From: Methanobacteriota archaeon
GTDB taxonomy: Archaea; Thermoplasmatota; Thermoplasmata; SG8-5; JACRNV01
Length of the DNA: 58,066 bases
Direction: 5' to 3'
NCBI GenBank assembly: GCA_016214785.1
Contig: JACRNV010000028.1
Coordinates: 138,523-196,588, forward strand
The position numbers were made by a program, and so were the translations under genes. A model generated the notes under the pieces. It made no database searches, was not told the origin of the DNA, and saw nothing but the letters and a program-made list of their open reading frames with translations. Positions 1 through 58,066 of this stretch are shown piece by piece. Numbering within the stretch: the first letter of the stretch is position 1; each line of letters starts with the position of its first letter.

Positions 1-136
1 ACCAATTAGTAAGGTCTCGTTTGTAGCCTATATGAAGTCTCGCTAACGCAACAGAACCCTACCCCGTCGGATGACCGACGGCCTACAAATTAGAATCTAC
101 TAATTGGTAGGGAAAAGCTACTCATTAGTAACCCTC
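1..136 (-). repeat. 136-base repeat, copy 1 (inverted relative to copy 2), with a 108-base TIR-bounded core
   Basis: Positions 1-136 are the exact reverse complement of 53358-53493. The core 1-108 is bounded by an 11-base inverted repeat (ACCAATTAGTA at 1-11 and its complement at 98-108). It contains a perfect hairpin at 63-80 (CCGTCGG, loop ATGA, CCGACGG). This is the anatomy of a small non-coding MITE-like element or a structured intergenic repeat. No credible protein is encoded. The repeat begins exactly at the window edge, so it may extend further left. Confidence 0.85.
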
Positions 137-357
137 CGTTCCACAAAGGGCTGTACAGAAAAGGATTTATATCATACAAAACGCTGTACAAATCTACTCT
201 TATACCATAGCGCCCTTCAGTATCCAACCATGCACACAAAGGCGCGCGTGTCCGGCGGCGTTAAGAAACGCTTAAATAGGCTCAGGGCATTCCGACTGCA
301 AACCTACTGGGCGATGCTGGCCAACGTGTGCCAGATGCATATAGGAGGGCGCTGAAA
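137..357 (+). promoter_or_regulatory. Promoter and leader region of the oligopeptide transporter operon
   Basis: A TATA-like box (ATTTATAT, 165-172) is preceded by TGTACA at 152-157 and followed by another TGTACA at 185-190. The arrangement TGTACA, seven bases, ATTTATAT also occurs upstream of the giant protease gene that starts at 40484. A second AT-rich box (CTTAAATAGG, 271-280) could serve as a closer promoter. A strong ribosome site GGAGGG lies at 344-349, eight bases before the ATG at 358, and decides that start over the in-frame ATG at 328. Confidence 0.55.
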
Positions 358-3030
358 ATGAAGAAAGATGTGAGAAATGGGAAGCTTAGTGGCAAGGTAC
401 TGAGTACGGTCCTTGTGATAGCGATGTGCCTGAGCGGCTTCGTCTTTCTGGCCAACCAGACAAAGGCCAGCGGCGTGAGGGAAGAGAAGATGCTGAGGAT
501 CGCCATGCAGGACGACATGAAGACGCTCAATCCGCTCGCCTCCAGCGACGTCTGGACGGCGAACGTCCTGAACTGGCTATGGGACAGCCCGATCTACGTG
601 GACCCCGAGACCGACAAGCTCGTTCCGTACTTGGCGAACGGGACCACCAACGTCACCGTGGACAGCTACTTCAACTTCGACGACCCGAACACCCTGGATG
701 CCAGCGAGCTCGCCAAGTCCCCGGTCGGAAAGGTGTGCACCGTATGGTACAACTTCACGAAGGCCAAGTGGCACGACGACTTGCCCATAACCGTAGAGGA
801 CATCCTCTTCGCATTCTACGCCCAGGCCGCGCTGCCTGGATGGGGGACGAGCGTCGCCTGCCTCAAGGACAAGGGTGGCGAGGCTGGCAGCAACTACAGC
901 ACCGACCACTACATGTTCATCAACCCCGTCTATATAAGCCCGGACGGAAAGATTGTGGGAATCAGGTTCTACCTGCAGACGAACTACGCAGAGTTCCTGA
1001 GGAACACCCTCTCGGTCTTCCTGCTGCCGATGCACATATGGTCGACGACTGTCTCCGGCCAGGCCAGCGACGACGTTCGGCCATGGTTCCCGAAGGGGGA
1101 CGCAAGGGAGTGGAAGTCCGACGTTGCCGAGAAGTGGGACGGCAAGGTCAACGGCGTGCCGAAGGTCGTTGGCAACGGGCCGTTCAAGTTCATCTACTGG
1201 GACAAAGGCCAGAGGTCCAAGATCGAGACCTGGCGCGACCACTTCTACAGCAAGCAGCCGATAATCGACAGCATCCTCTACGTCATCTTCAGGACCCCCG
1301 AGCAGGCCGTCCTTGCCCTGCAGAACAACGAGGTGGACTACATCGCATGGTCCATCCCGCCGAGCTTCATCAGCGAGATGCAGCAGGACGAGAATATCGG
1401 CCTCAGCCAGTCCGCAGAGAGGGGATTCTTCTACATGGCCTACAACATGAGGCGCCCGAGCTTTGGATACGACGCCGCTAGCGTGGACAAGGCCGTCGCC
1501 TTCAGGCGCGCGGTCGCCCACTGCGTCGACAAGCAGTACATCGTCGAGCGCCTGCTCCAGAACTACGGCGTCGTCGCGCACGGCCCCGTCAGCTCCCTGG
1601 ATACTGAATGGTACAACGACAGCCTCGTGAAGTACGCGTTCGATGTGAAATCCGCGATAGAGGTCCTTCAGCAGGCCCACTATGTCGAGCCTGACTGGAG
1701 CAACGCGGCAACGCTCGGGACCGCCGCGAACTGCTGGAAGAACTCCGACGGATCGAACATCGGCTCAGAACCCGACGGCAAGATAAAGATACTGACGCCC
1801 CAGGGCGACTACGACCCGGTGAGGTACCAGGCCGGCATCATGATTGCCAACAATCTAAAGAAGGCGGGCATATACGCCGAATCGGTCCCAATGGACTTCG
1901 GCAGCATCGTCGAGAAGATCAACGCCCACGAATTCGATATGTATATATTGGGCTGGAGGATCGGCTCCGACCCGACCGACTTCCTGTGGGCGTTCTTCCA
2001 CTCGGCCGGGACGCAGAACTACCCCGGTTACCACAACGCGAGCTTCGACACGATAATCGATGAGGCCAGGGACACGACCGACCTGAACGTCAGGCACGAG
2101 AGGGTGAAGCAGGCGACCGGCGTCATAGCCATGGACCAGCCGTACCACGTGCTCTACTTCAGGCAGAACATAGAGGCCTACAGGGCGGACAACTTCGTCG
2201 GCTGGAAGGTCGGCTCGTCGGGAACCATCCTGAGCTGGAAATCGCTCCTCGAGATCCACCCGCCGAGCACGAAGTACCTCCGGGTGCAGGTCTCAACCGA
2301 CTCCGCCGTGGTCTCCAACGGAACGGCGGAAGTCACGGTGACCGTAAGGGACCAGGACAAGAACCCGGTGGCCGACGCCACAGTGGTCATGGACGTCACC
2401 GAGGGGAACCTCTCCGCCAAGACAGGCACGACCGACTCCAACGGACGCTTCACGGTGACATTCTCGGCCCCGTATGTAAGTGGCTGGAATAATACAACTG
2501 AGAAGGAAGTGGGAATATCCGTGGCAAGCGCGTCCAAGGAAGGTTACGACATTGCGCCGGGCAAACTTGTGCCAATTTCCATCGTCAGGGCGGACGTCGA
2601 CTTCCTGGCCCTGAAGATTGAGCTCGACACCGATGTTGTCAACGAGAAGGAATCGACGTCGTTCACGGTGACGGTGAGGAACGGCAGGCTCGCGAACAGG
2701 CCTCCGGTCGAGGGCGTGGCGCTCACTGCACAGGCTTCCGGAACGTCCAAGGTCACGCCGGCGACAGCTACGACAGACGCAGACGGCAAAGCGACGTTCA
2801 CTTTCACCGCCCCTGACGTAGAGGCGAACACGCCGTTCGAGGTGCTGATAAACGCGGAGCTGGCCCCGTACCTGCCTGGCGCGCAGCCAGTCCAGATAGA
2901 CGTCCTCCCGGTGATAATCCCGCCTGATGGCAATAATCACAACTGGCTGCCTTCGCTCGAACCTATTGTCATCATAGGTCTCATAGCCGCGGTCACGGTC
3001 GTCGCGGTAGCGTACAGGCGCAGGAAGTAG
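358..3030 (+). CDS. Oligopeptide ABC transporter substrate-binding protein with Ig-like domains and C-terminal membrane anchor
   Basis: This protein (890 residues) captures peptides outside the cell for the permeases encoded next. After an N-terminal signal or anchor segment (about residues 12-37) comes a family 5 solute-binding domain (DppA/OppA type, about 40-635), recognisable from phrases such as GNGPFKF and the LNPLASSD start. Two Ig-like (Big-type) domains follow (about 640-850), each with a V-x-V-T-V strand and a TTDxxGxxTxTF ending. A single transmembrane segment (about 866-886) and an RRRK tail close the chain. A typical family member ends after about 550 residues, so the Ig domains are an addition that probably lifts the binding domain through the cell surface layer. 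It is the first gene of a seven-gene operon. The family call is firm; the substrate is inferred. Confidence 0.9.
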   Translation: MKKDVRNGKLSGKVLSTVLVIAMCLSGFVFLANQTKASGVREEKMLRIAMQDDMKTLNPLASSDVWTANVLNWLWDSPIYVDPETDKLVPYLANGTTNVTVDSYFNFDDPNTLDASELAKSPVGKVCTVWYNFTKAKWHDDLPITVEDILFAFYAQAALPGWGTSVACLKDKGGEAGSNYSTDHYMFINPVYISPDGKIVGIRFYLQTNYAEFLRNTLSVFLLPMHIWSTTVSGQASDDVRPWFPKGDAREWKSDVAEKWDGKVNGVPKVVGNGPFKFIYWDKGQRSKIETWRDHFYSKQPIIDSILYVIFRTPEQAVLALQNNEVDYIAWSIPPSFISEMQQDENIGLSQSAERGFFYMAYNMRRPSFGYDAASVDKAVAFRRAVAHCVDKQYIVERLLQNYGVVAHGPVSSLDTEWYNDSLVKYAFDVKSAIEVLQQAHYVEPDWSNAATLGTAANCWKNSDGSNIGSEPDGKIKILTPQGDYDPVRYQAGIMIANNLKKAGIYAESVPMDFGSIVEKINAHEFDMYILGWRIGSDPTDFLWAFFHSAGTQNYPGYHNASFDTIIDEARDTTDLNVRHERVKQATGVIAMDQPYHVLYFRQNIEAYRADNFVGWKVGSSGTILSWKSLLEIHPPSTKYLRVQVSTDSAVVSNGTAEVTVTVRDQDKNPVADATVVMDVTEGNLSAKTGTTDSNGRFTVTFSAPYVSGWNNTTEKEVGISVASASKEGYDIAPGKLVPISIVRADVDFLALKIELDTDVVNEKESTSFTVTVRNGRLANRPPVEGVALTAQASGTSKVTPATATTDADGKATFTFTAPDVEANTPFEVLINAELAPYLPGAQPVQIDVLPVIIPPDGNNHNWLPSLEPIVIIGLIAAVTVVAVAYRRRK

Positions 3031-3071
3031 TCCGGAGCGCGAAAACCTTTTCCCAAACCCTTTCATAGTCC

Positions 3072-3084
3072 GTCTAGGACGGTG
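3072..3084 (+). promoter_or_regulatory. Small hairpin before the permease B start
   Basis: CCGTC, loop TAG, GACGG forms a perfect 5-bp stem ending six bases before the ATG at 3090. The intergenic gap (3031-3089) has no clear ribosome site, so this hairpin could shape translation of the first permease or processing of the message. This is speculative. Confidence 0.25.
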
Positions 3085-3089
3085 CGCAG

Positions 3090-5039
3090 ATGAACCTAAA
3101 GAAGTACATAGCCTGGAGGGTGGTGCACATGATAGTCACGATGTTCATCGTGATAGTCCTCCTGTTCCTCCTCTTCAGGCTGATGCCCGGGGACGCCGCT
3201 TCGCAGCTCATGCTGCGGCCGGGAATAACCGCAGAGGTAAGGGACCTGGAGCTCGTCCGGCTCGGCTTCAAGAAGTGGATTCCGTACCCGGGGAGCTACT
3301 ATATCGGCACGTACCAGACCATCGAGCCTGGCGAATATTCGTTCTATGTCACGGCCTTCGACCGATCGGGCAACAGGAACGACATCAGCACAACGGCCCT
3401 CGTCAGGACGGACCCGTCGAGGGACTACCAGTCCCCGCTGATATCGGGTTTCGCGGCGGACCCGCCGAGCCCGGACCTCAACGCGACCGTATATCTGAAC
3501 GTGACGATATCGGACGCCTCCAGTATCAACAGGGTCATGATCGAGGTGCACACGCCCGCCGGCACGACGTCTTTCGCACCGATGACGTTCGTCAGCACGG
3601 GGTTCTACACCTTTTCAATGCCGGTCCAATCGGTCGGAACATACAACGCCATAGTCCAGGCGCAGGACAAGGAGGGGAACTTCGCGACCGGGTCCTTCGG
3701 CTTCGCGACGAACGGCACGGCGGCTCCCCAGTCCCTCTACTACCTCGTCTCGAGCCAGCCTGTCCCCACAAGGGGGCAGGCGACCACGATATCCGTCATG
3801 TACAATGGCACGGGCATGCCCAGCCTGACGATGACCGGCCCGGACGGGGCCGTCTCGGCCGCCCAGGCGATGTCCCCCTCCGCGGGCGCATACTCTGTCG
3901 ATATTACCCCCGCCAAGGCCGGGTACAATGTAATCAACGTTACTGACGGAACGGTCTACGCGCGGACGAGGCTTGTCGTAAACCCGCCGTCGCAGGCGGC
4001 CCCGTCGCCGGGGAGCAGCACCGCGCAGCCGGCCTTCTCCGGCTTCGTCATAGAGAGGACGGACGGCGGGGACGCGTCGTACCCGTACATGCTCACATCG
4101 GCCTCCGGCGTCAAGGTGAACGCCAACGTGACGATAACGGCCAGCGCCGGCCTCACGAACGCCTCGCTGGTGATAGTGCCGCCGAACGGCGTACCGACAG
4201 ACCCTCCGAAGACGATGGCGCACCCGCAGTACACTATCAACACGGAGCTCTGGGAGCAGTTCGGGGCGTACATGGTCCAGATGGCGACTCTGAACTTCGG
4301 GACGTCGTTCGAGAACAGGCAGCCCGTTTTGGACAAGATGGCCGAGCGCATCCCGCCGACGCTGCTGCTGTTCGGCAGCGCGCTGATCACCGAAACGCTC
4401 TTCGGCATCTTAATAGGTGTCATACTCGCATGGAGGAGGGGCTCCGCAATGGAGATAGGGACGATCATCGTCACGCTCTTCTTCTGGTCCATGCCCATAT
4501 TCTGGTCGGCCCTGATAGCGCAGTGGATATTCTTCGTCAACCTGGGGTGGTTCCCCCTGTCGAAGATGACCAGCGTCAATCCCATCACGGGCCAGGCTTT
4601 CGTCGGCCTCGAGTACTTGAAGGACCTCATATGGCACCTGGCGTTGCCGCTAGCGGTGCTCACAATCCTGGGTCTGGCCGGCACCATCCTGCTCATGAGG
4701 ACCTCGATGCTCGACGTGATGGGCGAGGACTACATCACGACAGCCAGGGCCAAGGGCCTCAAGGAGCGCACGGTCGTCTACAGGCACGCGGCCAGGAACG
4801 CCCTCCTGCCCGTTGTCACAGCTCTAGCGATGCATATAAGCGGGGTGATAAGCGGAGGCGTGCTCACCGAGACGATCTTCTCGTGGCCCGGGATGGGCTC
4901 GCTGCTCATCTCGGCGACTATGCAAAAGGACTTCCCCGTCGTGCAGGCGGCCTTCGCGCTCCTTGCGTTCATGACCATCCTAGGCAATATGCTGGCGGAC
5001 GTCCTGTACGCCTACCTGGACCCCAGGGTGCAATTGTGA
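3090..5039 (+). CDS. Oligopeptide ABC transporter permease (DppB/OppB type) with inserted Ig-like domains
   Basis: Membrane subunit of the peptide importer. The first transmembrane helix (about residues 8-32) ends in RLMPGD, as in DppB proteins. The extracellular stretch that normally runs directly into the next block is here expanded by roughly 300 residues (about 65-375) of beta-rich Ig/FN3-like sequence, including a YSFYVTAFDRSGN strand pair. The canonical protein resumes near residue 379 (QFGAYM, LNFGTSF), followed by five further helices. The EAA loop that contacts the ATPase is intact (DYITTARAKGL, near 545). The protein has 649 residues; usual members have about 310-340. The insertion lies on the external side. 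The next gene starts within a dozen bases of the stop. Confidence 0.88.
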   Translation: MNLKKYIAWRVVHMIVTMFIVIVLLFLLFRLMPGDAASQLMLRPGITAEVRDLELVRLGFKKWIPYPGSYYIGTYQTIEPGEYSFYVTAFDRSGNRNDISTTALVRTDPSRDYQSPLISGFAADPPSPDLNATVYLNVTISDASSINRVMIEVHTPAGTTSFAPMTFVSTGFYTFSMPVQSVGTYNAIVQAQDKEGNFATGSFGFATNGTAAPQSLYYLVSSQPVPTRGQATTISVMYNGTGMPSLTMTGPDGAVSAAQAMSPSAGAYSVDITPAKAGYNVINVTDGTVYARTRLVVNPPSQAAPSPGSSTAQPAFSGFVIERTDGGDASYPYMLTSASGVKVNANVTITASAGLTNASLVIVPPNGVPTDPPKTMAHPQYTINTELWEQFGAYMVQMATLNFGTSFENRQPVLDKMAERIPPTLLLFGSALITETLFGILIGVILAWRRGSAMEIGTIIVTLFFWSMPIFWSALIAQWIFFVNLGWFPLSKMTSVNPITGQAFVGLEYLKDLIWHLALPLAVLTILGLAGTILLMRTSMLDVMGEDYITTARAKGLKERTVVYRHAARNALLPVVTALAMHISGVISGGVLTETIFSWPGMGSLLISATMQKDFPVVQAAFALLAFMTILGNMLADVLYAYLDPRVQL

Positions 5040-5049
5040 GGTGAACAAC

Positions 5050-7302
5050 ATGGTTACAAGCAAACAGATGGTAGAGAAATTCAGGGACTACAGGCGCTCG
5101 TTCATCCACAACTGGAGGCTCTTCAAGGAGAGCAAGATCGGCCTTGTGGGATTGGCCGTACTGATATTCTTCTCGCTGATGGCCGTCTCGGCGCCGTTCC
5201 TCGGGCTCAAGCACCCCGTCGACTGGATGGCCCCCTCGACGGACATCCTCGAGGTGGACAAGTACTTCCAGGTCGAGAACCTGACTGGGCCGGTGAACCA
5301 TTCGGTCGGGTACCGCATCAGGCCCGCGGCCCTTGACGCCAAGGCCGACAGGGTGTACGCCGCCTACGGGAACTCCGTAACCGCGATACGGCCCAATGGC
5401 ATATCGCTCTGGACGTACAGGGCGACGGACGCCAGCCTCATCACCACAACGCCCATCGTGCAGAACATAGGGAACCGCGTGGACCCCAACCGGCAGGAGC
5501 AGCGCATTGCGTTCGGGACCCTCGAAGGGCGATTGTACGTGCTCAGGGACAACACCGCAGAGGGCTCGGCATCCCGCCCGACCGGAGACAACGTCTACAG
5601 GACCGACCCGCTCGGCGGGGCGATCATGAGGAACCCAGCGTTCTACAACAATGACACGCTTGGCTTGTACGGGGACGACCGGTTATTCGTGACGACCGAA
5701 AGCGGTATGCTCTACGCGTTCTCGCTGCAATACGATTACGACCCCCTTACCCAGGTTTACTCCGCCACGTCTGCGAGGCTCAACCAGGCCTGGTCGGTCC
5801 AGGTGTCTAACGCGAGCCTCGGCGCGCCGGTCGTCTCGATCCGCAACATGACCGTCCTCGTCTCCGACAGGGTCGGGAAGATATACTCGTACTCGATAGC
5901 CAACGGCATGCCCATGTGGCCCGAACCGTACGACGCTGCGGAGCCAGTCTCATCCGACCTCGTGCTCGCGAAGCCATCCGACGGCGATGTGGTATTCCTG
6001 GCCACCGACCTCGGCAGGCTGCACTGCGTGAATGTTCCCGACGGTACACCTTACACCTCCAACTGGACCGGCGGGATGCTGCTCATGAAGGACTTGACCA
6101 CGGCGGACGAGGGCCCGTTCAACACCCCAACGACGACTAGCGACGGTTCCGAGGCCTACGTGACATCGCGCAGCGGGTTCTTCTACGCCATCACGATCGA
6201 CTCGCAAACCCAGAAATGGACATACGACGCCACCGAGGGTGGCAGGGTGCCGGGCGCGACCTTCGACTCCTCCGCATACTACGACACGAGGTACTCGAAG
6301 GGCGTCTACGCGGTCTCGCGCGTCCCGGGCAGCCCGGGCGACCCGACCGACGACTACTCCTGGCTTTACAGGTTCACCAACGACTCCCTCTACAGCTGGC
6401 GGCTCCAGCTGCCAGGGGCGGTCTATGGCGGAGCCGTTCTATACTTCGACAGCGACACCTCCCACCTAAACCCCTCTGTCTGGACGGGGACAGCCGCCAG
6501 CGACGGGACGGGGGTAGTCTATTCGTACAGCTGCACGGGCAGCTACCTCGCGCCTCTTCCACCGACATGGGTGACGAACGCAAACAACGCGGACGCGAAG
6601 TTCCAGCCCCCCAAGAGCGGCAACTACTACATCTTCGGCACGGACACGCAGGGCAGGGACGTCTTCAGCCAGACCATATGGGGCTCGCAGATTGCCCTGA
6701 TGGTCGGGTTCTCGGCGGCCTTCTTCTCCATAGCCATCGGGATAGTCATTGGGCTCGTCTCGGGATACTACGGCGGCAAGGTGGACAGCGTGCTCATGAG
6801 GTTCACCGATGTCATACTGGTCTTGCCCGGCCTTCCCCTGCTGATCATACTGGCGGCCTTGCTATCGCCGAGCATATGGAACATAGTGCTCATCATCGCT
6901 ATCGTAGGGTGGGGCGGCATCGCCAGGGTCATCAGGGCGGAGGTCCTGAGCCTGAAGGAGAGGCCGTTCATAGACTCCGCGAGGGTCTCGGGCGCGAGCA
7001 AGGCGAGGATCATGTTCAGGCACATTGCGCCGAATGTCCTGCCGCTGGCCATGCTGTATATGACTTTCGGCGTCAGCGGCGCCATCCTCTCCGAGGCGGC
7101 GCTGAGCTTCATAGGCCTCGGCGACCCGAGGACCATGAGCTGGGGCATCATGCTCCAGGCAGTGTCGAACCAGAACGCGCTGGCGAACTGGTGGTGGCTG
7201 CTCCCTCCGGGCTTATGCATTACACTGGTCTGCATGGCGTTCTTCCTGATTGGGCGGGCGTTCGACCAGATAGTCAATCCGCGGCTGAGAAGGAGGAGGT
7301 GA
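5050..7302 (+). CDS. Oligopeptide ABC transporter permease (DppC/OppC type) with inserted PQQ-like beta-propeller
   Basis: Second membrane subunit of the importer, 750 residues where the family usually has about 280-300. The first helix (about 30-50) is followed by an external insertion of about 450 residues that reads as a PQQ/WD-like beta-propeller (about 95-510): repeated blades with A-x-x-x-N-G-x-x-L-W or W-x-Y-style strands and paired GRLY/GMLYAF motifs. The canonical DppC sequence resumes at GTDTQGRDVFS (near 530), with the later helices and an EAA loop (SARVSGASKARI). ATG 5050 is preferred over GTG 5041 because GAGGTGA at 5038-5044 then serves as ribosome site. It overlaps no gene, and the next start is five bases past its stop. 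Confidence 0.88.
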   Translation: MVTSKQMVEKFRDYRRSFIHNWRLFKESKIGLVGLAVLIFFSLMAVSAPFLGLKHPVDWMAPSTDILEVDKYFQVENLTGPVNHSVGYRIRPAALDAKADRVYAAYGNSVTAIRPNGISLWTYRATDASLITTTPIVQNIGNRVDPNRQEQRIAFGTLEGRLYVLRDNTAEGSASRPTGDNVYRTDPLGGAIMRNPAFYNNDTLGLYGDDRLFVTTESGMLYAFSLQYDYDPLTQVYSATSARLNQAWSVQVSNASLGAPVVSIRNMTVLVSDRVGKIYSYSIANGMPMWPEPYDAAEPVSSDLVLAKPSDGDVVFLATDLGRLHCVNVPDGTPYTSNWTGGMLLMKDLTTADEGPFNTPTTTSDGSEAYVTSRSGFFYAITIDSQTQKWTYDATEGGRVPGATFDSSAYYDTRYSKGVYAVSRVPGSPGDPTDDYSWLYRFTNDSLYSWRLQLPGAVYGGAVLYFDSDTSHLNPSVWTGTAASDGTGVVYSYSCTGSYLAPLPPTWVTNANNADAKFQPPKSGNYYIFGTDTQGRDVFSQTIWGSQIALMVGFSAAFFSIAIGIVIGLVSGYYGGKVDSVLMRFTDVILVLPGLPLLIILAALLSPSIWNIVLIIAIVGWGGIARVIRAEVLSLKERPFIDSARVSGASKARIMFRHIAPNVLPLAMLYMTFGVSGAILSEAALSFIGLGDPRTMSWGIMLQAVSNQNALANWWWLLPPGLCITLVCMAFFLIGRAFDQIVNPRLRRRR

Positions 7303-7306
7303 TGGC

Positions 7307-8332
7307 ATGACGCTGCTAGAAATCAAGGACCTGAAGGTCTACTTCACCATAATGAGGGGCAAGGTACAGGCCGTGGACGGCGTGTCCTTCGCCATCGACA
7401 GGGGCGAGACGCTCGGGCTCGTGGGCGAGTCCGGCTGCGGCAAGACCACGACGGCATTCGCGATAACGCGCCTGCTCCCGAACAACGCAGAGATTGTCGG
7501 AGGAAAGATAACCTTCGACGGCATCGAGATAGCCGGGAGCGACGTTGAGAACGCGCTGCCGAACAGGAAGAAGCCCAAGTACGTCGAGACCATGATGCGC
7601 GACGTGCGCTGGAAGCAGATATCGATGATATTCCAGAGCGCGATGAACGCGTTCAACCCGGTGCACAGGGTCGGCGACCAGATAGCCGAGGCCATCCTCG
7701 CGCACGAGAAGATGACGAAGGAGCAGGCCCGCAAGAAGGTCATCGAGCTCTTCAAGCTCGTCGGCCTCGACGTCGGCAGGATAGACGGGTTCCCGCACGA
7801 GTACTCGGGCGGGATGAGGCAGCGGGCCATGATCGCCATGGCCTTGGCGTGCAACCCGAAGTTCATCATCGCCGACGAGCCGACGACGGCGCTGGACGTC
7901 GTTATGCAGGACCGCGTCCTGGCGGAGATAAAGTCCCTCCAGAGGCGCCTAGGGATTGCCATGATGATCATCACGCACGACATATCCGTCGTGGCCGAGG
8001 TCGCGGAGAAGATAGGCATCATGTACGCCGGCAAGCTCGTGGAGTACGGCGACATAACCGCGGTCTTCGAGCGCACGTCCAACCCGTACTCGATAGGCCT
8101 GATGGCGTCGTTCCCGAGCATAGAGGGGGAGAAGAAGCCCCTCTACTCGATACCGGGATCGCCGCCGGACCTGTCCAACCCGCCGTCGGGATGCAGGTTC
8201 CACCCGAGGTGCAGGTTCGCCAAGGACGTGTGCAAGGAGAAGGAGCCGGAGATGCTCGAGGTCGAGCCCGGGCACCTGTCCGCGTGCCACTTCGCGTACG
8301 AGATATTCAACGGCCGCCTGGGAGCGGGGTGA
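7307..8332 (+). CDS. Oligopeptide ABC transporter ATP-binding protein, DppD/OppD type
   Basis: Cytoplasmic ATPase that powers the peptide importer. It has a Walker A (GESGCGKTT, near residues 40-48), signature ([12 protein letters not shown]), Walker B ([12 protein letters not shown]) and H-loop (ITHD). The C-terminal oligopeptide-family extension carries cysteines in [15 protein letters not shown] and a later ACHF, the pattern that binds an iron-sulfur cluster in some OppD/DppD proteins. Length (341) is normal. GGAGGAGG lies just before the stop of the preceding permease and the ATG follows five bases later, indicating translational coupling. Confidence 0.95.
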
Positions 8333-8336
8333 TGCT

Positions 8337-9410
8337 ATGGCAGACGACACAGTGATAGGGACGGTCAACCTGAGGAAGTACTTCCCGGTGAAGGTAGGGA
8401 TGCTGAAGTCCCTGCTGAGCAAGGAGGAGCTGTTCGTGCACGCGGTGGACGACGTCTCCTTCGAGATACGCAAGGGCAAGATACTCGGCATGGTCGGCGA
8501 GTCCGGCTGCGGCAAGACGACGGTGGGCAGGCTGCTGACGAGGCTCGAGACGCCGACAGGCGGCCAGCTCCTCTTCCACGGCGAGGACATCGCCATGAAG
8601 AAGGGCAGGCAATTGAAGGACTTCAGGCGCAAGGTGCAGATGGTGTTCCAGGACCCGTACGAATCGCTGAACCCGAGGTTCACGGTCTTCAACACGGTCT
8701 CGGAGCCGCTCATCGTGCACGGCGTCGGGGAATCCTACGAGGAGCGCACGGACATGGTCGCCAAGGCTTTGGAGTACGCCGAGCTCAAGCCCGCAACGGA
8801 GTTCATGCCCAGGTACCCGCACGAGCTGAGCGGGGGCCAGAGGCAGCGCGTTGCCATTGCCAGGACGCTGGTGCTTAGGCCCGAGTTCATAGTGGCCGAC
8901 GAGCCCGTCTCCATGCTGGACGTGTCGATACGCGCGGGCATCATGAACCTGATGCTGAGCCTGAAGAACAGGTACGGCATACCGTTCCTCTTCGTCACCC
9001 ACGATGTCTCGGTATCGAGGTACATGAGCGACGAAATCGCGGTCATGTACCTGGGTAACATCGTCGAGTACGGCCCGAGCGAGGATATTATCAAGGATCC
9101 CTACCACCCCTACACCAACGCCCTGCTCTCTGCGGTGCCGATACCCGACCCCACGATAAAGAGGGGCAGGACGCAGATCAAGGGGGACCTGCCGAGCCCG
9201 ATCAACCTGCCGTCCGGATGCCCGTTCCACCCGCGCTGCCTCTTCGCCAAGGAGATATGCAAGGAGAAGAAGCCCGCCATGCGCGAGGTCAAGACCGGCC
9301 ACTTCGTGCAGTGCCACTTCGGCGGCGACCTGGACTTCGGGGCAGAGGCCGCTGCAACGCTGCAGGAAGTCCAGAAGCGGTTGGAAGGCTCCTCGCTGAT
9401 GTCCGCATGA
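8337..9410 (+). CDS. Oligopeptide ABC transporter ATP-binding protein, DppF/OppF type
   Basis: Partner ATPase of the preceding gene; the two form the nucleotide-binding heterodimer. It shows Walker A (GESGCGKTT), Q-loop (MVFQDPYESLNPR), signature (LSGGQRQRVAIAR), Walker B (FIVADEPVSMLD) and the four-cysteine C-terminal pattern (GCPFHPRCLFAKEIC and QCHF). The QDPYxSLNPR motif and position after the DppD gene support the OppF/DppF assignment. The start is five bases after the previous stop. Length (357) is slightly longer than usual because of a short insert before the Walker A (LLSKEELFVH). Confidence 0.95.
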   Translation: MADDTVIGTVNLRKYFPVKVGMLKSLLSKEELFVHAVDDVSFEIRKGKILGMVGESGCGKTTVGRLLTRLETPTGGQLLFHGEDIAMKKGRQLKDFRRKVQMVFQDPYESLNPRFTVFNTVSEPLIVHGVGESYEERTDMVAKALEYAELKPATEFMPRYPHELSGGQRQRVAIARTLVLRPEFIVADEPVSMLDVSIRAGIMNLMLSLKNRYGIPFLFVTHDVSVSRYMSDEIAVMYLGNIVEYGPSEDIIKDPYHPYTNALLSAVPIPDPTIKRGRTQIKGDLPSPINLPSGCPFHPRCLFAKEICKEKKPAMREVKTGHFVQCHFGGDLDFGAEAAATLQEVQKRLEGSSLMSA

Positions 9411-9417
9411 GGGGCGT

Positions 9418-9972
9418 ATGAAATCCTCGTGGCGCGAAGGGCGAAGCGTCCTCAACCTGATAGCGGTGCCGTTCGCGGTCATCGCCCTGCTCTCGACGTA
9501 CGGACTGTACGCGACGATGAACAACTACGCCATGTCCACCGAGACCACCTTCAATGCGGCGTCGGACTTCAGCGACGTCACCCTCTCCTTCGAGCCGAAC
9601 GGCGACGCCGTCATCTACATGACCCTCACTGTACAGAACAACCGGTCCAAGCTCGCGCTGAGGCTCAACACCGTCGTATGCCGCCTCTACACGACCGACA
9701 CGGACGACAAGAACTTCGTAAGCATAGGGTCGCGGAGCTTCCTGGAGGTGCCCGAAGACGCGTTGGTCCCGGCGGGCAGCAGCCGGTCGGTGCAGATAGA
9801 GGCCAGGGTGAAGGCCGACACCAACGCGATGACGAAGTTCCAGAGCGCGCAGATAGGGCAGGGCTACGTGCTTACCATGATGGGCGAGGTCAGGTACAAG
9901 CTCGCGGATTTCCCGGATGTAAGCGACATGACGTTCGCCTTCGGGCACGCGGTGGTGGTGCCCAGTGGATGA
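9418..9972 (+). CDS. Membrane-anchored protein of unknown function in the transporter operon
   Basis: A protein of 184 residues with one N-terminal transmembrane segment (about residues 11-31) and a beta-rich external part of about 140 residues. The pattern (FEPNGDAVIYMTLTVQN, later VPAGSSRSVQIEARV) resembles LEA14/WHy-type or Ig-like beta sandwiches, but I cannot assign a family. It begins eight bases after the ATPase gene and its stop overlaps the start of the next gene, so it belongs to the operon and is probably an accessory of the importer. Confidence 0.75.
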   Translation: MKSSWREGRSVLNLIAVPFAVIALLSTYGLYATMNNYAMSTETTFNAASDFSDVTLSFEPNGDAVIYMTLTVQNNRSKLALRLNTVVCRLYTTDTDDKNFVSIGSRSFLEVPEDALVPAGSSRSVQIEARVKADTNAMTKFQSAQIGQGYVLTMMGEVRYKLADFPDVSDMTFAFGHAVVVPSG

Positions 9973-10564
9973 TGCCTCCGAGTCGAGCGTCCAAAACACC
10001 GGCCGCGCCAGCCTTGCGGCGCGGCTGATGCTCGTCTCCCTCGCAGGGGCGGTGATTATCTCGTTCCTGTACGTGACTGTCCAGCTCAAGGCCGTCGCCT
10101 CCCTCTACATAAACGACACCATGATAGCCATCGGCCCGATCGTGTGCGGCTTTTTCGTCGGCCTGCTCCTCTCCGAGCACGAGGTCCCGATAATGGTCCT
10201 CGCGTCGACATTGGTCACGATTTTCTCGTCGGTATTCGTCGCTGTCGCGCTCTTCGCTCCCCCGATATGGGGCGTCGCGGAGGCGCTGCCCGCGTACTAC
10301 TACGACGTCTTCGGCAAGGTCGCGCTCTCGGTCATACTCACCTACTCGCTGACTCTGGTCGGCTCCGTGCTGGGCAAGATTGCCGGCGATGCCATTATGC
10401 CCTCGGCGGACAAGATGGAGAGGGACAGGCTGCGCGCCGAGACCCTGGAGTGGTACAGGATGCTAGAGACCGTCGAAGGCGACAAGCTCAAGTCGAAGGG
10501 GGCGCCGAAGCCAGGGGAGGGCGAAGACGCTCCACAGCTTGAAAAGGGCGAGTCAAAACGATAG
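9965..10564 (+). CDS. Four-helix membrane protein of unknown function in the transporter operon
   Basis: A protein of 199 residues starting at GTG 9965, overlapping the preceding gene by eight bases. It has about four transmembrane helices (around 20-45, 50-65, 75-95, 115-140), then a charged cytoplasmic tail rich in E and K. The ORF is the last of the seven co-oriented genes and the next gene is convergent. No family is recognised. Coupled translation with its neighbour suggests that the two proteins form a unit. Confidence 0.7.
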   Translation: MDDASESSVQNTGRASLAARLMLVSLAGAVIISFLYVTVQLKAVASLYINDTMIAIGPIVCGFFVGLLLSEHEVPIMVLASTLVTIFSSVFVAVALFAPPIWGVAEALPAYYYDVFGKVALSVILTYSLTLVGSVLGKIAGDAIMPSADKMERDRLRAETLEWYRMLETVEGDKLKSKGAPKPGEGEDAPQLEKGESKR

Positions 10565-10591
10565 GAATCTTCCATTTTTCTATGTTAATTC

Positions 10592-11434
10592 TCAATCGAT
10601 GCCCATCTCATTCCCGGCGTTTCTCATCGCGCACAGCACCATGTACGAGGCGTGCTCCCTGTCCGCGCGCCCCCAGCCCCCGTCCTTGCCCTGCGTGCGC
10701 GCGCACCTCTGCAGGGCGAGCTTGACCTGCGACTCCGCGGCCTTTCCCTCGCAATGGGAAAGGGCGAAGAGCGCGGGGTAGAAAGGGAACTTGGGCCAGT
10801 CCCCGGACGGCCTCTGGGCGTCGGCCAGGCGCCTGACCGCAAGCCGCATGGCGCCCCCTTCCCTGGCGGCAGGGTGCGCGGCGTAGCCCTGCAGGATGTT
10901 GTTAGAGCACGAAGGGCTGCACCACTGGCCTTCGCGCACCTCTATGACGCGGTCGAGGCTCTCGAACGCCGGGGGCAGCCTCTCGTGGCTCTTGAGCCCG
11001 TAAGCGGATGCCAGGAAGAGGGCCGCGCCGGTCTTGATGAACCCCGAGCAGCCTTTCGTGAACGGCGTGCCTGTCATCCGATTGAGAACGGGTGACTGGT
11101 AGGACTCGACCTTGAAGAATAGCCCGTTGTACGGGGCGTCATCAGTGCTCCGGCGCGCCATCGGCGGCAGGTGCTCCTCCAGCAGCCAGCGCACCCCCGC
11201 CCGGCTGATGAGGTTGCCGCCCGGATTGAGGAGCTGGAGGTCGTAGAGCGCCTTGATTGTCCCGGCGGTATCGCCCCACGAGCCGTCGGCCCTCTGGTGC
11301 ACGAGCATGTCGGCGGCGATGCGCTCGGCGGCCATGGAAGCGCCGTGCTCGCCCATGAAGTCGATGCGGGTGCGCAGGCCGACGGGGGTCTTGCTGGCCG
11401 AGAAGAGCCGCAGGGGATCGTGTCTCAGCTTCAC
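10592..11434 (-). CDS. Terpenoid-cyclase/prenyltransferase-fold repeat protein
   Basis: The sequence contains QW-like repeats typical of the alpha/alpha-barrel fold of squalene-hopene cyclases and prenyltransferase beta subunits: QRADGSWGD, QRPSGDWPKF and TQGKDGGWGR. The DxDD acid motif of true class II cyclases is not evident, and the length (about 280 residues) is roughly half that of a cyclase, so it may be a binding or accessory protein. GTG 11434 is a plausible start; the frame stays open to 11566, and no good ribosome site decides the matter. The gene is convergent with the transporter operon and divergent from the restriction gene. Physiological role unknown. Confidence 0.65.
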   Translation of the reverse strand: MKLRHDPLRLFSASKTPVGLRTRIDFMGEHGASMAAERIAADMLVHQRADGSWGDTAGTIKALYDLQLLNPGGNLISRAGVRWLLEEHLPPMARRSTDDAPYNGLFFKVESYQSPVLNRMTGTPFTKGCSGFIKTGAALFLASAYGLKSHERLPPAFESLDRVIEVREGQWCSPSCSNNILQGYAAHPAAREGGAMRLAVRRLADAQRPSGDWPKFPFYPALFALSHCEGKAAESQVKLALQRCARTQGKDGGWGRADREHASYMVLCAMRNAGNEMGID

Positions 11435-11522
11435 GGTGGGGAATCGCGATGCGGCATAAAGAGGTGACGGTAAACGACAGCCTTTTCTATGGTCACAGCA
11501 TCCCCCCTCCAAGGGAAAAACG

Positions 11523-14500
11523 TTGCCTGCGCCACCCGAAGTCGTAAAGCTTGTTGAGGACTTCAATAGGAACCGCGACCAGTACCTATCATCATCCTAC
11601 AAAGAAGCGGAGCTGCGCATCGAATTCATTGACCCGCTTTTCGAATGCATCGGTTGGGACATGAGGAATAAAGCAAAGCGCGCCGAGCAATACAAAGACG
11701 TCGTGCGCGAGCAATCGTTGGAAGTCGAGGGAGCGACGAAAGCGCCGGATTATACTTTTCGGATTGGCGGGGTCCCGAAATTCTTCGTCGAAGCCAAAAA
11801 GCCTTCCGTGGATATCTGGCAAGACCCTTATCCTTCGTTCCAGCTGCGAAGATATGCCTGGAGCGCGAAGCTGCCGTTGTCGATACTCACCAATTTCGAA
11901 TATCTCTTCGTCTTCGATTGCAGGGTGAAGCCAACTCACGACGATAAAGCAAGCAACGCGAGGATACTGCAATACAGCACGACGGATTTCATAGAAAAAT
12001 GGGACGAGATAGTCTCTATTTTCTCCCAGGAAGCGATTTTGAACGGCGCGTTCGACAAATATGCCGAAGACGTCAAAGGGAAGCGCGGTACTTCCGAGGT
12101 TGACGACGAATTTTTAAAGGATATCGAAGAATGGCGCGAAATACTGGCAAAGAACATCGCAAATAGGAACAAGCTCTCCCTCGATGAAATGAACTTTGCG
12201 GTTGGCAAATTGATAGACCGCATTATCTTTCTGCGGATATGCGAGGACAGAGGAACCGAGCCCGCTGGGCAACTGCGTGCCATCATTGAGAAGGATGATA
12301 TGTACCAGCGCTTGGTTGTTCTATTCCAGCAGGCGGACGCCAAGTACAATTCTGGTTTGTTCCATTTTGAGCGCGATACGAAGAGGGCCGGCCATCCCGA
12401 CAAAATCACGCCGAAACTGGACATAGACGATAGGATATTGAAAGAGATAATCAAGAACCTCTACTATCCCGAATCTCCCTATCAGTTCAATGTCATACCT
12501 GCTGACATCCTCGGCCAGGTCTACGAGCAGTTCCTCGGCAAGGTCATACGCCTCACCGAAGGCGGCCATGCCAAGGTCGAGGAGAAGCCAGAGGTCAAGA
12601 AGGCCGGTGGCGTCTATTACACGCCGAAATACATCGTCGATTACATCGTGGAAAATACGGTCGGCAGGCTATGCGCCGGGAAATCCCCCGACGAAATGGC
12701 GAGGCTGCGCATCCTCGATCCCGCTTGCGGCTCGGGGTCGTTCCTCATCGTCGCCTACGCGCGATTGCTGAAAGAGCATCTGGACTGGTACGTCGCGGAC
12801 AACCCGAAGAAGTGGAAGGACGCCGTCCTTCAAGCGCGAGAGAACGAATGGCATCTGACGCTGAGGGAGAAGAAGCGCATCCTCCTGAGCAACATCTACG
12901 GGGTGGATATCGACAGCCAGGCCGTCGAGGTTACAAAATTGAATTTATTGTTGAAGGCGCTCGAAGGCGACAGCAAGGAATCGGTCGAGAACGTGAAGAA
13001 GTGGTTCAGGGAGCCTGCGCTGCCGGATTTGGACAACAACATCAAGTGCGGGAACTCGCTGGTAGGTTTCAACGTGATTGATCTCCTGAAAGACATACCA
13101 AAGGCAGAACAGGACGCGCAACTCGAGAAACTCAAACCATTTAACTGGGAGGACGAGTTTTCACAAGTGTTCAAGGCGGGAGGGTTCGACGCCATCGTAG
13201 GAAATCCACCCTACATCAGGATACAAGCGCTTAACGAATGGACTCCTCGCCAAGCGGATTATCTGAAACAGCATTACAAAGCTGCCTCGAAGGGAAACTA
13301 TGACATCTACGTTGTATTCGTCGAGCGCGGTTTGGGATTGCTGAATCCAGACGGCAAGCTTGGTTACATCCTGCCGCATAAGTTCTTCAATGCGCAGTAC
13401 GGGGAGCCGCTGAGGGACGTCCTCTCCAAGGGAAAGCATCTATCCGAAGTCGTCCACTTCAGCGATCAGCAGATCTTCGATGGTGCGACGACCTACACAT
13501 GCCTAATGTTTCTGAAGAAAGGTGGCGCAGAGAAGCTGCACTTCAAGAGAGTCGAGGACTTGGCAGCCTGGCGCCTTAATGGAAAATCCACAGATGGCGA
13601 GATACCGGCGTTGGACGTCAGCGCCAGTGAATGGAACTTCGCTGTGGGCGAAGGTGCGGAGTTATTTGAGAAGTTGAGTAGAATGCCCACAAAATTGAAA
13701 GATGTATCTAGCAATATCTTCCAAGGATTAGTCACTAGCAGTGATCCAGTTTATTTGTTGGAACCAGTTAATATAGAAAATAATCATGTCACGGTAAAAT
13801 CAAATGCAACCAATCAGGAATATTCATTTGAAGCAGAGGTGGTCCCTCCACTATGCAAAGGTTCACTTGATATTCGCCGTTATCTTGCATCTCCCTCAAA
13901 AAGAGTAATATTCCCATACAACCCAGCGCAATCAGATGCTTTAAAAAAATCAATCCTTATCAGTGAATCAGATTTTCAATCTAAGTATCCAAGGACATGG
14001 TCTTATCTAAAAGAAAATTATGAAGTATTACGTAATCGTGAAAAAGGAAAAATGCGACATGATGGGTGGTATGGTTATGTTTATCCGAAAAGCATCCCGT
14101 TGTTTGCTAAGAAAAAAATACTTACGCCGTCCATCGCACTATCCGCATCATACACATTAGACCAATATGGACAATTATATTTCGTCGGTTCAGGCGGCGG
14201 TGGTGGTGGAGGTTATGGAATTATATTGGCCGACGAATGCAAACTCTCCTACGAATACGTACTCGGCTTATTAAATTCAAAATTATTGGATATGTACCTT
14301 AAAAGGATTTCAAGCTCTTTCAGAGGTGGATACTATGCTTACAATCGCCAGTACATCGAGCAGCTTCCAATCCGCGCAATCAACTTCTCCGACCCGGCTG
14401 ACAAAGCTCGCCACGACAAGATGGTCGCCCTCGTCAACCGGATGCTCAAGCTGCACAAGGACAGGCAGGCCGAGAAGCTCCCGGACAAAATCGAGAGGGT

Positions 14501-14609
14501 CGAGCGCCAGATTCAGGCCACAGATAAAGAGATTGACGCGCTGGTGTACGAGCTGTATGGCCTGACGGAGGAAGAGGTTGAGATTGTTGAAGGGAGTATG
14601 GTAAAATAA
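11523..14609 (+). CDS. Type IIG restriction-modification enzyme (fused nuclease, N6-adenine methyltransferase and recognition domain)
   Basis: A single chain of 1028 residues that should both methylate and cut DNA. The N-terminal nuclease has the PD-(D/E)XK pattern D76...E90-A-K92 (PDYTF...FVEAKK). A methyltransferase of the gamma class follows, with motif I DPACGSGSF (near 399) and motif IV NPPY (561-564). The last third is a target-recognition domain, AT-rich (about 13680-14340) unlike both flanks, then a short coiled-coil end. A seven-glycine run sits in this domain. The architecture matches Eco57I-like enzymes. The start is a TTG; no better start or ribosome site is visible, so the N-terminus is uncertain by a few residues. 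The downstream gene begins one base after the stop. Confidence 0.9.
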   Translation: MPAPPEVVKLVEDFNRNRDQYLSSSYKEAELRIEFIDPLFECIGWDMRNKAKRAEQYKDVVREQSLEVEGATKAPDYTFRIGGVPKFFVEAKKPSVDIWQDPYPSFQLRRYAWSAKLPLSILTNFEYLFVFDCRVKPTHDDKASNARILQYSTTDFIEKWDEIVSIFSQEAILNGAFDKYAEDVKGKRGTSEVDDEFLKDIEEWREILAKNIANRNKLSLDEMNFAVGKLIDRIIFLRICEDRGTEPAGQLRAIIEKDDMYQRLVVLFQQADAKYNSGLFHFERDTKRAGHPDKITPKLDIDDRILKEIIKNLYYPESPYQFNVIPADILGQVYEQFLGKVIRLTEGGHAKVEEKPEVKKAGGVYYTPKYIVDYIVENTVGRLCAGKSPDEMARLRILDPACGSGSFLIVAYARLLKEHLDWYVADNPKKWKDAVLQARENEWHLTLREKKRILLSNIYGVDIDSQAVEVTKLNLLLKALEGDSKESVENVKKWFREPALPDLDNNIKCGNSLVGFNVIDLLKDIPKAEQDAQLEKLKPFNWEDEFSQVFKAGGFDAIVGNPPYIRIQALNEWTPRQADYLKQHYKAASKGNYDIYVVFVERGLGLLNPDGKLGYILPHKFFNAQYGEPLRDVLSKGKHLSEVVHFSDQQIFDGATTYTCLMFLKKGGAEKLHFKRVEDLAAWRLNGKSTDGEIPALDVSASEWNFAVGEGAELFEKLSRMPTKLKDVSSNIFQGLVTSSDPVYLLEPVNIENNHVTVKSNATNQEYSFEAEVVPPLCKGSLDIRRYLASPSKRVIFPYNPAQSDALKKSILISESDFQSKYPRTWSYLKENYEVLRNREKGKMRHDGWYGYVYPKSIPLFAKKKILTPSIALSASYTLDQYGQLYFVGSGGGGGGGYGIILADECKLSYEYVLGLLNSKLLDMYLKRISSSFRGGYYAYNRQYIEQLPIRAINFSDPADKARHDKMVALVNRMLKLHKDRQAEKLPDKIERVERQIQATDKEIDALVYELYGLTEEEVEIVEGSMVK

Positions 14610-14610
14610 C

Positions 14611-15843
14611 ATGCAGCAAACAAATAAGACCCCGTTCGATAGAGAACGAACCGATAATCCTTTGATAAAAATGCTGGTTCATACAAGCGCCCTCGAACAA
14701 GAAATAGTTTCTGATGAACCTTATGTAAAAAAATTAATGGAATTGGCCGCATTTCCATTCGTGAAAATAGTATTCACACCAACACAGAATCCACAAATTA
14801 TCCAATTATTCAATGAAAAACATATCGAAGCGACTAGCCACCAACAACTAGATACAGATTTTGATTATCATATCCTAAAGAAAGATGATAATTTTTTAAA
14901 TTGCAGTCGAAATAATGATACACATATTAACCCACGTACTGCTATAGAGATAACAAGGATTTTGCTAGTGAATCTGGGATTGTTTTATATAAAGCCGAAC
15001 TCTCCCGTGAATGAAGGTTTTTACTACCAGTACAGATTTAAAAAAATATTTCCAAAATATCAATTTCCATGGTCAGTTGTGGTTTACACGAAAGGTAAAA
15101 GTATAAGTGAGTCGGTTTATCGTCAATTTGACAGTCTGAAGCATCGTCTTATGTTTATATGCAGATCCGCTGACAAGGCGAGTTTTTATGCATTAAAAGA
15201 ACCTAATAATGATACACAAGACAATACGCTCTACCATTTTGGATATTTTATCATGTTAATAACGGGAGCATTCGACGATCTTGCTTGGATTATCAAACAT
15301 TTATATTCTCTTGATCTAAAAGATCCGCGCTACATTGGGATAAAAATACCAAATGATAAAACGTCTACAAATTTTTACAAGAAGTTAATTACTAATAATA
15401 AAGAATTGCATGATTATCTTACAGATTCAGCGACACAAAATATTATTAAAATGATGTATCCAATCAGAGATACCTTGCAGCATAGAGAATTTATCGGGGC
15501 AAGTCATTTACAGCATGTGCAAAATAATTTTTCAAAAAATGTTTTTTCAATTCCAATGGAAGCCGTAAAGCAAATTAAAGCGATATCTGAAGGTGATGGA
15601 AGAGATTATGGATTCGTGTTTAACGATAATAAAAGTTGTCTTGTTGAGCCCCATTTATTTATTACGAAAATTGTAGAAAATTGCGCTCAAATAATAAATA
15701 ATACGCTGTCGTTGATCAATTGGGACAGATATCTAGAAGTGTTATCTGAAGATGAAATTAAAAAGATAAGGACATCTCAAAAACGATTTGAAAGTGGTGT
15801 TGGTAAGTCTCTCGGCTGGGGCTCCGAACCCATATGTTTTTAG
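14611..15843 (+). CDS. HEPN-like protein coupled to the restriction enzyme
   Basis: A protein of 410 residues with strongly AT-rich codons, starting one base after the restriction gene stop. I do not recognise the N-terminal half. In the helical C-terminal half the segment R286-D-T-L-Q-H291 fits the R-x4-6-H motif of HEPN domains, which are often ribonucleases in toxin and abortive-infection systems; an upstream acidic-hydrophobic helix (FDDLAWIIKHL) is also HEPN-like. Context and motif suggest an RNA-cleaving back-up to the restriction enzyme, but the HEPN call rests on one short motif and a helical surround. It could instead be a structural or regulatory partner. Confidence 0.6.
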   Translation: MQQTNKTPFDRERTDNPLIKMLVHTSALEQEIVSDEPYVKKLMELAAFPFVKIVFTPTQNPQIIQLFNEKHIEATSHQQLDTDFDYHILKKDDNFLNCSRNNDTHINPRTAIEITRILLVNLGLFYIKPNSPVNEGFYYQYRFKKIFPKYQFPWSVVVYTKGKSISESVYRQFDSLKHRLMFICRSADKASFYALKEPNNDTQDNTLYHFGYFIMLITGAFDDLAWIIKHLYSLDLKDPRYIGIKIPNDKTSTNFYKKLITNNKELHDYLTDSATQNIIKMMYPIRDTLQHREFIGASHLQHVQNNFSKNVFSIPMEAVKQIKAISEGDGRDYGFVFNDNKSCLVEPHLFITKIVENCAQIINNTLSLINWDRYLEVLSEDEIKKIRTSQKRFESGVGKSLGWGSEPICF

Positions 15844-16011
15844 AACCAAAGGACGAGCCCTCGGCTCTAAATACGGGGGTTCCATAGACGCTGCCATCGG
15901 CGGCTCAGTCGGGGAGAGGACCAGAAGGCGCGTCGGGCACAGGATTCGCAGGTAAAACGAGAACCGCGCCTCTCAACCGACGATATAAGCGGACGGGGAA
16001 GATAGGTGCCG

Positions 16012-16491
16012 TCAATATGTCCACTTCTTTTCCCGCAGGAACTCCAGTATCGACCGGTGCGGAACCCCGAACTTCGCGCACACGTCCGGTATCTTGACCT
16101 TGTTTTTGTCGGTTTTTTCGGAGGACACGACCTTTCCGTCGGCGGCCTTCGCCAAGGCGACGACGAATGGGTCTGCGATTGGCGTCTCGCTCAGCGTATC
16201 CGCGACGCCGGGCGGGTATTCGTCCAATATCTCGGCTAGCACGGCGATCTGGTCGCCGTCTAGCATCTTGAACATCTGCCTGTGGTCTCTTGCCCATTCT
16301 AGCAGTTGGTCCTCGCGTGCCTCCAGCTCGGCTAATACTTCGTCCGGAGCGATGAGTTCATGCCTTGAGACCAGGCTGCCGAGGTCAGACCAGAGGGACT
16401 TGAAAACGTCGGGCGCGTAGTGCACGCGCCAGAGGTCTATCAAAGCGCTAGTGTCTATTACGTAGCATTGCTGAAGCCGCTTCTGAATCAT
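16012..16491 (-). CDS. PIN-domain ribonuclease-like protein (DUF4411 type), toxin-like
   Basis: A protein of 159 residues whose start (YVIDTSALIDLW) carries the first PIN acidic residue; further conserved acids lie in APDEVLAELE and in IADPFVVALA. The pattern fits the DUF4411 branch of PIN nucleases, presumed RNA-cleaving toxins. The ATG at 16491 overlaps the stop of the XRE/ImmA gene by three bases (ATGA), the usual coupling of a toxin-antitoxin pair. An upstream reading frame to 16638 lies within the neighbour and is not needed. Confidence 0.85.
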   Translation of the reverse strand: MIQKRLQQCYVIDTSALIDLWRVHYAPDVFKSLWSDLGSLVSRHELIAPDEVLAELEAREDQLLEWARDHRQMFKMLDGDQIAVLAEILDEYPPGVADTLSETPIADPFVVALAKAADGKVVSSEKTDKNKVKIPDVCAKFGVPHRSILEFLREKKWTY

Positions 16492-17669
16492 GCGGACTCC
16501 CTGGATAGCTCCTCTACTTTGGGGATGTATTTCGTCCGCACATCGAGATAGTCGGCCACATCGGCATATGTAATCTTCTCGGTGCGATAGTTTTCCAGGA
16601 CGAGTGAAGTATAGGGGATGCCATTCTCTTGGAGGCATTCCTTTGGAACGCTTCTTTGGCCACCCATAGGTTTACCCGGGCTCTTTTTAGCCCAATCATC
16701 CCTTTTCGATCTGTAGAATTTTACCGATGCAAGCTTCAGGCCAGTCAACCTTCTCAATATAACCTCCTTGCTGACCTTGAAATCGCGAGCGATCCTCGAG
16801 AGGTCTCTATCGACCCACGCGTCGTCGTAGCACTTCTGAGCGTACGTTTTTACAACCGGATGTCCGCGTAAAGCATCCGACGGTGCCAATATAGCCCCTG
16901 CAAAGGCGTTGCAGAAGACTTCGACGGCTCTTTCATGACCGGATTGCGCGTATTTGTCATCGACTTTGCATATGCCACTCTCGTGGAGCAAGTGATGGGC
17001 GAACTCGTGCATTAGGGTGAAGGTCTTTCGGGTCTGAACGTAGTCCCTTTTATTGATAACGACGACGGGATATCTATCGTCTATGAGGGAAAATCCGCTT
17101 ATTTCTTCCTCCGGCATGCCTATCTGAAATACGTAGAAACCTATTTTTTCTATCGCGTTTTTCCAGCCTTCGAAAGCACTCTTATCGTCCATCCAATCAT
17201 TGAGTTGGGTATTCAAATCGATATTCAGTTTGCTGCGAATGGTGACTGCGGCCATTTCAGGTTCGTCAGACAATTTAACGTGCTCTAGCGCGGGAAATTT
17301 TTTTCCACCTAATGATATTGTCATTTCCATGGCCAATGCCTGCATTCGTTGCGCTCGTCGGATTGCCAGACGGGTTTGGGGGGACAGTTCTTTCTGAATC
17401 CCCGACGATGCCAATCTGAAATCTCGCGGCATTTTCGGCTCTAGGGGCGGCTTCCGAAGGAAAAAGACTGTGAGAGGTCGTCGATATACATGGGCCATTT
17501 GCTTAAGCTGAACGATTGTCGGTTTTATTTCGCCTTTTTCCCATGCGGATACTGTTGCCTCATCGACCGTAATTTTGTCTGCGGCTTCCATAATGCTCAA
17601 TCCTATGGAGTTCCTAGCCCACTGTAGGACTGTTGGGGCAACCCCTACTTCGATTGATTGGCGAGACAT
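16488..17669 (-). CDS. XRE-family regulator fused to ImmA/IrrE metallopeptidase, antitoxin-like
   Basis: A protein of 393 residues. The N-terminus (about 10-70) is a Cro/C1-type helix-turn-helix (VDEATVSAWEKGEIKPT). The middle carries an ImmA/IrrE zinc peptidase motif H221-E-F-A-H225 followed by LLHES. The C-terminal part contains an additional helical DNA-binding-like segment. Such fusions commonly sit directly upstream of DUF4411 PIN toxins and are thought to repress them and possibly release them by cleavage. The gene is first in a two-gene operon reading leftwards. Confidence 0.88.
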   Translation of the reverse strand: MSRQSIEVGVAPTVLQWARNSIGLSIMEAADKITVDEATVSAWEKGEIKPTIVQLKQMAHVYRRPLTVFFLRKPPLEPKMPRDFRLASSGIQKELSPQTRLAIRRAQRMQALAMEMTISLGGKKFPALEHVKLSDEPEMAAVTIRSKLNIDLNTQLNDWMDDKSAFEGWKNAIEKIGFYVFQIGMPEEEISGFSLIDDRYPVVVINKRDYVQTRKTFTLMHEFAHHLLHESGICKVDDKYAQSGHERAVEVFCNAFAGAILAPSDALRGHPVVKTYAQKCYDDAWVDRDLSRIARDFKVSKEVILRRLTGLKLASVKFYRSKRDDWAKKSPGKPMGGQRSVPKECLQENGIPYTSLVLENYRTEKITYADVADYLDVRTKYIPKVEELSRESA

Positions 17670-17738
17670 TGCATCCCTCGGCGTTGATAGTGGATGGGCA
17701 TAATACCATATCTATTTTTTGTAGGTTCGTGGCACTGA

Positions 17739-17936
17739 CTTTTCCACCTTGTCGATGTCATTGAGGTTCTGACCGACAGCCAGAGGCCGAGGAAGTACTG
17801 GCGCAACCTGAAGAAGAAGCTTTCGGACGAAGGATTTGAGTTGTCCGAAAAAATCGGACAACATATTGGAAAGTACTCAAGCACAGGCTCAATCAGGAAG
17901 GTGGCAGCGAAACGGTTACAAAATGTAACCAGTTGA
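17739..17936 (+). pseudogene. Remnant of a BRO-N/DinD-like gene
   Basis: Read in the frame starting at 17739, the translation includes LVDVIEVLTDS, RPRKYW and LKKKLSDEGFEL, the hallmark first half of BRO-N domains found in phage antirepressors and DinD-like proteins. A stop lies directly upstream (17736-17738), there is no start codon, and after EKIGQ the sequence loses resemblance before a stop at 17934. A further short scrap (QLKMLAEG, in frame around 17929-17955) looks like the piece that normally follows EKI. It is therefore a broken, rearranged leftover, a sign of past mobile or viral DNA next to the toxin-antitoxin pair. Confidence 0.55.
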
Positions 17937-18092
17937 AGATGCTGGCCGAAGGGAGATAAAGATTGTGAAGGGCGGTGTATAATCGCCATCGAATATATAT
18001 TTTATTGGATAATTCTTAAATAGTGCATAATCCGATGTGCATACACAAGTGAATCCGATGAGACAGGACTCATAACATAAGGAGCATGAAAA
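17937..18092 (+). promoter_or_regulatory. AT-rich promoter region of the DUF5678-like gene
   Basis: CTTAAATAG at 18015-18023 is a TATA-like box about 70 bases before the ATG at 18093. A ribosome site AAGGAG (about 18079-18084) precedes the start. The stretch before it (17990-18020) is AT-rich. Confidence 0.4.
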
Positions 18093-18338
18093 ATGGGCCA
18101 GGAATTGAGCGACGAGGAATACCTGGAGGCGCTCACGGAAGCCGAATACAACAGGCGCTGGATCAATGAACATTATAGCGACCTTGCCAAGAAATTCCCG
18201 AACAGGTACGTCTGCGTGAAGCGCGGGAAGATAATCAAAGACAGTCTGAATGTCGAGGCCATATCGGAATTTTTAAATGAAAAGCTCGACGTGGTGTGCG
18301 AGTACATCCAGCCCCACGGCACGGCAATGCTATTGTGA
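18093..18338 (+). CDS. Small DUF5678-like protein
   Basis: A protein of 81 residues. The central pattern (INEHYSDLAKKFPNRYVCVKRGKII, cut here as overlapping phrases HYSDLAKKFPNRYV and VKRGKII) and a terminal EYIQP match the DUF5678 shape, a small alpha/beta protein common in archaea and sometimes near toxin-like genes. Function unknown. It is a single gene with its own promoter; the following helicase gene has a separate one. Confidence 0.65.
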   Translation: MGQELSDEEYLEALTEAEYNRRWINEHYSDLAKKFPNRYVCVKRGKIIKDSLNVEAISEFLNEKLDVVCEYIQPHGTAMLL

Positions 18339-18498
18339 CGCCTGGGTTGCCGAGCGTAATAGGCACAAAGTTCCTGACGACCAATTCTTTAAAGCTGATG
18401 TTCTCTCCGAAAGAAGGGGTCGCATTTTAGAAAAGGTATAATCTCTATTTCTTTCTCGTGGGATGGGTTTTATACCCGCTGCCTCTGTGGAGGCTCGG

Positions 18499-21249
18499 AT
18501 GAGCGCGTTCGACCCTTTGCACCCCGAAGTCAGGAAGGCATTGAAGGAGCTTGGGCTCTCAGAGCCGACGGCCGCGCAGGCGGCGGCCATGCCCGCGATT
18601 GGCTCGGGGGAGAATACGCTTCTGGTGGCTCCGACGGGCATAGGCAAGACCGAGGCCGCGGTCCTCCCCATCCTCGACAAGCTCGTCAGGGAGCGCCCGC
18701 AGGGCGTCGCGCTCCTCTACATCACTCCGCTGCGGGCGCTGAACCGCGACATGCTGCGCAGGATGCAGTGGTTCGGGGAAAAGCTCGGCATATCCGTCGG
18801 GGTGCGACACGGCGACACATCGCAGTCCGAGCGGCTGGCGCAGGCAAGGAAACCGCCGCAGTTCCTCATCACCACGCCTGAGACGCTTCAGGTCATGTTC
18901 ACCGGCAAGCACCTGCGAGCCGCGCTTTCGAAGGTGAAATGGGTCATCGTGGACGAGATTCACGAGCTGGCCGGCGACGAGCGCGGGGCGCAGATGGCCG
19001 TCGGGCTCGAGCGGCTCGTAGACTTGGCCGGAGAATTCCAGAGGATTGGCCTGTCGGCGACCGTGGGCGCGCCGCGCGAGGTCGCCGATTTCTTAGGTGG
19101 AGTAGGGAGAAAGGTAGGGATCGTGAAAATATCCCTGCCGAAGGGGATGCGCATATCCGTGGTCACGCCGACAATTACTGAGAAGGATCGCGAGGAGGCC
19201 GTCCGACTGCATACGGAGCCGGGGACGGCGGCGGCGATGCGCGTGTGCAAATCGTACGTGGAAAAGAAGCGCAGCACCCTCTTCTTTGTGAACACAAGGG
19301 ACACAGCAGAGTACCTGGCGATGCGCTTCGCCCTCATGGACCCCGAACTGAAGATAGGCGTCCATCACGGCTCGCTGTCCAAGCACGCGCGCATGGAGAT
19401 GGAGGAGGACTTCAAGGCCGAGAGGCTCAGGGCGCTGATATGCACGTCGTCGCTCGAGCTCGGGATAGACGTCGGGGCGACGGACTTCGCCATCCAGTAC
19501 GGCAGCCCGAGGGAGGCGGCGCGCCTAATCCAGCGCATAGGCCGCGCCGGGCACACGATGCTCAAGGTCTCCGAGGGCGTGATAGTCTCCTCCGGCCACG
19601 ACGACGTCATGGAGAGCGCCGTCATCTGCAGGCGCGCGCTGGCCGCTCAAATCGAAGCTGTGCGCGGGCGCGACAGGCCGTTATCGGTACTGGCGAACCA
19701 GGTGTCGGCGCTCGCGGTCACCGACCCTTATTCTCAGCCGGAGAAGCTCTACAAGGCGCTCGTGCGCTCCCGCCCGTTCAGGGACATGAATTGGGACGAG
19801 TTCGACGCCATGGTCAAGTTCCTCGACCAGCTCAGGACAGTCATGGTCTTCGAGGGGAAGCTGAAGAAGAGCCTCCGGACGCTGGAGCACTACTTCGAGA
19901 ACATCTCCATGATCCCGGACGAGAAGACCTACAAGGTCGTTGACATCACGACGCGCAAGCCCGTTGGCACCCTGGACGAGGCCTTCGTGGCGAACTTCTC
20001 CGACCAGCGCATGCCCTTCGTGGTCAAAGGCAAGCCGTGGCACATAGTGGAGGTCGAAGGCGATAAAATCCTCGTCGAGCCCGTCACGCAGATCGGCGTG
20101 GTGCCCAACTGGGTCGGGGAGGAGATTCCCGTCCCCTTCGAGGTCGCGCAGGAGATAGGCAAGCTCAGGAAGCGACAAAACTGGAACGAGTACAACCTCT
20201 CGGAAGAATCGCTCCGGCAGGCAAGGGAGCGCCTCGACGAACAAGCCAAGAAGGGCATGCCAGTCCCGGACGACTCCCACATCATCATCGAGGAGGAGGA
20301 TAATGTCCTCGTCATCCACGCCTGCTTCGGCACGAAGGTCAACGAGACCCTCGGCCGGATACTCAGCGCCCTCCTGGCCGCGAAGCGCGGCGACAGCATC
20401 GGCCTCTACGTCGACCCTTGCAGGATAGTGCTCGAGTCTGCGCGGAGGCTGAGCGCATCCGAGTGCCGCGCAATCCTCGATGAACTGAGGCCCGAGGCAG
20501 TAGAATCCCTGTCAAAATTGGCCGCGAGGCGCTCCACGACCTTCAGATGGCGCTTCGTCCACGCCGCGAAGAAGTTCGGCGTCCTGCGCAGGGACGCAGA
20601 CTACCGGCGCCTGAACCTGGACGCGCTCCTCGAAGCCTACGAGAACACCCCGCTGATGGAGGAGGCCGTGGCCAAGACCCTGTGGGACGAGATGGACGTC
20701 GAGAAGACCGCAGAAATCATCAGTGCAGTAAAACGGGGCGCCATCAAGGTCATCGAAGGCCATTTGTCGCCGCTCGGCCGCGAGGGGCTCGAGCGGCGCG
20801 GGGACGTGGTGTCCCCCGGCAGGCCGAGCAAGGCCATCCTGGACGCGCTGAGAACGAGGTTGGAATCGGAGGAGGTGGCGCTCCTCTGCCTGAACTGCAA
20901 GAAGGCCAGGCGCATGAAGGTCTCGCAGGTCAAGGAAAGGGTCTCCTGCCCGTACTGCAGAAGCGTGATGGTGGCGGCGCTCGGCCCGTACGAGCTGGAC
21001 AAAGTAGAGCTATTCAAGAAGAAGAGGCTGACCGCCGCCGAGCAGAAGGACGTCAGGCGCCTGGCCAAGAACGCCAATCTGGTGAAGACCTACGGCAGGA
21101 AGGCGGCGCTCGTCCTCGCGGGCCGCGGCATCGGGCCGGACAAGGCCGGGAAGATACTGGCGCGCATCTACGTCAGCGAGGACGAGATGCTGGCCAAGGT
21201 GCTGGAGGCGGAAATCGAATATGCACGCACTAAGAGATTTTGGGATTGA
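18499..21249 (+). CDS. Lhr-type ATP-dependent helicase with C-terminal zinc ribbon
   Basis: A superfamily 2 helicase of 916 residues, probably acting in DNA repair or RNA metabolism. Motifs: Walker A APTGIGKTE (near 45), motif II DEIHEL (near 152), motif III SAT (LSATVG), motif VI QRIGRAGH. After the two RecA folds come a winged-helix and Lhr-core region, then a CxxC...CxxC zinc ribbon (LNCKK and CPYCRS) and a helix-hairpin-helix-like end (AGRGIGPDKAGKILARIY). The architecture fits archaeal Lhr2/ASH-Ski2-type proteins. ATG 18499 is preferred over 18463: GGAGG lies at 18489-18493 and a TATA-like box (GTTTTATACC, 18467-18476) lies about 25 bases upstream. Confidence 0.92.
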   Translation: MSAFDPLHPEVRKALKELGLSEPTAAQAAAMPAIGSGENTLLVAPTGIGKTEAAVLPILDKLVRERPQGVALLYITPLRALNRDMLRRMQWFGEKLGISVGVRHGDTSQSERLAQARKPPQFLITTPETLQVMFTGKHLRAALSKVKWVIVDEIHELAGDERGAQMAVGLERLVDLAGEFQRIGLSATVGAPREVADFLGGVGRKVGIVKISLPKGMRISVVTPTITEKDREEAVRLHTEPGTAAAMRVCKSYVEKKRSTLFFVNTRDTAEYLAMRFALMDPELKIGVHHGSLSKHARMEMEEDFKAERLRALICTSSLELGIDVGATDFAIQYGSPREAARLIQRIGRAGHTMLKVSEGVIVSSGHDDVMESAVICRRALAAQIEAVRGRDRPLSVLANQVSALAVTDPYSQPEKLYKALVRSRPFRDMNWDEFDAMVKFLDQLRTVMVFEGKLKKSLRTLEHYFENISMIPDEKTYKVVDITTRKPVGTLDEAFVANFSDQRMPFVVKGKPWHIVEVEGDKILVEPVTQIGVVPNWVGEEIPVPFEVAQEIGKLRKRQNWNEYNLSEESLRQARERLDEQAKKGMPVPDDSHIIIEEEDNVLVIHACFGTKVNETLGRILSALLAAKRGDSIGLYVDPCRIVLESARRLSASECRAILDELRPEAVESLSKLAARRSTTFRWRFVHAAKKFGVLRRDADYRRLNLDALLEAYENTPLMEEAVAKTLWDEMDVEKTAEIISAVKRGAIKVIEGHLSPLGREGLERRGDVVSPGRPSKAILDALRTRLESEEVALLCLNCKKARRMKVSQVKERVSCPYCRSVMVAALGPYELDKVELFKKKRLTAAEQKDVRRLAKNANLVKTYGRKAALVLAGRGIGPDKAGKILARIYVSEDEMLAKVLEAEIEYARTKRFWD

Positions 21250-21372
21250 TGGTGGGCGACATCAATCCCAAGACGCTCGTGCAATGGTTGTTATGCGGTT
21301 GCGTGATTAGAAATTGAGACGGGTGTATGTGCCCCATAATCATTTTATATCTTCCTGACCTTCACAGCTTCG
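21250..21372 (+). promoter_or_regulatory. Promoter of the Rab-like GTPase gene (leaderless)
   Basis: TTTTATAT at 21343-21350 is a TATA-like box placed 23-30 bases before the ATG at 21373, and no ribosome site precedes the ATG. This is the geometry of a leaderless archaeal transcript. The rest of the gap shows nothing notable. Confidence 0.5.
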
Positions 21373-22032
21373 ATGGCCAGCTCCCTTCGAACTCTCAAGA
21401 TCGTCCTCCTGGGCGAGGGCGCCGTCGGCAAGACCTCCCTGGTGCGCAAGTTCGTAGAGGGGATGTACTCCGACGACTACATCACGACAATCGGCGTCAA
21501 CGTGAAGAAGAAGCTGCTTTCCGATATGAGCCTCCAGCTCATCATCTGGGACATCTACGGCCAGAAGGTCAGCGCCGAGCGCCACGCGGCGAACTACCAC
21601 GGGGCGAAGGGGGCGCTGATGGTCTACGACTCGACCCGCAAATCGACGTTCGACAACATCTCCGGCTGGATATCCGACCTCTATAAAGTTACCGGGGAAG
21701 TCCCAGTCATCATCCTCGGCAACAAGTTCGACATCATCAGGGACTTCGAGGAGGAGCTGGGCGTGGAGGTGGCCTCCACCGCGCCGGAGCAGTTCCACGA
21801 CTACATGCTCAAGCGCCACGCCGGCGTGGTCGAGTACTATGCCAAGGCGTTCAACCAGCCCACGAAGTTCGAGCCAGTGAGCCTCGCCCACGTGCTGAAA
21901 TGGGCGGGGATGGGGCGCAACGACTTCAACAGGAAGTTCCCGTACTTCCAGACGAGCGCCAAGACCGGGAAGAACGTCGAGGAGGCGTTCACGGAGCTGG
22001 GGAAGACGATGCTGGGGGGTCAGAATGGGTAA
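21373..22032 (+). CDS. Ras/Rab-like small GTPase with an extended G4-G5 insertion
   Basis: A protein of 219 residues with all five G motifs: G1 GEGAVGKTS (14-22), G2 Thr in DDYITTIG, G3 D60-IYG-Q64, G4 N117-KFD, G5 TSAK (194-197). Q64, the equivalent of the catalytic glutamine of Ras, is present. Between G4 and G5 lie about 73 residues, where Ras has about 30, giving an added helical insert (about 125-185). There is no C-terminal CAAX lipidation signal. The downstream gene overlaps by eight bases, so the two are translated together. It probably acts as a cytoplasmic switch; the effector is unknown, but the DUF835 partner is the obvious candidate. Confidence 0.9.
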   Translation: MASSLRTLKIVLLGEGAVGKTSLVRKFVEGMYSDDYITTIGVNVKKKLLSDMSLQLIIWDIYGQKVSAERHAANYHGAKGALMVYDSTRKSTFDNISGWISDLYKVTGEVPVIILGNKFDIIRDFEEELGVEVASTAPEQFHDYMLKRHAGVVEYYAKAFNQPTKFEPVSLAHVLKWAGMGRNDFNRKFPYFQTSAKTGKNVEEAFTELGKTMLGGQNG

Positions 22033-22936
22033 CAGGCTTTCGATAGACTCGGGGACTGTGGCGGCCTTGCGCGCATTGGAGGAGCAGAAGAGCAGCAGGG
22101 ACGACGCGAACTGGTTGATATACCAGTACGGGAAGAGCATCGGCCAGTCCAACAACGAGGGCATCAGGTGCGATATGGCCGGGCTCCCACGGACGGCAGT
22201 ACAAAGCGCCATCTCAGACGGCATACTGAACATAGAGGTCACTATCGGCGAGAGCATCTCCATCAAGTCGTCGGGGGAGCGCGCCGTGGACGACGACTAC
22301 TTCTGCGCTGGCTATCTGGCGGGGATGGTGTCGGAAATGCTCGGCGAACCCTACGTCGCAGGCATCAGGGAAGGCAAGTTTGAGCTCGTTAAATCGTCGA
22401 AGGCGCTCGAGATGAAGCGGCCCGCGCCCACGCCGCACCTCCCGTTGAATATCCCGGAGCTCGAGCGCGGAGAGTCCTACCTCATTGTGGACGAGGTCAA
22501 GAACGCGCCAAGCACATTCAAGGTCTTCGTCGCCGCGGTCAGCCACGGCATGCCCGGGCTCTGCGTCACGCGCATATTCCCCCCGAGGGTGCTGGAGAGG
22601 TACCTCGAGGTCACGGGGGCCGAGTTCCAGACGATTTGGCTCAGCACCACGGAGAGCTCGGCGGAGGTCAACTCCATAAAGCCCGAGCGCTACGACCACG
22701 AGCTCTACCGCACGATATCGGCCTTCCTGAAGGAGGGGAAGGGCGTGGTCATGCTTCACGGCATCGAGTTCCTGATATCGAACAACCAGTTCACCGACAT
22801 CCTGAAGTTCGCCCAGCGCATCAGGGACACGACGTCGGTAAGCGGCGGCATCTTCCTCATAGCCGTCGATCCGTCGACGCTCGACCCCATAGACTACAAC
22901 AACCTGAAGAGCGAGTTCACGGTGTACGGGGCCTAG
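22025..22936 (+). CDS. Protein with V4R-like N-terminal part and DUF835 domain
   Basis: A protein of 303 residues overlapping the GTPase gene by eight bases (ATGGGTAA). The first part has a helix (CAGYLAGMVSEMLGEPY, about 98-114) that resembles the end of V4R ligand-binding domains. Residues about 150-300 fit DUF835: a YLIVDE strand, GMPGLCVTRIFPP, then MLHGIEFLISNNQFTDILKF and a late L-D-P-x-D-Y-x-N-L. DUF835 proteins are archaeal, often fused to sensor domains. The stop shares the palindrome CTAG with the stop of the convergent gene. A role as a sensor or effector working with the GTPase is inferred from coupling only. Confidence 0.75.
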   Translation: MGNRLSIDSGTVAALRALEEQKSSRDDANWLIYQYGKSIGQSNNEGIRCDMAGLPRTAVQSAISDGILNIEVTIGESISIKSSGERAVDDDYFCAGYLAGMVSEMLGEPYVAGIREGKFELVKSSKALEMKRPAPTPHLPLNIPELERGESYLIVDEVKNAPSTFKVFVAAVSHGMPGLCVTRIFPPRVLERYLEVTGAEFQTIWLSTTESSAEVNSIKPERYDHELYRTISAFLKEGKGVVMLHGIEFLISNNQFTDILKFAQRIRDTTSVSGGIFLIAVDPSTLDPIDYNNLKSEFTVYGA

Positions 22937-23256
22937 ACGATAATCGATATCGTGTGCGGGTCCTTGAGGAATATCTCGGCGGTCTTGTCCTTGTCTATCC
23001 CGATGACGTCGGCGATGGCCTTGGGTATCGTGACCATGTACGAGTTCCCCCTCTTGGATATCTTCACCCTCTCCCTCTTCCTGGCCTGCAGGAAGAGGTA
23101 CGCCTTCTCGAAATCCTTCGGCCTTATCATCTCGTAGCCGCAGGAACACCTCCAGCCGCCAATCTTCTCGCCTGCCACGTCGATCATGGCGGGCTTGCAG
23201 GCCTTCGCGCACTCGGGGCACACGATGTCTCCGTCATCCAATGATTTCGCGCTCAC
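22933..23256 (-). CDS. Zinc-ribbon plus AbrB-like DNA-binding protein, antitoxin-like regulator
   Basis: A protein of 107 residues. The N-terminus has a metal site of CPEC (13-16) and CSC (37-39). The C-terminal 45 residues form an AbrB/SpoVT-type swapped hairpin (KISKRGNSYMVTIPKAIAD, then IGIDKDKTAEIFL). The GTG start overlaps the stop of the upstream gene (GTGA). AbrB proteins are DNA-binding repressors and often antitoxins. The stop overlaps the convergent DUF835 gene at CTAG. Confidence 0.8.
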   Translation of the reverse strand: MSAKSLDDGDIVCPECAKACKPAMIDVAGEKIGGWRCSCGYEMIRPKDFEKAYLFLQARKRERVKISKRGNSYMVTIPKAIADVIGIDKDKTAEIFLKDPHTISIIV

Positions 23257-23528
23257 CTATCCATCCTCCTTTTCCCAACGTGCTTGATGACCCAGACTTC
23301 CTCGTCCAGGGCTAGCGAGAGGCTCGGGACGAGCTTCACGAATATGATGTATCCGCCTTTCCGGAGAGCCATCCCAGCCTCTCCCTTTGCGCTCAGGCCA
23401 TTCGCATACTCCTCCCCCTCGATGACGATGCACTCCACGAGAGAAGGCGGCACGTCGTGCCGCGCCATGTCCCTCAGGGCGTCGTGGCTGGGGACGCAGA
23501 GCCTCCCCCGGAACCTCAGTTCGAACAT
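23253..23528 (-). CDS. Small toxin-like protein (DUF4258/RelE-like shape) paired with the AbrB regulator
   Basis: About 91 residues from ATG 23528; the frame stays open to 23564. Helix-rich first half (HDALRDMARHDVPPSLVECIV) split here as two phrases, then a beta part (MALRKGGYIIFV, EEVWVIKHVGKR) that resembles the small alpha-beta fold of DUF4258 and RelE-like toxins. I cannot identify catalytic residues. A TATA-like box on this strand (23554-23563) lies about 26 bases before ATG 23528, supporting a leaderless start there. Stop-start overlap with the zinc-ribbon/AbrB gene makes a toxin-antitoxin pair plausible but unproven. Confidence 0.55.
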   Translation of the reverse strand: MFELRFRGRLCVPSHDALRDMARHDVPPSLVECIVIEGEEYANGLSAKGEAGMALRKGGYIIFVKLVPSLSLALDEEVWVIKHVGKRRMDR

Positions 23529-23824
23529 TCGGATACATCTCGTTTGAACCATATGTATAAACAAGTAGTTAAAACTTGCGGTTCCGATAACAAAATGAGC
23601 ATGGCTTTGGATTTCTCTCTTGGTTCAACCTTTTACGGAAAAGGATTTGGCCTTGTTGAAGGGGTCATAAATCTACCTTTTCCTGAGGGGTTAGTATCCA
23701 CCCCTTAATATATGATCTAGGCATATTGGTAAAACTGAATTGCCTGCCTCTCAATAGATGGAGTTATTGCCTCTCTTCTTTGGCCAAAAATTCTTTATCA
23801 GCAGACCCTTTCCCCTCTCCCGCA
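23529..23824. promoter_or_regulatory. Divergent intergenic region with two leaderless-type promoters
   Basis: Leftward TATA-like box at 23554-23563 serves the small toxin-like gene. Rightward box TCTTTATCA at 23792-23800 sits 25-33 bases before the radical SAM start at 23825. Between them are a short hairpin (AGGGGT...ACCCCT, about 23686-23705) and AT-rich DNA with no gene that I can support. Confidence 0.4.
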
Positions 23825-25555
23825 ATGACTGGTCAGTTCAAGGTACCGGAAGGCGGCTACGAAATCGTGCTCACAGCATCGAGGGCCGAGATGGCCGACT
23901 ACGGGCTAGACCCGTTCCTGGCCTTCTACTGCACCTTCCCGAACGGCCTCTTCCCGCGCTCCTGGGAGAAGAAGTTCTACGAGGAGGGGCTCACGCGGAA
24001 CCAGGACGGCAGCGCCAGGTTCGCCCTCTACGGCCTGCGCAAGGTCGAGGCTCTGTTGAAGAACAACTTCGGCAGGGACAGGGTCGTTGTCTGCCACTCG
24101 CCCGACCTGGCGCATTTCGTCGGCCCGAACACTAAAATCATCGGAATCTCGTCCATGGACCCCGTTTCGCTTGCTTACGTCTCAACCACATACAACTCGC
24201 TGATAGGCATCGGCGGCGAGGGCTTGAACGCCGCCGAGTTCAAGCGCATGATGGCCAACCCGGTCTTCAGGGACTTCAAGGGCACTGTGCTCATGGGCGG
24301 CGCGGGCGTCTGGCAGATCAACGAGGCCAAGATGCGCGGGCCGCTGGGCATCGACGTCCTCTTCCATGGCATGGCCGAGAGAGAGCTGGTCGCGCTCGTC
24401 AAGAAGCTCCTCGCCGGCGAGAAGGTCCCGACCGACGTACACGGCGGCCTGCCGGACTACGATACGATCCCACAGATACAGGGCGCCGCGACATACGGCA
24501 TGGTCGAGATTACCCGGGGCTGCGGGAGGGGGTGCGCCTTCTGCACGCCGACGATGAGGAAGAGGCACAACGTCCCGATAGAGAAGATAGTCGAGGAGGT
24601 CAGGCTCAACGTCGCGGCGGGGAGCAAGATGGCCTTCCTCGCGACAGAAGATATTTTCCTGTATGGCTGCAAGGCGCGCTTCGTCCCGGACAAGCACAAG
24701 CTGAAGAAGATGCTAAGCGCGGTCGCGGCAGTCCCGGGGCTGAAATACATACAAATCTCCCATGCAGCGCTCGCCCCGATCGTCTACGACAAGAGCGTCT
24801 TGGAAGAAATCACGCCTGTCCTGATGGAGAAGACGCGCTGGAGCCCGGAGTACAAGAAATCGTACAAGAAGAAGTTCATAACGGTCGAGGTCGGCGTCGA
24901 GACGGGCTCCGCGAGGCTGATGAACAAGTCCATGCGCGGCAAGGCCCTGCCCTTCAAGGCCGACTCCTGGCGCGAGCTGGTCGTCCAGGGATTCCAAAAC
25001 ATGAACGAGTACGAATGGTGGCCCCTGGCGACGCTGATGACGGGCCTCCCGGACGAGACGGAGGAGGACCTCATCCAGACCCTGGAGCTGATAGACGACC
25101 TCAAAGGGACGAAGAGCTTCCTCACGCCCTTAGTCTTCATCCCCATAGAGGAGGCGGTCCTCTCGGACGCCAAGCGCGTGGACATGGACCGGCTCTCCGA
25201 GCGCCAGTGGGAGTTCATAGCCAACTGCTGGAAGCACAACATAGACTACTGGGCGCAGGACGAGAAGTGGTGGATAACGCCGTTCCTGCTGGCATGCTAC
25301 TGGGGCATCACGCGCTGGAAGCACGGCAGCAAATCCTTCCGCCCTGCGATGCGCATGATAGGCTTCCCGGGCGATCTGGTCGGCTGGGGCACGAGGAAGC
25401 GATGCGACCCGTCCTTCTGCAGGGACCCGCCGCTCGACGTCGTGCCGGGCGTCCCGAAGGACCCGACAGAGTTCTCCGAGATGATTGAAAAAGCCCTGGG
25501 CGGGGACGAGGACGCGATGAGGTGCGGCGATGGCGCCGCCCAGCAGCGAAATTAG
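23825..25555 (+). CDS. Radical SAM protein with N-terminal B12-binding-like domain
   Basis: A protein of 576 residues. The cluster motif C233-GRG-C237-AF-C240 binds a 4Fe-4S cluster that cleaves S-adenosylmethionine. The 230 residues before it have the Rossmann-like strand pattern of B12-binding domains (VVVCHSPDLAHF, IIGISSMDP, TVLMGGAGV, IDVLFHGMAERELV) as in B12-type radical SAM enzymes; the B12-ligating histidine motif DxHxxG is not evident. C-terminal part contains the barrel and a helical tail. ATG 23825 is chosen over TTG 23726 because the TATA-like box at 23792-23800 gives a leaderless start. The substrate is unknown. It is a single gene, convergent with the giant gene. Confidence 0.85.
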   Translation: MTGQFKVPEGGYEIVLTASRAEMADYGLDPFLAFYCTFPNGLFPRSWEKKFYEEGLTRNQDGSARFALYGLRKVEALLKNNFGRDRVVVCHSPDLAHFVGPNTKIIGISSMDPVSLAYVSTTYNSLIGIGGEGLNAAEFKRMMANPVFRDFKGTVLMGGAGVWQINEAKMRGPLGIDVLFHGMAERELVALVKKLLAGEKVPTDVHGGLPDYDTIPQIQGAATYGMVEITRGCGRGCAFCTPTMRKRHNVPIEKIVEEVRLNVAAGSKMAFLATEDIFLYGCKARFVPDKHKLKKMLSAVAAVPGLKYIQISHAALAPIVYDKSVLEEITPVLMEKTRWSPEYKKSYKKKFITVEVGVETGSARLMNKSMRGKALPFKADSWRELVVQGFQNMNEYEWWPLATLMTGLPDETEEDLIQTLELIDDLKGTKSFLTPLVFIPIEEAVLSDAKRVDMDRLSERQWEFIANCWKHNIDYWAQDEKWWITPFLLACYWGITRWKHGSKSFRPAMRMIGFPGDLVGWGTRKRCDPSFCRDPPLDVVPGVPKDPTEFSEMIEKALGGDEDAMRCGDGAAQQRN

Positions 25556-25582
25556 GGAAGAGAAAGGTTTTGGCGAAGGATT

Positions 25583-28500
25583 TTACTGCTTCATCACGCG
25601 CTCGACGTTCCTGTCGTACAGCTCCTTCGATATCTTCCCGTCGTCAAGGGCCTTCCTGAGCTTCGCGATGCGCTCCTGCTTGACCGGGTCGAGCTGGGGC
25701 TCCGCGGGGGCTTCGGGCTTCGGCTCCCCGGGCACTGGCTCCGCAGGCGCAGGGGTCTCCTCGGGCTTGGCCTCCTCGGCCGGAACTGGCTCTGCCGGCG
25801 CCTCCGCGCCCGGCTCCACCGCAGCCTCCCCTTCCACTGGGGGCGCCTCGCCCTCCGCAGCGGGCACGGCCTCTCCCTCGACCGGCGCTGCCCCTTCAAC
25901 CGGAGGCGCTTCCGCGACAACCTCCGCCTCTGGCGCCGGCTTCGGGCCCATGTACTTCCACAGCAGTATCCCGACTGTCAGGCCGATCGCGAGCAGGCCT
26001 ATCATCAGGCATATCGCAGCCCAGTTCGTGCCGCGCGCCGGCTCGTAACTAAGGGTCAGCGTCCTCTGCGCCTCGTTGCCCGCGCGGTCCTTGGCCGTGA
26101 CGGTTATGGCGTTCGCGCCGTAGCTCAGGGATATGCCCGTCACAGTGAACCTGCCGTCGGACGAGACGTTGGTCTGCTTGCCGTTGACGTAGACGGTCGT
26201 GCCTGACTCGGCCCTGCCGGAGATGTCGATGGCCGATGACGTGGTCTTCGTCGGGACGTCGTTCAGCGCTATCTGCGGGGCGACGGTGTCGCGGGTTATG
26301 TTGCGCCAGTACGACTCCGAGTTGCCTGCAAGGTCGCTGACCGTTATCTTCACAACATTGGCCCCCTCCGAGAGGTCGACCCTGTGGGAGATGGTATAAT
26401 CCGATTGGAGCACCGCGGGGACGCCATTCACGGAGACGGAGCCCGCCTCGGAGGCCTTGCCCATGACGTACATGAAAGGCTGGCTTGTTACGCTGCTCGT
26501 AGAGGTCGTGAGGTCCTTAATCGTCGGGCCCGCGTCATCGAGGACTATCCTGCGCACGAGATTGGCCATGTTCCCAGTGCCGTCCGTGGCGGTCACGATG
26601 AGCTCGTTCGAGCCGTCCAGGAGCGTGACCGTGGACACGAACGCGTTGTCCGTCTGCATGCCCACCTGGTACTCGATCGAGCCGACGAAGACGCGCACCG
26701 TCGCGCCTGGGTCGTTCGTCCTCCCCTTCACGGCGAAGGTCCCGTTTGGAACGGACACGTCCGAGGCCGGCGCTTCCATGGTGATCATCGGCGCGTTCGT
26801 GTCGACCGTGAATCCCCACACTGCCTCGTTCAGGTTCCCGGCCTGGTCGCCGCACATGGCTTTAACGATGTGCCCGCCCTCTGCCAGGTCGTACTGCGGA
26901 TCGAACACTATCGAGCCGGCCCAGACGCCCTGCGTGCCCGCGGTGTTGGCGCTTTTCTCGGCCGACGCCTTGGCTATCCCGGTGATGTCTAGCCCATCGA
27001 GGTATATCTTCAGCGTCCCCTTGTCTATCTCGCCCATCTCGCTGTCGTCGTAGACGCACGCAACACGCTGCCTCGGGTCGGATATCTTGCTGTACTCCGC
27101 CGGCGTCTGGGACGTGAGCCTGGGCGCCTGTCGGTCAAGGACGATGTCGATTGGGACGACGAGAACCTCCCTCGAGTAGTTCGTGCCAAATGACAGGATG
27201 CCGCCGTATGAGCCGTCCGTGCTGCTTGCCGGGGGGAAGTTCCAAAGGACGTCGAATTCCGCGGTCGTGAAGTTGCTGACGGTCTTGTTGTGGAGGACGA
27301 TTGAGTTGGCTGGGTCGTAGTCCTCGAGGTTGCTGCCGAGGTTGAAGCCCTCGACGCCCTTCCGGATGGTCTTGATGTCCAGCGTGAAGTGGCCTGGGCT
27401 GCCCGTTACCGTGTAGCCGAGGACCTTGACGATGTAATTTCCATCCGGCGGTCCGATGAGCTTCACGGCCTCGTCCGCGTCGGCGTCGCCGCAGTACCCG
27501 AAGGACCCGGTGCCGTAGGTCGATTTGTAGGCATCGATGCTGGTCACGAGGGCCTTGTCCACAATCTCATTCCACTGGGCTTCACCATCTTCGACACCGG
27601 TTTTATATCCATCCTTAAATATGGCAAGGTCGAGGTCTGGGCACTGGTCGTCGCCTATTATGTGGACGTCCAGGCTCAGCGCGCCCTCCACCTTGACGAC
27701 CTTGGTGAACTTCGAGCTCGCCAGGAGCGTGAACCAGTCCTCGTAGGTCTCCTGCGGCAGGAGAACGTCCGCGTAGGCTTCCTCCGTCGTCTTTGTCCCG
27801 GACGCGGGGCCGACCACGGAGGCTATCATCCCGTCCGTGAAGTTCAGGTTGGAGGTGAACGTCACGGGCATCTCGCCGGACATCTCCTTGGTGCTCATCC
27901 TGGGCTGCTTGTCGCTCAGGACAAGCATCCCGCCGTTCCCCGTGAAGTTGGCCTGCTCTTTGCTGCCGTTCAGAACCCTCGCGCGCAGCATGACCACGTT
28001 CAGCTCCGGGGCGAAGGTCCCCGTGATGGTCTCGTTGGCCCCGCCCGATGACGTCATGTAAAGCGCCGTCGCCTGCGAGGGCGGTCCCTTGGCCACCTGC
28101 GCCAGCGAGAAGGGCGCGGTCGTGCCCGAGGCCCCGAGCTGGTCCCTGCCGAAGACCGAGGCGTCGATGTCCGTCGGGACGTCCTGCCACTTCACGTTTA
28201 GCAGTGTCTTGACGTTGTCAGTGTCCAGGTGCAGCCCGTGAGGCGGTATGTCGACATAGAAGTACCTCCGGTCGCCGCTGAATGGGTTCAGCTCTTCCTC
28301 AGATAGCCTCTGGCCGTTGCCCCCGCCCAGCGAGGTCGGGGAGTTGAGGGTGTTGTCGGCCGGGCCTCCGAACTCGTAGCGCGAGGTCTGGCCGGCGCCG
28401 ACGTTTATCAGCACGGGCACGGTGGTCGTCTTCGCATAGTACGTGTAGGAGATGTTGACGAACTTCCACGGCGCCAGCGGCACCTTGAGGAACACGCCGC

Positions 28501-31500
28501 CTGTCACGCTGTAGATGGTGTAGTCCGGGGCCGCGAGGGTAGCGGTCGTCATGTTGTTATCGTCGTAGAGCCTTACGGAGATGCCCGATTCGAGGAGCCT
28601 TAGGTTCGCGGCAACGAGCGTGACGTCGATGTCCACTGGCGCGTAGGAGTAGGCGACCATGACGGTCGAGTTCTGGCCCACCTCGTCGCCGGGGTTGAAG
28701 ACGATGGTTCCGTTGGCGTAGAACATCGTGTAGTTGACGCCCCGGACGAGCTCGGCGACGGTCTGGTAGGGGTCGACGAAGAAGCCCCTGCCCGCGGTGG
28801 GTGTTCCAGATGTGAAAGCAACATATCCTGTTGTTGCATTGATTGTATATGCCCAGCCCCAATCACTGAGTAGGTACCATTCCCCTGAGTAGAAAACTTT
28901 CAATCTAATGTCAGTAATATCGCTAGAAATATTAGTATAAGGTAGGTAGAATCCCCACGGTACAGTTTCATATCCCGTTGTTCTATAAATGTAATTGTCT
29001 AGATATGTATAGTTAGCGCGTATTATCCACCCTGCCCCGAATGTACCTAAAAAGGTAATCGTTCCTGCTGAATAGTCCGCTGTGTAGTCCACTCCTTCGA
29101 TGATGGTATAATATGTGCCCATATTGTCATCAGCGTATCCATTGAATGTGAGCAATTCAATACCGCTCATGCTCGCATTTAGGACAATGGTATCTGTATC
29201 GCCACCAACAGCTGTCCATATGACTTTTTTTGTATATGTGTATGGTTGGCTCTGATGTTGTAGATAGTAATATGTTCCGTTGAATTTAACACCGACAGGT
29301 AATTCAAAGTCAAATGGTTGGATGATAACCGCACCTGTGTTTTTCTCGATTGTATACTTGCTTGGATCGAGGACGACTGTCGTTCCATCCGCCGGGTTGA
29401 ACATAGTCATGCTCAGGAATCGCGTGATGTTTACAAACCGTTTTGAAGATGGGCGGTTCGTTTCAGTCATATAGAAGGATTGAGGAGTCCCTGCAGGCGT
29501 GACAACCGTTGTTGAGAGGATCGTGAAATTTTCTTTGAAATCTTCCTCGCTAATGCTTGTCGGAACTCTATTTTCATATCGTTTCACACCCTCGTTGGGC
29601 CGGACACTACCATGCGCGAGCGTTCCCACAAGTTGGTCCTGCATCGTGAGCCTCTCCGCAGACTCGCTGTATTCCGGTATATAGTATGTGTAGCTCGCTG
29701 TGACGATATCTGTTGCTGGATTGATGGGGTTCGTGAAGGTGATGATGCCCGTCAGCCAGTCGAGGGAGTAGCCGACCGGATTGACGGACAGCCATTTGTG
29801 AGTGAAGTTGACATAAAATTCAGAGCCCGATTGGAGGCCGGTGGAGACATTGGCATTCAAAACAGTCACGTAACCTGTCTGCATGTCCATCCAGAAGTCT
29901 GCCGAACCGTTGTAATACACATAAATTGGCAGGCCGACTAGGGCAACTATGCCGTTGAGCGTGATGCTCGACCACCTGAGGTCTACAGTGTAATCGATTC
30001 CTTCAACAAGCTGCAACCATGTGCCTGTATTATCTACCCAAACGCTGCAGTTCAAGAATGTCGGAGAACCAGGGCCGGAAAGGTTGTAGTAGTCCCACCC
30101 GTCGCCAATTACGCCCAATGGAACCTGGCCGGAATCGAGTCTGGAGATGTCGTCCCATTCTGGGTCCAGGCACCAAGTGCCCTGTTCGGAATCGGTGATG
30201 TTATAAAATGGATATATGTCCCAGGGGAAACCATCAATTGCCATCCAAGGTGAACTAAGCGTGATGTCGCCTGTGGTCAGGGTAATGTTATAATCGATGC
30301 CCTCCGTGAGCAATGCCCAATTCTCATGCGTGGTGGCGGGGGTGGTATTATGGGCATATAAAGTACAATTAACCACTCCCGGCTGCCCTAGATTAAAGGC
30401 GTCCGTTCCAGTCGATGTGGAAATAATCCACGACGAATTAGTGGATTGTAAAACGTTGACAGGATGGTACCATGAGAATTGCTGCAGCGCCTCCGCCGGT
30501 ATGTAGGGTAGAGAGAACTCTACTGGCGTGTTCATGGGAATCTGCGATTGGGTGACGAATACCGCGTTGTTGTCCACCGCATCGTTCCTGTACGAGACCC
30601 ATCCGACCTCGGGATTTGTGGGGGAGTAATTCCATAGGCTGAGCGTCCCCACTCTGTCATTTCCATGGTCGAGGATGCCTGATGTCGAACTCAAGAGAGT
30701 TACCGTCTCGTCTGTCACGCTCTCCGTCTTTGGCGCGTACAGGGTCTCGTCCGCAACGGCCTGCGGTTTGGAGAGCAGTTTGATGGCGCCGCTGTACGAG
30801 CCCGGGAGCGCGCCCTGGGGCACGTTGGCCGTGGCCGTGAAGCCTGCCGTCGCGCCGCCCCCGATGTTGGTCGGCGCGCCCGAGACAGAGAGCCAGCTCC
30901 AGCTCTGTGGATAGTATCCCGTGAAGTAGATTGTCCATGTGGTGGTGTTCGTGAGCATTATGCAGTCCAGCTTGAGCCAGAGCCCGGCCTTCAATTTATA
31001 AAGGGGCTGGCTCATCTCCAGCGTGAGGACATTGGACTCATAGTCCGTCTTGTCCACGAAAGTGCCGTCGCTCGCGACGAAGGACATCTCGTATTCCTCT
31101 ATCGGAGACGGATTGTATAACGTCTTGTTGTCCTGGACGTACTGCCCATAGAACTCCGCCGCGTCTGTCATGGCCTTGATCTTGAGCAGGGAGACGTTCT
31201 GGGAGACCATGGCCGTGAGGTTGACCATCAGTGGCTCCGTTGTGTTGACGAAGGTGTGGTTTACGACGGCGCTCCAGACAGCCACATGGTTCTCCGCAAG
31301 CACGTTGGTATTCGTGGCGGCGCCGATGTTCTTCGCCGTGAAGTTTTCGGAGGCAGACGACCCCGGGGGCATTATCTCGGGGTACGAGGCGTAGTTGTTG
31401 TTGTAATATATATCTGGTACGAACGAGTTGTTCCTGACGCTCAGGCCGTCAAGCCCAAGCGCGAACCGCACCGCGGCCTCGGCATTCAGGTACCCCGCGC

Positions 31501-34500
31501 CCTGCGACAGGACGTCGTAGCTGACGTCGTCGGCCGTGGACATGAGGATGGAGGTCAGCTCCCTCCTGTCCGGAGCGGTCGCGTACTTCTTCACGTAGGC
31601 CTCGTATGTGAGGGCCGCCACGCCCGCGGTGACCGCCGCCGAAACCACCGACCCTATCATCTCGTCGTTGTTGTTGGGGTGGTCGCCTGTGATGCCCTGC
31701 TGCAGGAGCGGCAATGTGACGAAGGCGTTGCCCACTGCAAGCAGGTCGGGCTTGGCGCTCGCCCCCGCCGATGGCCCCCTCGAAGAATATGTGGCCGGCT
31801 CGCCGTAAACATGCTGCAGTATGAACTCGTTAGTGTTGTACGCGTTGTCGGTCGCGGCCCCGACCACTATGGCGTTGTGCGGTGCCGGGGAGGCGATCGT
31901 GCCGTACCCCGGGCCGTCGTCCCCGGCGGGGACGATGAAGGTCACGGTGTTGTTGAGCTTTTCAACGGCCATGTAGTCTATGAACTGGGAGACATCGTCC
32001 AGCCCGCTGTTGAAGGAGGACGCGGAGGCGCCGATGTAAATTATATTGGCATTGTCCGACGGATCGGTGAGGTTGTAACCTTCGGAGAGGAAGGTGATGG
32101 AGTTCTTCATGTCAAGGTCGGCTCTCGCGGTGGCCACGAGTTTGACGCTGGGGGCGATGCCGAGCCTCTTCCCGTAGTCGTTGCTTTGATTGCCCCTGCC
32201 TGCGATGATGGCCGCGGCCATGCTCCCCTGCATAATGGGGACCGAGTGGTCGGCGTCGTACTCGAACTCGCCGAAGAGGCAGACGATCTCCCCGGCCTGC
32301 GGAATTGGCATCGGGTTCTCGCTGCTGAAGGTCATCTTCTGAAGCTCGGCAATCCTCTGCGAGTACGGGATCGGGTCCTTGCCGTTGCCGATGAAGTAGA
32401 CGATACCGCCCGATTCGTCGGGAATGCCATCTCCCGAAGGGTCATAGGCGACGAAAGGGTTGGCCTTGGTGGCGATTGGGTCCTTGGCGTCGAACACATA
32501 GTCGGCGTTCATGTCAACAATCACCGTGTCGTACACACCTGCTGTGTTCGCATCGACCACGAGCACGCCGGGCCAGTTCTCATCCCCGACCATCTTGCCG
32601 AGCGTCTCGCTCGGGTGGTATCCGAAGTGGTATTTTGGCGGGACGCTCTTCGACACCGGTATCGCCGATGAGTTGATTTTGTTCTCGTTGAACTCCACGC
32701 GCCCGAACCACGACATCGATCTGGTCTGCGTCGAAGTGAAGTCGACGTAAGGTGCCATGTTAGGGTCCTCGGGGACCATGTCCTGGGGGACGCTGGGGGT
32801 CCTCTCTGCGGAGAATAGCTTGAGGTCTATAGTCTTTCCGCCATTGGAGTAATTGGCGAAGTGTCTCCTTGGGATGCCGAGCTCCATGAACCCACTGCCA
32901 GTGTAGTCGCCGGCCGCAAACCCCTTGTAGAAATACTGTATTTCGAGGTTGGTCGCGTTTGTCTGGTTCCATGTGTTCGAGGTCGCGTTCCACATGTATA
33001 CGCGCGGCTCGAAGACCTTGTCCTTGGTGTCTATCACGGCCTTCCCCTTGTCGTCGAGCTTGAAAGTCTCCGCCTGGAAATCGATATATATCACCATGTC
33101 TGGCTTGTGCGTGATGTATGGCACATAGGGGCCCCCACCGGTGTTGTAGAGGCGGATGGACGCGTCAGTGCTCCCTACGTAAATCTCGTTCCCGGTTTCG
33201 CCATAGGATATCGCGCTGACCCGGTGGTTGTACCTGTTGTCTATCTCGCCGGTCACAAGATAGGTGGACGGGTTTATCAGGGTCAGGTTGCCGTTCGAGG
33301 AGCCGACGACTATTTTCGTGGCGTCCCAGAGGATGTTCGAGATGGCATATGTTCCTGGGTTTGCGAATGTCAGCCATCCTTCTAACTTGGATGGTACTCC
33401 ACCAACGTCCCAGAGTAGCAACCGCCCATCATCCCCCGCAGAGGCGAGCTTCGAGTCGTCCAGGCTCCATGTAAGCGAGCGAATCGGGTATGTTGAGCTA
33501 TGTCCGTTCGTATCGTTGGATGGGATTATGGAATCGATGGAGAAATCAGAGGTCAGGTATATTTTTATTGCACCATTGCCCAGCCCCACTGCTAGCTTGT
33601 CACCTGCATTTGAAAAGGCCACGCCATACACATCGCCCCCCGCGCTAGTCTCTGTAACATTGAGCCCGGTAGTGTAATTAATAACCTTGAACAATTGGGT
33701 GGTGGTTCTCGGGATGGCGATCCAGGAATTGGTCTTACTCGCCGAGAGCCCGTTCTTTATACTTTCAGTTTTTGTTGTATCAATCGTGTACAGGAGAGCC
33801 CATGTGTTCGCATTCCAGATATACGTGTTTAACTTGTCCGCCCCTATCAGGTAGTTGCCGTCCGGGCTCCAGGCCAGTGAATGAATGGCCTCCGTTGGCC
33901 CGGTGATAATCCGCTGCACGACGCCGGTCCTGTTCCATATCCAGATGGCTCTATTGTCTGGAGCCATGTTGTCCAGAGAGTCTTTCTTCCCCTCGGCAGC
34001 GCTGGCCAGCAGGTCCCTACCGGGGTGGTACGCGAGAGTGTCAACTGTGTTCGTATGCGCGGCATCGGTGTCTATGTAATACCCAGCCGGGTCGATCGTG
34101 CCGCCGCTGGTTGTGTTGTCGACATCGATATATATTCCAAAGGTCTTATTGACCTGCGCGAACCTGGAGTCGAACCCGATATACCAGTTCTGGAAGTCCC
34201 TCGAAGCCATCATCCTCTTAAGGTCGAAATCGTACTTGTAAGAGCCGACAAGGTTGTTGCCGTCCCAATATTTGGACTTGGAATCCTCTATCTCGATGCC
34301 AGACAGGTATTGGATGTCCCTGGAGCTGAAATCGTTCCTTCCATCAATTTTAATAGTCTTGAAGTACTCGAACGGCCCGGTGCCGTTCGCGCTCGTGTTC
34401 GAGTACCAGTTGCTGCCCGAGACCTCCCTGGCGGCCAGGTAGCTGCGCAGGGAGATAGAGTCGAACGCGACGGGCCATCCGTTGTAGGGGGAGGACGGGT

Positions 34501-34933
34501 TGGTGTCGCGCAGGAGCGCTTTCTGGAGTTCGATATTGCAGAAGTCCACGCCCGTGTCGGCAACGCCAACAACCACGTTCGTGCCGTTGATTCCGAGGGC
34601 CGCAGCCTGGGGCACGCGGTGGGCGTCCCTGGCGCTCCAGTTGGTGAGGCCCGGTATGGCGGTCACGCCGTCGCCAGGCGCGACGTAAGAGGTTGCTGGG
34701 ATTTCGGACGAGTAGAATGGCTTCTCCGCCTGCTCGCCGCCATTTCCAGCGGCCGGGGCCGCTGCGGCGCCATCGGAAGCCTCCTGGTCCCCCCCATCCA
34801 TCGGAGCGGGCGGGATTGCGCCCACGCTCTCATCGTATAGGGTCCTCTCAGTCTCAAGTGGCGTCTTTCCCACAGCGGGAAGCAGCATCATGGCGCACAC
34901 GGCCAGCGCAAGAATCACAGTCGCTACTTTCAT
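25583..34933 (-). CDS. Giant exported subtilase homologue with degenerate active site, inserted WD40 propeller, Ig domains and cytoplasmic tail
   Basis: A protein of 3116 residues with a signal peptide (1-23). Subtilisin fold: aspartate D126 in VADTGVD is kept, but the histidine motif HGTH is replaced by Q902-GSM, the oxyanion asparagine by D1005 (PAGDDG), and the serine of GTSMAAP by V1096 (GSVVSAA). A WD40-like propeller (about 285-610) lies between Asp and His positions. After the subtilase region come beta domains, a repeat region (about 1540-2165) with motifs of the type YT-x5-G-x-I, archaeal subtilase C-terminal domains, then four Ig-like domains (about 2620-2960). A transmembrane helix (about 2970-2992), a P/E/A-rich tail and a SHOCT-like end (LRKALDDGKISKELYDRNV) face the cytoplasm. 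Ribosome site GGAGGT at about 34941. Probably a surface receptor or scaffold rather than an enzyme. Confidence 0.9.
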   Translation of the reverse strand: MKVATVILALAVCAMMLLPAVGKTPLETERTLYDESVGAIPPAPMDGGDQEASDGAAAAPAAGNGGEQAEKPFYSSEIPATSYVAPGDGVTAIPGLTNWSARDAHRVPQAAALGINGTNVVVGVADTGVDFCNIELQKALLRDTNPSSPYNGWPVAFDSISLRSYLAAREVSGSNWYSNTSANGTGPFEYFKTIKIDGRNDFSSRDIQYLSGIEIEDSKSKYWDGNNLVGSYKYDFDLKRMMASRDFQNWYIGFDSRFAQVNKTFGIYIDVDNTTSGGTIDPAGYYIDTDAAHTNTVDTLAYHPGRDLLASAAEGKKDSLDNMAPDNRAIWIWNRTGVVQRIITGPTEAIHSLAWSPDGNYLIGADKLNTYIWNANTWALLYTIDTTKTESIKNGLSASKTNSWIAIPRTTTQLFKVINYTTGLNVTETSAGGDVYGVAFSNAGDKLAVGLGNGAIKIYLTSDFSIDSIIPSNDTNGHSSTYPIRSLTWSLDDSKLASAGDDGRLLLWDVGGVPSKLEGWLTFANPGTYAISNILWDATKIVVGSSNGNLTLINPSTYLVTGEIDNRYNHRVSAISYGETGNEIYVGSTDASIRLYNTGGGPYVPYITHKPDMVIYIDFQAETFKLDDKGKAVIDTKDKVFEPRVYMWNATSNTWNQTNATNLEIQYFYKGFAAGDYTGSGFMELGIPRRHFANYSNGGKTIDLKLFSAERTPSVPQDMVPEDPNMAPYVDFTSTQTRSMSWFGRVEFNENKINSSAIPVSKSVPPKYHFGYHPSETLGKMVGDENWPGVLVVDANTAGVYDTVIVDMNADYVFDAKDPIATKANPFVAYDPSGDGIPDESGGIVYFIGNGKDPIPYSQRIAELQKMTFSSENPMPIPQAGEIVCLFGEFEYDADHSVPIMQGSMAAAIIAGRGNQSNDYGKRLGIAPSVKLVATARADLDMKNSITFLSEGYNLTDPSDNANIIYIGASASSFNSGLDDVSQFIDYMAVEKLNNTVTFIVPAGDDGPGYGTIASPAPHNAIVVGAATDNAYNTNEFILQHVYGEPATYSSRGPSAGASAKPDLLAVGNAFVTLPLLQQGITGDHPNNNDEMIGSVVSAAVTAGVAALTYEAYVKKYATAPDRRELTSILMSTADDVSYDVLSQGAGYLNAEAAVRFALGLDGLSVRNNSFVPDIYYNNNYASYPEIMPPGSSASENFTAKNIGAATNTNVLAENHVAVWSAVVNHTFVNTTEPLMVNLTAMVSQNVSLLKIKAMTDAAEFYGQYVQDNKTLYNPSPIEEYEMSFVASDGTFVDKTDYESNVLTLEMSQPLYKLKAGLWLKLDCIMLTNTTTWTIYFTGYYPQSWSWLSVSGAPTNIGGGATAGFTATANVPQGALPGSYSGAIKLLSKPQAVADETLYAPKTESVTDETVTLLSSTSGILDHGNDRVGTLSLWNYSPTNPEVGWVSYRNDAVDNNAVFVTQSQIPMNTPVEFSLPYIPAEALQQFSWYHPVNVLQSTNSSWIISTSTGTDAFNLGQPGVVNCTLYAHNTTPATTHENWALLTEGIDYNITLTTGDITLSSPWMAIDGFPWDIYPFYNITDSEQGTWCLDPEWDDISRLDSGQVPLGVIGDGWDYYNLSGPGSPTFLNCSVWVDNTGTWLQLVEGIDYTVDLRWSSITLNGIVALVGLPIYVYYNGSADFWMDMQTGYVTVLNANVSTGLQSGSEFYVNFTHKWLSVNPVGYSLDWLTGIITFTNPINPATDIVTASYTYYIPEYSESAERLTMQDQLVGTLAHGSVRPNEGVKRYENRVPTSISEEDFKENFTILSTTVVTPAGTPQSFYMTETNRPSSKRFVNITRFLSMTMFNPADGTTVVLDPSKYTIEKNTGAVIIQPFDFELPVGVKFNGTYYYLQHQSQPYTYTKKVIWTAVGGDTDTIVLNASMSGIELLTFNGYADDNMGTYYTIIEGVDYTADYSAGTITFLGTFGAGWIIRANYTYLDNYIYRTTGYETVPWGFYLPYTNISSDITDIRLKVFYSGEWYLLSDWGWAYTINATTGYVAFTSGTPTAGRGFFVDPYQTVAELVRGVNYTMFYANGTIVFNPGDEVGQNSTVMVAYSYAPVDIDVTLVAANLRLLESGISVRLYDDNNMTTATLAAPDYTIYSVTGGVFLKVPLAPWKFVNISYTYYAKTTTVPVLINVGAGQTSRYEFGGPADNTLNSPTSLGGGNGQRLSEEELNPFSGDRRYFYVDIPPHGLHLDTDNVKTLLNVKWQDVPTDIDASVFGRDQLGASGTTAPFSLAQVAKGPPSQATALYMTSSGGANETITGTFAPELNVVMLRARVLNGSKEQANFTGNGGMLVLSDKQPRMSTKEMSGEMPVTFTSNLNFTDGMIASVVGPASGTKTTEEAYADVLLPQETYEDWFTLLASSKFTKVVKVEGALSLDVHIIGDDQCPDLDLAIFKDGYKTGVEDGEAQWNEIVDKALVTSIDAYKSTYGTGSFGYCGDADADEAVKLIGPPDGNYIVKVLGYTVTGSPGHFTLDIKTIRKGVEGFNLGSNLEDYDPANSIVLHNKTVSNFTTAEFDVLWNFPPASSTDGSYGGILSFGTNYSREVLVVPIDIVLDRQAPRLTSQTPAEYSKISDPRQRVACVYDDSEMGEIDKGTLKIYLDGLDITGIAKASAEKSANTAGTQGVWAGSIVFDPQYDLAEGGHIVKAMCGDQAGNLNEAVWGFTVDTNAPMITMEAPASDVSVPNGTFAVKGRTNDPGATVRVFVGSIEYQVGMQTDNAFVSTVTLLDGSNELIVTATDGTGNMANLVRRIVLDDAGPTIKDLTTSTSSVTSQPFMYVMGKASEAGSVSVNGVPAVLQSDYTISHRVDLSEGANVVKITVSDLAGNSESYWRNITRDTVAPQIALNDVPTKTTSSAIDISGRAESGTTVYVNGKQTNVSSDGRFTVTGISLSYGANAITVTAKDRAGNEAQRTLTLSYEPARGTNWAAICLMIGLLAIGLTVGILLWKYMGPKPAPEAEVVAEAPPVEGAAPVEGEAVPAAEGEAPPVEGEAAVEPGAEAPAEPVPAEEAKPEETPAPAEPVPGEPKPEAPAEPQLDPVKQERIAKLRKALDDGKISKELYDRNVERVMKQ

Positions 34934-35305
34934 TGTCCTACCTCCGTTAATCTAGGCCCACCTCTCCCTATTGCATGCTAATATAAAAGATATTCGGCCT
35001 TCGGTCAATTGATGCCGCGATTTCGTTCAAGGGGATTGCGCAAGACTCTTTTCTGAAAACGGAAATTGGCAGAACTCGATAAAGCATTTTGCGTGACCGC
35101 TCGGGCTGACTTTCCTTGCTGCGTTTGATTGGGGCAATGCTGGAAAAGGCCAATTTTCGGGGGAGCAGAGGCATGCCACGCCATCACACAAATTTTATAT
35201 AGTGATAATAGTATATCATTTAGACGATATGTATGCGGTGCGTGTGGGCAACGCCGCAGCGCATGTGTATCTAAATATATATCGAATGGAGGAGGGACCG
35301 TACAG
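34934..35305. promoter_or_regulatory. Divergent promoter region between the two subtilase genes
   Basis: Leftward TATA-like box (ATCTTTTATATTA on the minus strand, 34978-34990) lies 45 bases before the giant gene start. Rightward boxes are TTTATATA (35194-35201) and TAAATATATA (35272-35281), the first giving a leader of about 85 bases. A strong ribosome site GGAGGAGGG (35288-35296) precedes ATG 35306. No small gene is supported in this region. Sharing one region suggests joint control of the dead and the intact subtilase. Confidence 0.5.
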
Positions 35306-38300
35306 ATGACACCCGCAAAGAACAGAGTATTAAAGGTGCTGGCGGTGCTGATCGGGATAACCATGGTTGTCCCAACCACGCTGCTAGTTGGTGGGCTAGA
35401 CCACGCAACAACGGACAGTGCTTCAATGCCGAAGGACTACTACACTGTCTTGTTCAGCAACCCAGCGCAGAAGGAGAAATTGGTTGCTTCCGGCGTGGAT
35501 ATAGTCAAGCTGAATGACTGGGGCGCAGTGGTCAAGATGACCGCTGGCCTGAAGGCGGACATGAGCACCGATTACGAGGTCAACGCACTTCCCGACCGAA
35601 CAATGGTGAAGATGCCGGAGGTCGGAGTATCGTTCGACTCGAGGACTGGCTACACCGTTCCAGACGAATGGAAGGCGGACTCCAGCAGCCTGTACATGGT
35701 GCAGTTCGTGGCGCCGGCCGACGAGTCATGGACCAATGAGGTCAAAGGGATTGCTACATCATGCTTCTCGATGATCGGCGACAACCTCATTATCGTAAGG
35801 TTGACGCCGGCACAGAAGGCGGACATCGACCAGCTCCCGTACGTCGAATGGAGCGGCATCTACCAGCCATATTTCAAGGCCTACGAGCTCGTCAGGCAGC
35901 AAACGGGCGGCGATGTGAGCCTCATCATATCCCCGTTCGACACAAGCATCGAGCAGCTCGCCCTGGAACTCATCGCGTTCGGCGCGACCCAGACCGAGCT
36001 GGATTACTCGACCATGACCGTGCATGCGACCGTTGACGCGGCCGCCATACCCCTGCTCGCGAAGATGGAATCGGTCGGCCTTATAGACTACTGGGGACCG
36101 AAGGCCACGACGAACAACAAGGGCAACGAGATAGTCCAGAGCTACTATGTCTGGGACAACCGCAACTACAGCCACCTGCCAGTGAACATCACGGGATTCG
36201 GGCAGCGCATCGACATCCAGGACACGCGCCTGGACGGCACGCACAGGGACTTCACCCTCCCGAGGACGAGGATCATATTCAACCAGGCGTCGGTATCGAC
36301 CGAGGATCACGGGACTCACACGACGAGCTGCGCGGCCGGTAGCGGCTATGACATGGAAATGTACCTCGGCCTGAACGCCGCGAACTCGAACTACTACGAG
36401 ATTGCAGCGTCGAGCCCGATAGGATATCCGGACCGCAGGGGATTTGCCGGCAGGGCGCCAGAGGCGGGCATCGTCTTCTACGAGGGCCTCGTCTCCACAG
36501 AGTGGGCGACGGCATATACCACGTACGCCGCCAGGGTCTTCACGAACTCCTGGGGCGACGGCACCGTGACGACCGGGTACACGAACGTGCCAGACAACTT
36601 CATGGTAGCGCAACCGCTCGGGCTGATACTCTTCTCCGCGGGAAACGATGGACCTAACCAGCAGACCGTTGGCAGGTACGAGAACTCGAAGATGGGCCTC
36701 GGCGTCGGAGCCTCGGAGAACATGAGGGCCGACCAGTTCGACTCGGAGGACAACCCGAACCAGCTGGCAGACTTCAGCTCGCGCGGGCCGCCAGCGGCGG
36801 CAGACCTCAGGATAAAGCCCGACCTGGTCGAGATAGGCACCGCGACATTCGGCGCGAAGGGCGACTTCGTCACCAACGCGAACGGCGAGCCAGTGTACAA
36901 GGGCAGCAACGAGAACGCAGCGTTGATGATAAACAACGACCCCGACGCGGCTGGCGACTACGTCAACTACCAGGGCACGTCGATGTCCTGCCCGCACGCG
37001 GCCGGCGATGCCATCCTCGTTAGGGACTACCTTGAGGACATAGCCCTCATCCCGACAGCGAGCATCGAGCCGATACTGATAAAGGCGATGCTCATCCAGG
37101 GCTGCGAGGACATGGGCTTCGGGTTCCCGAGCTACGACCAGGGCTGGGGGAGAATCAACGTGGAGAACTCCATCGTCCCGCCGGCGCCGGCGTCCAACAA
37201 GTTCTGGGACAGGACCACAGGGTCCCTGTCGCAGACCGTGAACGTCCTCTCCGACGACGTCCCGCTGAAGGTCACGATGGCCCAGAGGGACTCGGCCTTC
37301 GCGTCCGCGACGCTGACGACCGACTACGACCTCACGGTCACGGCGCCGAACGGCACCTGGGTCTACCAGGGCAACCTCTTCGCGAACTCGGAAAGCGTCG
37401 GCGCAGCGACCGCCGCCGCAGGGACATGGGCCAGCGCCGCGTTCCCGCCGACCGGCAGGGTCGGCGCAACGGTCGGCAACGCCAACAGCGCCTACGATTG
37501 GGACACGGCCAACGACTACGGCGACGACATCAACACCGTCGAGGTAGTCATAGTGCCGAAGCCGGTGCCGGGCACATGGTGGATAAACGTCACCCAGAAG
37601 TCCGGTGGAGCCATATGGGCATGCGTGGCCACGGCGGACTTCGGGGCGAACGCAACGATGACATACTCCCCCGAACTGACGGCCGACCTCCCGAGGCAGG
37701 TACCGCTGTACGATGGATGGGGATATGCCACGATAACCGCCGGGGCAGGCACGCAGGCATGCTACGGGTTCTGGGTACAGAATTCTGGCAGCAGCACCGA
37801 CACTATAACCCTGTCCTCTACGCAGCCGTCGGGCTGGAGCGTCTCGTTCGTCAGCGAGAGCCTGGCGAGCATGCCGAGCTGGAAGCGCACGCACGTCCTC
37901 GCATATGTCACCGCCCCTGCCACCGCGACAGCCGGCACGTACGTGATAAACATCACGGGCACTTCGGGGGGCAACACGTCCAGGTTCTCGGTGGTAAGCT
38001 TCAACGTCGACATCGTCACGGAGAGGATGCCTATCAAGACGCGCTTCACGACTTACGCACTCTCCGACAACCAGCCGCAGATGCTCTCGTTCAACCAGAA
38101 CGGCACCAACTACGTCATCGTGGCGTACAGGCGCGACACAGGCATGGGCGACAGGGTATACGCGCAGGTCTCCGCTGACGGCGGCGCGACATTCGGCGCG
38201 CCGATACAGCTTCAGACCGAGGCCCTGAGCCCGACGTTCCTACAGATTGCGAGGAAGAATACTGGTGTCGGCTACAACAACAGGACATTCGTCTCATGGT

Positions 38301-40192
38301 CCGGCTACAAGGCCAAGGTGGCCGGCGACGGCGACTTAACGACATATTACAGGGTGCAGGTCGCATACGCCGACCCGCCATACACGACCTGGACGCTGGT
38401 GACGCCATTCACCGGCGGCGAGGGCTCTGCCGCCGTGGCCAACGCGAACAGCTACAGGTGCACGTTCATGGCCACATACCTGGAGGAAGTCCACCTGATT
38501 GTGGAGGACATGGAGTACGACGGCACTGACCTGAACACGGCCAACCTCGCAGGCGTCTCGACCATCGAGAAGAGGTCTACAAACGGCGGAGCGACATGGA
38601 CTGCATGGAGCCAGGTCGACCCGAACGCGGCTCTAACGTACTACTTCTTCCCGTCCGGGTACACTGACACCAGCGACGGCAGCATCGTCCTGTGGTACTA
38701 CTGGAGGACTTCGACTGGCACGACCAGGGACCTGCTCTTCCAGAGGTACAATGGCGCGTGGGGAGCGGGCATAACCGCATGGGACGTCACGGACAACGTG
38801 CTCTTCCCGCGTGGCGCCAACACGCCCGACGGCTCGAACTACTGCACGGTCAACAAGGGCGCTCTCTCGGACGCGCCGAAGAACGTCTACGCGGTATTCA
38901 CCGACAACGACGGCGGCGCGTTCACGACCGGCCGGGGCCCGATAAACAGCACGACCCTGATAGTCGACGACTCGAAGTACGGCAACAGGAACGTGCTGGA
39001 CATGGACGTCACCACGGAGGCGGACCCGTTCGTCTGGAGCAGCTTCGGCGAGAACGGCAGGAACAGCACCTTCAAGCAGGTGAACTTCTACGCGTTCCGC
39101 AGCAGGGACTCCGCGGGCTACAACACCGGGACCATCTTTGGGACGCCGATAACGCAGGACTCGTTCACAAAGGAGCACTTCTCGGCGTCTTCACTGGGAA
39201 CCCGCCTGAACTACATCTACTGCACGAATGCGCAGAACAACAACGTCGACTTGTACATGACCACCTTCGACCACGACTGGAAGAACGCCAGCGACACGAC
39301 CGGCCCGATAACGACGAACACCAATGTGGACTACCTGGTGGCCAACCTAACGGCCGGGCAGACAGCGATAACCATAGGCGCCAACGTCAACGACTGGTCG
39401 ACCGGCGGCAGCAACATCGCGACAGCCCAGTACCGCATCGACAACGGCACAACCACGACGGCAGCCGCGGCCGATGGTGTATACGGCTCCGTGTCGGAGG
39501 GCGTGAAGCAGACCGCAGTCAGTATCGCGAGCCTGTCCGCGGGATTCCACTGGGTGGAAGTCAGGGGACAGGACTCCGCAGGCAACTGGGGCGCATGGAC
39601 CGGCGTCGTCATCGAGGTCGTCATTTGGGGCAGCGGCCCGCAGTGGTACCCGTGGATAAACATCACGGTCGTCGCGGGCTGGAACCTGGTATCGGTGCCC
39701 TACGTAGGGCCGACGCCGCTGCCGGGAGCTTTGCAGGACATGGCCAACGGCGGCGCAGGGCTCGTGGTCTGGGACCGCGTGCAGGCATACTCGCCATTCA
39801 CGCCGACAAACCTCTGGCAGCAGTACAACACCGGCTGGGGCGCGGCCCTGAACGACCTGAGCACCGTGAACAACTCGGTGGGCGTTTGGATCAACGTCGT
39901 CACGGTCGGCGACGGGCTGATATGCCTGGGAGGCAGCGCGTACAGCAACGCAACGAGCACGCCGATACCCCTGGCAATAGGCTGGAACCTGATAGGCTTC
40001 CCGAGCGACGACCCGGCCTACACGGTGGCGACGTTCAAGGCCGACTGCGGCGGCCTGGTCACCATCGTCGAGGGATTCAACGGCGCGGCCACGTACAAGA
40101 CAGCGGCCATGCTGGACGCGGACCTCATGACGATGGGCAAGGCCTACTGGGTCTACGCGTCGAGTCCGACAACCTGGACGAAACCCTGGTGA
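35306..40192 (+). CDS. Secreted subtilisin-like serine protease with intact triad and C-terminal surface domain
   Basis: A protein of 1628 residues with a signal peptide (about 1-30) and a long propeptide (about 35-280) containing inhibitor I9-like beta-alpha repeats. The S8 catalytic residues are present: D306 (IQDTRLD), H335 (DHGTH), oxyanion N447 (SAGNDG) and S559 (GTSMSCPH). A P-domain-like beta sandwich follows (about 640-780), then further beta domains and sialidase-type Asp-box repeats (SADGGATF, STNGGATW; about 910-1120). The last 178 residues (about 1450-1628) are the GWNLV/GWNLI domain shared with the next two proteins; there is no transmembrane anchor. ATG 35306 has a strong ribosome site; the open frame to 35129 is not needed. 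Extracellular protein degradation is the likely role. Confidence 0.92.
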   Translation: MTPAKNRVLKVLAVLIGITMVVPTTLLVGGLDHATTDSASMPKDYYTVLFSNPAQKEKLVASGVDIVKLNDWGAVVKMTAGLKADMSTDYEVNALPDRTMVKMPEVGVSFDSRTGYTVPDEWKADSSSLYMVQFVAPADESWTNEVKGIATSCFSMIGDNLIIVRLTPAQKADIDQLPYVEWSGIYQPYFKAYELVRQQTGGDVSLIISPFDTSIEQLALELIAFGATQTELDYSTMTVHATVDAAAIPLLAKMESVGLIDYWGPKATTNNKGNEIVQSYYVWDNRNYSHLPVNITGFGQRIDIQDTRLDGTHRDFTLPRTRIIFNQASVSTEDHGTHTTSCAAGSGYDMEMYLGLNAANSNYYEIAASSPIGYPDRRGFAGRAPEAGIVFYEGLVSTEWATAYTTYAARVFTNSWGDGTVTTGYTNVPDNFMVAQPLGLILFSAGNDGPNQQTVGRYENSKMGLGVGASENMRADQFDSEDNPNQLADFSSRGPPAAADLRIKPDLVEIGTATFGAKGDFVTNANGEPVYKGSNENAALMINNDPDAAGDYVNYQGTSMSCPHAAGDAILVRDYLEDIALIPTASIEPILIKAMLIQGCEDMGFGFPSYDQGWGRINVENSIVPPAPASNKFWDRTTGSLSQTVNVLSDDVPLKVTMAQRDSAFASATLTTDYDLTVTAPNGTWVYQGNLFANSESVGAATAAAGTWASAAFPPTGRVGATVGNANSAYDWDTANDYGDDINTVEVVIVPKPVPGTWWINVTQKSGGAIWACVATADFGANATMTYSPELTADLPRQVPLYDGWGYATITAGAGTQACYGFWVQNSGSSTDTITLSSTQPSGWSVSFVSESLASMPSWKRTHVLAYVTAPATATAGTYVINITGTSGGNTSRFSVVSFNVDIVTERMPIKTRFTTYALSDNQPQMLSFNQNGTNYVIVAYRRDTGMGDRVYAQVSADGGATFGAPIQLQTEALSPTFLQIARKNTGVGYNNRTFVSWSGYKAKVAGDGDLTTYYRVQVAYADPPYTTWTLVTPFTGGEGSAAVANANSYRCTFMATYLEEVHLIVEDMEYDGTDLNTANLAGVSTIEKRSTNGGATWTAWSQVDPNAALTYYFFPSGYTDTSDGSIVLWYYWRTSTGTTRDLLFQRYNGAWGAGITAWDVTDNVLFPRGANTPDGSNYCTVNKGALSDAPKNVYAVFTDNDGGAFTTGRGPINSTTLIVDDSKYGNRNVLDMDVTTEADPFVWSSFGENGRNSTFKQVNFYAFRSRDSAGYNTGTIFGTPITQDSFTKEHFSASSLGTRLNYIYCTNAQNNNVDLYMTTFDHDWKNASDTTGPITTNTNVDYLVANLTAGQTAITIGANVNDWSTGGSNIATAQYRIDNGTTTTAAAADGVYGSVSEGVKQTAVSIASLSAGFHWVEVRGQDSAGNWGAWTGVVIEVVIWGSGPQWYPWINITVVAGWNLVSVPYVGPTPLPGALQDMANGGAGLVVWDRVQAYSPFTPTNLWQQYNTGWGAALNDLSTVNNSVGVWINVVTVGDGLICLGGSAYSNATSTPIPLAIGWNLIGFPSDDPAYTVATFKADCGGLVTIVEGFNGAATYKTAAMLDADLMTMGKAYWVYASSPTTWTKPW

Positions 40193-40208
40193 GACAAAAA
40201 AAGGGGCG

Positions 40209-40250
40209 AAACCGAAGGCCTGAAAAGGCCGAGGTGACGCCTCACACCCC
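40209..40250 (+). ncRNA. Structured 3-prime element with GAAA-capped hairpin, copy 1
   Basis: Sequence CCGAAGGCCTGAAAAGGCC begins at 40212. It folds as GGCCT (40217-40221), tetraloop GAAA, AGGCC (40226-40230), followed by a second possible stem (GAGGT, loop, GCCTC, about 40231-40243). A close relative lies after the next giant gene (47741-47765). It lies in the 3-prime UTR between the stop and the terminator. Function unknown. Confidence 0.45.
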
Positions 40251-40260
40251 ACGGCAAAAA

Positions 40261-40290
40261 GGGGGCGGAAGCCCCCCTCTTTCCTATAAT
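40261..40290 (+). terminator. Terminator of the subtilase gene
   Basis: Perfect 6-bp stem GGGGGC, loop GGAA, GCCCCC (40261-40276), followed by a T-rich run (TCTTTCC, then TTTTTC). It fits a hairpin-plus-T terminator. Confidence 0.7.
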
Positions 40291-40483
40291 TTTTCATTAT
40301 TTGTTTCTTAAATGGATATGGGAGATATATATTCCGTTATGTACATTACTGTACAAACAAACATTTATATATGACGCTATCGATTAAGTGAAACAAGACT
40401 GACCTCCCATATCTCATTGCGCCTGAAGGGATGCGAGACATTATCAGGCTTTGCCCGGGGGTCCGAGTAACGGAGGGAAAGGG
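40291..40483 (+). promoter_or_regulatory. Promoter of the C11/M14 giant protease gene with paired TGTACA and an inverted repeat
   Basis: TGTACA at 40340-40345 and 40350-40355 lies seven bases before the TATA-like box ATTTATAT (40363-40370). The same TGTACA, seven bases, ATTTATAT spacing occurs before the transporter operon. A 10-base inverted repeat GATATGGGAG (40315-40324) and CTCCCATATC (40404-40413) flanks the box. GGAGGG at 40472-40477 is the ribosome site for ATG 40484. Confidence 0.5.
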
Positions 40484-43400
40484 ATGCGTGCAAGGCAAAA
40501 GGTGCAGGTATGGGCATTAGTAATAACCACGGTTGTGAGCGCGGCCATGCTGATCCCCGGCGGACTCGGCATCGGGGGATGGAGCCCTGCAGCGAATGCC
40601 GACTACGGATATGACGAGGTCACCGTTTCATCGGAGTCCGCGACCTATACGTTCGCCTACGAGCCGGGCAGCAACCCCCTGGCGAAGCGCGTCGTGTGCC
40701 GCGCAAGCTGTGACGGCGGCGCCACATGGCACCTCGCGCCGATATCCTCGGTGATATCCAGGCCTGCGAGGATTTCCGCGGCCGCGATGGGAAGGAACGC
40801 CTACGTCGCCTGGGAAGACACAGCCGGCAAGATATTTTCGACTTACTACGCAGCCAGCATGGATTCCGGGAAATCGTGGTCCCGCCCGGTCGAGCTGGGC
40901 GGCGCCAACCCGACCATCGCAGTAAGCGCAAGCTCGTTCTCAATCGCGACCAGCACGATGGACGGCACGCTGAGGCTCGCGAGCGGCGCGCACGGCGCGG
41001 CTCCATCGGTCTCCGACCTTCCGATCCAGGTGCGCTCCAAGGAAGCGACCGTCGGCTTCGACGCCGACGGCTCGCAGTTCATCGTCCTATACGGAGGGCT
41101 CAAAGGCGGCCTCAACAAGGGCATATACTACACCGTGCAGCAGAACGGGGCATGGCAGGAGCCAGCCCTCATAGCAGCCACGACCGGCGGCATCAACAGC
41201 ATCAGGGTAGATACGAAGATGACCGCGAAGTGGGACTTCCTGAACGAGAAGGAGACAGGCTCGATGCAGACAGCGCTCCCGGCGTGGGGCGCGGCGCCTA
41301 ACCCGGTGACGGTCGTTTCCAGCGCGCCGGTCAAGCCAGCCGCGAGCCAGAACGGGCTCGCACCCTCGCGGCTCCCGCCGAAGAAGTGGACGTTTGTCTG
41401 CTATCTGGACGGCGACAACAGCCTTGCGTCGTTCGCCACGACCGACATCAACGAGATGGAGCTCACGGGCTCGACGGCGGACCTGAACATCATCGCCCTC
41501 TACGACCTGACTGGCTCGGCAGACTCGGTATGCTACTACGTCACGTACGATACTAACACTGCCGCGATAGCATCGACAGTCATCCCGCTCAGCAGCATCA
41601 ACTCGACATGGGGCTCGGAAGTGAACATGGGCAACCCGCAGACGGCCATAGACCTGATGATGTACGTCTACGCCAACTACCCTGCGGCCCACTACGCCTG
41701 GGACTTCTGGGACCACGGCGGCTCGTGGAACTGGATGCAGTGCGAGGACGCAGTGAGCGTCGACGAGCTGACTGCGCTCGACACGCGCACCATTTACGAG
41801 GCTCTGAAGGCCAAGACGGGTAACAGGACCCTTTGGGACGTCGTCTGCTTCGACGAGTGCATCCTGGCCGACACTGAGGTGGTCTACGATGCCAAGCAGT
41901 ACTGCAACTACACGGTCTTCTCCGAGGACAGCATCGCCGGCGACGGATACGATTACACCGCCGTGCTGAACCACCTGAAGACCAATCCGAACATGGGCGG
42001 CGAGGAGTTCGGCGCTTGGGTATGCCACGAATATTACGTCGATTACGTCGTGCCGGCGGCCCTCAGCACCCTCGCCGAGATGAACAACACCGCCTTCGAC
42101 TACGACCTTGCACCAGCCCTGAACAGTTGGGGCCAGAAGATGAGGCACAAGGCCAATACGTACGACACGCAAATAAGCAACGCCGCGAACACCGCCATGG
42201 ACTGGCAGGGCATCACATACCAGCCCGACCTCAGGCACTTCGCGCAGCTCATCAGCTCTTCTATAACCAGCGCAATGGACCCCGAGATAAACTCGACCAC
42301 CTGGAAGGTCATAAACCTGACGGCTGCGAACGCAGCCGGCGACATGTACGGGAACGGCACATGGGTCAGCAACCGGCCCATCCTCATCCACGATTACAAC
42401 ACCAACGCCAATGGTCTCACCATCTACGGCAACCAGGCATTCGACACCACATACAACACGCTCAAAATCGCTTATGAATGGAACTGGGGTAAGCTCGTTG
42501 AGAACGTCTGGGGGGCTACATCGGTGGATGTGGTCAACGAGGAGCCGACGTGCCTGATAACCGCCCCTGCGGAGGGGAGCTACGTCACACTCGGCTCGAG
42601 CTGCGCGATAAGCGGGACGGCCAGCGACGCAGCGGACGGCGGAACCGTGCAGCGCGTCCAGGTCAAGATAGACCGCGAGGAGTGGAAGAACGCCACCGGG
42701 ACGACGAGCTGGACATACACCTGGAGCACGGTCGGCTGGGCGCCGGGCGCGCACAGGATAACGGCCAGGTCCTGGGACGGCACCGACTACAGCGAGTTCT
42801 GGGTGTCAAGGAATGTAACGGAGATTGTAGACCCCACCTTGCCCGATCTCACGATATTCCCGGCGCAGGTGACGTTCAGCAACCCGACGCCTTCCGAGGG
42901 GAACCTCGTGACAATCAACGCCACAGTCCGCAACGTGGGCACGTTCAACCCGGCGGTCGGGGTCGAGGTCGGCTTCTACGTCGGCAACCCGGACTCGGGC
43001 GGCTCGCTCATCGGCGCGTTCGTCCCATCGACGCCGAGCACCATCGGCTCGAACAACAGCAGCGCATGGGCATCGGTCGTCTGGGACACCTCCGGATGGG
43101 CCGGTAACCGCGACATCTACGTCGTGGCCGACCCCGGGTACACGGTGAACGAGCTGACCGACGGCAACAACACGGTCATAAAGCCGATTACAGTGTCCGG
43201 ATATGGCGTGGACCTCTCGTGCGCGGCCAACACCTCGACAGTCCAGGCGGGCGGCTCTCACACATACGCGATAGAGGTGAAGAACAGCGGGACAATAACC
43301 GATTCCATCAATCTGACTATAGACAACCCGACGACATGGGGGGCCAACTTCAACAACAACCCGCCGAGCGGGAAGTCGGCGACCCTGCCGGCAGAGAGGC

Positions 43401-46400
43401 CCGTGAGCGGCTATCACACCTACCCGGAGATACAGGCCGAGCTCGACGCCATCGAGGCCGCCCACCCGGCAATCGCGAAGAAATACGTCATCGGGACGTC
43501 GTGGGAGGGGCGCAACCTATCGGTCATGAAGATTTCTGACAATGTCGCCGTGAACGAATCGGAGCCGGGCGCATTCATCATGGGCAACCACCACGCCCGA
43601 GAATGGATGACCGTCGAGGTGCCTCTATACTATCTGAATTATCTTGTAAACAACTACGGTACGGACGACCAGGTGACATGGCTCGTGGACAACCGTGAAA
43701 TATATATTTTACCTTCGGTCAACCCGGACGGCCTCAACTACTCTCAGTTCTCCGACAGCTTGTGGCGCAAGAACCGCCGCAACAACGGCGACGGGACTTT
43801 CGGCGTCGATTTGAACCGCAACTACAACGGCTCGCAGAACGGCGACCCGAACGGGGCGTTCGGGGGGGTGGGCTCGAGCGGCGTCACATCGGACGACACG
43901 TACCACGGCCCGAGCGCGTTCTCCGAGCCGGAGACCAGGGCGATACGCGATTTCGTCCTCAACCGCACCAACATAGCGCTCTCGATATCCTACCACAGCT
44001 ACGCGGAGGAGATATACTGGCCTTGGGGATATTCCACGTCCGTTCAGACTCCGGACGACGCGGCGCAGCATTCCGTCGCCAGCGACTTCGCCGCGATAAA
44101 CGGGTACACTGCCGTGCAGAGCGCCGTGCCGTATGCGACCACGGGCGACACCGATGACTGGTGCTACGGTTACTTCCGCTACATGACCAACAGGTCGTAC
44201 TTCCCATTCACAATAGAGCTCGACAGCGCCTTCCAGCCGCCGGTGAGCCAGATACCGACGACCTGCGCGCTCAACCTCGGCGTGAACCTGGAGGCGGCGC
44301 AGCGCGCAGGCGACCTCTTCAAGACCGCGCCGGCCATCTCCCACGCACCGCTGCCCAATACGCTCAATACGATCAACCCGTACATAGTGAACGCCTCCCT
44401 GGCCGCGAAGTACGGCCTGGGCGGCGCGCCGACGCTCTACTGGCGCGCCGCGGGCGGGAGCTACGCCCCGGTCGCCATGACGCCATACGGCTCGCCTGGC
44501 AACTACACCGGGCAGATACCTGCCCAGCCCGATGGCACGTGGGTGAACTACTACATCACCGGCTCGAGCGTCAACGGCACGTCCTCGACGAGCCCGGCCT
44601 ACGCGCCGAACGCGAGGCACTCGTTCTTCGTCGGCGCCGACATCGTGACGTACACTGTCGGCAACCTTACGGCGGGCGCGACTCGCATCGTCAATCTGAC
44701 TGTTACGGCGCCGTTCAGCGCTCTGCCGAACGAGGAGGCCAGGATAAGCGTCGTGGGCACGTCCCAGGGCAATGCCGCGAAGAGCGACGCCCAGGGGACC
44801 GTGACGACAGTCGCCCCGGCCATCATCCTCGTCAACGACGGGAACGCTGCCATAGCGGAGTACCAGAAAGCCCTGGCGGACAACGGTTACAAGTACGACA
44901 ACGGGACGCCGACGAGCGACCTCTCGCGCTACAAGATAGCAATATGGGCGACGGACGGCAGCGCGCCTATTGACAGCGCGGAGAAAACCGCTTTGAAGAA
45001 CTTCATGAGCGCGGGCGGCTCGGTATACATCAATGGCGAGGACATCGGCTATAGCATCTCCGCGAACGATGACACTTCGATAGGGCTTGGTGCCTCTCCC
45101 AACAACTTCTACGGGCTCTACCTGCACTCCAATTACCTGGCAGACAGCAGCGGCGGCACCCTCGTCAACGGCATCACAGGCGACCCGATAACCGACGGCA
45201 TGGCCAACTACGACATCAGCGGGAGCTTCCCAGAAGCCATCAGTGCCAGAGACTCAAATACAAGCTCGATATTCCTCTACAACGACGCGACTACGAGGGC
45301 GGGCGCCGTTAAGGCTAACACGAGCGCCTATAAGCTCGTCTACATCGGGTTCGAGTACTTCGAGGGGACGACCGACGCGCAGGCCAACAAGGACCTGCTC
45401 ATGTACCGCATCATCGAGTGGCTGAACCCGGACAAGGCGCCAACGGTCTCGGTCACGAGCCCGAACGCGCCCAACACCGTAGGCTCGGGCGTCGTGACCA
45501 TACAGTGGAGCGCGACCGACGACAACCCGCTCCCGGCGAACCCCATCGACATCTATTACTCCGCAAACGGCGGCGGCACTTGGAACACCGTCGCGACGGG
45601 CGTGGCCAATACCGGCACTTACGCATGGAACGTCGGCGCCATCGCCGACGGCGTGAACTACCTGGTGAGGGCGAGGGCGCGCGACAGCCTCGGCCAGACG
45701 GGGCAGGACGAATCGGACAACCCCTTCTCCATAGACAACGTGGCCAACGACCGCTGGCACATGCAGGTGCAGAGCGCCGTCGCCGGGTTCAAGGACCTCG
45801 ATATGAAGCCCGTCGAGCTTGCGGACAACTCGGTCTTCAGCAACATCTCCGCGCCTGGCGACTACATGATCGGCAGCCAGAGGTACATCAGCGGCGCCAT
45901 GCCCGCGGACAGAAACGTCGCCGGCAACTGGCGCTTCTCGGTCTGGGGCAGGGTCACTTCGGGCAGCGCGGACGGCCGCCTCTTCGCGAAGGTCTATTCC
46001 TACAACGGTGCAACCACGCTCCTTTTCCAGACTGCTCTGGATGACGAGAGCGTCGGCTCCTTCACGGCCTACCACAACTTCGACTGGACGTATACCGCGC
46101 CGAGCGGCACGGTGCATGCGGGCGAGCGGGTTGTAGTCGAGATATGGCTCAACGCCACGGCCGGCTCGGGAAGCTCGGCTGTGCCCAACTACGCGACGAG
46201 TGACATGCTAGTGAGCGGCACGCTGGGAGGGACGTACCTGCAGACGCAGGGGCAGGACAATGCGTACGAGAACCTGACGGAAGTGTCGGGCCTTGCCTGG
46301 AGCCAGATTACAAATCAGAGCTTCGACAACGGCGGCGCGATGCCGGCCGGCTGGACAATAACCAATACCTCGGGATGGGCATGGCGCATGACGAACGACA

Positions 46401-47725
46401 ACGCGAGGTACGGCGCGATCTGCGGGGCGCCGGCAACCGATTACGCGGCCTGCTGCGACTCCGACCTGGCAGGCATCGGGGTGACCGTGGACTCGTGGAT
46501 AAAGAGCCCGGTCTTCAGCTGCAGCGGATATGCGAACGTATCGCTGACGTTCGCGCAGTACTACAATTGGTACAGCGAGGTGTCCCCCGAGGGAATCGAG
46601 GTCTATGTGTCGAACACCGGCGCCGTGGGCCCGACCAGCACGGTCGTCTACAGCTCGCGGGGCGCGGACATCCCTCTCGAGAACAGGACAGTGGACATCA
46701 GCTCGGTCGCAGCGAACCAGGGCTCCGTGCAGATAGGCTGGCGCTACAGGGCGAGCTACGACTATTACTGGCTAATAGACGACGTCGTCGTCAACGGCGG
46801 GCGGAACACCAGCTACCTCGAGCACAGGTGGCCTGTGACAGTTCCGGCAGGCAAGAGCCCATACACATTCCGCGTGGACGCCTACAGGACCAACAGCACA
46901 GACTGGGAGAACTACACCTTCGCCTACTCGACCGACAACGCGACTTTCACGGACATGGTCACCATTGCCGCGACCAGCGACACGAACATCTACCTGAACT
47001 ACACGCTCCCGACGACTCTGAACGGCACAGTATATGTCAGGGTCAAGGACACCGACCGGACGGCCGGCAGGACAGTCCTGGACACCCTGCGCGTGGATCA
47101 TATGTACATCGAGTCGGTCGAGGGCGCGCCGCAGATGATAATGGCGTACGACTTCGGAACGCACCAGAGCTTTATTGAGCCGGCGCTCGGCTCGGGGACG
47201 GCCGCGTACTTCCGCATACCAGTGGTCTTAGGATGGAACCTGGTATCCACCCCGCTCATCCCGTCGAACACATCCCTCCCGGCAGCCCTCACAGACAGCA
47301 ACGGCGACACCCTCTGGGACCGCGTGCAGGCGTACAGCCCGTTCACCCCAGGCAACCTCTGGAAGCAGTACTATGGCGGCTGGGCGTCGGCCCTCAACGA
47401 CCTGACGGGCCTGGACCACACGTGCGGGGCATGGGTATACGTCACGGCCGTCGGCGACGGCTACCTGAACGTCAGCGGGACGGCGCCGACGAACGCGAGC
47501 ATAGCCCTGGCGACGGGCTGGAACCTGATTGGCTACCCGGCGCGGAACGACACGACGTACACGGTCGGGCAGCTGATGAGCGCTACGGGAGCCACGACAG
47601 TCGAGGGATTCAACGCCTCGACCACGTACCGGACGTCCCCGCTCGGAGCCTCGACCGTGATGAAGAGGGGCCAGGCGTACTGGGTCTACGTGCCATCCGC
47701 AACGACGTGGTGGGTCGACTGGTAG
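40484..47725 (+). CDS. Giant secreted protein with a C11 clostripain-like protease and an M14 zinc carboxypeptidase
   Basis: A protein of 2413 residues with a signal peptide (about 1-35). An Asp-box/sialidase-like region (about 40-200) is followed by a C11 domain (about 299-600) with catalytic H411 (WDHGGSW) and C459 (FDECIL). Ig-like and CARDB-like domains (about 686-905) lead to an M14 carboxypeptidase (about 960-1270) with zinc ligands H1037 and E1040 (HAREW), H1171 (SYHSY), substrate-site DLNRNY and catalytic E1245 (TIELDS). Then follow a Rossmann-like domain (about 1445-1640), FN3/Ig domains, a MAM-like jelly roll (about 1945-2105), an LEHRW module (about 2111-2214) and the shared GWNL C-terminal domain (about 2244-2413). 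Both protease sites look intact. The endo- and exopeptidase on one chain suggests stepwise protein digestion outside the cell. Confidence 0.92.
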   Translation: MRARQKVQVWALVITTVVSAAMLIPGGLGIGGWSPAANADYGYDEVTVSSESATYTFAYEPGSNPLAKRVVCRASCDGGATWHLAPISSVISRPARISAAAMGRNAYVAWEDTAGKIFSTYYAASMDSGKSWSRPVELGGANPTIAVSASSFSIATSTMDGTLRLASGAHGAAPSVSDLPIQVRSKEATVGFDADGSQFIVLYGGLKGGLNKGIYYTVQQNGAWQEPALIAATTGGINSIRVDTKMTAKWDFLNEKETGSMQTALPAWGAAPNPVTVVSSAPVKPAASQNGLAPSRLPPKKWTFVCYLDGDNSLASFATTDINEMELTGSTADLNIIALYDLTGSADSVCYYVTYDTNTAAIASTVIPLSSINSTWGSEVNMGNPQTAIDLMMYVYANYPAAHYAWDFWDHGGSWNWMQCEDAVSVDELTALDTRTIYEALKAKTGNRTLWDVVCFDECILADTEVVYDAKQYCNYTVFSEDSIAGDGYDYTAVLNHLKTNPNMGGEEFGAWVCHEYYVDYVVPAALSTLAEMNNTAFDYDLAPALNSWGQKMRHKANTYDTQISNAANTAMDWQGITYQPDLRHFAQLISSSITSAMDPEINSTTWKVINLTAANAAGDMYGNGTWVSNRPILIHDYNTNANGLTIYGNQAFDTTYNTLKIAYEWNWGKLVENVWGATSVDVVNEEPTCLITAPAEGSYVTLGSSCAISGTASDAADGGTVQRVQVKIDREEWKNATGTTSWTYTWSTVGWAPGAHRITARSWDGTDYSEFWVSRNVTEIVDPTLPDLTIFPAQVTFSNPTPSEGNLVTINATVRNVGTFNPAVGVEVGFYVGNPDSGGSLIGAFVPSTPSTIGSNNSSAWASVVWDTSGWAGNRDIYVVADPGYTVNELTDGNNTVIKPITVSGYGVDLSCAANTSTVQAGGSHTYAIEVKNSGTITDSINLTIDNPTTWGANFNNNPPSGKSATLPAERPVSGYHTYPEIQAELDAIEAAHPAIAKKYVIGTSWEGRNLSVMKISDNVAVNESEPGAFIMGNHHAREWMTVEVPLYYLNYLVNNYGTDDQVTWLVDNREIYILPSVNPDGLNYSQFSDSLWRKNRRNNGDGTFGVDLNRNYNGSQNGDPNGAFGGVGSSGVTSDDTYHGPSAFSEPETRAIRDFVLNRTNIALSISYHSYAEEIYWPWGYSTSVQTPDDAAQHSVASDFAAINGYTAVQSAVPYATTGDTDDWCYGYFRYMTNRSYFPFTIELDSAFQPPVSQIPTTCALNLGVNLEAAQRAGDLFKTAPAISHAPLPNTLNTINPYIVNASLAAKYGLGGAPTLYWRAAGGSYAPVAMTPYGSPGNYTGQIPAQPDGTWVNYYITGSSVNGTSSTSPAYAPNARHSFFVGADIVTYTVGNLTAGATRIVNLTVTAPFSALPNEEARISVVGTSQGNAAKSDAQGTVTTVAPAIILVNDGNAAIAEYQKALADNGYKYDNGTPTSDLSRYKIAIWATDGSAPIDSAEKTALKNFMSAGGSVYINGEDIGYSISANDDTSIGLGASPNNFYGLYLHSNYLADSSGGTLVNGITGDPITDGMANYDISGSFPEAISARDSNTSSIFLYNDATTRAGAVKANTSAYKLVYIGFEYFEGTTDAQANKDLLMYRIIEWLNPDKAPTVSVTSPNAPNTVGSGVVTIQWSATDDNPLPANPIDIYYSANGGGTWNTVATGVANTGTYAWNVGAIADGVNYLVRARARDSLGQTGQDESDNPFSIDNVANDRWHMQVQSAVAGFKDLDMKPVELADNSVFSNISAPGDYMIGSQRYISGAMPADRNVAGNWRFSVWGRVTSGSADGRLFAKVYSYNGATTLLFQTALDDESVGSFTAYHNFDWTYTAPSGTVHAGERVVVEIWLNATAGSGSSAVPNYATSDMLVSGTLGGTYLQTQGQDNAYENLTEVSGLAWSQITNQSFDNGGAMPAGWTITNTSGWAWRMTNDNARYGAICGAPATDYAACCDSDLAGIGVTVDSWIKSPVFSCSGYANVSLTFAQYYNWYSEVSPEGIEVYVSNTGAVGPTSTVVYSSRGADIPLENRTVDISSVAANQGSVQIGWRYRASYDYYWLIDDVVVNGGRNTSYLEHRWPVTVPAGKSPYTFRVDAYRTNSTDWENYTFAYSTDNATFTDMVTIAATSDTNIYLNYTLPTTLNGTVYVRVKDTDRTAGRTVLDTLRVDHMYIESVEGAPQMIMAYDFGTHQSFIEPALGSGTAAYFRIPVVLGWNLVSTPLIPSNTSLPAALTDSNGDTLWDRVQAYSPFTPGNLWKQYYGGWASALNDLTGLDHTCGAWVYVTAVGDGYLNVSGTAPTNASIALATGWNLIGYPARNDTTYTVGQLMSATGATTVEGFNASTTYRTSPLGASTVMKRGQAYWVYVPSATTWWVDW

Positions 47726-47740
47726 GGCAAAACAGGGGGC

Positions 47741-47765
47741 AGGCCGAAGGCCTGAAAGGCTGAGG
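47741..47765 (+). ncRNA. Structured 3-prime element, copy 2
   Basis: GGCCGAAGGCCTGAAAGGC (from 47742) matches the element after the preceding gene, with the stem GGCCT, loop GAA, AGGCT keeping base pairing (one G-U) although the sequence differs. The compensating pattern hints at a conserved RNA structure. Confidence 0.4.
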
Positions 47766-47788
47766 CACAGCCCCTCCACAATTAAAAA

Positions 47789-47812
47789 GGGGGCCGCGTC
47801 CCCCCATTTCAA
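47789..47812 (+). terminator. Terminator of the C11/M14 protease gene
   Basis: GGGGG (47789-47793), loop CCGCGT, CCCCC (47800-47804) then ATTTC. Hairpin with a short T run. Confidence 0.6.
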
Positions 47813-48029
47813 CCTTCCTTTGACAACAAGGGTTGCGGCTCATGATAATTGTGGAATACAATGTGAATTCCTGGGCGTTTTTAGTAAAAGCGCCATCGAG
47901 GACGCGCACTGATATATAACAATGTTCTTATACATGTGTGTCAATATCTGACATAGCCGCGGGCTGGATAAGCTGGGCAGCTTATTGTACCTGGATGCCG
48001 CGCGCATCGCCCGCGATGGAGGAATGGAG
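47813..48029 (+). promoter_or_regulatory. Promoter region of the adhesin-like gene
   Basis: GATATATAA at 47911-47919 and TTCTTATACAT at 47925-47935 are two TATA-like boxes about 95-120 bases before ATG 48030. GGAGG at 48018-48022 is the ribosome site; its spacing favours ATG 48030 over the ATG at 48024. No other structure is seen. Confidence 0.45.
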
Positions 48030-51000
48030 ATGGTTAAGAACGGAAACAAGCAGCTGTTGGCTTTGGGAATTACCATCGCGATGATCGCGGTGGCCTTTGC
48101 AAGCACGGGCGGGTTCGCCACGCAGAAGGAATCCCCCGTTGCGGAATTCGTGAAAATTGATCCCGCGAGGATATCCCCCGCGGAGCTGGTCAAGAAGGGC
48201 TCGTGGATTGCGCCTCCCGTGCTGAAGGGCGCGGGCGGGAACTCCCTGAGCCTCGCCAAGCCCGGAGCGAGGACGGACGGCATCGCGATGCTCGAGGGGT
48301 TCGAGACGATGACCCCGGGTAACTTGCCGGACGCCCCATGGACTGCTGGCGAGCAGCCGGGCAGCGCGGTGTCATGGGGCCCGTACGATTTCGAGGGCGA
48401 CACGGCCGGCCAGAACCCGACCAATCCTCCTTGGCTCACCATTGACGGTACTACCCCGCTCACATACTACATGAGGAACATGGAGGACACGACCGCGGGA
48501 CAGGACCTCCGTGGGGCGTACTGGAACGGCGATCTTGGGGCGTTCGGCACATTCAACGGCGACGTGACCCTGCTGTCCGAGGCGCCGCCGGCGGGTGCAC
48601 CGGGGACTCTATATGCCGGGCTCACCTCAGGCACCCTCGCCGCGCACTTCAACGAGGGCGTGGACGAAGGGCTCTCGAGTTACTTCGGCCCGGTCGGCAT
48701 CGAGCCCACGGGGCCGGTCGACCACGCGTTTGCAGGGGCCTGGATATACTTCTCCGGGACTGCCAACCAGAGACTCGACTTCTTGCTCTATGATTACCAG
48801 ATAGGCGACGGCACCGCGATGCAGATAGTCATGTTCAACGGCGTGACCTATTGGTACCCGGCCGGAGTGCAGACTGCGGTGACGGGCGCAACGTTCGCGG
48901 CCAACTCATGGCACGAGCTCTTCGTAGAGTACTGGGAGGCCAACAAGACGCACAAGATTTGGTGGGACGGCGTGCCGAGGACGACCGGCCAGGCATGGAC
49001 CGACAGCACCATGACGAACATCGACGGCCTGATTTGGTTCGGCGGCGATGGCACGGCGCAGCCAGCCGCGAACGTCTACATCGACAACTTCTACCACTTC
49101 ATCCCGCCTTCCGGGACCGTTGAGGACATCTCGGTGTCCAACGCATGGTCCTCCGCAGAGGTGGGCGTGAACAGCTGCTACCTGAACCAGGGCAACTCGG
49201 TCAACGTGGCCTACACGCAGGTGTCGTTCAACCCGTTCGGTTGGGGCTACCCGGCGGGCATAGCGTTCGACGTTCGGACTGACACATTGGCCAACACAAA
49301 CGGCGCTACGTTCTTCATCAAGGACTTCTCCGGGACGAATGTAATGGGCCTTAGGTTCCAGAACCCGAACATGCAGTATTACACCGGCGGGGGATGGACG
49401 ACCTTCACGGCTTACGCCGCGACCACCGCATACCACATATCACTCTCGATGAGCTCATTCGCGAAGCGCTACGTCGAGGTGAGCGTGAACGGCACGAACT
49501 ACGTAACTGACGCCTCGCTCGGCAACACGGGCGCTGGCATAGCCGGTTTCAGGGCGCAGGGGACGGCATCCACGCAGTCCAGGATATACTTCGACAACGT
49601 GCAGATGACCGGCAATGTGCACGACGCCACCATCCGCGTCAACAACACGATTGCTCACACAGGCTCGAACAGCCTCAAGTTCTGGGAAGGCGGGGCGGCT
49701 GGGGTTTCTAGCGTTTATGCCTATCCGATGGGCGGGGAGGGCATCAAGTACGGCGAGATGTGGTTCTGGTTCTACGCAGCGCAGCCGCTCGGCGGCGGCC
49801 TAGTCGCGTATGCCAGCTCAATGGGCACGACTGCAACGCTCATCAGCCTGGGGGACGACCTGAGCGGAAACATGCTGTACTCGCCAGGCCAGGTAAAGTG
49901 GGTGGCCGGGGACGGCGCGGGCGGCGGCACTATAATCGACGGACCGACATTCACGCCCGGAACATGGAACAACATCTCGGCAAGGTACTTCATCTCCAAC
50001 CACACCTTCCAGGCACTCTGGAACGGTGCGAGCCAGGGATGGTACCATTTCATCTGGGACACGGCGAACGACATGGATTTAATAGAATTCGATGGCCTGG
50101 CGCCGAACTGCCCGCAGGAGTTCTACTACGACGATATCGGCCTTTGGATAGACAACGCGCCAGCGAAGCCGACCAGCGTCTACGTGGACATGCCCCCGGC
50201 GGTCGCAACTACATGGAACAATTACACCGTCGACCAGGACGTCCCGATTCAAGGCACTTTGACGGGCACATACTCGAACATCGACGAGATAGACCCGCTC
50301 GATGGTTTGACGGAGGATATAGTCGAGACTAATCCCACCGTGATTCAGAATGTCACGTTGATAAACAACGAGGGCTTCGAGTCCACGACCTTCCCGCCGA
50401 CTGGATGGACTTCGACCGGCACCGGCTGGGCGCGCAACACAGCCCAGTTCCACGCTGGCGTGGCGTCGGCGGCCAATACGGGCGCCGCGGGCGTCGGCGA
50501 CAACGGCAACCTGGTCTCCCCGGCGGTCAGCACGGCAGGCGCGAACTTCATGGGCGTCGACTTCTGGTGGCGCCACTCCGTCTCGGGCGGAACCGACTTC
50601 TTCCTCGACTACTACGACAATACGGGCGTATGGGACCAGATCCTCGACATAGGCAGCATCGCGACAATCAACACATGGGTCCATTTCATGTCCGGGCAGA
50701 TAACAGACCCGCAGTACCTGCACGCGGCGTTCCAGATAAGGTTCAGAGCCGCGCAGGAGGCAGGCGACAACACATGGATAGACGAGGTCATCGTCTACAA
50801 GGTGGGGCCAGTCACCCAACCTTACAGCCTCGAGCACCGCTGGAGGACGCAGAACATCCCGGCAGGCGCGGACTCGCTCACGCTTTACGTGATGGCGACC
50901 ACAAGCGCGGCCCCGGACGACAGCTTCGTCTTCGGCGTCGGGCCCACCCAATACGGACCATTCACGCCAACAACAGTTATCGTGAACTCCGAATACTTCA

Positions 51001-53279
51001 TGTGGTACTCCGCACCGATGCCGCTCTTGACAGGCCAGATATACCTCCAGGTCACCGACAGCAACAGCGCGGACATGGCCCAGGCGGACACGCTGTACAT
51101 AGACGCCATCCGCATCGAGTGGAAGGACGTCGCCGGCTCCGCGACGAGCGTGCAGCAGGCCACCGCAGACCCGCCGGATCCCGCCAACCACGGCACCGTG
51201 ACAGGCACCTTCGCGCTGACCAACCCGCCGTACAACTCGCCACCGGACGCGAACGCCCAGCAGATAACGGAGGTCTTCGTGGCAGGCACAACCACGACGC
51301 TATTCACCGAGGCTTTCTCGGTGAGCGTACCGCCTACCAGCTGGTCGCAGTCGGGCCCGACGAACCAGTGGGGGCAGTCCGCCACGGCGAATGCGGGCGG
51401 CACGGCGCCGGAGGCAATGTTCACGTATTACAACGCGGTGAATGAGTGGAGGCTCATATCCCCGGTGATAGACACGACCGGGATGATCGCTATGGACCTC
51501 ACATGGCGCACGATGGTGGACGACTACGCTGCCGGATGCACGCTCTGGATACAGACCAGCTCCGACGGGGCCACGTGGGCGAACACCGCTTGGACGTGGG
51601 CCAGCGGCGGCGGCAACCTGGCAGCCTCTATTCAGGGAGTGCACATCACAACTGCGGACGTCGGCTCGCCGACCTTCAGGGTCGCCTGGGCCGTGACACA
51701 AGACGCATACCAGATAGATTACTGGTATGTTGACGACGCGACTCTCACGGGCAACTACTCGGACAAGAACTCGCTCGAGCACAGGTGGACGATGCAGAAC
51801 CTACCGGCGAACGCGCTCAGCAGGAACCTGTGCGTAAGGGCGCGCACGAGCGCGACGCCGAACGACAACTTCGTCATCGGCTATTCCCAGATTCTAGCCG
51901 GGCCGTACACGCCAGTGATCACAATAGACAACAGCTCTTACAACAACTACACTGCGGCACTGCCCCTGACCTTCGACGGGGCGTTCTACCTGAATGTCAT
52001 AGACGCCAACTCCTTTGACACCACCGGGCTTGACACGGTGTACATCGATACGATAACCGTGAACACGACGACATCACCTGTCAACACATCTGTAGTCGTG
52101 CACTGGACCAAATCGACGGACGATGGCGGCGGCGCGAACGACGTTGCAGGCTACAACATCTACGCATCGGACGAGTATCTGGGCGAGGGTTTGACCTCCA
52201 CGCACACGCTGATAGGGTCGTCACCGGCCGGCTCAACATACTTCAGGCACTGGAGCGAGGCCGACGACCGGACGTACATGAACTGGTACTATGTCACGGC
52301 CTACGACATATACAGCACGGAAAGCAACCGCTCGGGCAACGCGTCGAAGTTCAACAGAGCGCCAGCAATCAGCTACCTAGGGGTCAGCTCCGGGGCCGGA
52401 GGCAACGGGACCTGGACGGCATGGCCCGGGATAGTGATTCCTGCAGGGACGCCAGCGGTCAATATCTGGACGGAGGTTATAGACGACACCTCCACGTTCG
52501 AAGACATCCCCAAGCTCAACACGGCTGAGTGGTACGACACAAGCGATCCCGGCGCGGGCCTCGGAACGCCGCTGGCCTTCTATGCCTGGGTGGATTACAG
52601 GACCCTTGGACTCCGCGTGGACATCAACACCGCTGCCTGGGCCGGCGGGACAAACCACCACATATTCGTGCGCGGGCACGAGAACGGGCCGGGCAACACC
52701 GGGAACGGCTGGGGCGCTGTCCTCGACATATGGATAAACGTGACGGCCGCGCCGGTGACGTACACCCTGATCCCGGTCATAGCTGGTTGGAACCTGGTTT
52801 CGACGCCTTGGATACCTGCGGACGCGACACTGCCGAACGTCCTGCTGGACACGAACGGCGACACGCTCTGGAACAGGGCCATGTGGTGCGACGCGAACAG
52901 CCCGACCCGCCCGTGGAAGCAGTGGTACTCCGGATGGGACAGCTCCCTGAGCGACCTGACGGCGGTGAACGTTGCGATGGGCGTGTGGATATACGTCACC
53001 ACGGTCGGCGACGGTTTCATCAACGTCACCGGCTCGGCGCCGGGGACGACGGGCATCCCCCTGTACGCGGGCTGGAACATGGTCGGCTACCCGGCCTCGA
53101 ACGACGGCGCGTACAATGTCGGCAACCTGAAGACGGACACGGGCGCAACCATAGTGGAAGGCTTCGACGGAGCAACGACGTACAGGACACAGGTGCTGGC
53201 GGACCCGTACGTGCTGAAGAAGGGCGAGGGATACTGGGTGTACTGCCCCGCCCCGGCAACGTGGACAATCAGCTGGTAG
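48030..53279 (+). CDS. Large secreted adhesin-like protein of jelly-roll, LEHRW and FN3 modules with shared C-terminal domain
   Basis: A protein of 1749 residues with a signal peptide (about 1-26). No catalytic domain is recognised. It is a chain of beta modules: three LamG/concanavalin-like jelly rolls (about 187-360, 367-523, 537-707), two MAM-like domains beginning GFEST/FTEAF (about 780-927, 1087-1243), each followed by an LEHRW module (about 932-1040 and 1247-1350), an FN3 domain (about 1352-1447), an Ig-like domain, then the GWNLV/GWNMV C-terminal domain (1579-1749). Aromatic-rich surfaces suggest binding to glycans or particles. It follows two proteases with the same C-terminal domain, so the three may share a location on the cell surface. 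Confidence 0.88.
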   Translation: MVKNGNKQLLALGITIAMIAVAFASTGGFATQKESPVAEFVKIDPARISPAELVKKGSWIAPPVLKGAGGNSLSLAKPGARTDGIAMLEGFETMTPGNLPDAPWTAGEQPGSAVSWGPYDFEGDTAGQNPTNPPWLTIDGTTPLTYYMRNMEDTTAGQDLRGAYWNGDLGAFGTFNGDVTLLSEAPPAGAPGTLYAGLTSGTLAAHFNEGVDEGLSSYFGPVGIEPTGPVDHAFAGAWIYFSGTANQRLDFLLYDYQIGDGTAMQIVMFNGVTYWYPAGVQTAVTGATFAANSWHELFVEYWEANKTHKIWWDGVPRTTGQAWTDSTMTNIDGLIWFGGDGTAQPAANVYIDNFYHFIPPSGTVEDISVSNAWSSAEVGVNSCYLNQGNSVNVAYTQVSFNPFGWGYPAGIAFDVRTDTLANTNGATFFIKDFSGTNVMGLRFQNPNMQYYTGGGWTTFTAYAATTAYHISLSMSSFAKRYVEVSVNGTNYVTDASLGNTGAGIAGFRAQGTASTQSRIYFDNVQMTGNVHDATIRVNNTIAHTGSNSLKFWEGGAAGVSSVYAYPMGGEGIKYGEMWFWFYAAQPLGGGLVAYASSMGTTATLISLGDDLSGNMLYSPGQVKWVAGDGAGGGTIIDGPTFTPGTWNNISARYFISNHTFQALWNGASQGWYHFIWDTANDMDLIEFDGLAPNCPQEFYYDDIGLWIDNAPAKPTSVYVDMPPAVATTWNNYTVDQDVPIQGTLTGTYSNIDEIDPLDGLTEDIVETNPTVIQNVTLINNEGFESTTFPPTGWTSTGTGWARNTAQFHAGVASAANTGAAGVGDNGNLVSPAVSTAGANFMGVDFWWRHSVSGGTDFFLDYYDNTGVWDQILDIGSIATINTWVHFMSGQITDPQYLHAAFQIRFRAAQEAGDNTWIDEVIVYKVGPVTQPYSLEHRWRTQNIPAGADSLTLYVMATTSAAPDDSFVFGVGPTQYGPFTPTTVIVNSEYFMWYSAPMPLLTGQIYLQVTDSNSADMAQADTLYIDAIRIEWKDVAGSATSVQQATADPPDPANHGTVTGTFALTNPPYNSPPDANAQQITEVFVAGTTTTLFTEAFSVSVPPTSWSQSGPTNQWGQSATANAGGTAPEAMFTYYNAVNEWRLISPVIDTTGMIAMDLTWRTMVDDYAAGCTLWIQTSSDGATWANTAWTWASGGGNLAASIQGVHITTADVGSPTFRVAWAVTQDAYQIDYWYVDDATLTGNYSDKNSLEHRWTMQNLPANALSRNLCVRARTSATPNDNFVIGYSQILAGPYTPVITIDNSSYNNYTAALPLTFDGAFYLNVIDANSFDTTGLDTVYIDTITVNTTTSPVNTSVVVHWTKSTDDGGGANDVAGYNIYASDEYLGEGLTSTHTLIGSSPAGSTYFRHWSEADDRTYMNWYYVTAYDIYSTESNRSGNASKFNRAPAISYLGVSSGAGGNGTWTAWPGIVIPAGTPAVNIWTEVIDDTSTFEDIPKLNTAEWYDTSDPGAGLGTPLAFYAWVDYRTLGLRVDINTAAWAGGTNHHIFVRGHENGPGNTGNGWGAVLDIWINVTAAPVTYTLIPVIAGWNLVSTPWIPADATLPNVLLDTNGDTLWNRAMWCDANSPTRPWKQWYSGWDSSLSDLTAVNVAMGVWIYVTTVGDGFINVTGSAPGTTGIPLYAGWNMVGYPASNDGAYNVGNLKTDTGATIVEGFDGATTYRTQVLADPYVLKKGEGYWVYCPAPATWTISW

Positions 53280-53288
53280 CGTAAAAAG

Positions 53289-53312
53289 GGGGGATTGATC
53301 CCCCACTTTCCA
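53289..53312 (+). terminator. Terminator of the adhesin-like gene
   Basis: GGGGGA (53289-53294), loop TTGA, TCCCCC (53299-53304), followed by ACTTTCC and further T-rich sequence. Confidence 0.65.
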
Positions 53313-53357
53313 CCTTTTCATTTTCCCATTGCCAGCGCGAGCGCGCGAATTCATCCT

Positions 53358-53493
53358 GAGGGTTACTAATGAGTAGCTTTTCCCTACCAATTAGTAGATT
53401 CTAATTTGTAGGCCGTCGGTCATCCGACGGGGTAGGGTTCTGTTGCGTTAGCGAGACTTCATATAGGCTACAAACGAGACCTTACTAATTGGT
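53358..53493 (+). repeat. 136-base repeat, copy 2, with a 108-base TIR-bounded core
   Basis: Exact reverse complement of 1-136. Its core (53386-53493) has the same 11-base terminal inverted repeats and the GTCGG/ATGA-type hairpin. It lies between the adhesin terminator and the KaiC operon, and its right edge touches the TATA-like box GTATATAGT (53492-53500) that could drive that operon. Confidence 0.85.
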
Positions 53494-53551
53494 ATATAGT
53501 ATGAAGTGATTGTGCCGTATAGCGGCCTGGGATGCAAAGCGGGGTGGAACA
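53492..53551 (+). promoter_or_regulatory. Promoter of the KaiC operon abutting the repeat
   Basis: GTATATAGT (53492-53500) is a TATA-like box 52 bases before ATG 53552. Its first two bases are the last bases of the repeat, so the repeat could supply the upstream half of this promoter. Confidence 0.4.
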
Positions 53552-53851
53552 ATGGCTATAGACGCGGAATCGGCGGAGAAGATATACAGGGAGCTGTACA
53601 GGACTCTGGGAAGGGCGATAGGCTTCCAGATGGCCCGGAACATAGTGAACATGGGCGAGGACGGGTTCAACAGGCAGGACCCGGAAGGCTCCCTGTCGCA
53701 GCTCGCGAAGGCGCTCTCCGCCGCCTTCGGGAAGACGACCGCGAACATCATGCTGTCCACCTCGGTGAAGAGCTGCTTCAAGGACGAGGAGTCCGAGAAG
53801 GTCAGGCAGGAGCTCATCTCGATGAAGCTTCTCCAGGGTGACCGCAAATGA
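53552..53851 (+). CDS. Small helical protein of unknown function, first gene of the KaiC operon
   Basis: A protein of 99 residues, almost wholly helical (AEKIYRELYRTLGRAIGFQM). No family is recognised. ATG 53552 is chosen over an upstream in-frame TTG-type start at 53510 because a GG-rich ribosome site (GGGGTGG, about 53541-53547) precedes it. Its stop overlaps the next start (ATGA), so it is coupled to the KaiC operon. Confidence 0.7.
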   Translation: MAIDAESAEKIYRELYRTLGRAIGFQMARNIVNMGEDGFNRQDPEGSLSQLAKALSAAFGKTTANIMLSTSVKSCFKDEESEKVRQELISMKLLQGDRK

Positions 53852-54090
53852 ACAATCTCAGCAACAGCGTCCTCAGGATAATGGAGGAGAGCCCGCTGGG
53901 ACGCATGAGCATCTACGTCCTGAGGAAGCAGAGCATGGACGCCGGCATAGACATCGAGGAGATGCGGAGCGAGGACCTGCCCGCCCTGGTCACGCGCCTG
54001 AAGGACGTGCTGCCGTTCTTCCTGGGCGAGGGATACGGTGGCATCATCATGAAGATCAAGAAGCTTAATGGGAACCAAGGAGGGAGCTAA
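53848..54090 (+). CDS. Small protein of unknown function, second gene of the KaiC operon
   Basis: A protein of 80 residues with a helical first half (SNSVLRIMEESPLGRMSIYVL) described here in two phrases and a beta end (GGIIMKIKKL). Start overlaps the preceding stop by four bases. Residues 12-60 resemble a small DNA-binding or regulatory fold, but no motif is decisive. GGAGGG before the next gene lies near its stop. Confidence 0.7.
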   Translation: MNNLSNSVLRIMEESPLGRMSIYVLRKQSMDAGIDIEEMRSEDLPALVTRLKDVLPFFLGEGYGGIIMKIKKLNGNQGGS

Positions 54091-54819
54091 ATGGCAAACA
54101 CCGCTAGAGTGCCGACGGGCATCCACGGCCTGGACGAGCTGATAGGGGGCGGGCTTCCCGAGAAGTCCGTGAATCTGGTGAGCGGGCCGGCAGGGAGCGC
54201 GAAGAGCCTGCTGGCGATGCAGTTCATCTACAACGGCATCAAGGACTACGGGGAGCCGGGAATCTACCTGACCCTCGAGGAGAGCAGGGAGAACATCCTC
54301 AGGGCCATGTCCAGCTACGGCATGAACATCGAGAGGTACGAGAAGGAAGGCACGCTGATCCTGCTGGACATGAGCGAGATAAGGCGCAGGTGCGATGTCT
54401 CCGAGGAGGCCGCCGTCGTGGGATTCGACGCGCTGTCCAACCTGCTCGACAACCTGCTGACCTACTCGAAGGCCCGGAGGCTCTCGCTCGACTCGCTCAC
54501 GGCCGTGGGCCTGCACTACGAGGACATACCGGGCATACTCAGGCGCGAGCTGTTCAAGTTCTCGTCGCTGCTCCATGAGAAGAACGTCACGTCCCTCCTG
54601 ATCACCGAATCGATAGAGGGCGGGCCCCTGACCAGGTACGGCATCGAGCAGTTCATCGCCGACTCCTTCATAGTCCTGGGGCTCGAGGATGTCAAGGGCG
54701 AGCTCAGGCGCACGATGACCGTCAGGAAGATGCGTTTCACGAAGCACGACACCACCAAGCACCCCATACTCATAGGCGCGAGCGGCATCAACGTCTCGGC
54801 CGAAGCCAAGGTCTTCTGA
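54091..54819 (+). CDS. Single-domain KaiC-family ATPase
   Basis: A RecA-superfamily ATPase of 242 residues: GIHGLDELIGGGLP entry, Walker A GPAGSAKS (about 33-40), switch residues in LEES, and Walker B-like RLSLDSL (about 130-136). Usual KaiC has two such domains; archaeal one-domain members are common. The K-S of Walker A (instead of K-T) is tolerated in this family. The ATG directly follows the previous stop with GGAGGG six bases upstream. It is probably the energy-using member of the operon, while the following gene encodes a degenerate relative. Confidence 0.9.
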   Translation: MANTARVPTGIHGLDELIGGGLPEKSVNLVSGPAGSAKSLLAMQFIYNGIKDYGEPGIYLTLEESRENILRAMSSYGMNIERYEKEGTLILLDMSEIRRRCDVSEEAAVVGFDALSNLLDNLLTYSKARRLSLDSLTAVGLHYEDIPGILRRELFKFSSLLHEKNVTSLLITESIEGGPLTRYGIEQFIADSFIVLGLEDVKGELRRTMTVRKMRFTKHDTTKHPILIGASGINVSAEAKVF

Positions 54820-54835
54820 AGTTGGGGGGTGAGGG

Positions 54836-57454
54836 ATGGAAGGGACGGGTCGCGCGAGCCTCTCCCTCGTCCTCCTGGGCGCGATACTGAGGCACAACAG
54901 GGAGGTCCTCCAGGAGCTTCAGTTCCGGATTGGGATATCGAGGTTCGAGCGCGAGCACACGCTCGTTTCCAGCATTTCGCTGGACCAAGAATACAATTTA
55001 AAGGCCGATCTGCCCGACACGGAGGAGGCCGTGCAGGCCGTGAAGGCAGTCATAGACGCCGTCCAGGGCTTCCTCGAGGTCTTCATGGGGCAGGCCGAGG
55101 CCGAGCGGCGCGTGCAGGAGCCCGTCGCTAAGTTCTTCGCCGAGCATTCGTCCGAAGCGGCGCGCCTGGGCCTCGGCGAGCTCTTCCCCGGCATGGCCGT
55201 CGCCGGCCAGGGATCGGACAGGGCCGAGGACGTCCGTCATATGGAGGAGAACGAGCAGGTCGTCAACGTCTTCAGCGCCCTCTACCACGCCTTCCTGTCG
55301 AGCGCGAGGCCCGAGCATTTGCCCCTCTACACGCGCAGGCTCGAGTCGGGGCTCGGGAAGTCGGCAGAGGCCCGCTACGCTCCCGAGGGCACGTCACTTT
55401 CGCTTTCCGCGGACGTCAGCACGCGCGAGGCCGTCAACGCGCTGTCGAAGGGGCTCGACAGCCTCGTCGAGCTGACCGAGTCGTATTTCGGCCGGCGGCA
55501 CGCCCTGGACGAGACCGCGAACGTCCTCGCGCCGGTCCTCGCGCGGTACGGCGACGTCCCGGAGGCGCTGGGAATAACCGACCGCATCCTCAGGGGGAAG
55601 TTCGCCAAGAGCCTGCGCTTCGGCGTCGACCCGCTCGACGCCGCGCTAATGGGCGGGCTCGAGCGCGGCGCTTCGACCATCCTGCTCGGCAACGCGGGCT
55701 GGGCGCGCGACGCCATCGCCTCCCAGTTCGTGCGCGAGGGCCTGGACATGGGCGGCGCGGTGGTCGTCGTGAGCACTTCGATACCCCTCCCCGCGCTCAT
55801 AGAGGCCTGCGCAGGGTTCGGCGTCAGGTGCGAGGACGCGCTGAGATCCGGGCGCATGGCCTTCGTCGATTACAACAGGTGCAACTGGTCATCCGTCAAC
55901 GACGTGGACGCGGAGGGCAACGTCTTCCGGTGCTCGAGCGACCTGACTAACCTGGGCATCGCCATCAGCATGGCGCTGAAGGCCGTTGAATCGTCGCCGT
56001 CCAGGCGCCTGGTGATAGAGATGCTGTCGCCGGCCATGGCCATACACGGGCTGGAGACGATGCTGGACTTCGCGATGATGCTCAAGGCCAGGTTCGAGCG
56101 CTCGGGCGCCACGGCCCTCTTCCTCATGTCGCGCAGCGCACACGCCGAGCGCGACGCCCGCCTTATCCAGGGCGCGTTCAACTCCGTCATAGAGATAACG
56201 GAGAGCGACGGGGAATGCTCCGTGCGCGTCGTATCGTCCACCAGGCCGGTCTTCGACCCGTCGCGCATTGCCACGAGGCTCTCCGACATCGGCGTCGTCT
56301 TCGCGCCGCCGCAGGGGGAGCCGTCCCTCGTGCCGGTGGAGGACAGGCGCAACCGCGTCGCCAGCGGGACGCAAGGCCTGGACCTTCTCTGCGGCGCGGG
56401 CATACCGTCGCCGGGATCTTTCCTCGTAGTCGGCAAGCCGGGCTCGGAGCGCGAGGCCGTCGTCTCGCAGTTCGCCCGCGAGGCGCTGGCGCGCGGCGAC
56501 GGGCTCATCGCCGCGCTGTCGTCCAGGGGGCCGGCGGACTTCATGGCCGATCTCAGCCGCCACGGCGGCCCGAGGCAGGGCGCCAGGATGGCGATAATAG
56601 ACTGGCACTCGTGCAGGGAGCGCCACGTGGTCGGCGTCGAGCGCGACGGCGACGTCCTCGCGCCGTCGCAGGACATCACGAACCTCGGCATCGCGCTGGA
56701 CATGGCGGTCAAGCGCATGCCCGAGGGCGCGCCCGTGGCGGCGGTCATAGACGTGGCGACGCAGATAATCAGGGACCATGAGCCCCCGGTCGCGATGCGC
56801 TTCCTCCTGACGATGCTCGGGAGGCTGAGGGCCATGGGCGCGGTCTCGCTCTTCACCCTCGACCCGGGCGCGCACGACGCGCAGGCGCGCGCCCTCCTGC
56901 CCGAGTTCTTCGACGGCGTGCTTGAGGTGGACGCTGGCGCATCCACGATACAGGTGAGGTTCATACGCGGCGCGCACTTCGACCCCGCGCCGCGCGAGAT
57001 CCTCTCCGCCAAGGGCATGGTGCAGGTCGGGCAGCCTTCCGGGAGGGCGAGGGCGCAGGCGAGGGGCGCGGTCGCTGGCGCGGACGTAGAGGCCCTGCGC
57101 AAGGAGCTGGAGATGGCGGTGCAGGACAGGCAGATGCTGGTGAAGCAGATGAAGGACCTGGAGATGAAGGAGCGCGAGCTCGAGCGCGACCGCTCCGACT
57201 TCGCCAAGCGCCTTACCGAATTCAACAAGGAAGTGGCCCGCCGCGGCAAGCAGCGCGAGCATCTGGAAAGGATGGAGGCCGACACGAGGGCGCGCGAGGC
57301 CGAGCTGGAGGAGCTGCGCGTCGTGCTGAAGGCGCTTGACGAGCTGCTGGAGCACCTGCCGGACGACAAGGTCGCGGCGTTCTCCCAGAGCGAGAAGTTC
57401 AAGCTCTACGAGAAGATAATGGACAAGTACCTGAAGGAGGGCGGTAAATGGTGA
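54836..57454 (+). CDS. Double-KaiC-like protein with degenerate P-loops and a C-terminal coiled coil
   Basis: A protein of 872 residues. An unfamiliar helical N-terminal domain (1-250) precedes two KaiC folds. Both have lost Walker A: GNAGWARDA (285-293) and GKPGSEREA (533-541) stand where GxxGxGKTT is expected, so lysine became arginine and threonine an acid in both copies. Each keeps the DLTNLGIAI / DITNLGIAL signature. A coiled coil (about 750-855) with heptad-rich LRKELEMA and LEMKERELERDR ends the chain. ATP binding seems unlikely; a role as scaffold or adaptor for the active single-domain KaiC is more plausible. The start lies 17 bases after the KaiC stop. Confidence 0.9.
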   Translation: MEGTGRASLSLVLLGAILRHNREVLQELQFRIGISRFEREHTLVSSISLDQEYNLKADLPDTEEAVQAVKAVIDAVQGFLEVFMGQAEAERRVQEPVAKFFAEHSSEAARLGLGELFPGMAVAGQGSDRAEDVRHMEENEQVVNVFSALYHAFLSSARPEHLPLYTRRLESGLGKSAEARYAPEGTSLSLSADVSTREAVNALSKGLDSLVELTESYFGRRHALDETANVLAPVLARYGDVPEALGITDRILRGKFAKSLRFGVDPLDAALMGGLERGASTILLGNAGWARDAIASQFVREGLDMGGAVVVVSTSIPLPALIEACAGFGVRCEDALRSGRMAFVDYNRCNWSSVNDVDAEGNVFRCSSDLTNLGIAISMALKAVESSPSRRLVIEMLSPAMAIHGLETMLDFAMMLKARFERSGATALFLMSRSAHAERDARLIQGAFNSVIEITESDGECSVRVVSSTRPVFDPSRIATRLSDIGVVFAPPQGEPSLVPVEDRRNRVASGTQGLDLLCGAGIPSPGSFLVVGKPGSEREAVVSQFAREALARGDGLIAALSSRGPADFMADLSRHGGPRQGARMAIIDWHSCRERHVVGVERDGDVLAPSQDITNLGIALDMAVKRMPEGAPVAAVIDVATQIIRDHEPPVAMRFLLTMLGRLRAMGAVSLFTLDPGAHDAQARALLPEFFDGVLEVDAGASTIQVRFIRGAHFDPAPREILSAKGMVQVGQPSGRARAQARGAVAGADVEALRKELEMAVQDRQMLVKQMKDLEMKERELERDRSDFAKRLTEFNKEVARRGKQREHLERMEADTRAREAELEELRVVLKALDELLEHLPDDKVAAFSQSEKFKLYEKIMDKYLKEGGKW

Positions 57455-57564
57455 CGATGGAGGAGGCGCGCATCGGAGCAGAGATAGTCATCATCCCTCT
57501 TGCGAAATTGCCGGATGATATCCGAGAGCGGGAGAAGGCGCCGACGGCCTTGGTGTGGGAATGA
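57448..57564 (+). CDS. Possible 38-residue peptide at the end of the KaiC operon
   Basis: ATG 57448 overlaps the end of the double-KaiC gene (stop 57452-57454), with GGAGGG about five bases upstream, and runs to TGA at 57562. The peptide (MVTMEEARIGAEIVIIPLAK, then more) is short and matches nothing I know. It may be a real coupled product or a truncated gene. Confidence 0.3.
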   Translation: MVTMEEARIGAEIVIIPLAKLPDDIREREKAPTALVWE

Positions 57565-57569
57565 TTCGC

Positions 57570-57926
57570 TCACTCGTCTCTGCGTCTCATCGCCAGCGAC
57601 ATCAGGATAATCATCGTGACTAAGAGCAATACGATACCAATCCACACGTAATCGTCGAAGAACGGGCGATAGGGTTCTACGGGGAGGTCATCCACAATAA
57701 TTGAAAACGTCTGTGTTATCGAACCGTGGCCATCGCTCACCCGGACAACAACCTGATACGTTTGCCCGGCTTGGGTATCCGTGGGCGTCCATGAAATCCT
57801 TCCAGTTTGGCCGTTGATTGTCATCCCCTCGGGGGCTTCGACCAGCGAATAGGTCAGCACGTCCCCGGCGTCGACATCTTCGGCGATGAAGGTGTAGGCG
57901 TATTCCGTACCTGGCTTTGCCACAGT
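57570..57926 (-). pseudogene. C-terminal fragment of a cadherin-like membrane-anchored surface protein, cut by the IS element
   Basis: The frame reads as the end of a He_PIG/cadherin-like domain (EDVDAGDVLTYSL, GMTINGQTGRISW, QTYQVVVRVSDG) then a transmembrane segment (WIGIVLLLVTMIILMSLAM) and an RRR end. The frame continues past GTG 57923 as P-T-V-A-K-P-G-T, the usual strand of such repeats, until about 57926 where IS-like DNA begins. The GTG is thus not a true start; the upstream part lies beyond the insertion or was lost. Confidence 0.75.
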
Positions 57927-58066
57927 TGGACTGCACCCCGTTCAATGGACACTTAGAATAGCAATTGAAACATTGGAGGTGGTGCATGACAAAAAAGAAA
58001 ATTAGTTACACTCGGGACTTCAAGATTGCCATCATATCGCAGATAGAATCGGGAACGCCTATCTCG
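57927..58066 (+). mobile_element. IS3-like insertion sequence, left end, cut by the window edge
   Basis: The DNA from 57927 starts TGGACTGCACCCC and repeats GGAC at 57947, matching the TG-starting ends of IS3-type elements. It directly follows the interrupted cadherin-like gene, and a small HTH-type transposase gene starts 60 bases inside. Confidence 0.6.
57986..58066 (+). CDS. Transposase OrfA-like protein, N-terminal 27 residues only
   Basis: ATG 57986 preceded by GGAGGT (57975-57980). The visible residues (KISYTRDFKIAIISQIES) have the [YF]-[ST]-x-[DE]-F-K start of IS3-type OrfA helix-turn-helix proteins. The rest is outside the window. Confidence 0.6.
   Translation, partial: MTKKKISYTRDFKIAIISQIESGTPIS

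Follow-up and report, generated by a model that had tools for sequence, protein, structure and literature searches.

The locus raises the question of whether a β-propeller can be a genuine part of the membrane subunit of a peptide importer and, if it is, which role it could play there. The operon concerned lies in a 58,066-nucleotide stretch of DNA from an uncultured archaeon, called the window here; coordinates are collected in Table 1. By gene content, the operon is a complete peptide ABC importer, with a substrate binding protein (SBP), the permeases DppB and DppC, and the ATPases DppD and DppF, the same five genes as in DppABCDF and OppABCDF of E. coli (PDB 8z1v and 8z21). The DppC and DppB cores align with those of 8z1v with E values of 3e-44 and 1e-48, respectively, and the scoop region is retained in the DppB of the window. 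Two ORFs for small membrane proteins complete the operon (22–26% identity to the copies in relatives); it is possible that they are extra subunits of the importer.

Table 1. Features of the importer operon (positions in the window)
Feature	Position	Strand	Evidence and remarks
SBP, DppA/OppA-like, 900 aa	328..3030	+	SBP_bac_5 E 7.8e-43; Big_1 E 8.6e-17, two stretches
SBP Ig-like (Big_1) stalk, ~225 residues	~2248-2922	+	Pfam
DppB permease, 649 aa, Ig-like insert between TM1/scoop and TM2	3090..5039	+	BPD_transp_1 E 2.9e-37; BPD_transp_1_N E 8.6e-6
DppB scoop-motif region, residues 33-62 (~E. coli DppB 32-60)	3186..3275	+	phmmer against 8z1v_A, weak, 2.6 bits
DppB Ig-like insert, residues ~63-375	3276..4214	+	AlphaFold2, Foldseek, Big_13
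DppC/OppC permease with propeller insert	5050..7302	+	750 aa; ORF opens at GTG 5041
DppC TM1, residues ~32-52	5134..5196	+	OppC_N at residues 25-54; AlphaFold2 helix 32-50; preceded by Lys/Arg-rich N-terminus
DppC extracellular β-propeller insert, residues ~61-525, strands 81-495	~5221..6615	+	PQQ_2, AlphaFold2, Foldseek (BamB), orthologue alignment
DppC core, GTDTQGRDVFS to C-terminus	6637..7299	+	BPD_transp_1 at residues 567-751; 8z1v_B E 3.1e-44
DppD ATPase	7307..8332	+	ABC_tran and oligo_HPY
DppF ATPase	8337..9410	+	ABC_tran and oligo_HPY
Small membrane protein	9418..9972	+	No family match; operon position conserved, fast-evolving
Second small membrane protein	9965..10564	+	No family match; operon position conserved

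Assignment of the permease

The ORF of DppC (5041–7302, plus strand) is uninterrupted over 753 codons. The true start is probably ATG 5050, immediately past the stop codon of DppB, because the MVTSK encoded there begins nearly all close orthologues in the alignment. The first helix matches OppC_N (26.9 bits; cut-off 23.9) and the C-terminal part matches BPD_transp_1 (97 bits, above cut-off). The operon supplies the expected partners, an SBP of family 5, DppB and two oligo_HPY ATPases. The usual length of OppC proteins, about 290–340 aa, is a common rather than a defining feature and is far exceeded (753 aa). Matches to the OppC-type equivalog models of NCBIfam begin at about residue 498 and fall short of cut-off. 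Judged by its sequence, the protein is a DppC/OppC-type permease of a type I peptide ABC importer.

Structure and location of the insert

Residues 61 and 518 of DppC align with residues 59 and 63, respectively, of E. coli DppC (8z1v_B). The window protein thus has about 460 residues where the 300-residue E. coli protein has roughly 4. A preliminary description had placed a propeller, in a single frame, after the first helix and before GTDxxGRD, and Pfam, the E. coli alignment and Foldseek bear this out. The boundaries it gave (5340–6580) fall within the insert, whose true span is slightly wider, and the GTD motif that it put near 6638 is found at 6637–6645.

Profile search and structure prediction, both suggested in that description as checks, agree on the fold. 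PQQ_2 matches the insert above its cut-off (36.0 bits against 27.6; E 7.5e-9), the best stretch being residues 308–414; Beta-prop_ACSF4 matches residues 238–397 (E 3.7e-10) under its own cut-off. AlphaFold2 was run on the window DppC and eight relatives with an alignment of these nine sequences only. In the model the insert is all-β, with block mean pLDDT of about 58–89 for residues 100–400 and about 53–68 for residues 400–500, moderate overall; confidence is poor in the permease core. The 29 strands predicted are compatible with seven to eight blades at this moderate confidence. A Foldseek search of the PDB with the insert model ranks BamB first (4xga_A, E 8.5e-15, target TM 0.70, 17% identity), and most of the top 15 places are BamB entries. 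With a profile match above cut-off and a closed propeller in the AlphaFold2 and Foldseek results, the insert belongs to the PQQ_2/BamB-like family. BamB itself is a lipoprotein of the outer membrane and part of the BAM complex, whereas the window propeller, at 13–17% identity, is found inside an archaeal permease. The label “PQQ-type” of the preliminary description holds for the repeat and fold family only, since no PQQ-dehydrogenase enzyme-family model is among the Pfam and NCBIfam matches of DppC; a reading as a PQQ-dependent enzyme was rejected on the same grounds.

The N-terminus of DppC is rich in Lys and Arg, which by the positive-inside rule would place it inside the cell and the TM1–TM2 loop outside, in agreement with the external loop proposed earlier. 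Glycosylation sequons in the orthologue inserts (70 observed, 46 expected; none in DppD and DppF) agree modestly with an extracellular insert. We regard the fold of the insert and its extracellular site as near certain.

Conservation of the insert

A fusion of this kind could arise if a propeller gene and a permease had been joined in an assembly chimera or by an accident of frame, but nothing was found that speaks for either. The preliminary description proposed a search for the same fusion in related genomes, and full-length DppC with the insert is present in ten others at 46–50% identity; nine of these belong to the same order and one, G019, to the same class. They have the same junctions and operon. 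Where contigs allow, the order SBP, DppB with insert, DppC with insert, DppD, DppF and the two small membrane ORFs is shared. Among them is Ca. Proteinoplasmatales archaeon SG8-5. When named genomes were scanned with just the insert, the only matches were MAGs labelled Thermoplasmata, Methanomassiliicoccales, Euryarchaeota and Candidatus Proteinoplasmatales (SG8-5), and the named MAGs with the same insert were assembled independently. This conservation rules out misassembly, and the probability that we leave to a chimera or chance joining is negligible. The protein is thus a real, conserved variant of the OppC/DppC permease as far as sequence can tell; its architecture is seen directly, and the roles discussed below are proposals. 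A donor gene for the insert was not found in the window's own genome.

Inserts in related permeases

The propeller of the window DppC is not an isolated case, as DppB is decorated with Ig-like domains, DppC loops are decorated across Thermoplasmatota, and stand-alone propellers exist. OppC_N was searched in 150 genomes of the class. The best 150 frames, taken from stop to stop, are bimodal in length, with 70 at 250–430 aa and 76 of at least 430 aa; long OppC frames are found in other classes of the phylum too. Frame length was rejected as a measure of loop insertion, because the alignment showed an N-terminal extension instead in one clade (f5), and the modes were therefore separated by the distance from OppC_N to the core. 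This was measured in 104 DppC ORFs from operons chosen across the length range, not at random: 33 are canonical (4–30 aa), 48 have loop inserts (160–1296 aa), 18 have N-terminal extensions and 5 are intermediate. Members of f5 (including L111:14403-16190(-) and L107:9096-10856(-)) carry two N-terminal PKD-like domains and an extra TM in place of a loop insert, a different way of reaching the same result.

The decorated OppC proteins (L040/L041, L049, L005, L043 and L050-L052) have large domains in the same TM1–TM2 loop as the window DppC, but the domain type differs. PQQ propellers occur in L036, L043, L044 and L046, Kelch in L040, and CARDB, Flg_new_2, PKD and Big_7 in L049; some other inserts have no recognised domain. 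In L064 (5833-9036), the PQQ propeller is interrupted by Kelch repeats of about 300 residues, placed between residues 229 and 262 of the window protein. Unlike the window operon, most of the decorated operons elsewhere have a DppB without an insert, and their SBP stalks are much longer.

Another decorated peptide importer is encoded in the genome from which the window comes (contig C50, L005:1-9286). Its SBP has at least 1,948 aa, of which about 1,600 lie past the binding domain in an Ig/CARDB-rich stalk, and the insert in its DppC loop, about 475 aa long, has no Pfam match. In profile comparisons with the window propeller, the L005 insert scored 29% probability and that of the L050-L054 clade 4%. 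In the open-access literature, the part searched, we found no description of propeller-bearing peptide permeases, and within it the decorated importers of Thermoplasmatota are apparently a broad, undescribed set.

Stand-alone propellers

Four genomes (G009, G012, G011 and G006) encode propellers akin to the permease insert that are anchored by an N-terminal TM. Membrane-anchored stand-alone propellers were located at L150:2380-4005(-), L151:3781-5271(-), L152:1-1359(-), L153:3454-5718(-) and L154:3722-5857(+). The copy most similar to the permease insert of its own genome (62% identity) is in G012. In G060, a stand-alone single-TM protein (L155:5015-7459) has the same Kelch-in-PQQ arrangement as the permease of that genome (31% over 836 alignment columns). 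The existence of such versions indicates that the propeller is an autonomous module. In trees, the stand-alone copies cluster with permease inserts of their own lineage; a single stand-alone clade is rejected (p-AU 0.0007), and a PF09826 (Beta_propel) gene adjoins the copies in G012, G011 and G006. Taken together, these observations suggest that copying or gene conversion has occurred repeatedly between the loop of the permease and a distinct surface protein.

DppB, the SBP and other surface proteins

TM1 and the scoop of the window DppB align, weakly, with residues 8–60 of E. coli DppB, and the core resumes at residue 383, equivalent to E. coli 58. Because the alignment stops at E. coli residue 60 and resumes at 58, the insert of about 310 residues directly follows the scoop; E. 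coli DppB (339 aa) has no Ig insert. The DppB insert is β-rich in the AlphaFold2 model (block pLDDT about 50–88). Foldseek matches it to the Ig tandems of titin, fibronectin and filamin (E 1e-5 to 1e-4), and Big_13 matches below cut-off (E 5e-5). The SBP of E. coli is free in the periplasm, whereas that of the window is membrane-anchored on its Ig stalk by a C-terminus whose sequence is hydrophobic.

Elsewhere, the window encodes giant surface proteins. One of 3116 aa (25583-34933(-)) combines a WD40-type propeller, a subtilase (S8) and Ig-like domains; another of 2424 aa (40451-47725(+)) combines a clostripain (C11) with a zinc carboxypeptidase (M14). Both fit a protein-degrading lifestyle. 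Two more giant ORFs (35129-40192(+) and 47985-53279(+); 1687 and 1764 aa) have no strong Pfam match.

Possible functions of the inserts

Docking of the SBP by the DppC propeller, proposed in the preliminary description, is a reasonable idea, and docking or retention of the SBP is our best guess for its role. In the model that we favour, the DppC propeller and the DppB Ig insert would surround the outer mouth of the pore as a collar, which would keep and orient the tethered SBP above the pore and would seal a chamber between the two, as the MalF P2 loop likewise serves MalE. We give this extracellular collar an even chance of being correct. Archaea of this kind presumably lack an outer membrane that could confine SBPs or peptides, and uptake would therefore be higher with an SBP kept close to the pore.

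The collar is consistent with the position of the DppB insert next to the scoop, which in E. coli (DppB residues ~32–62) inserts into the DppA cleft (PMC12136057). DppB inserts longer than 150 aa occur in 10 of 45 operons with a DppC loop insert and in none of 44 without. The inserts of the two pore subunits have diverged (33% and 23% identity), with their cores kept (77% and 62%). The length of the DppC loop correlates with that of the SBP stalk across 51 operons (Spearman 0.83); the median stalk measures 28 aa where the loop is short and 664 aa where it is long. About two clades drive this correlation, and phylogenetic contrasts shrink it to r 0.3–0.4 (r 0.39, t 2.97), so the link is taken as supportive only and a strong “molecular ruler” was rejected. 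MalF P2 (residues 91–271 of the maltose importer MalFGK2) offers a precedent: it contacts MalE (PMC3150292), and it too is a large folded extracytoplasmic loop domain on a membrane subunit, as topology predicts for the DppC insert. MalF P2 is not homologous to the window inserts, and it differs in being the second periplasmic loop, without a propeller and in another subfamily; SBP contact is experimental for MalF P2 and proposed for the window. Against the collar, the window DppB has Arg/Pro where the E. coli scoop has its salt-bridge pair E41/R42, and the domain type of the OppC loop varies, so that no one binding surface is common to the whole phylum. The stand-alone copies also count against it, since they imply that the module can work away from the permease.

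Those copies lead to the main rival of the collar, in which the propeller is a ligand surface that captures peptides, part-digested protein or a peptidase, so that food accumulates next to the pore and the SBP takes the products. Propellers commonly bind peptides, and single-TM relatives as similar as that in G012 make a permease-independent partner probable. The giant S8 and C11/M14 peptidases of the window point the same way, as does the naming of the SG8-5 order for demonstrated uptake of 13C-labelled protein (PMC9123169). Stand-alone copies and peptidases together make direct peptide or protein binding credible, yet the insert type varies among lineages, and since BamB-like propellers bind both proteins and peptides, sequence does not separate capture from SBP docking. 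We consider the ligand surface possible but somewhat unlikely as the main role; SBP holding and direct binding may both be true.

The long SBP stalks, which scale loosely with the loop, would also suit a role of the inserts as anchors, binding the transporter to the archaeal S-layer or glycocalyx, or as spacers that raise the docking site to the height of that layer. PKD and propeller domains are carried by archaeal surface-layer proteins, according to a reference cited in PMC10354927. The propeller is compact, with little reach, and some clades with long loops have a modest SBP stalk (~300 aa), and an anchor or spacer role seems distinctly improbable to us.

A broader and speculative proposal, which we think rather unlikely in its full form, is that different ectodomains, from propellers and nested propellers to Ig/PKD arrays, are swapped in and out of the OppC TM1–TM2 loop and renewed by recombination with the stand-alone propellers of the cell surface. 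These ectodomains, a tall tethered SBP and the surface peptidases would together make up a pre-pore feeding station that selects what enters the pore, adding a level of specificity that bacterial Dpp/Opp systems are not known to have.

Conclusions

The solved Dpp/Opp importers have short outer loops; here, a protein-eating lineage of marine sediments has enlarged both pore subunits and the SBP. Relatives place quite different domains at the same OppC site and, in a striking case, nest a propeller in a propeller that is itself nested in a membrane protein. The decorated importers form a natural series of variants that could be used for tests of SBP docking. If the inserts bind substrate, they would add an unrecognised selection step to peptide importers. 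If they hold the SBP, they would help to explain how SBPs are retained in archaea without an enclosed periplasm.
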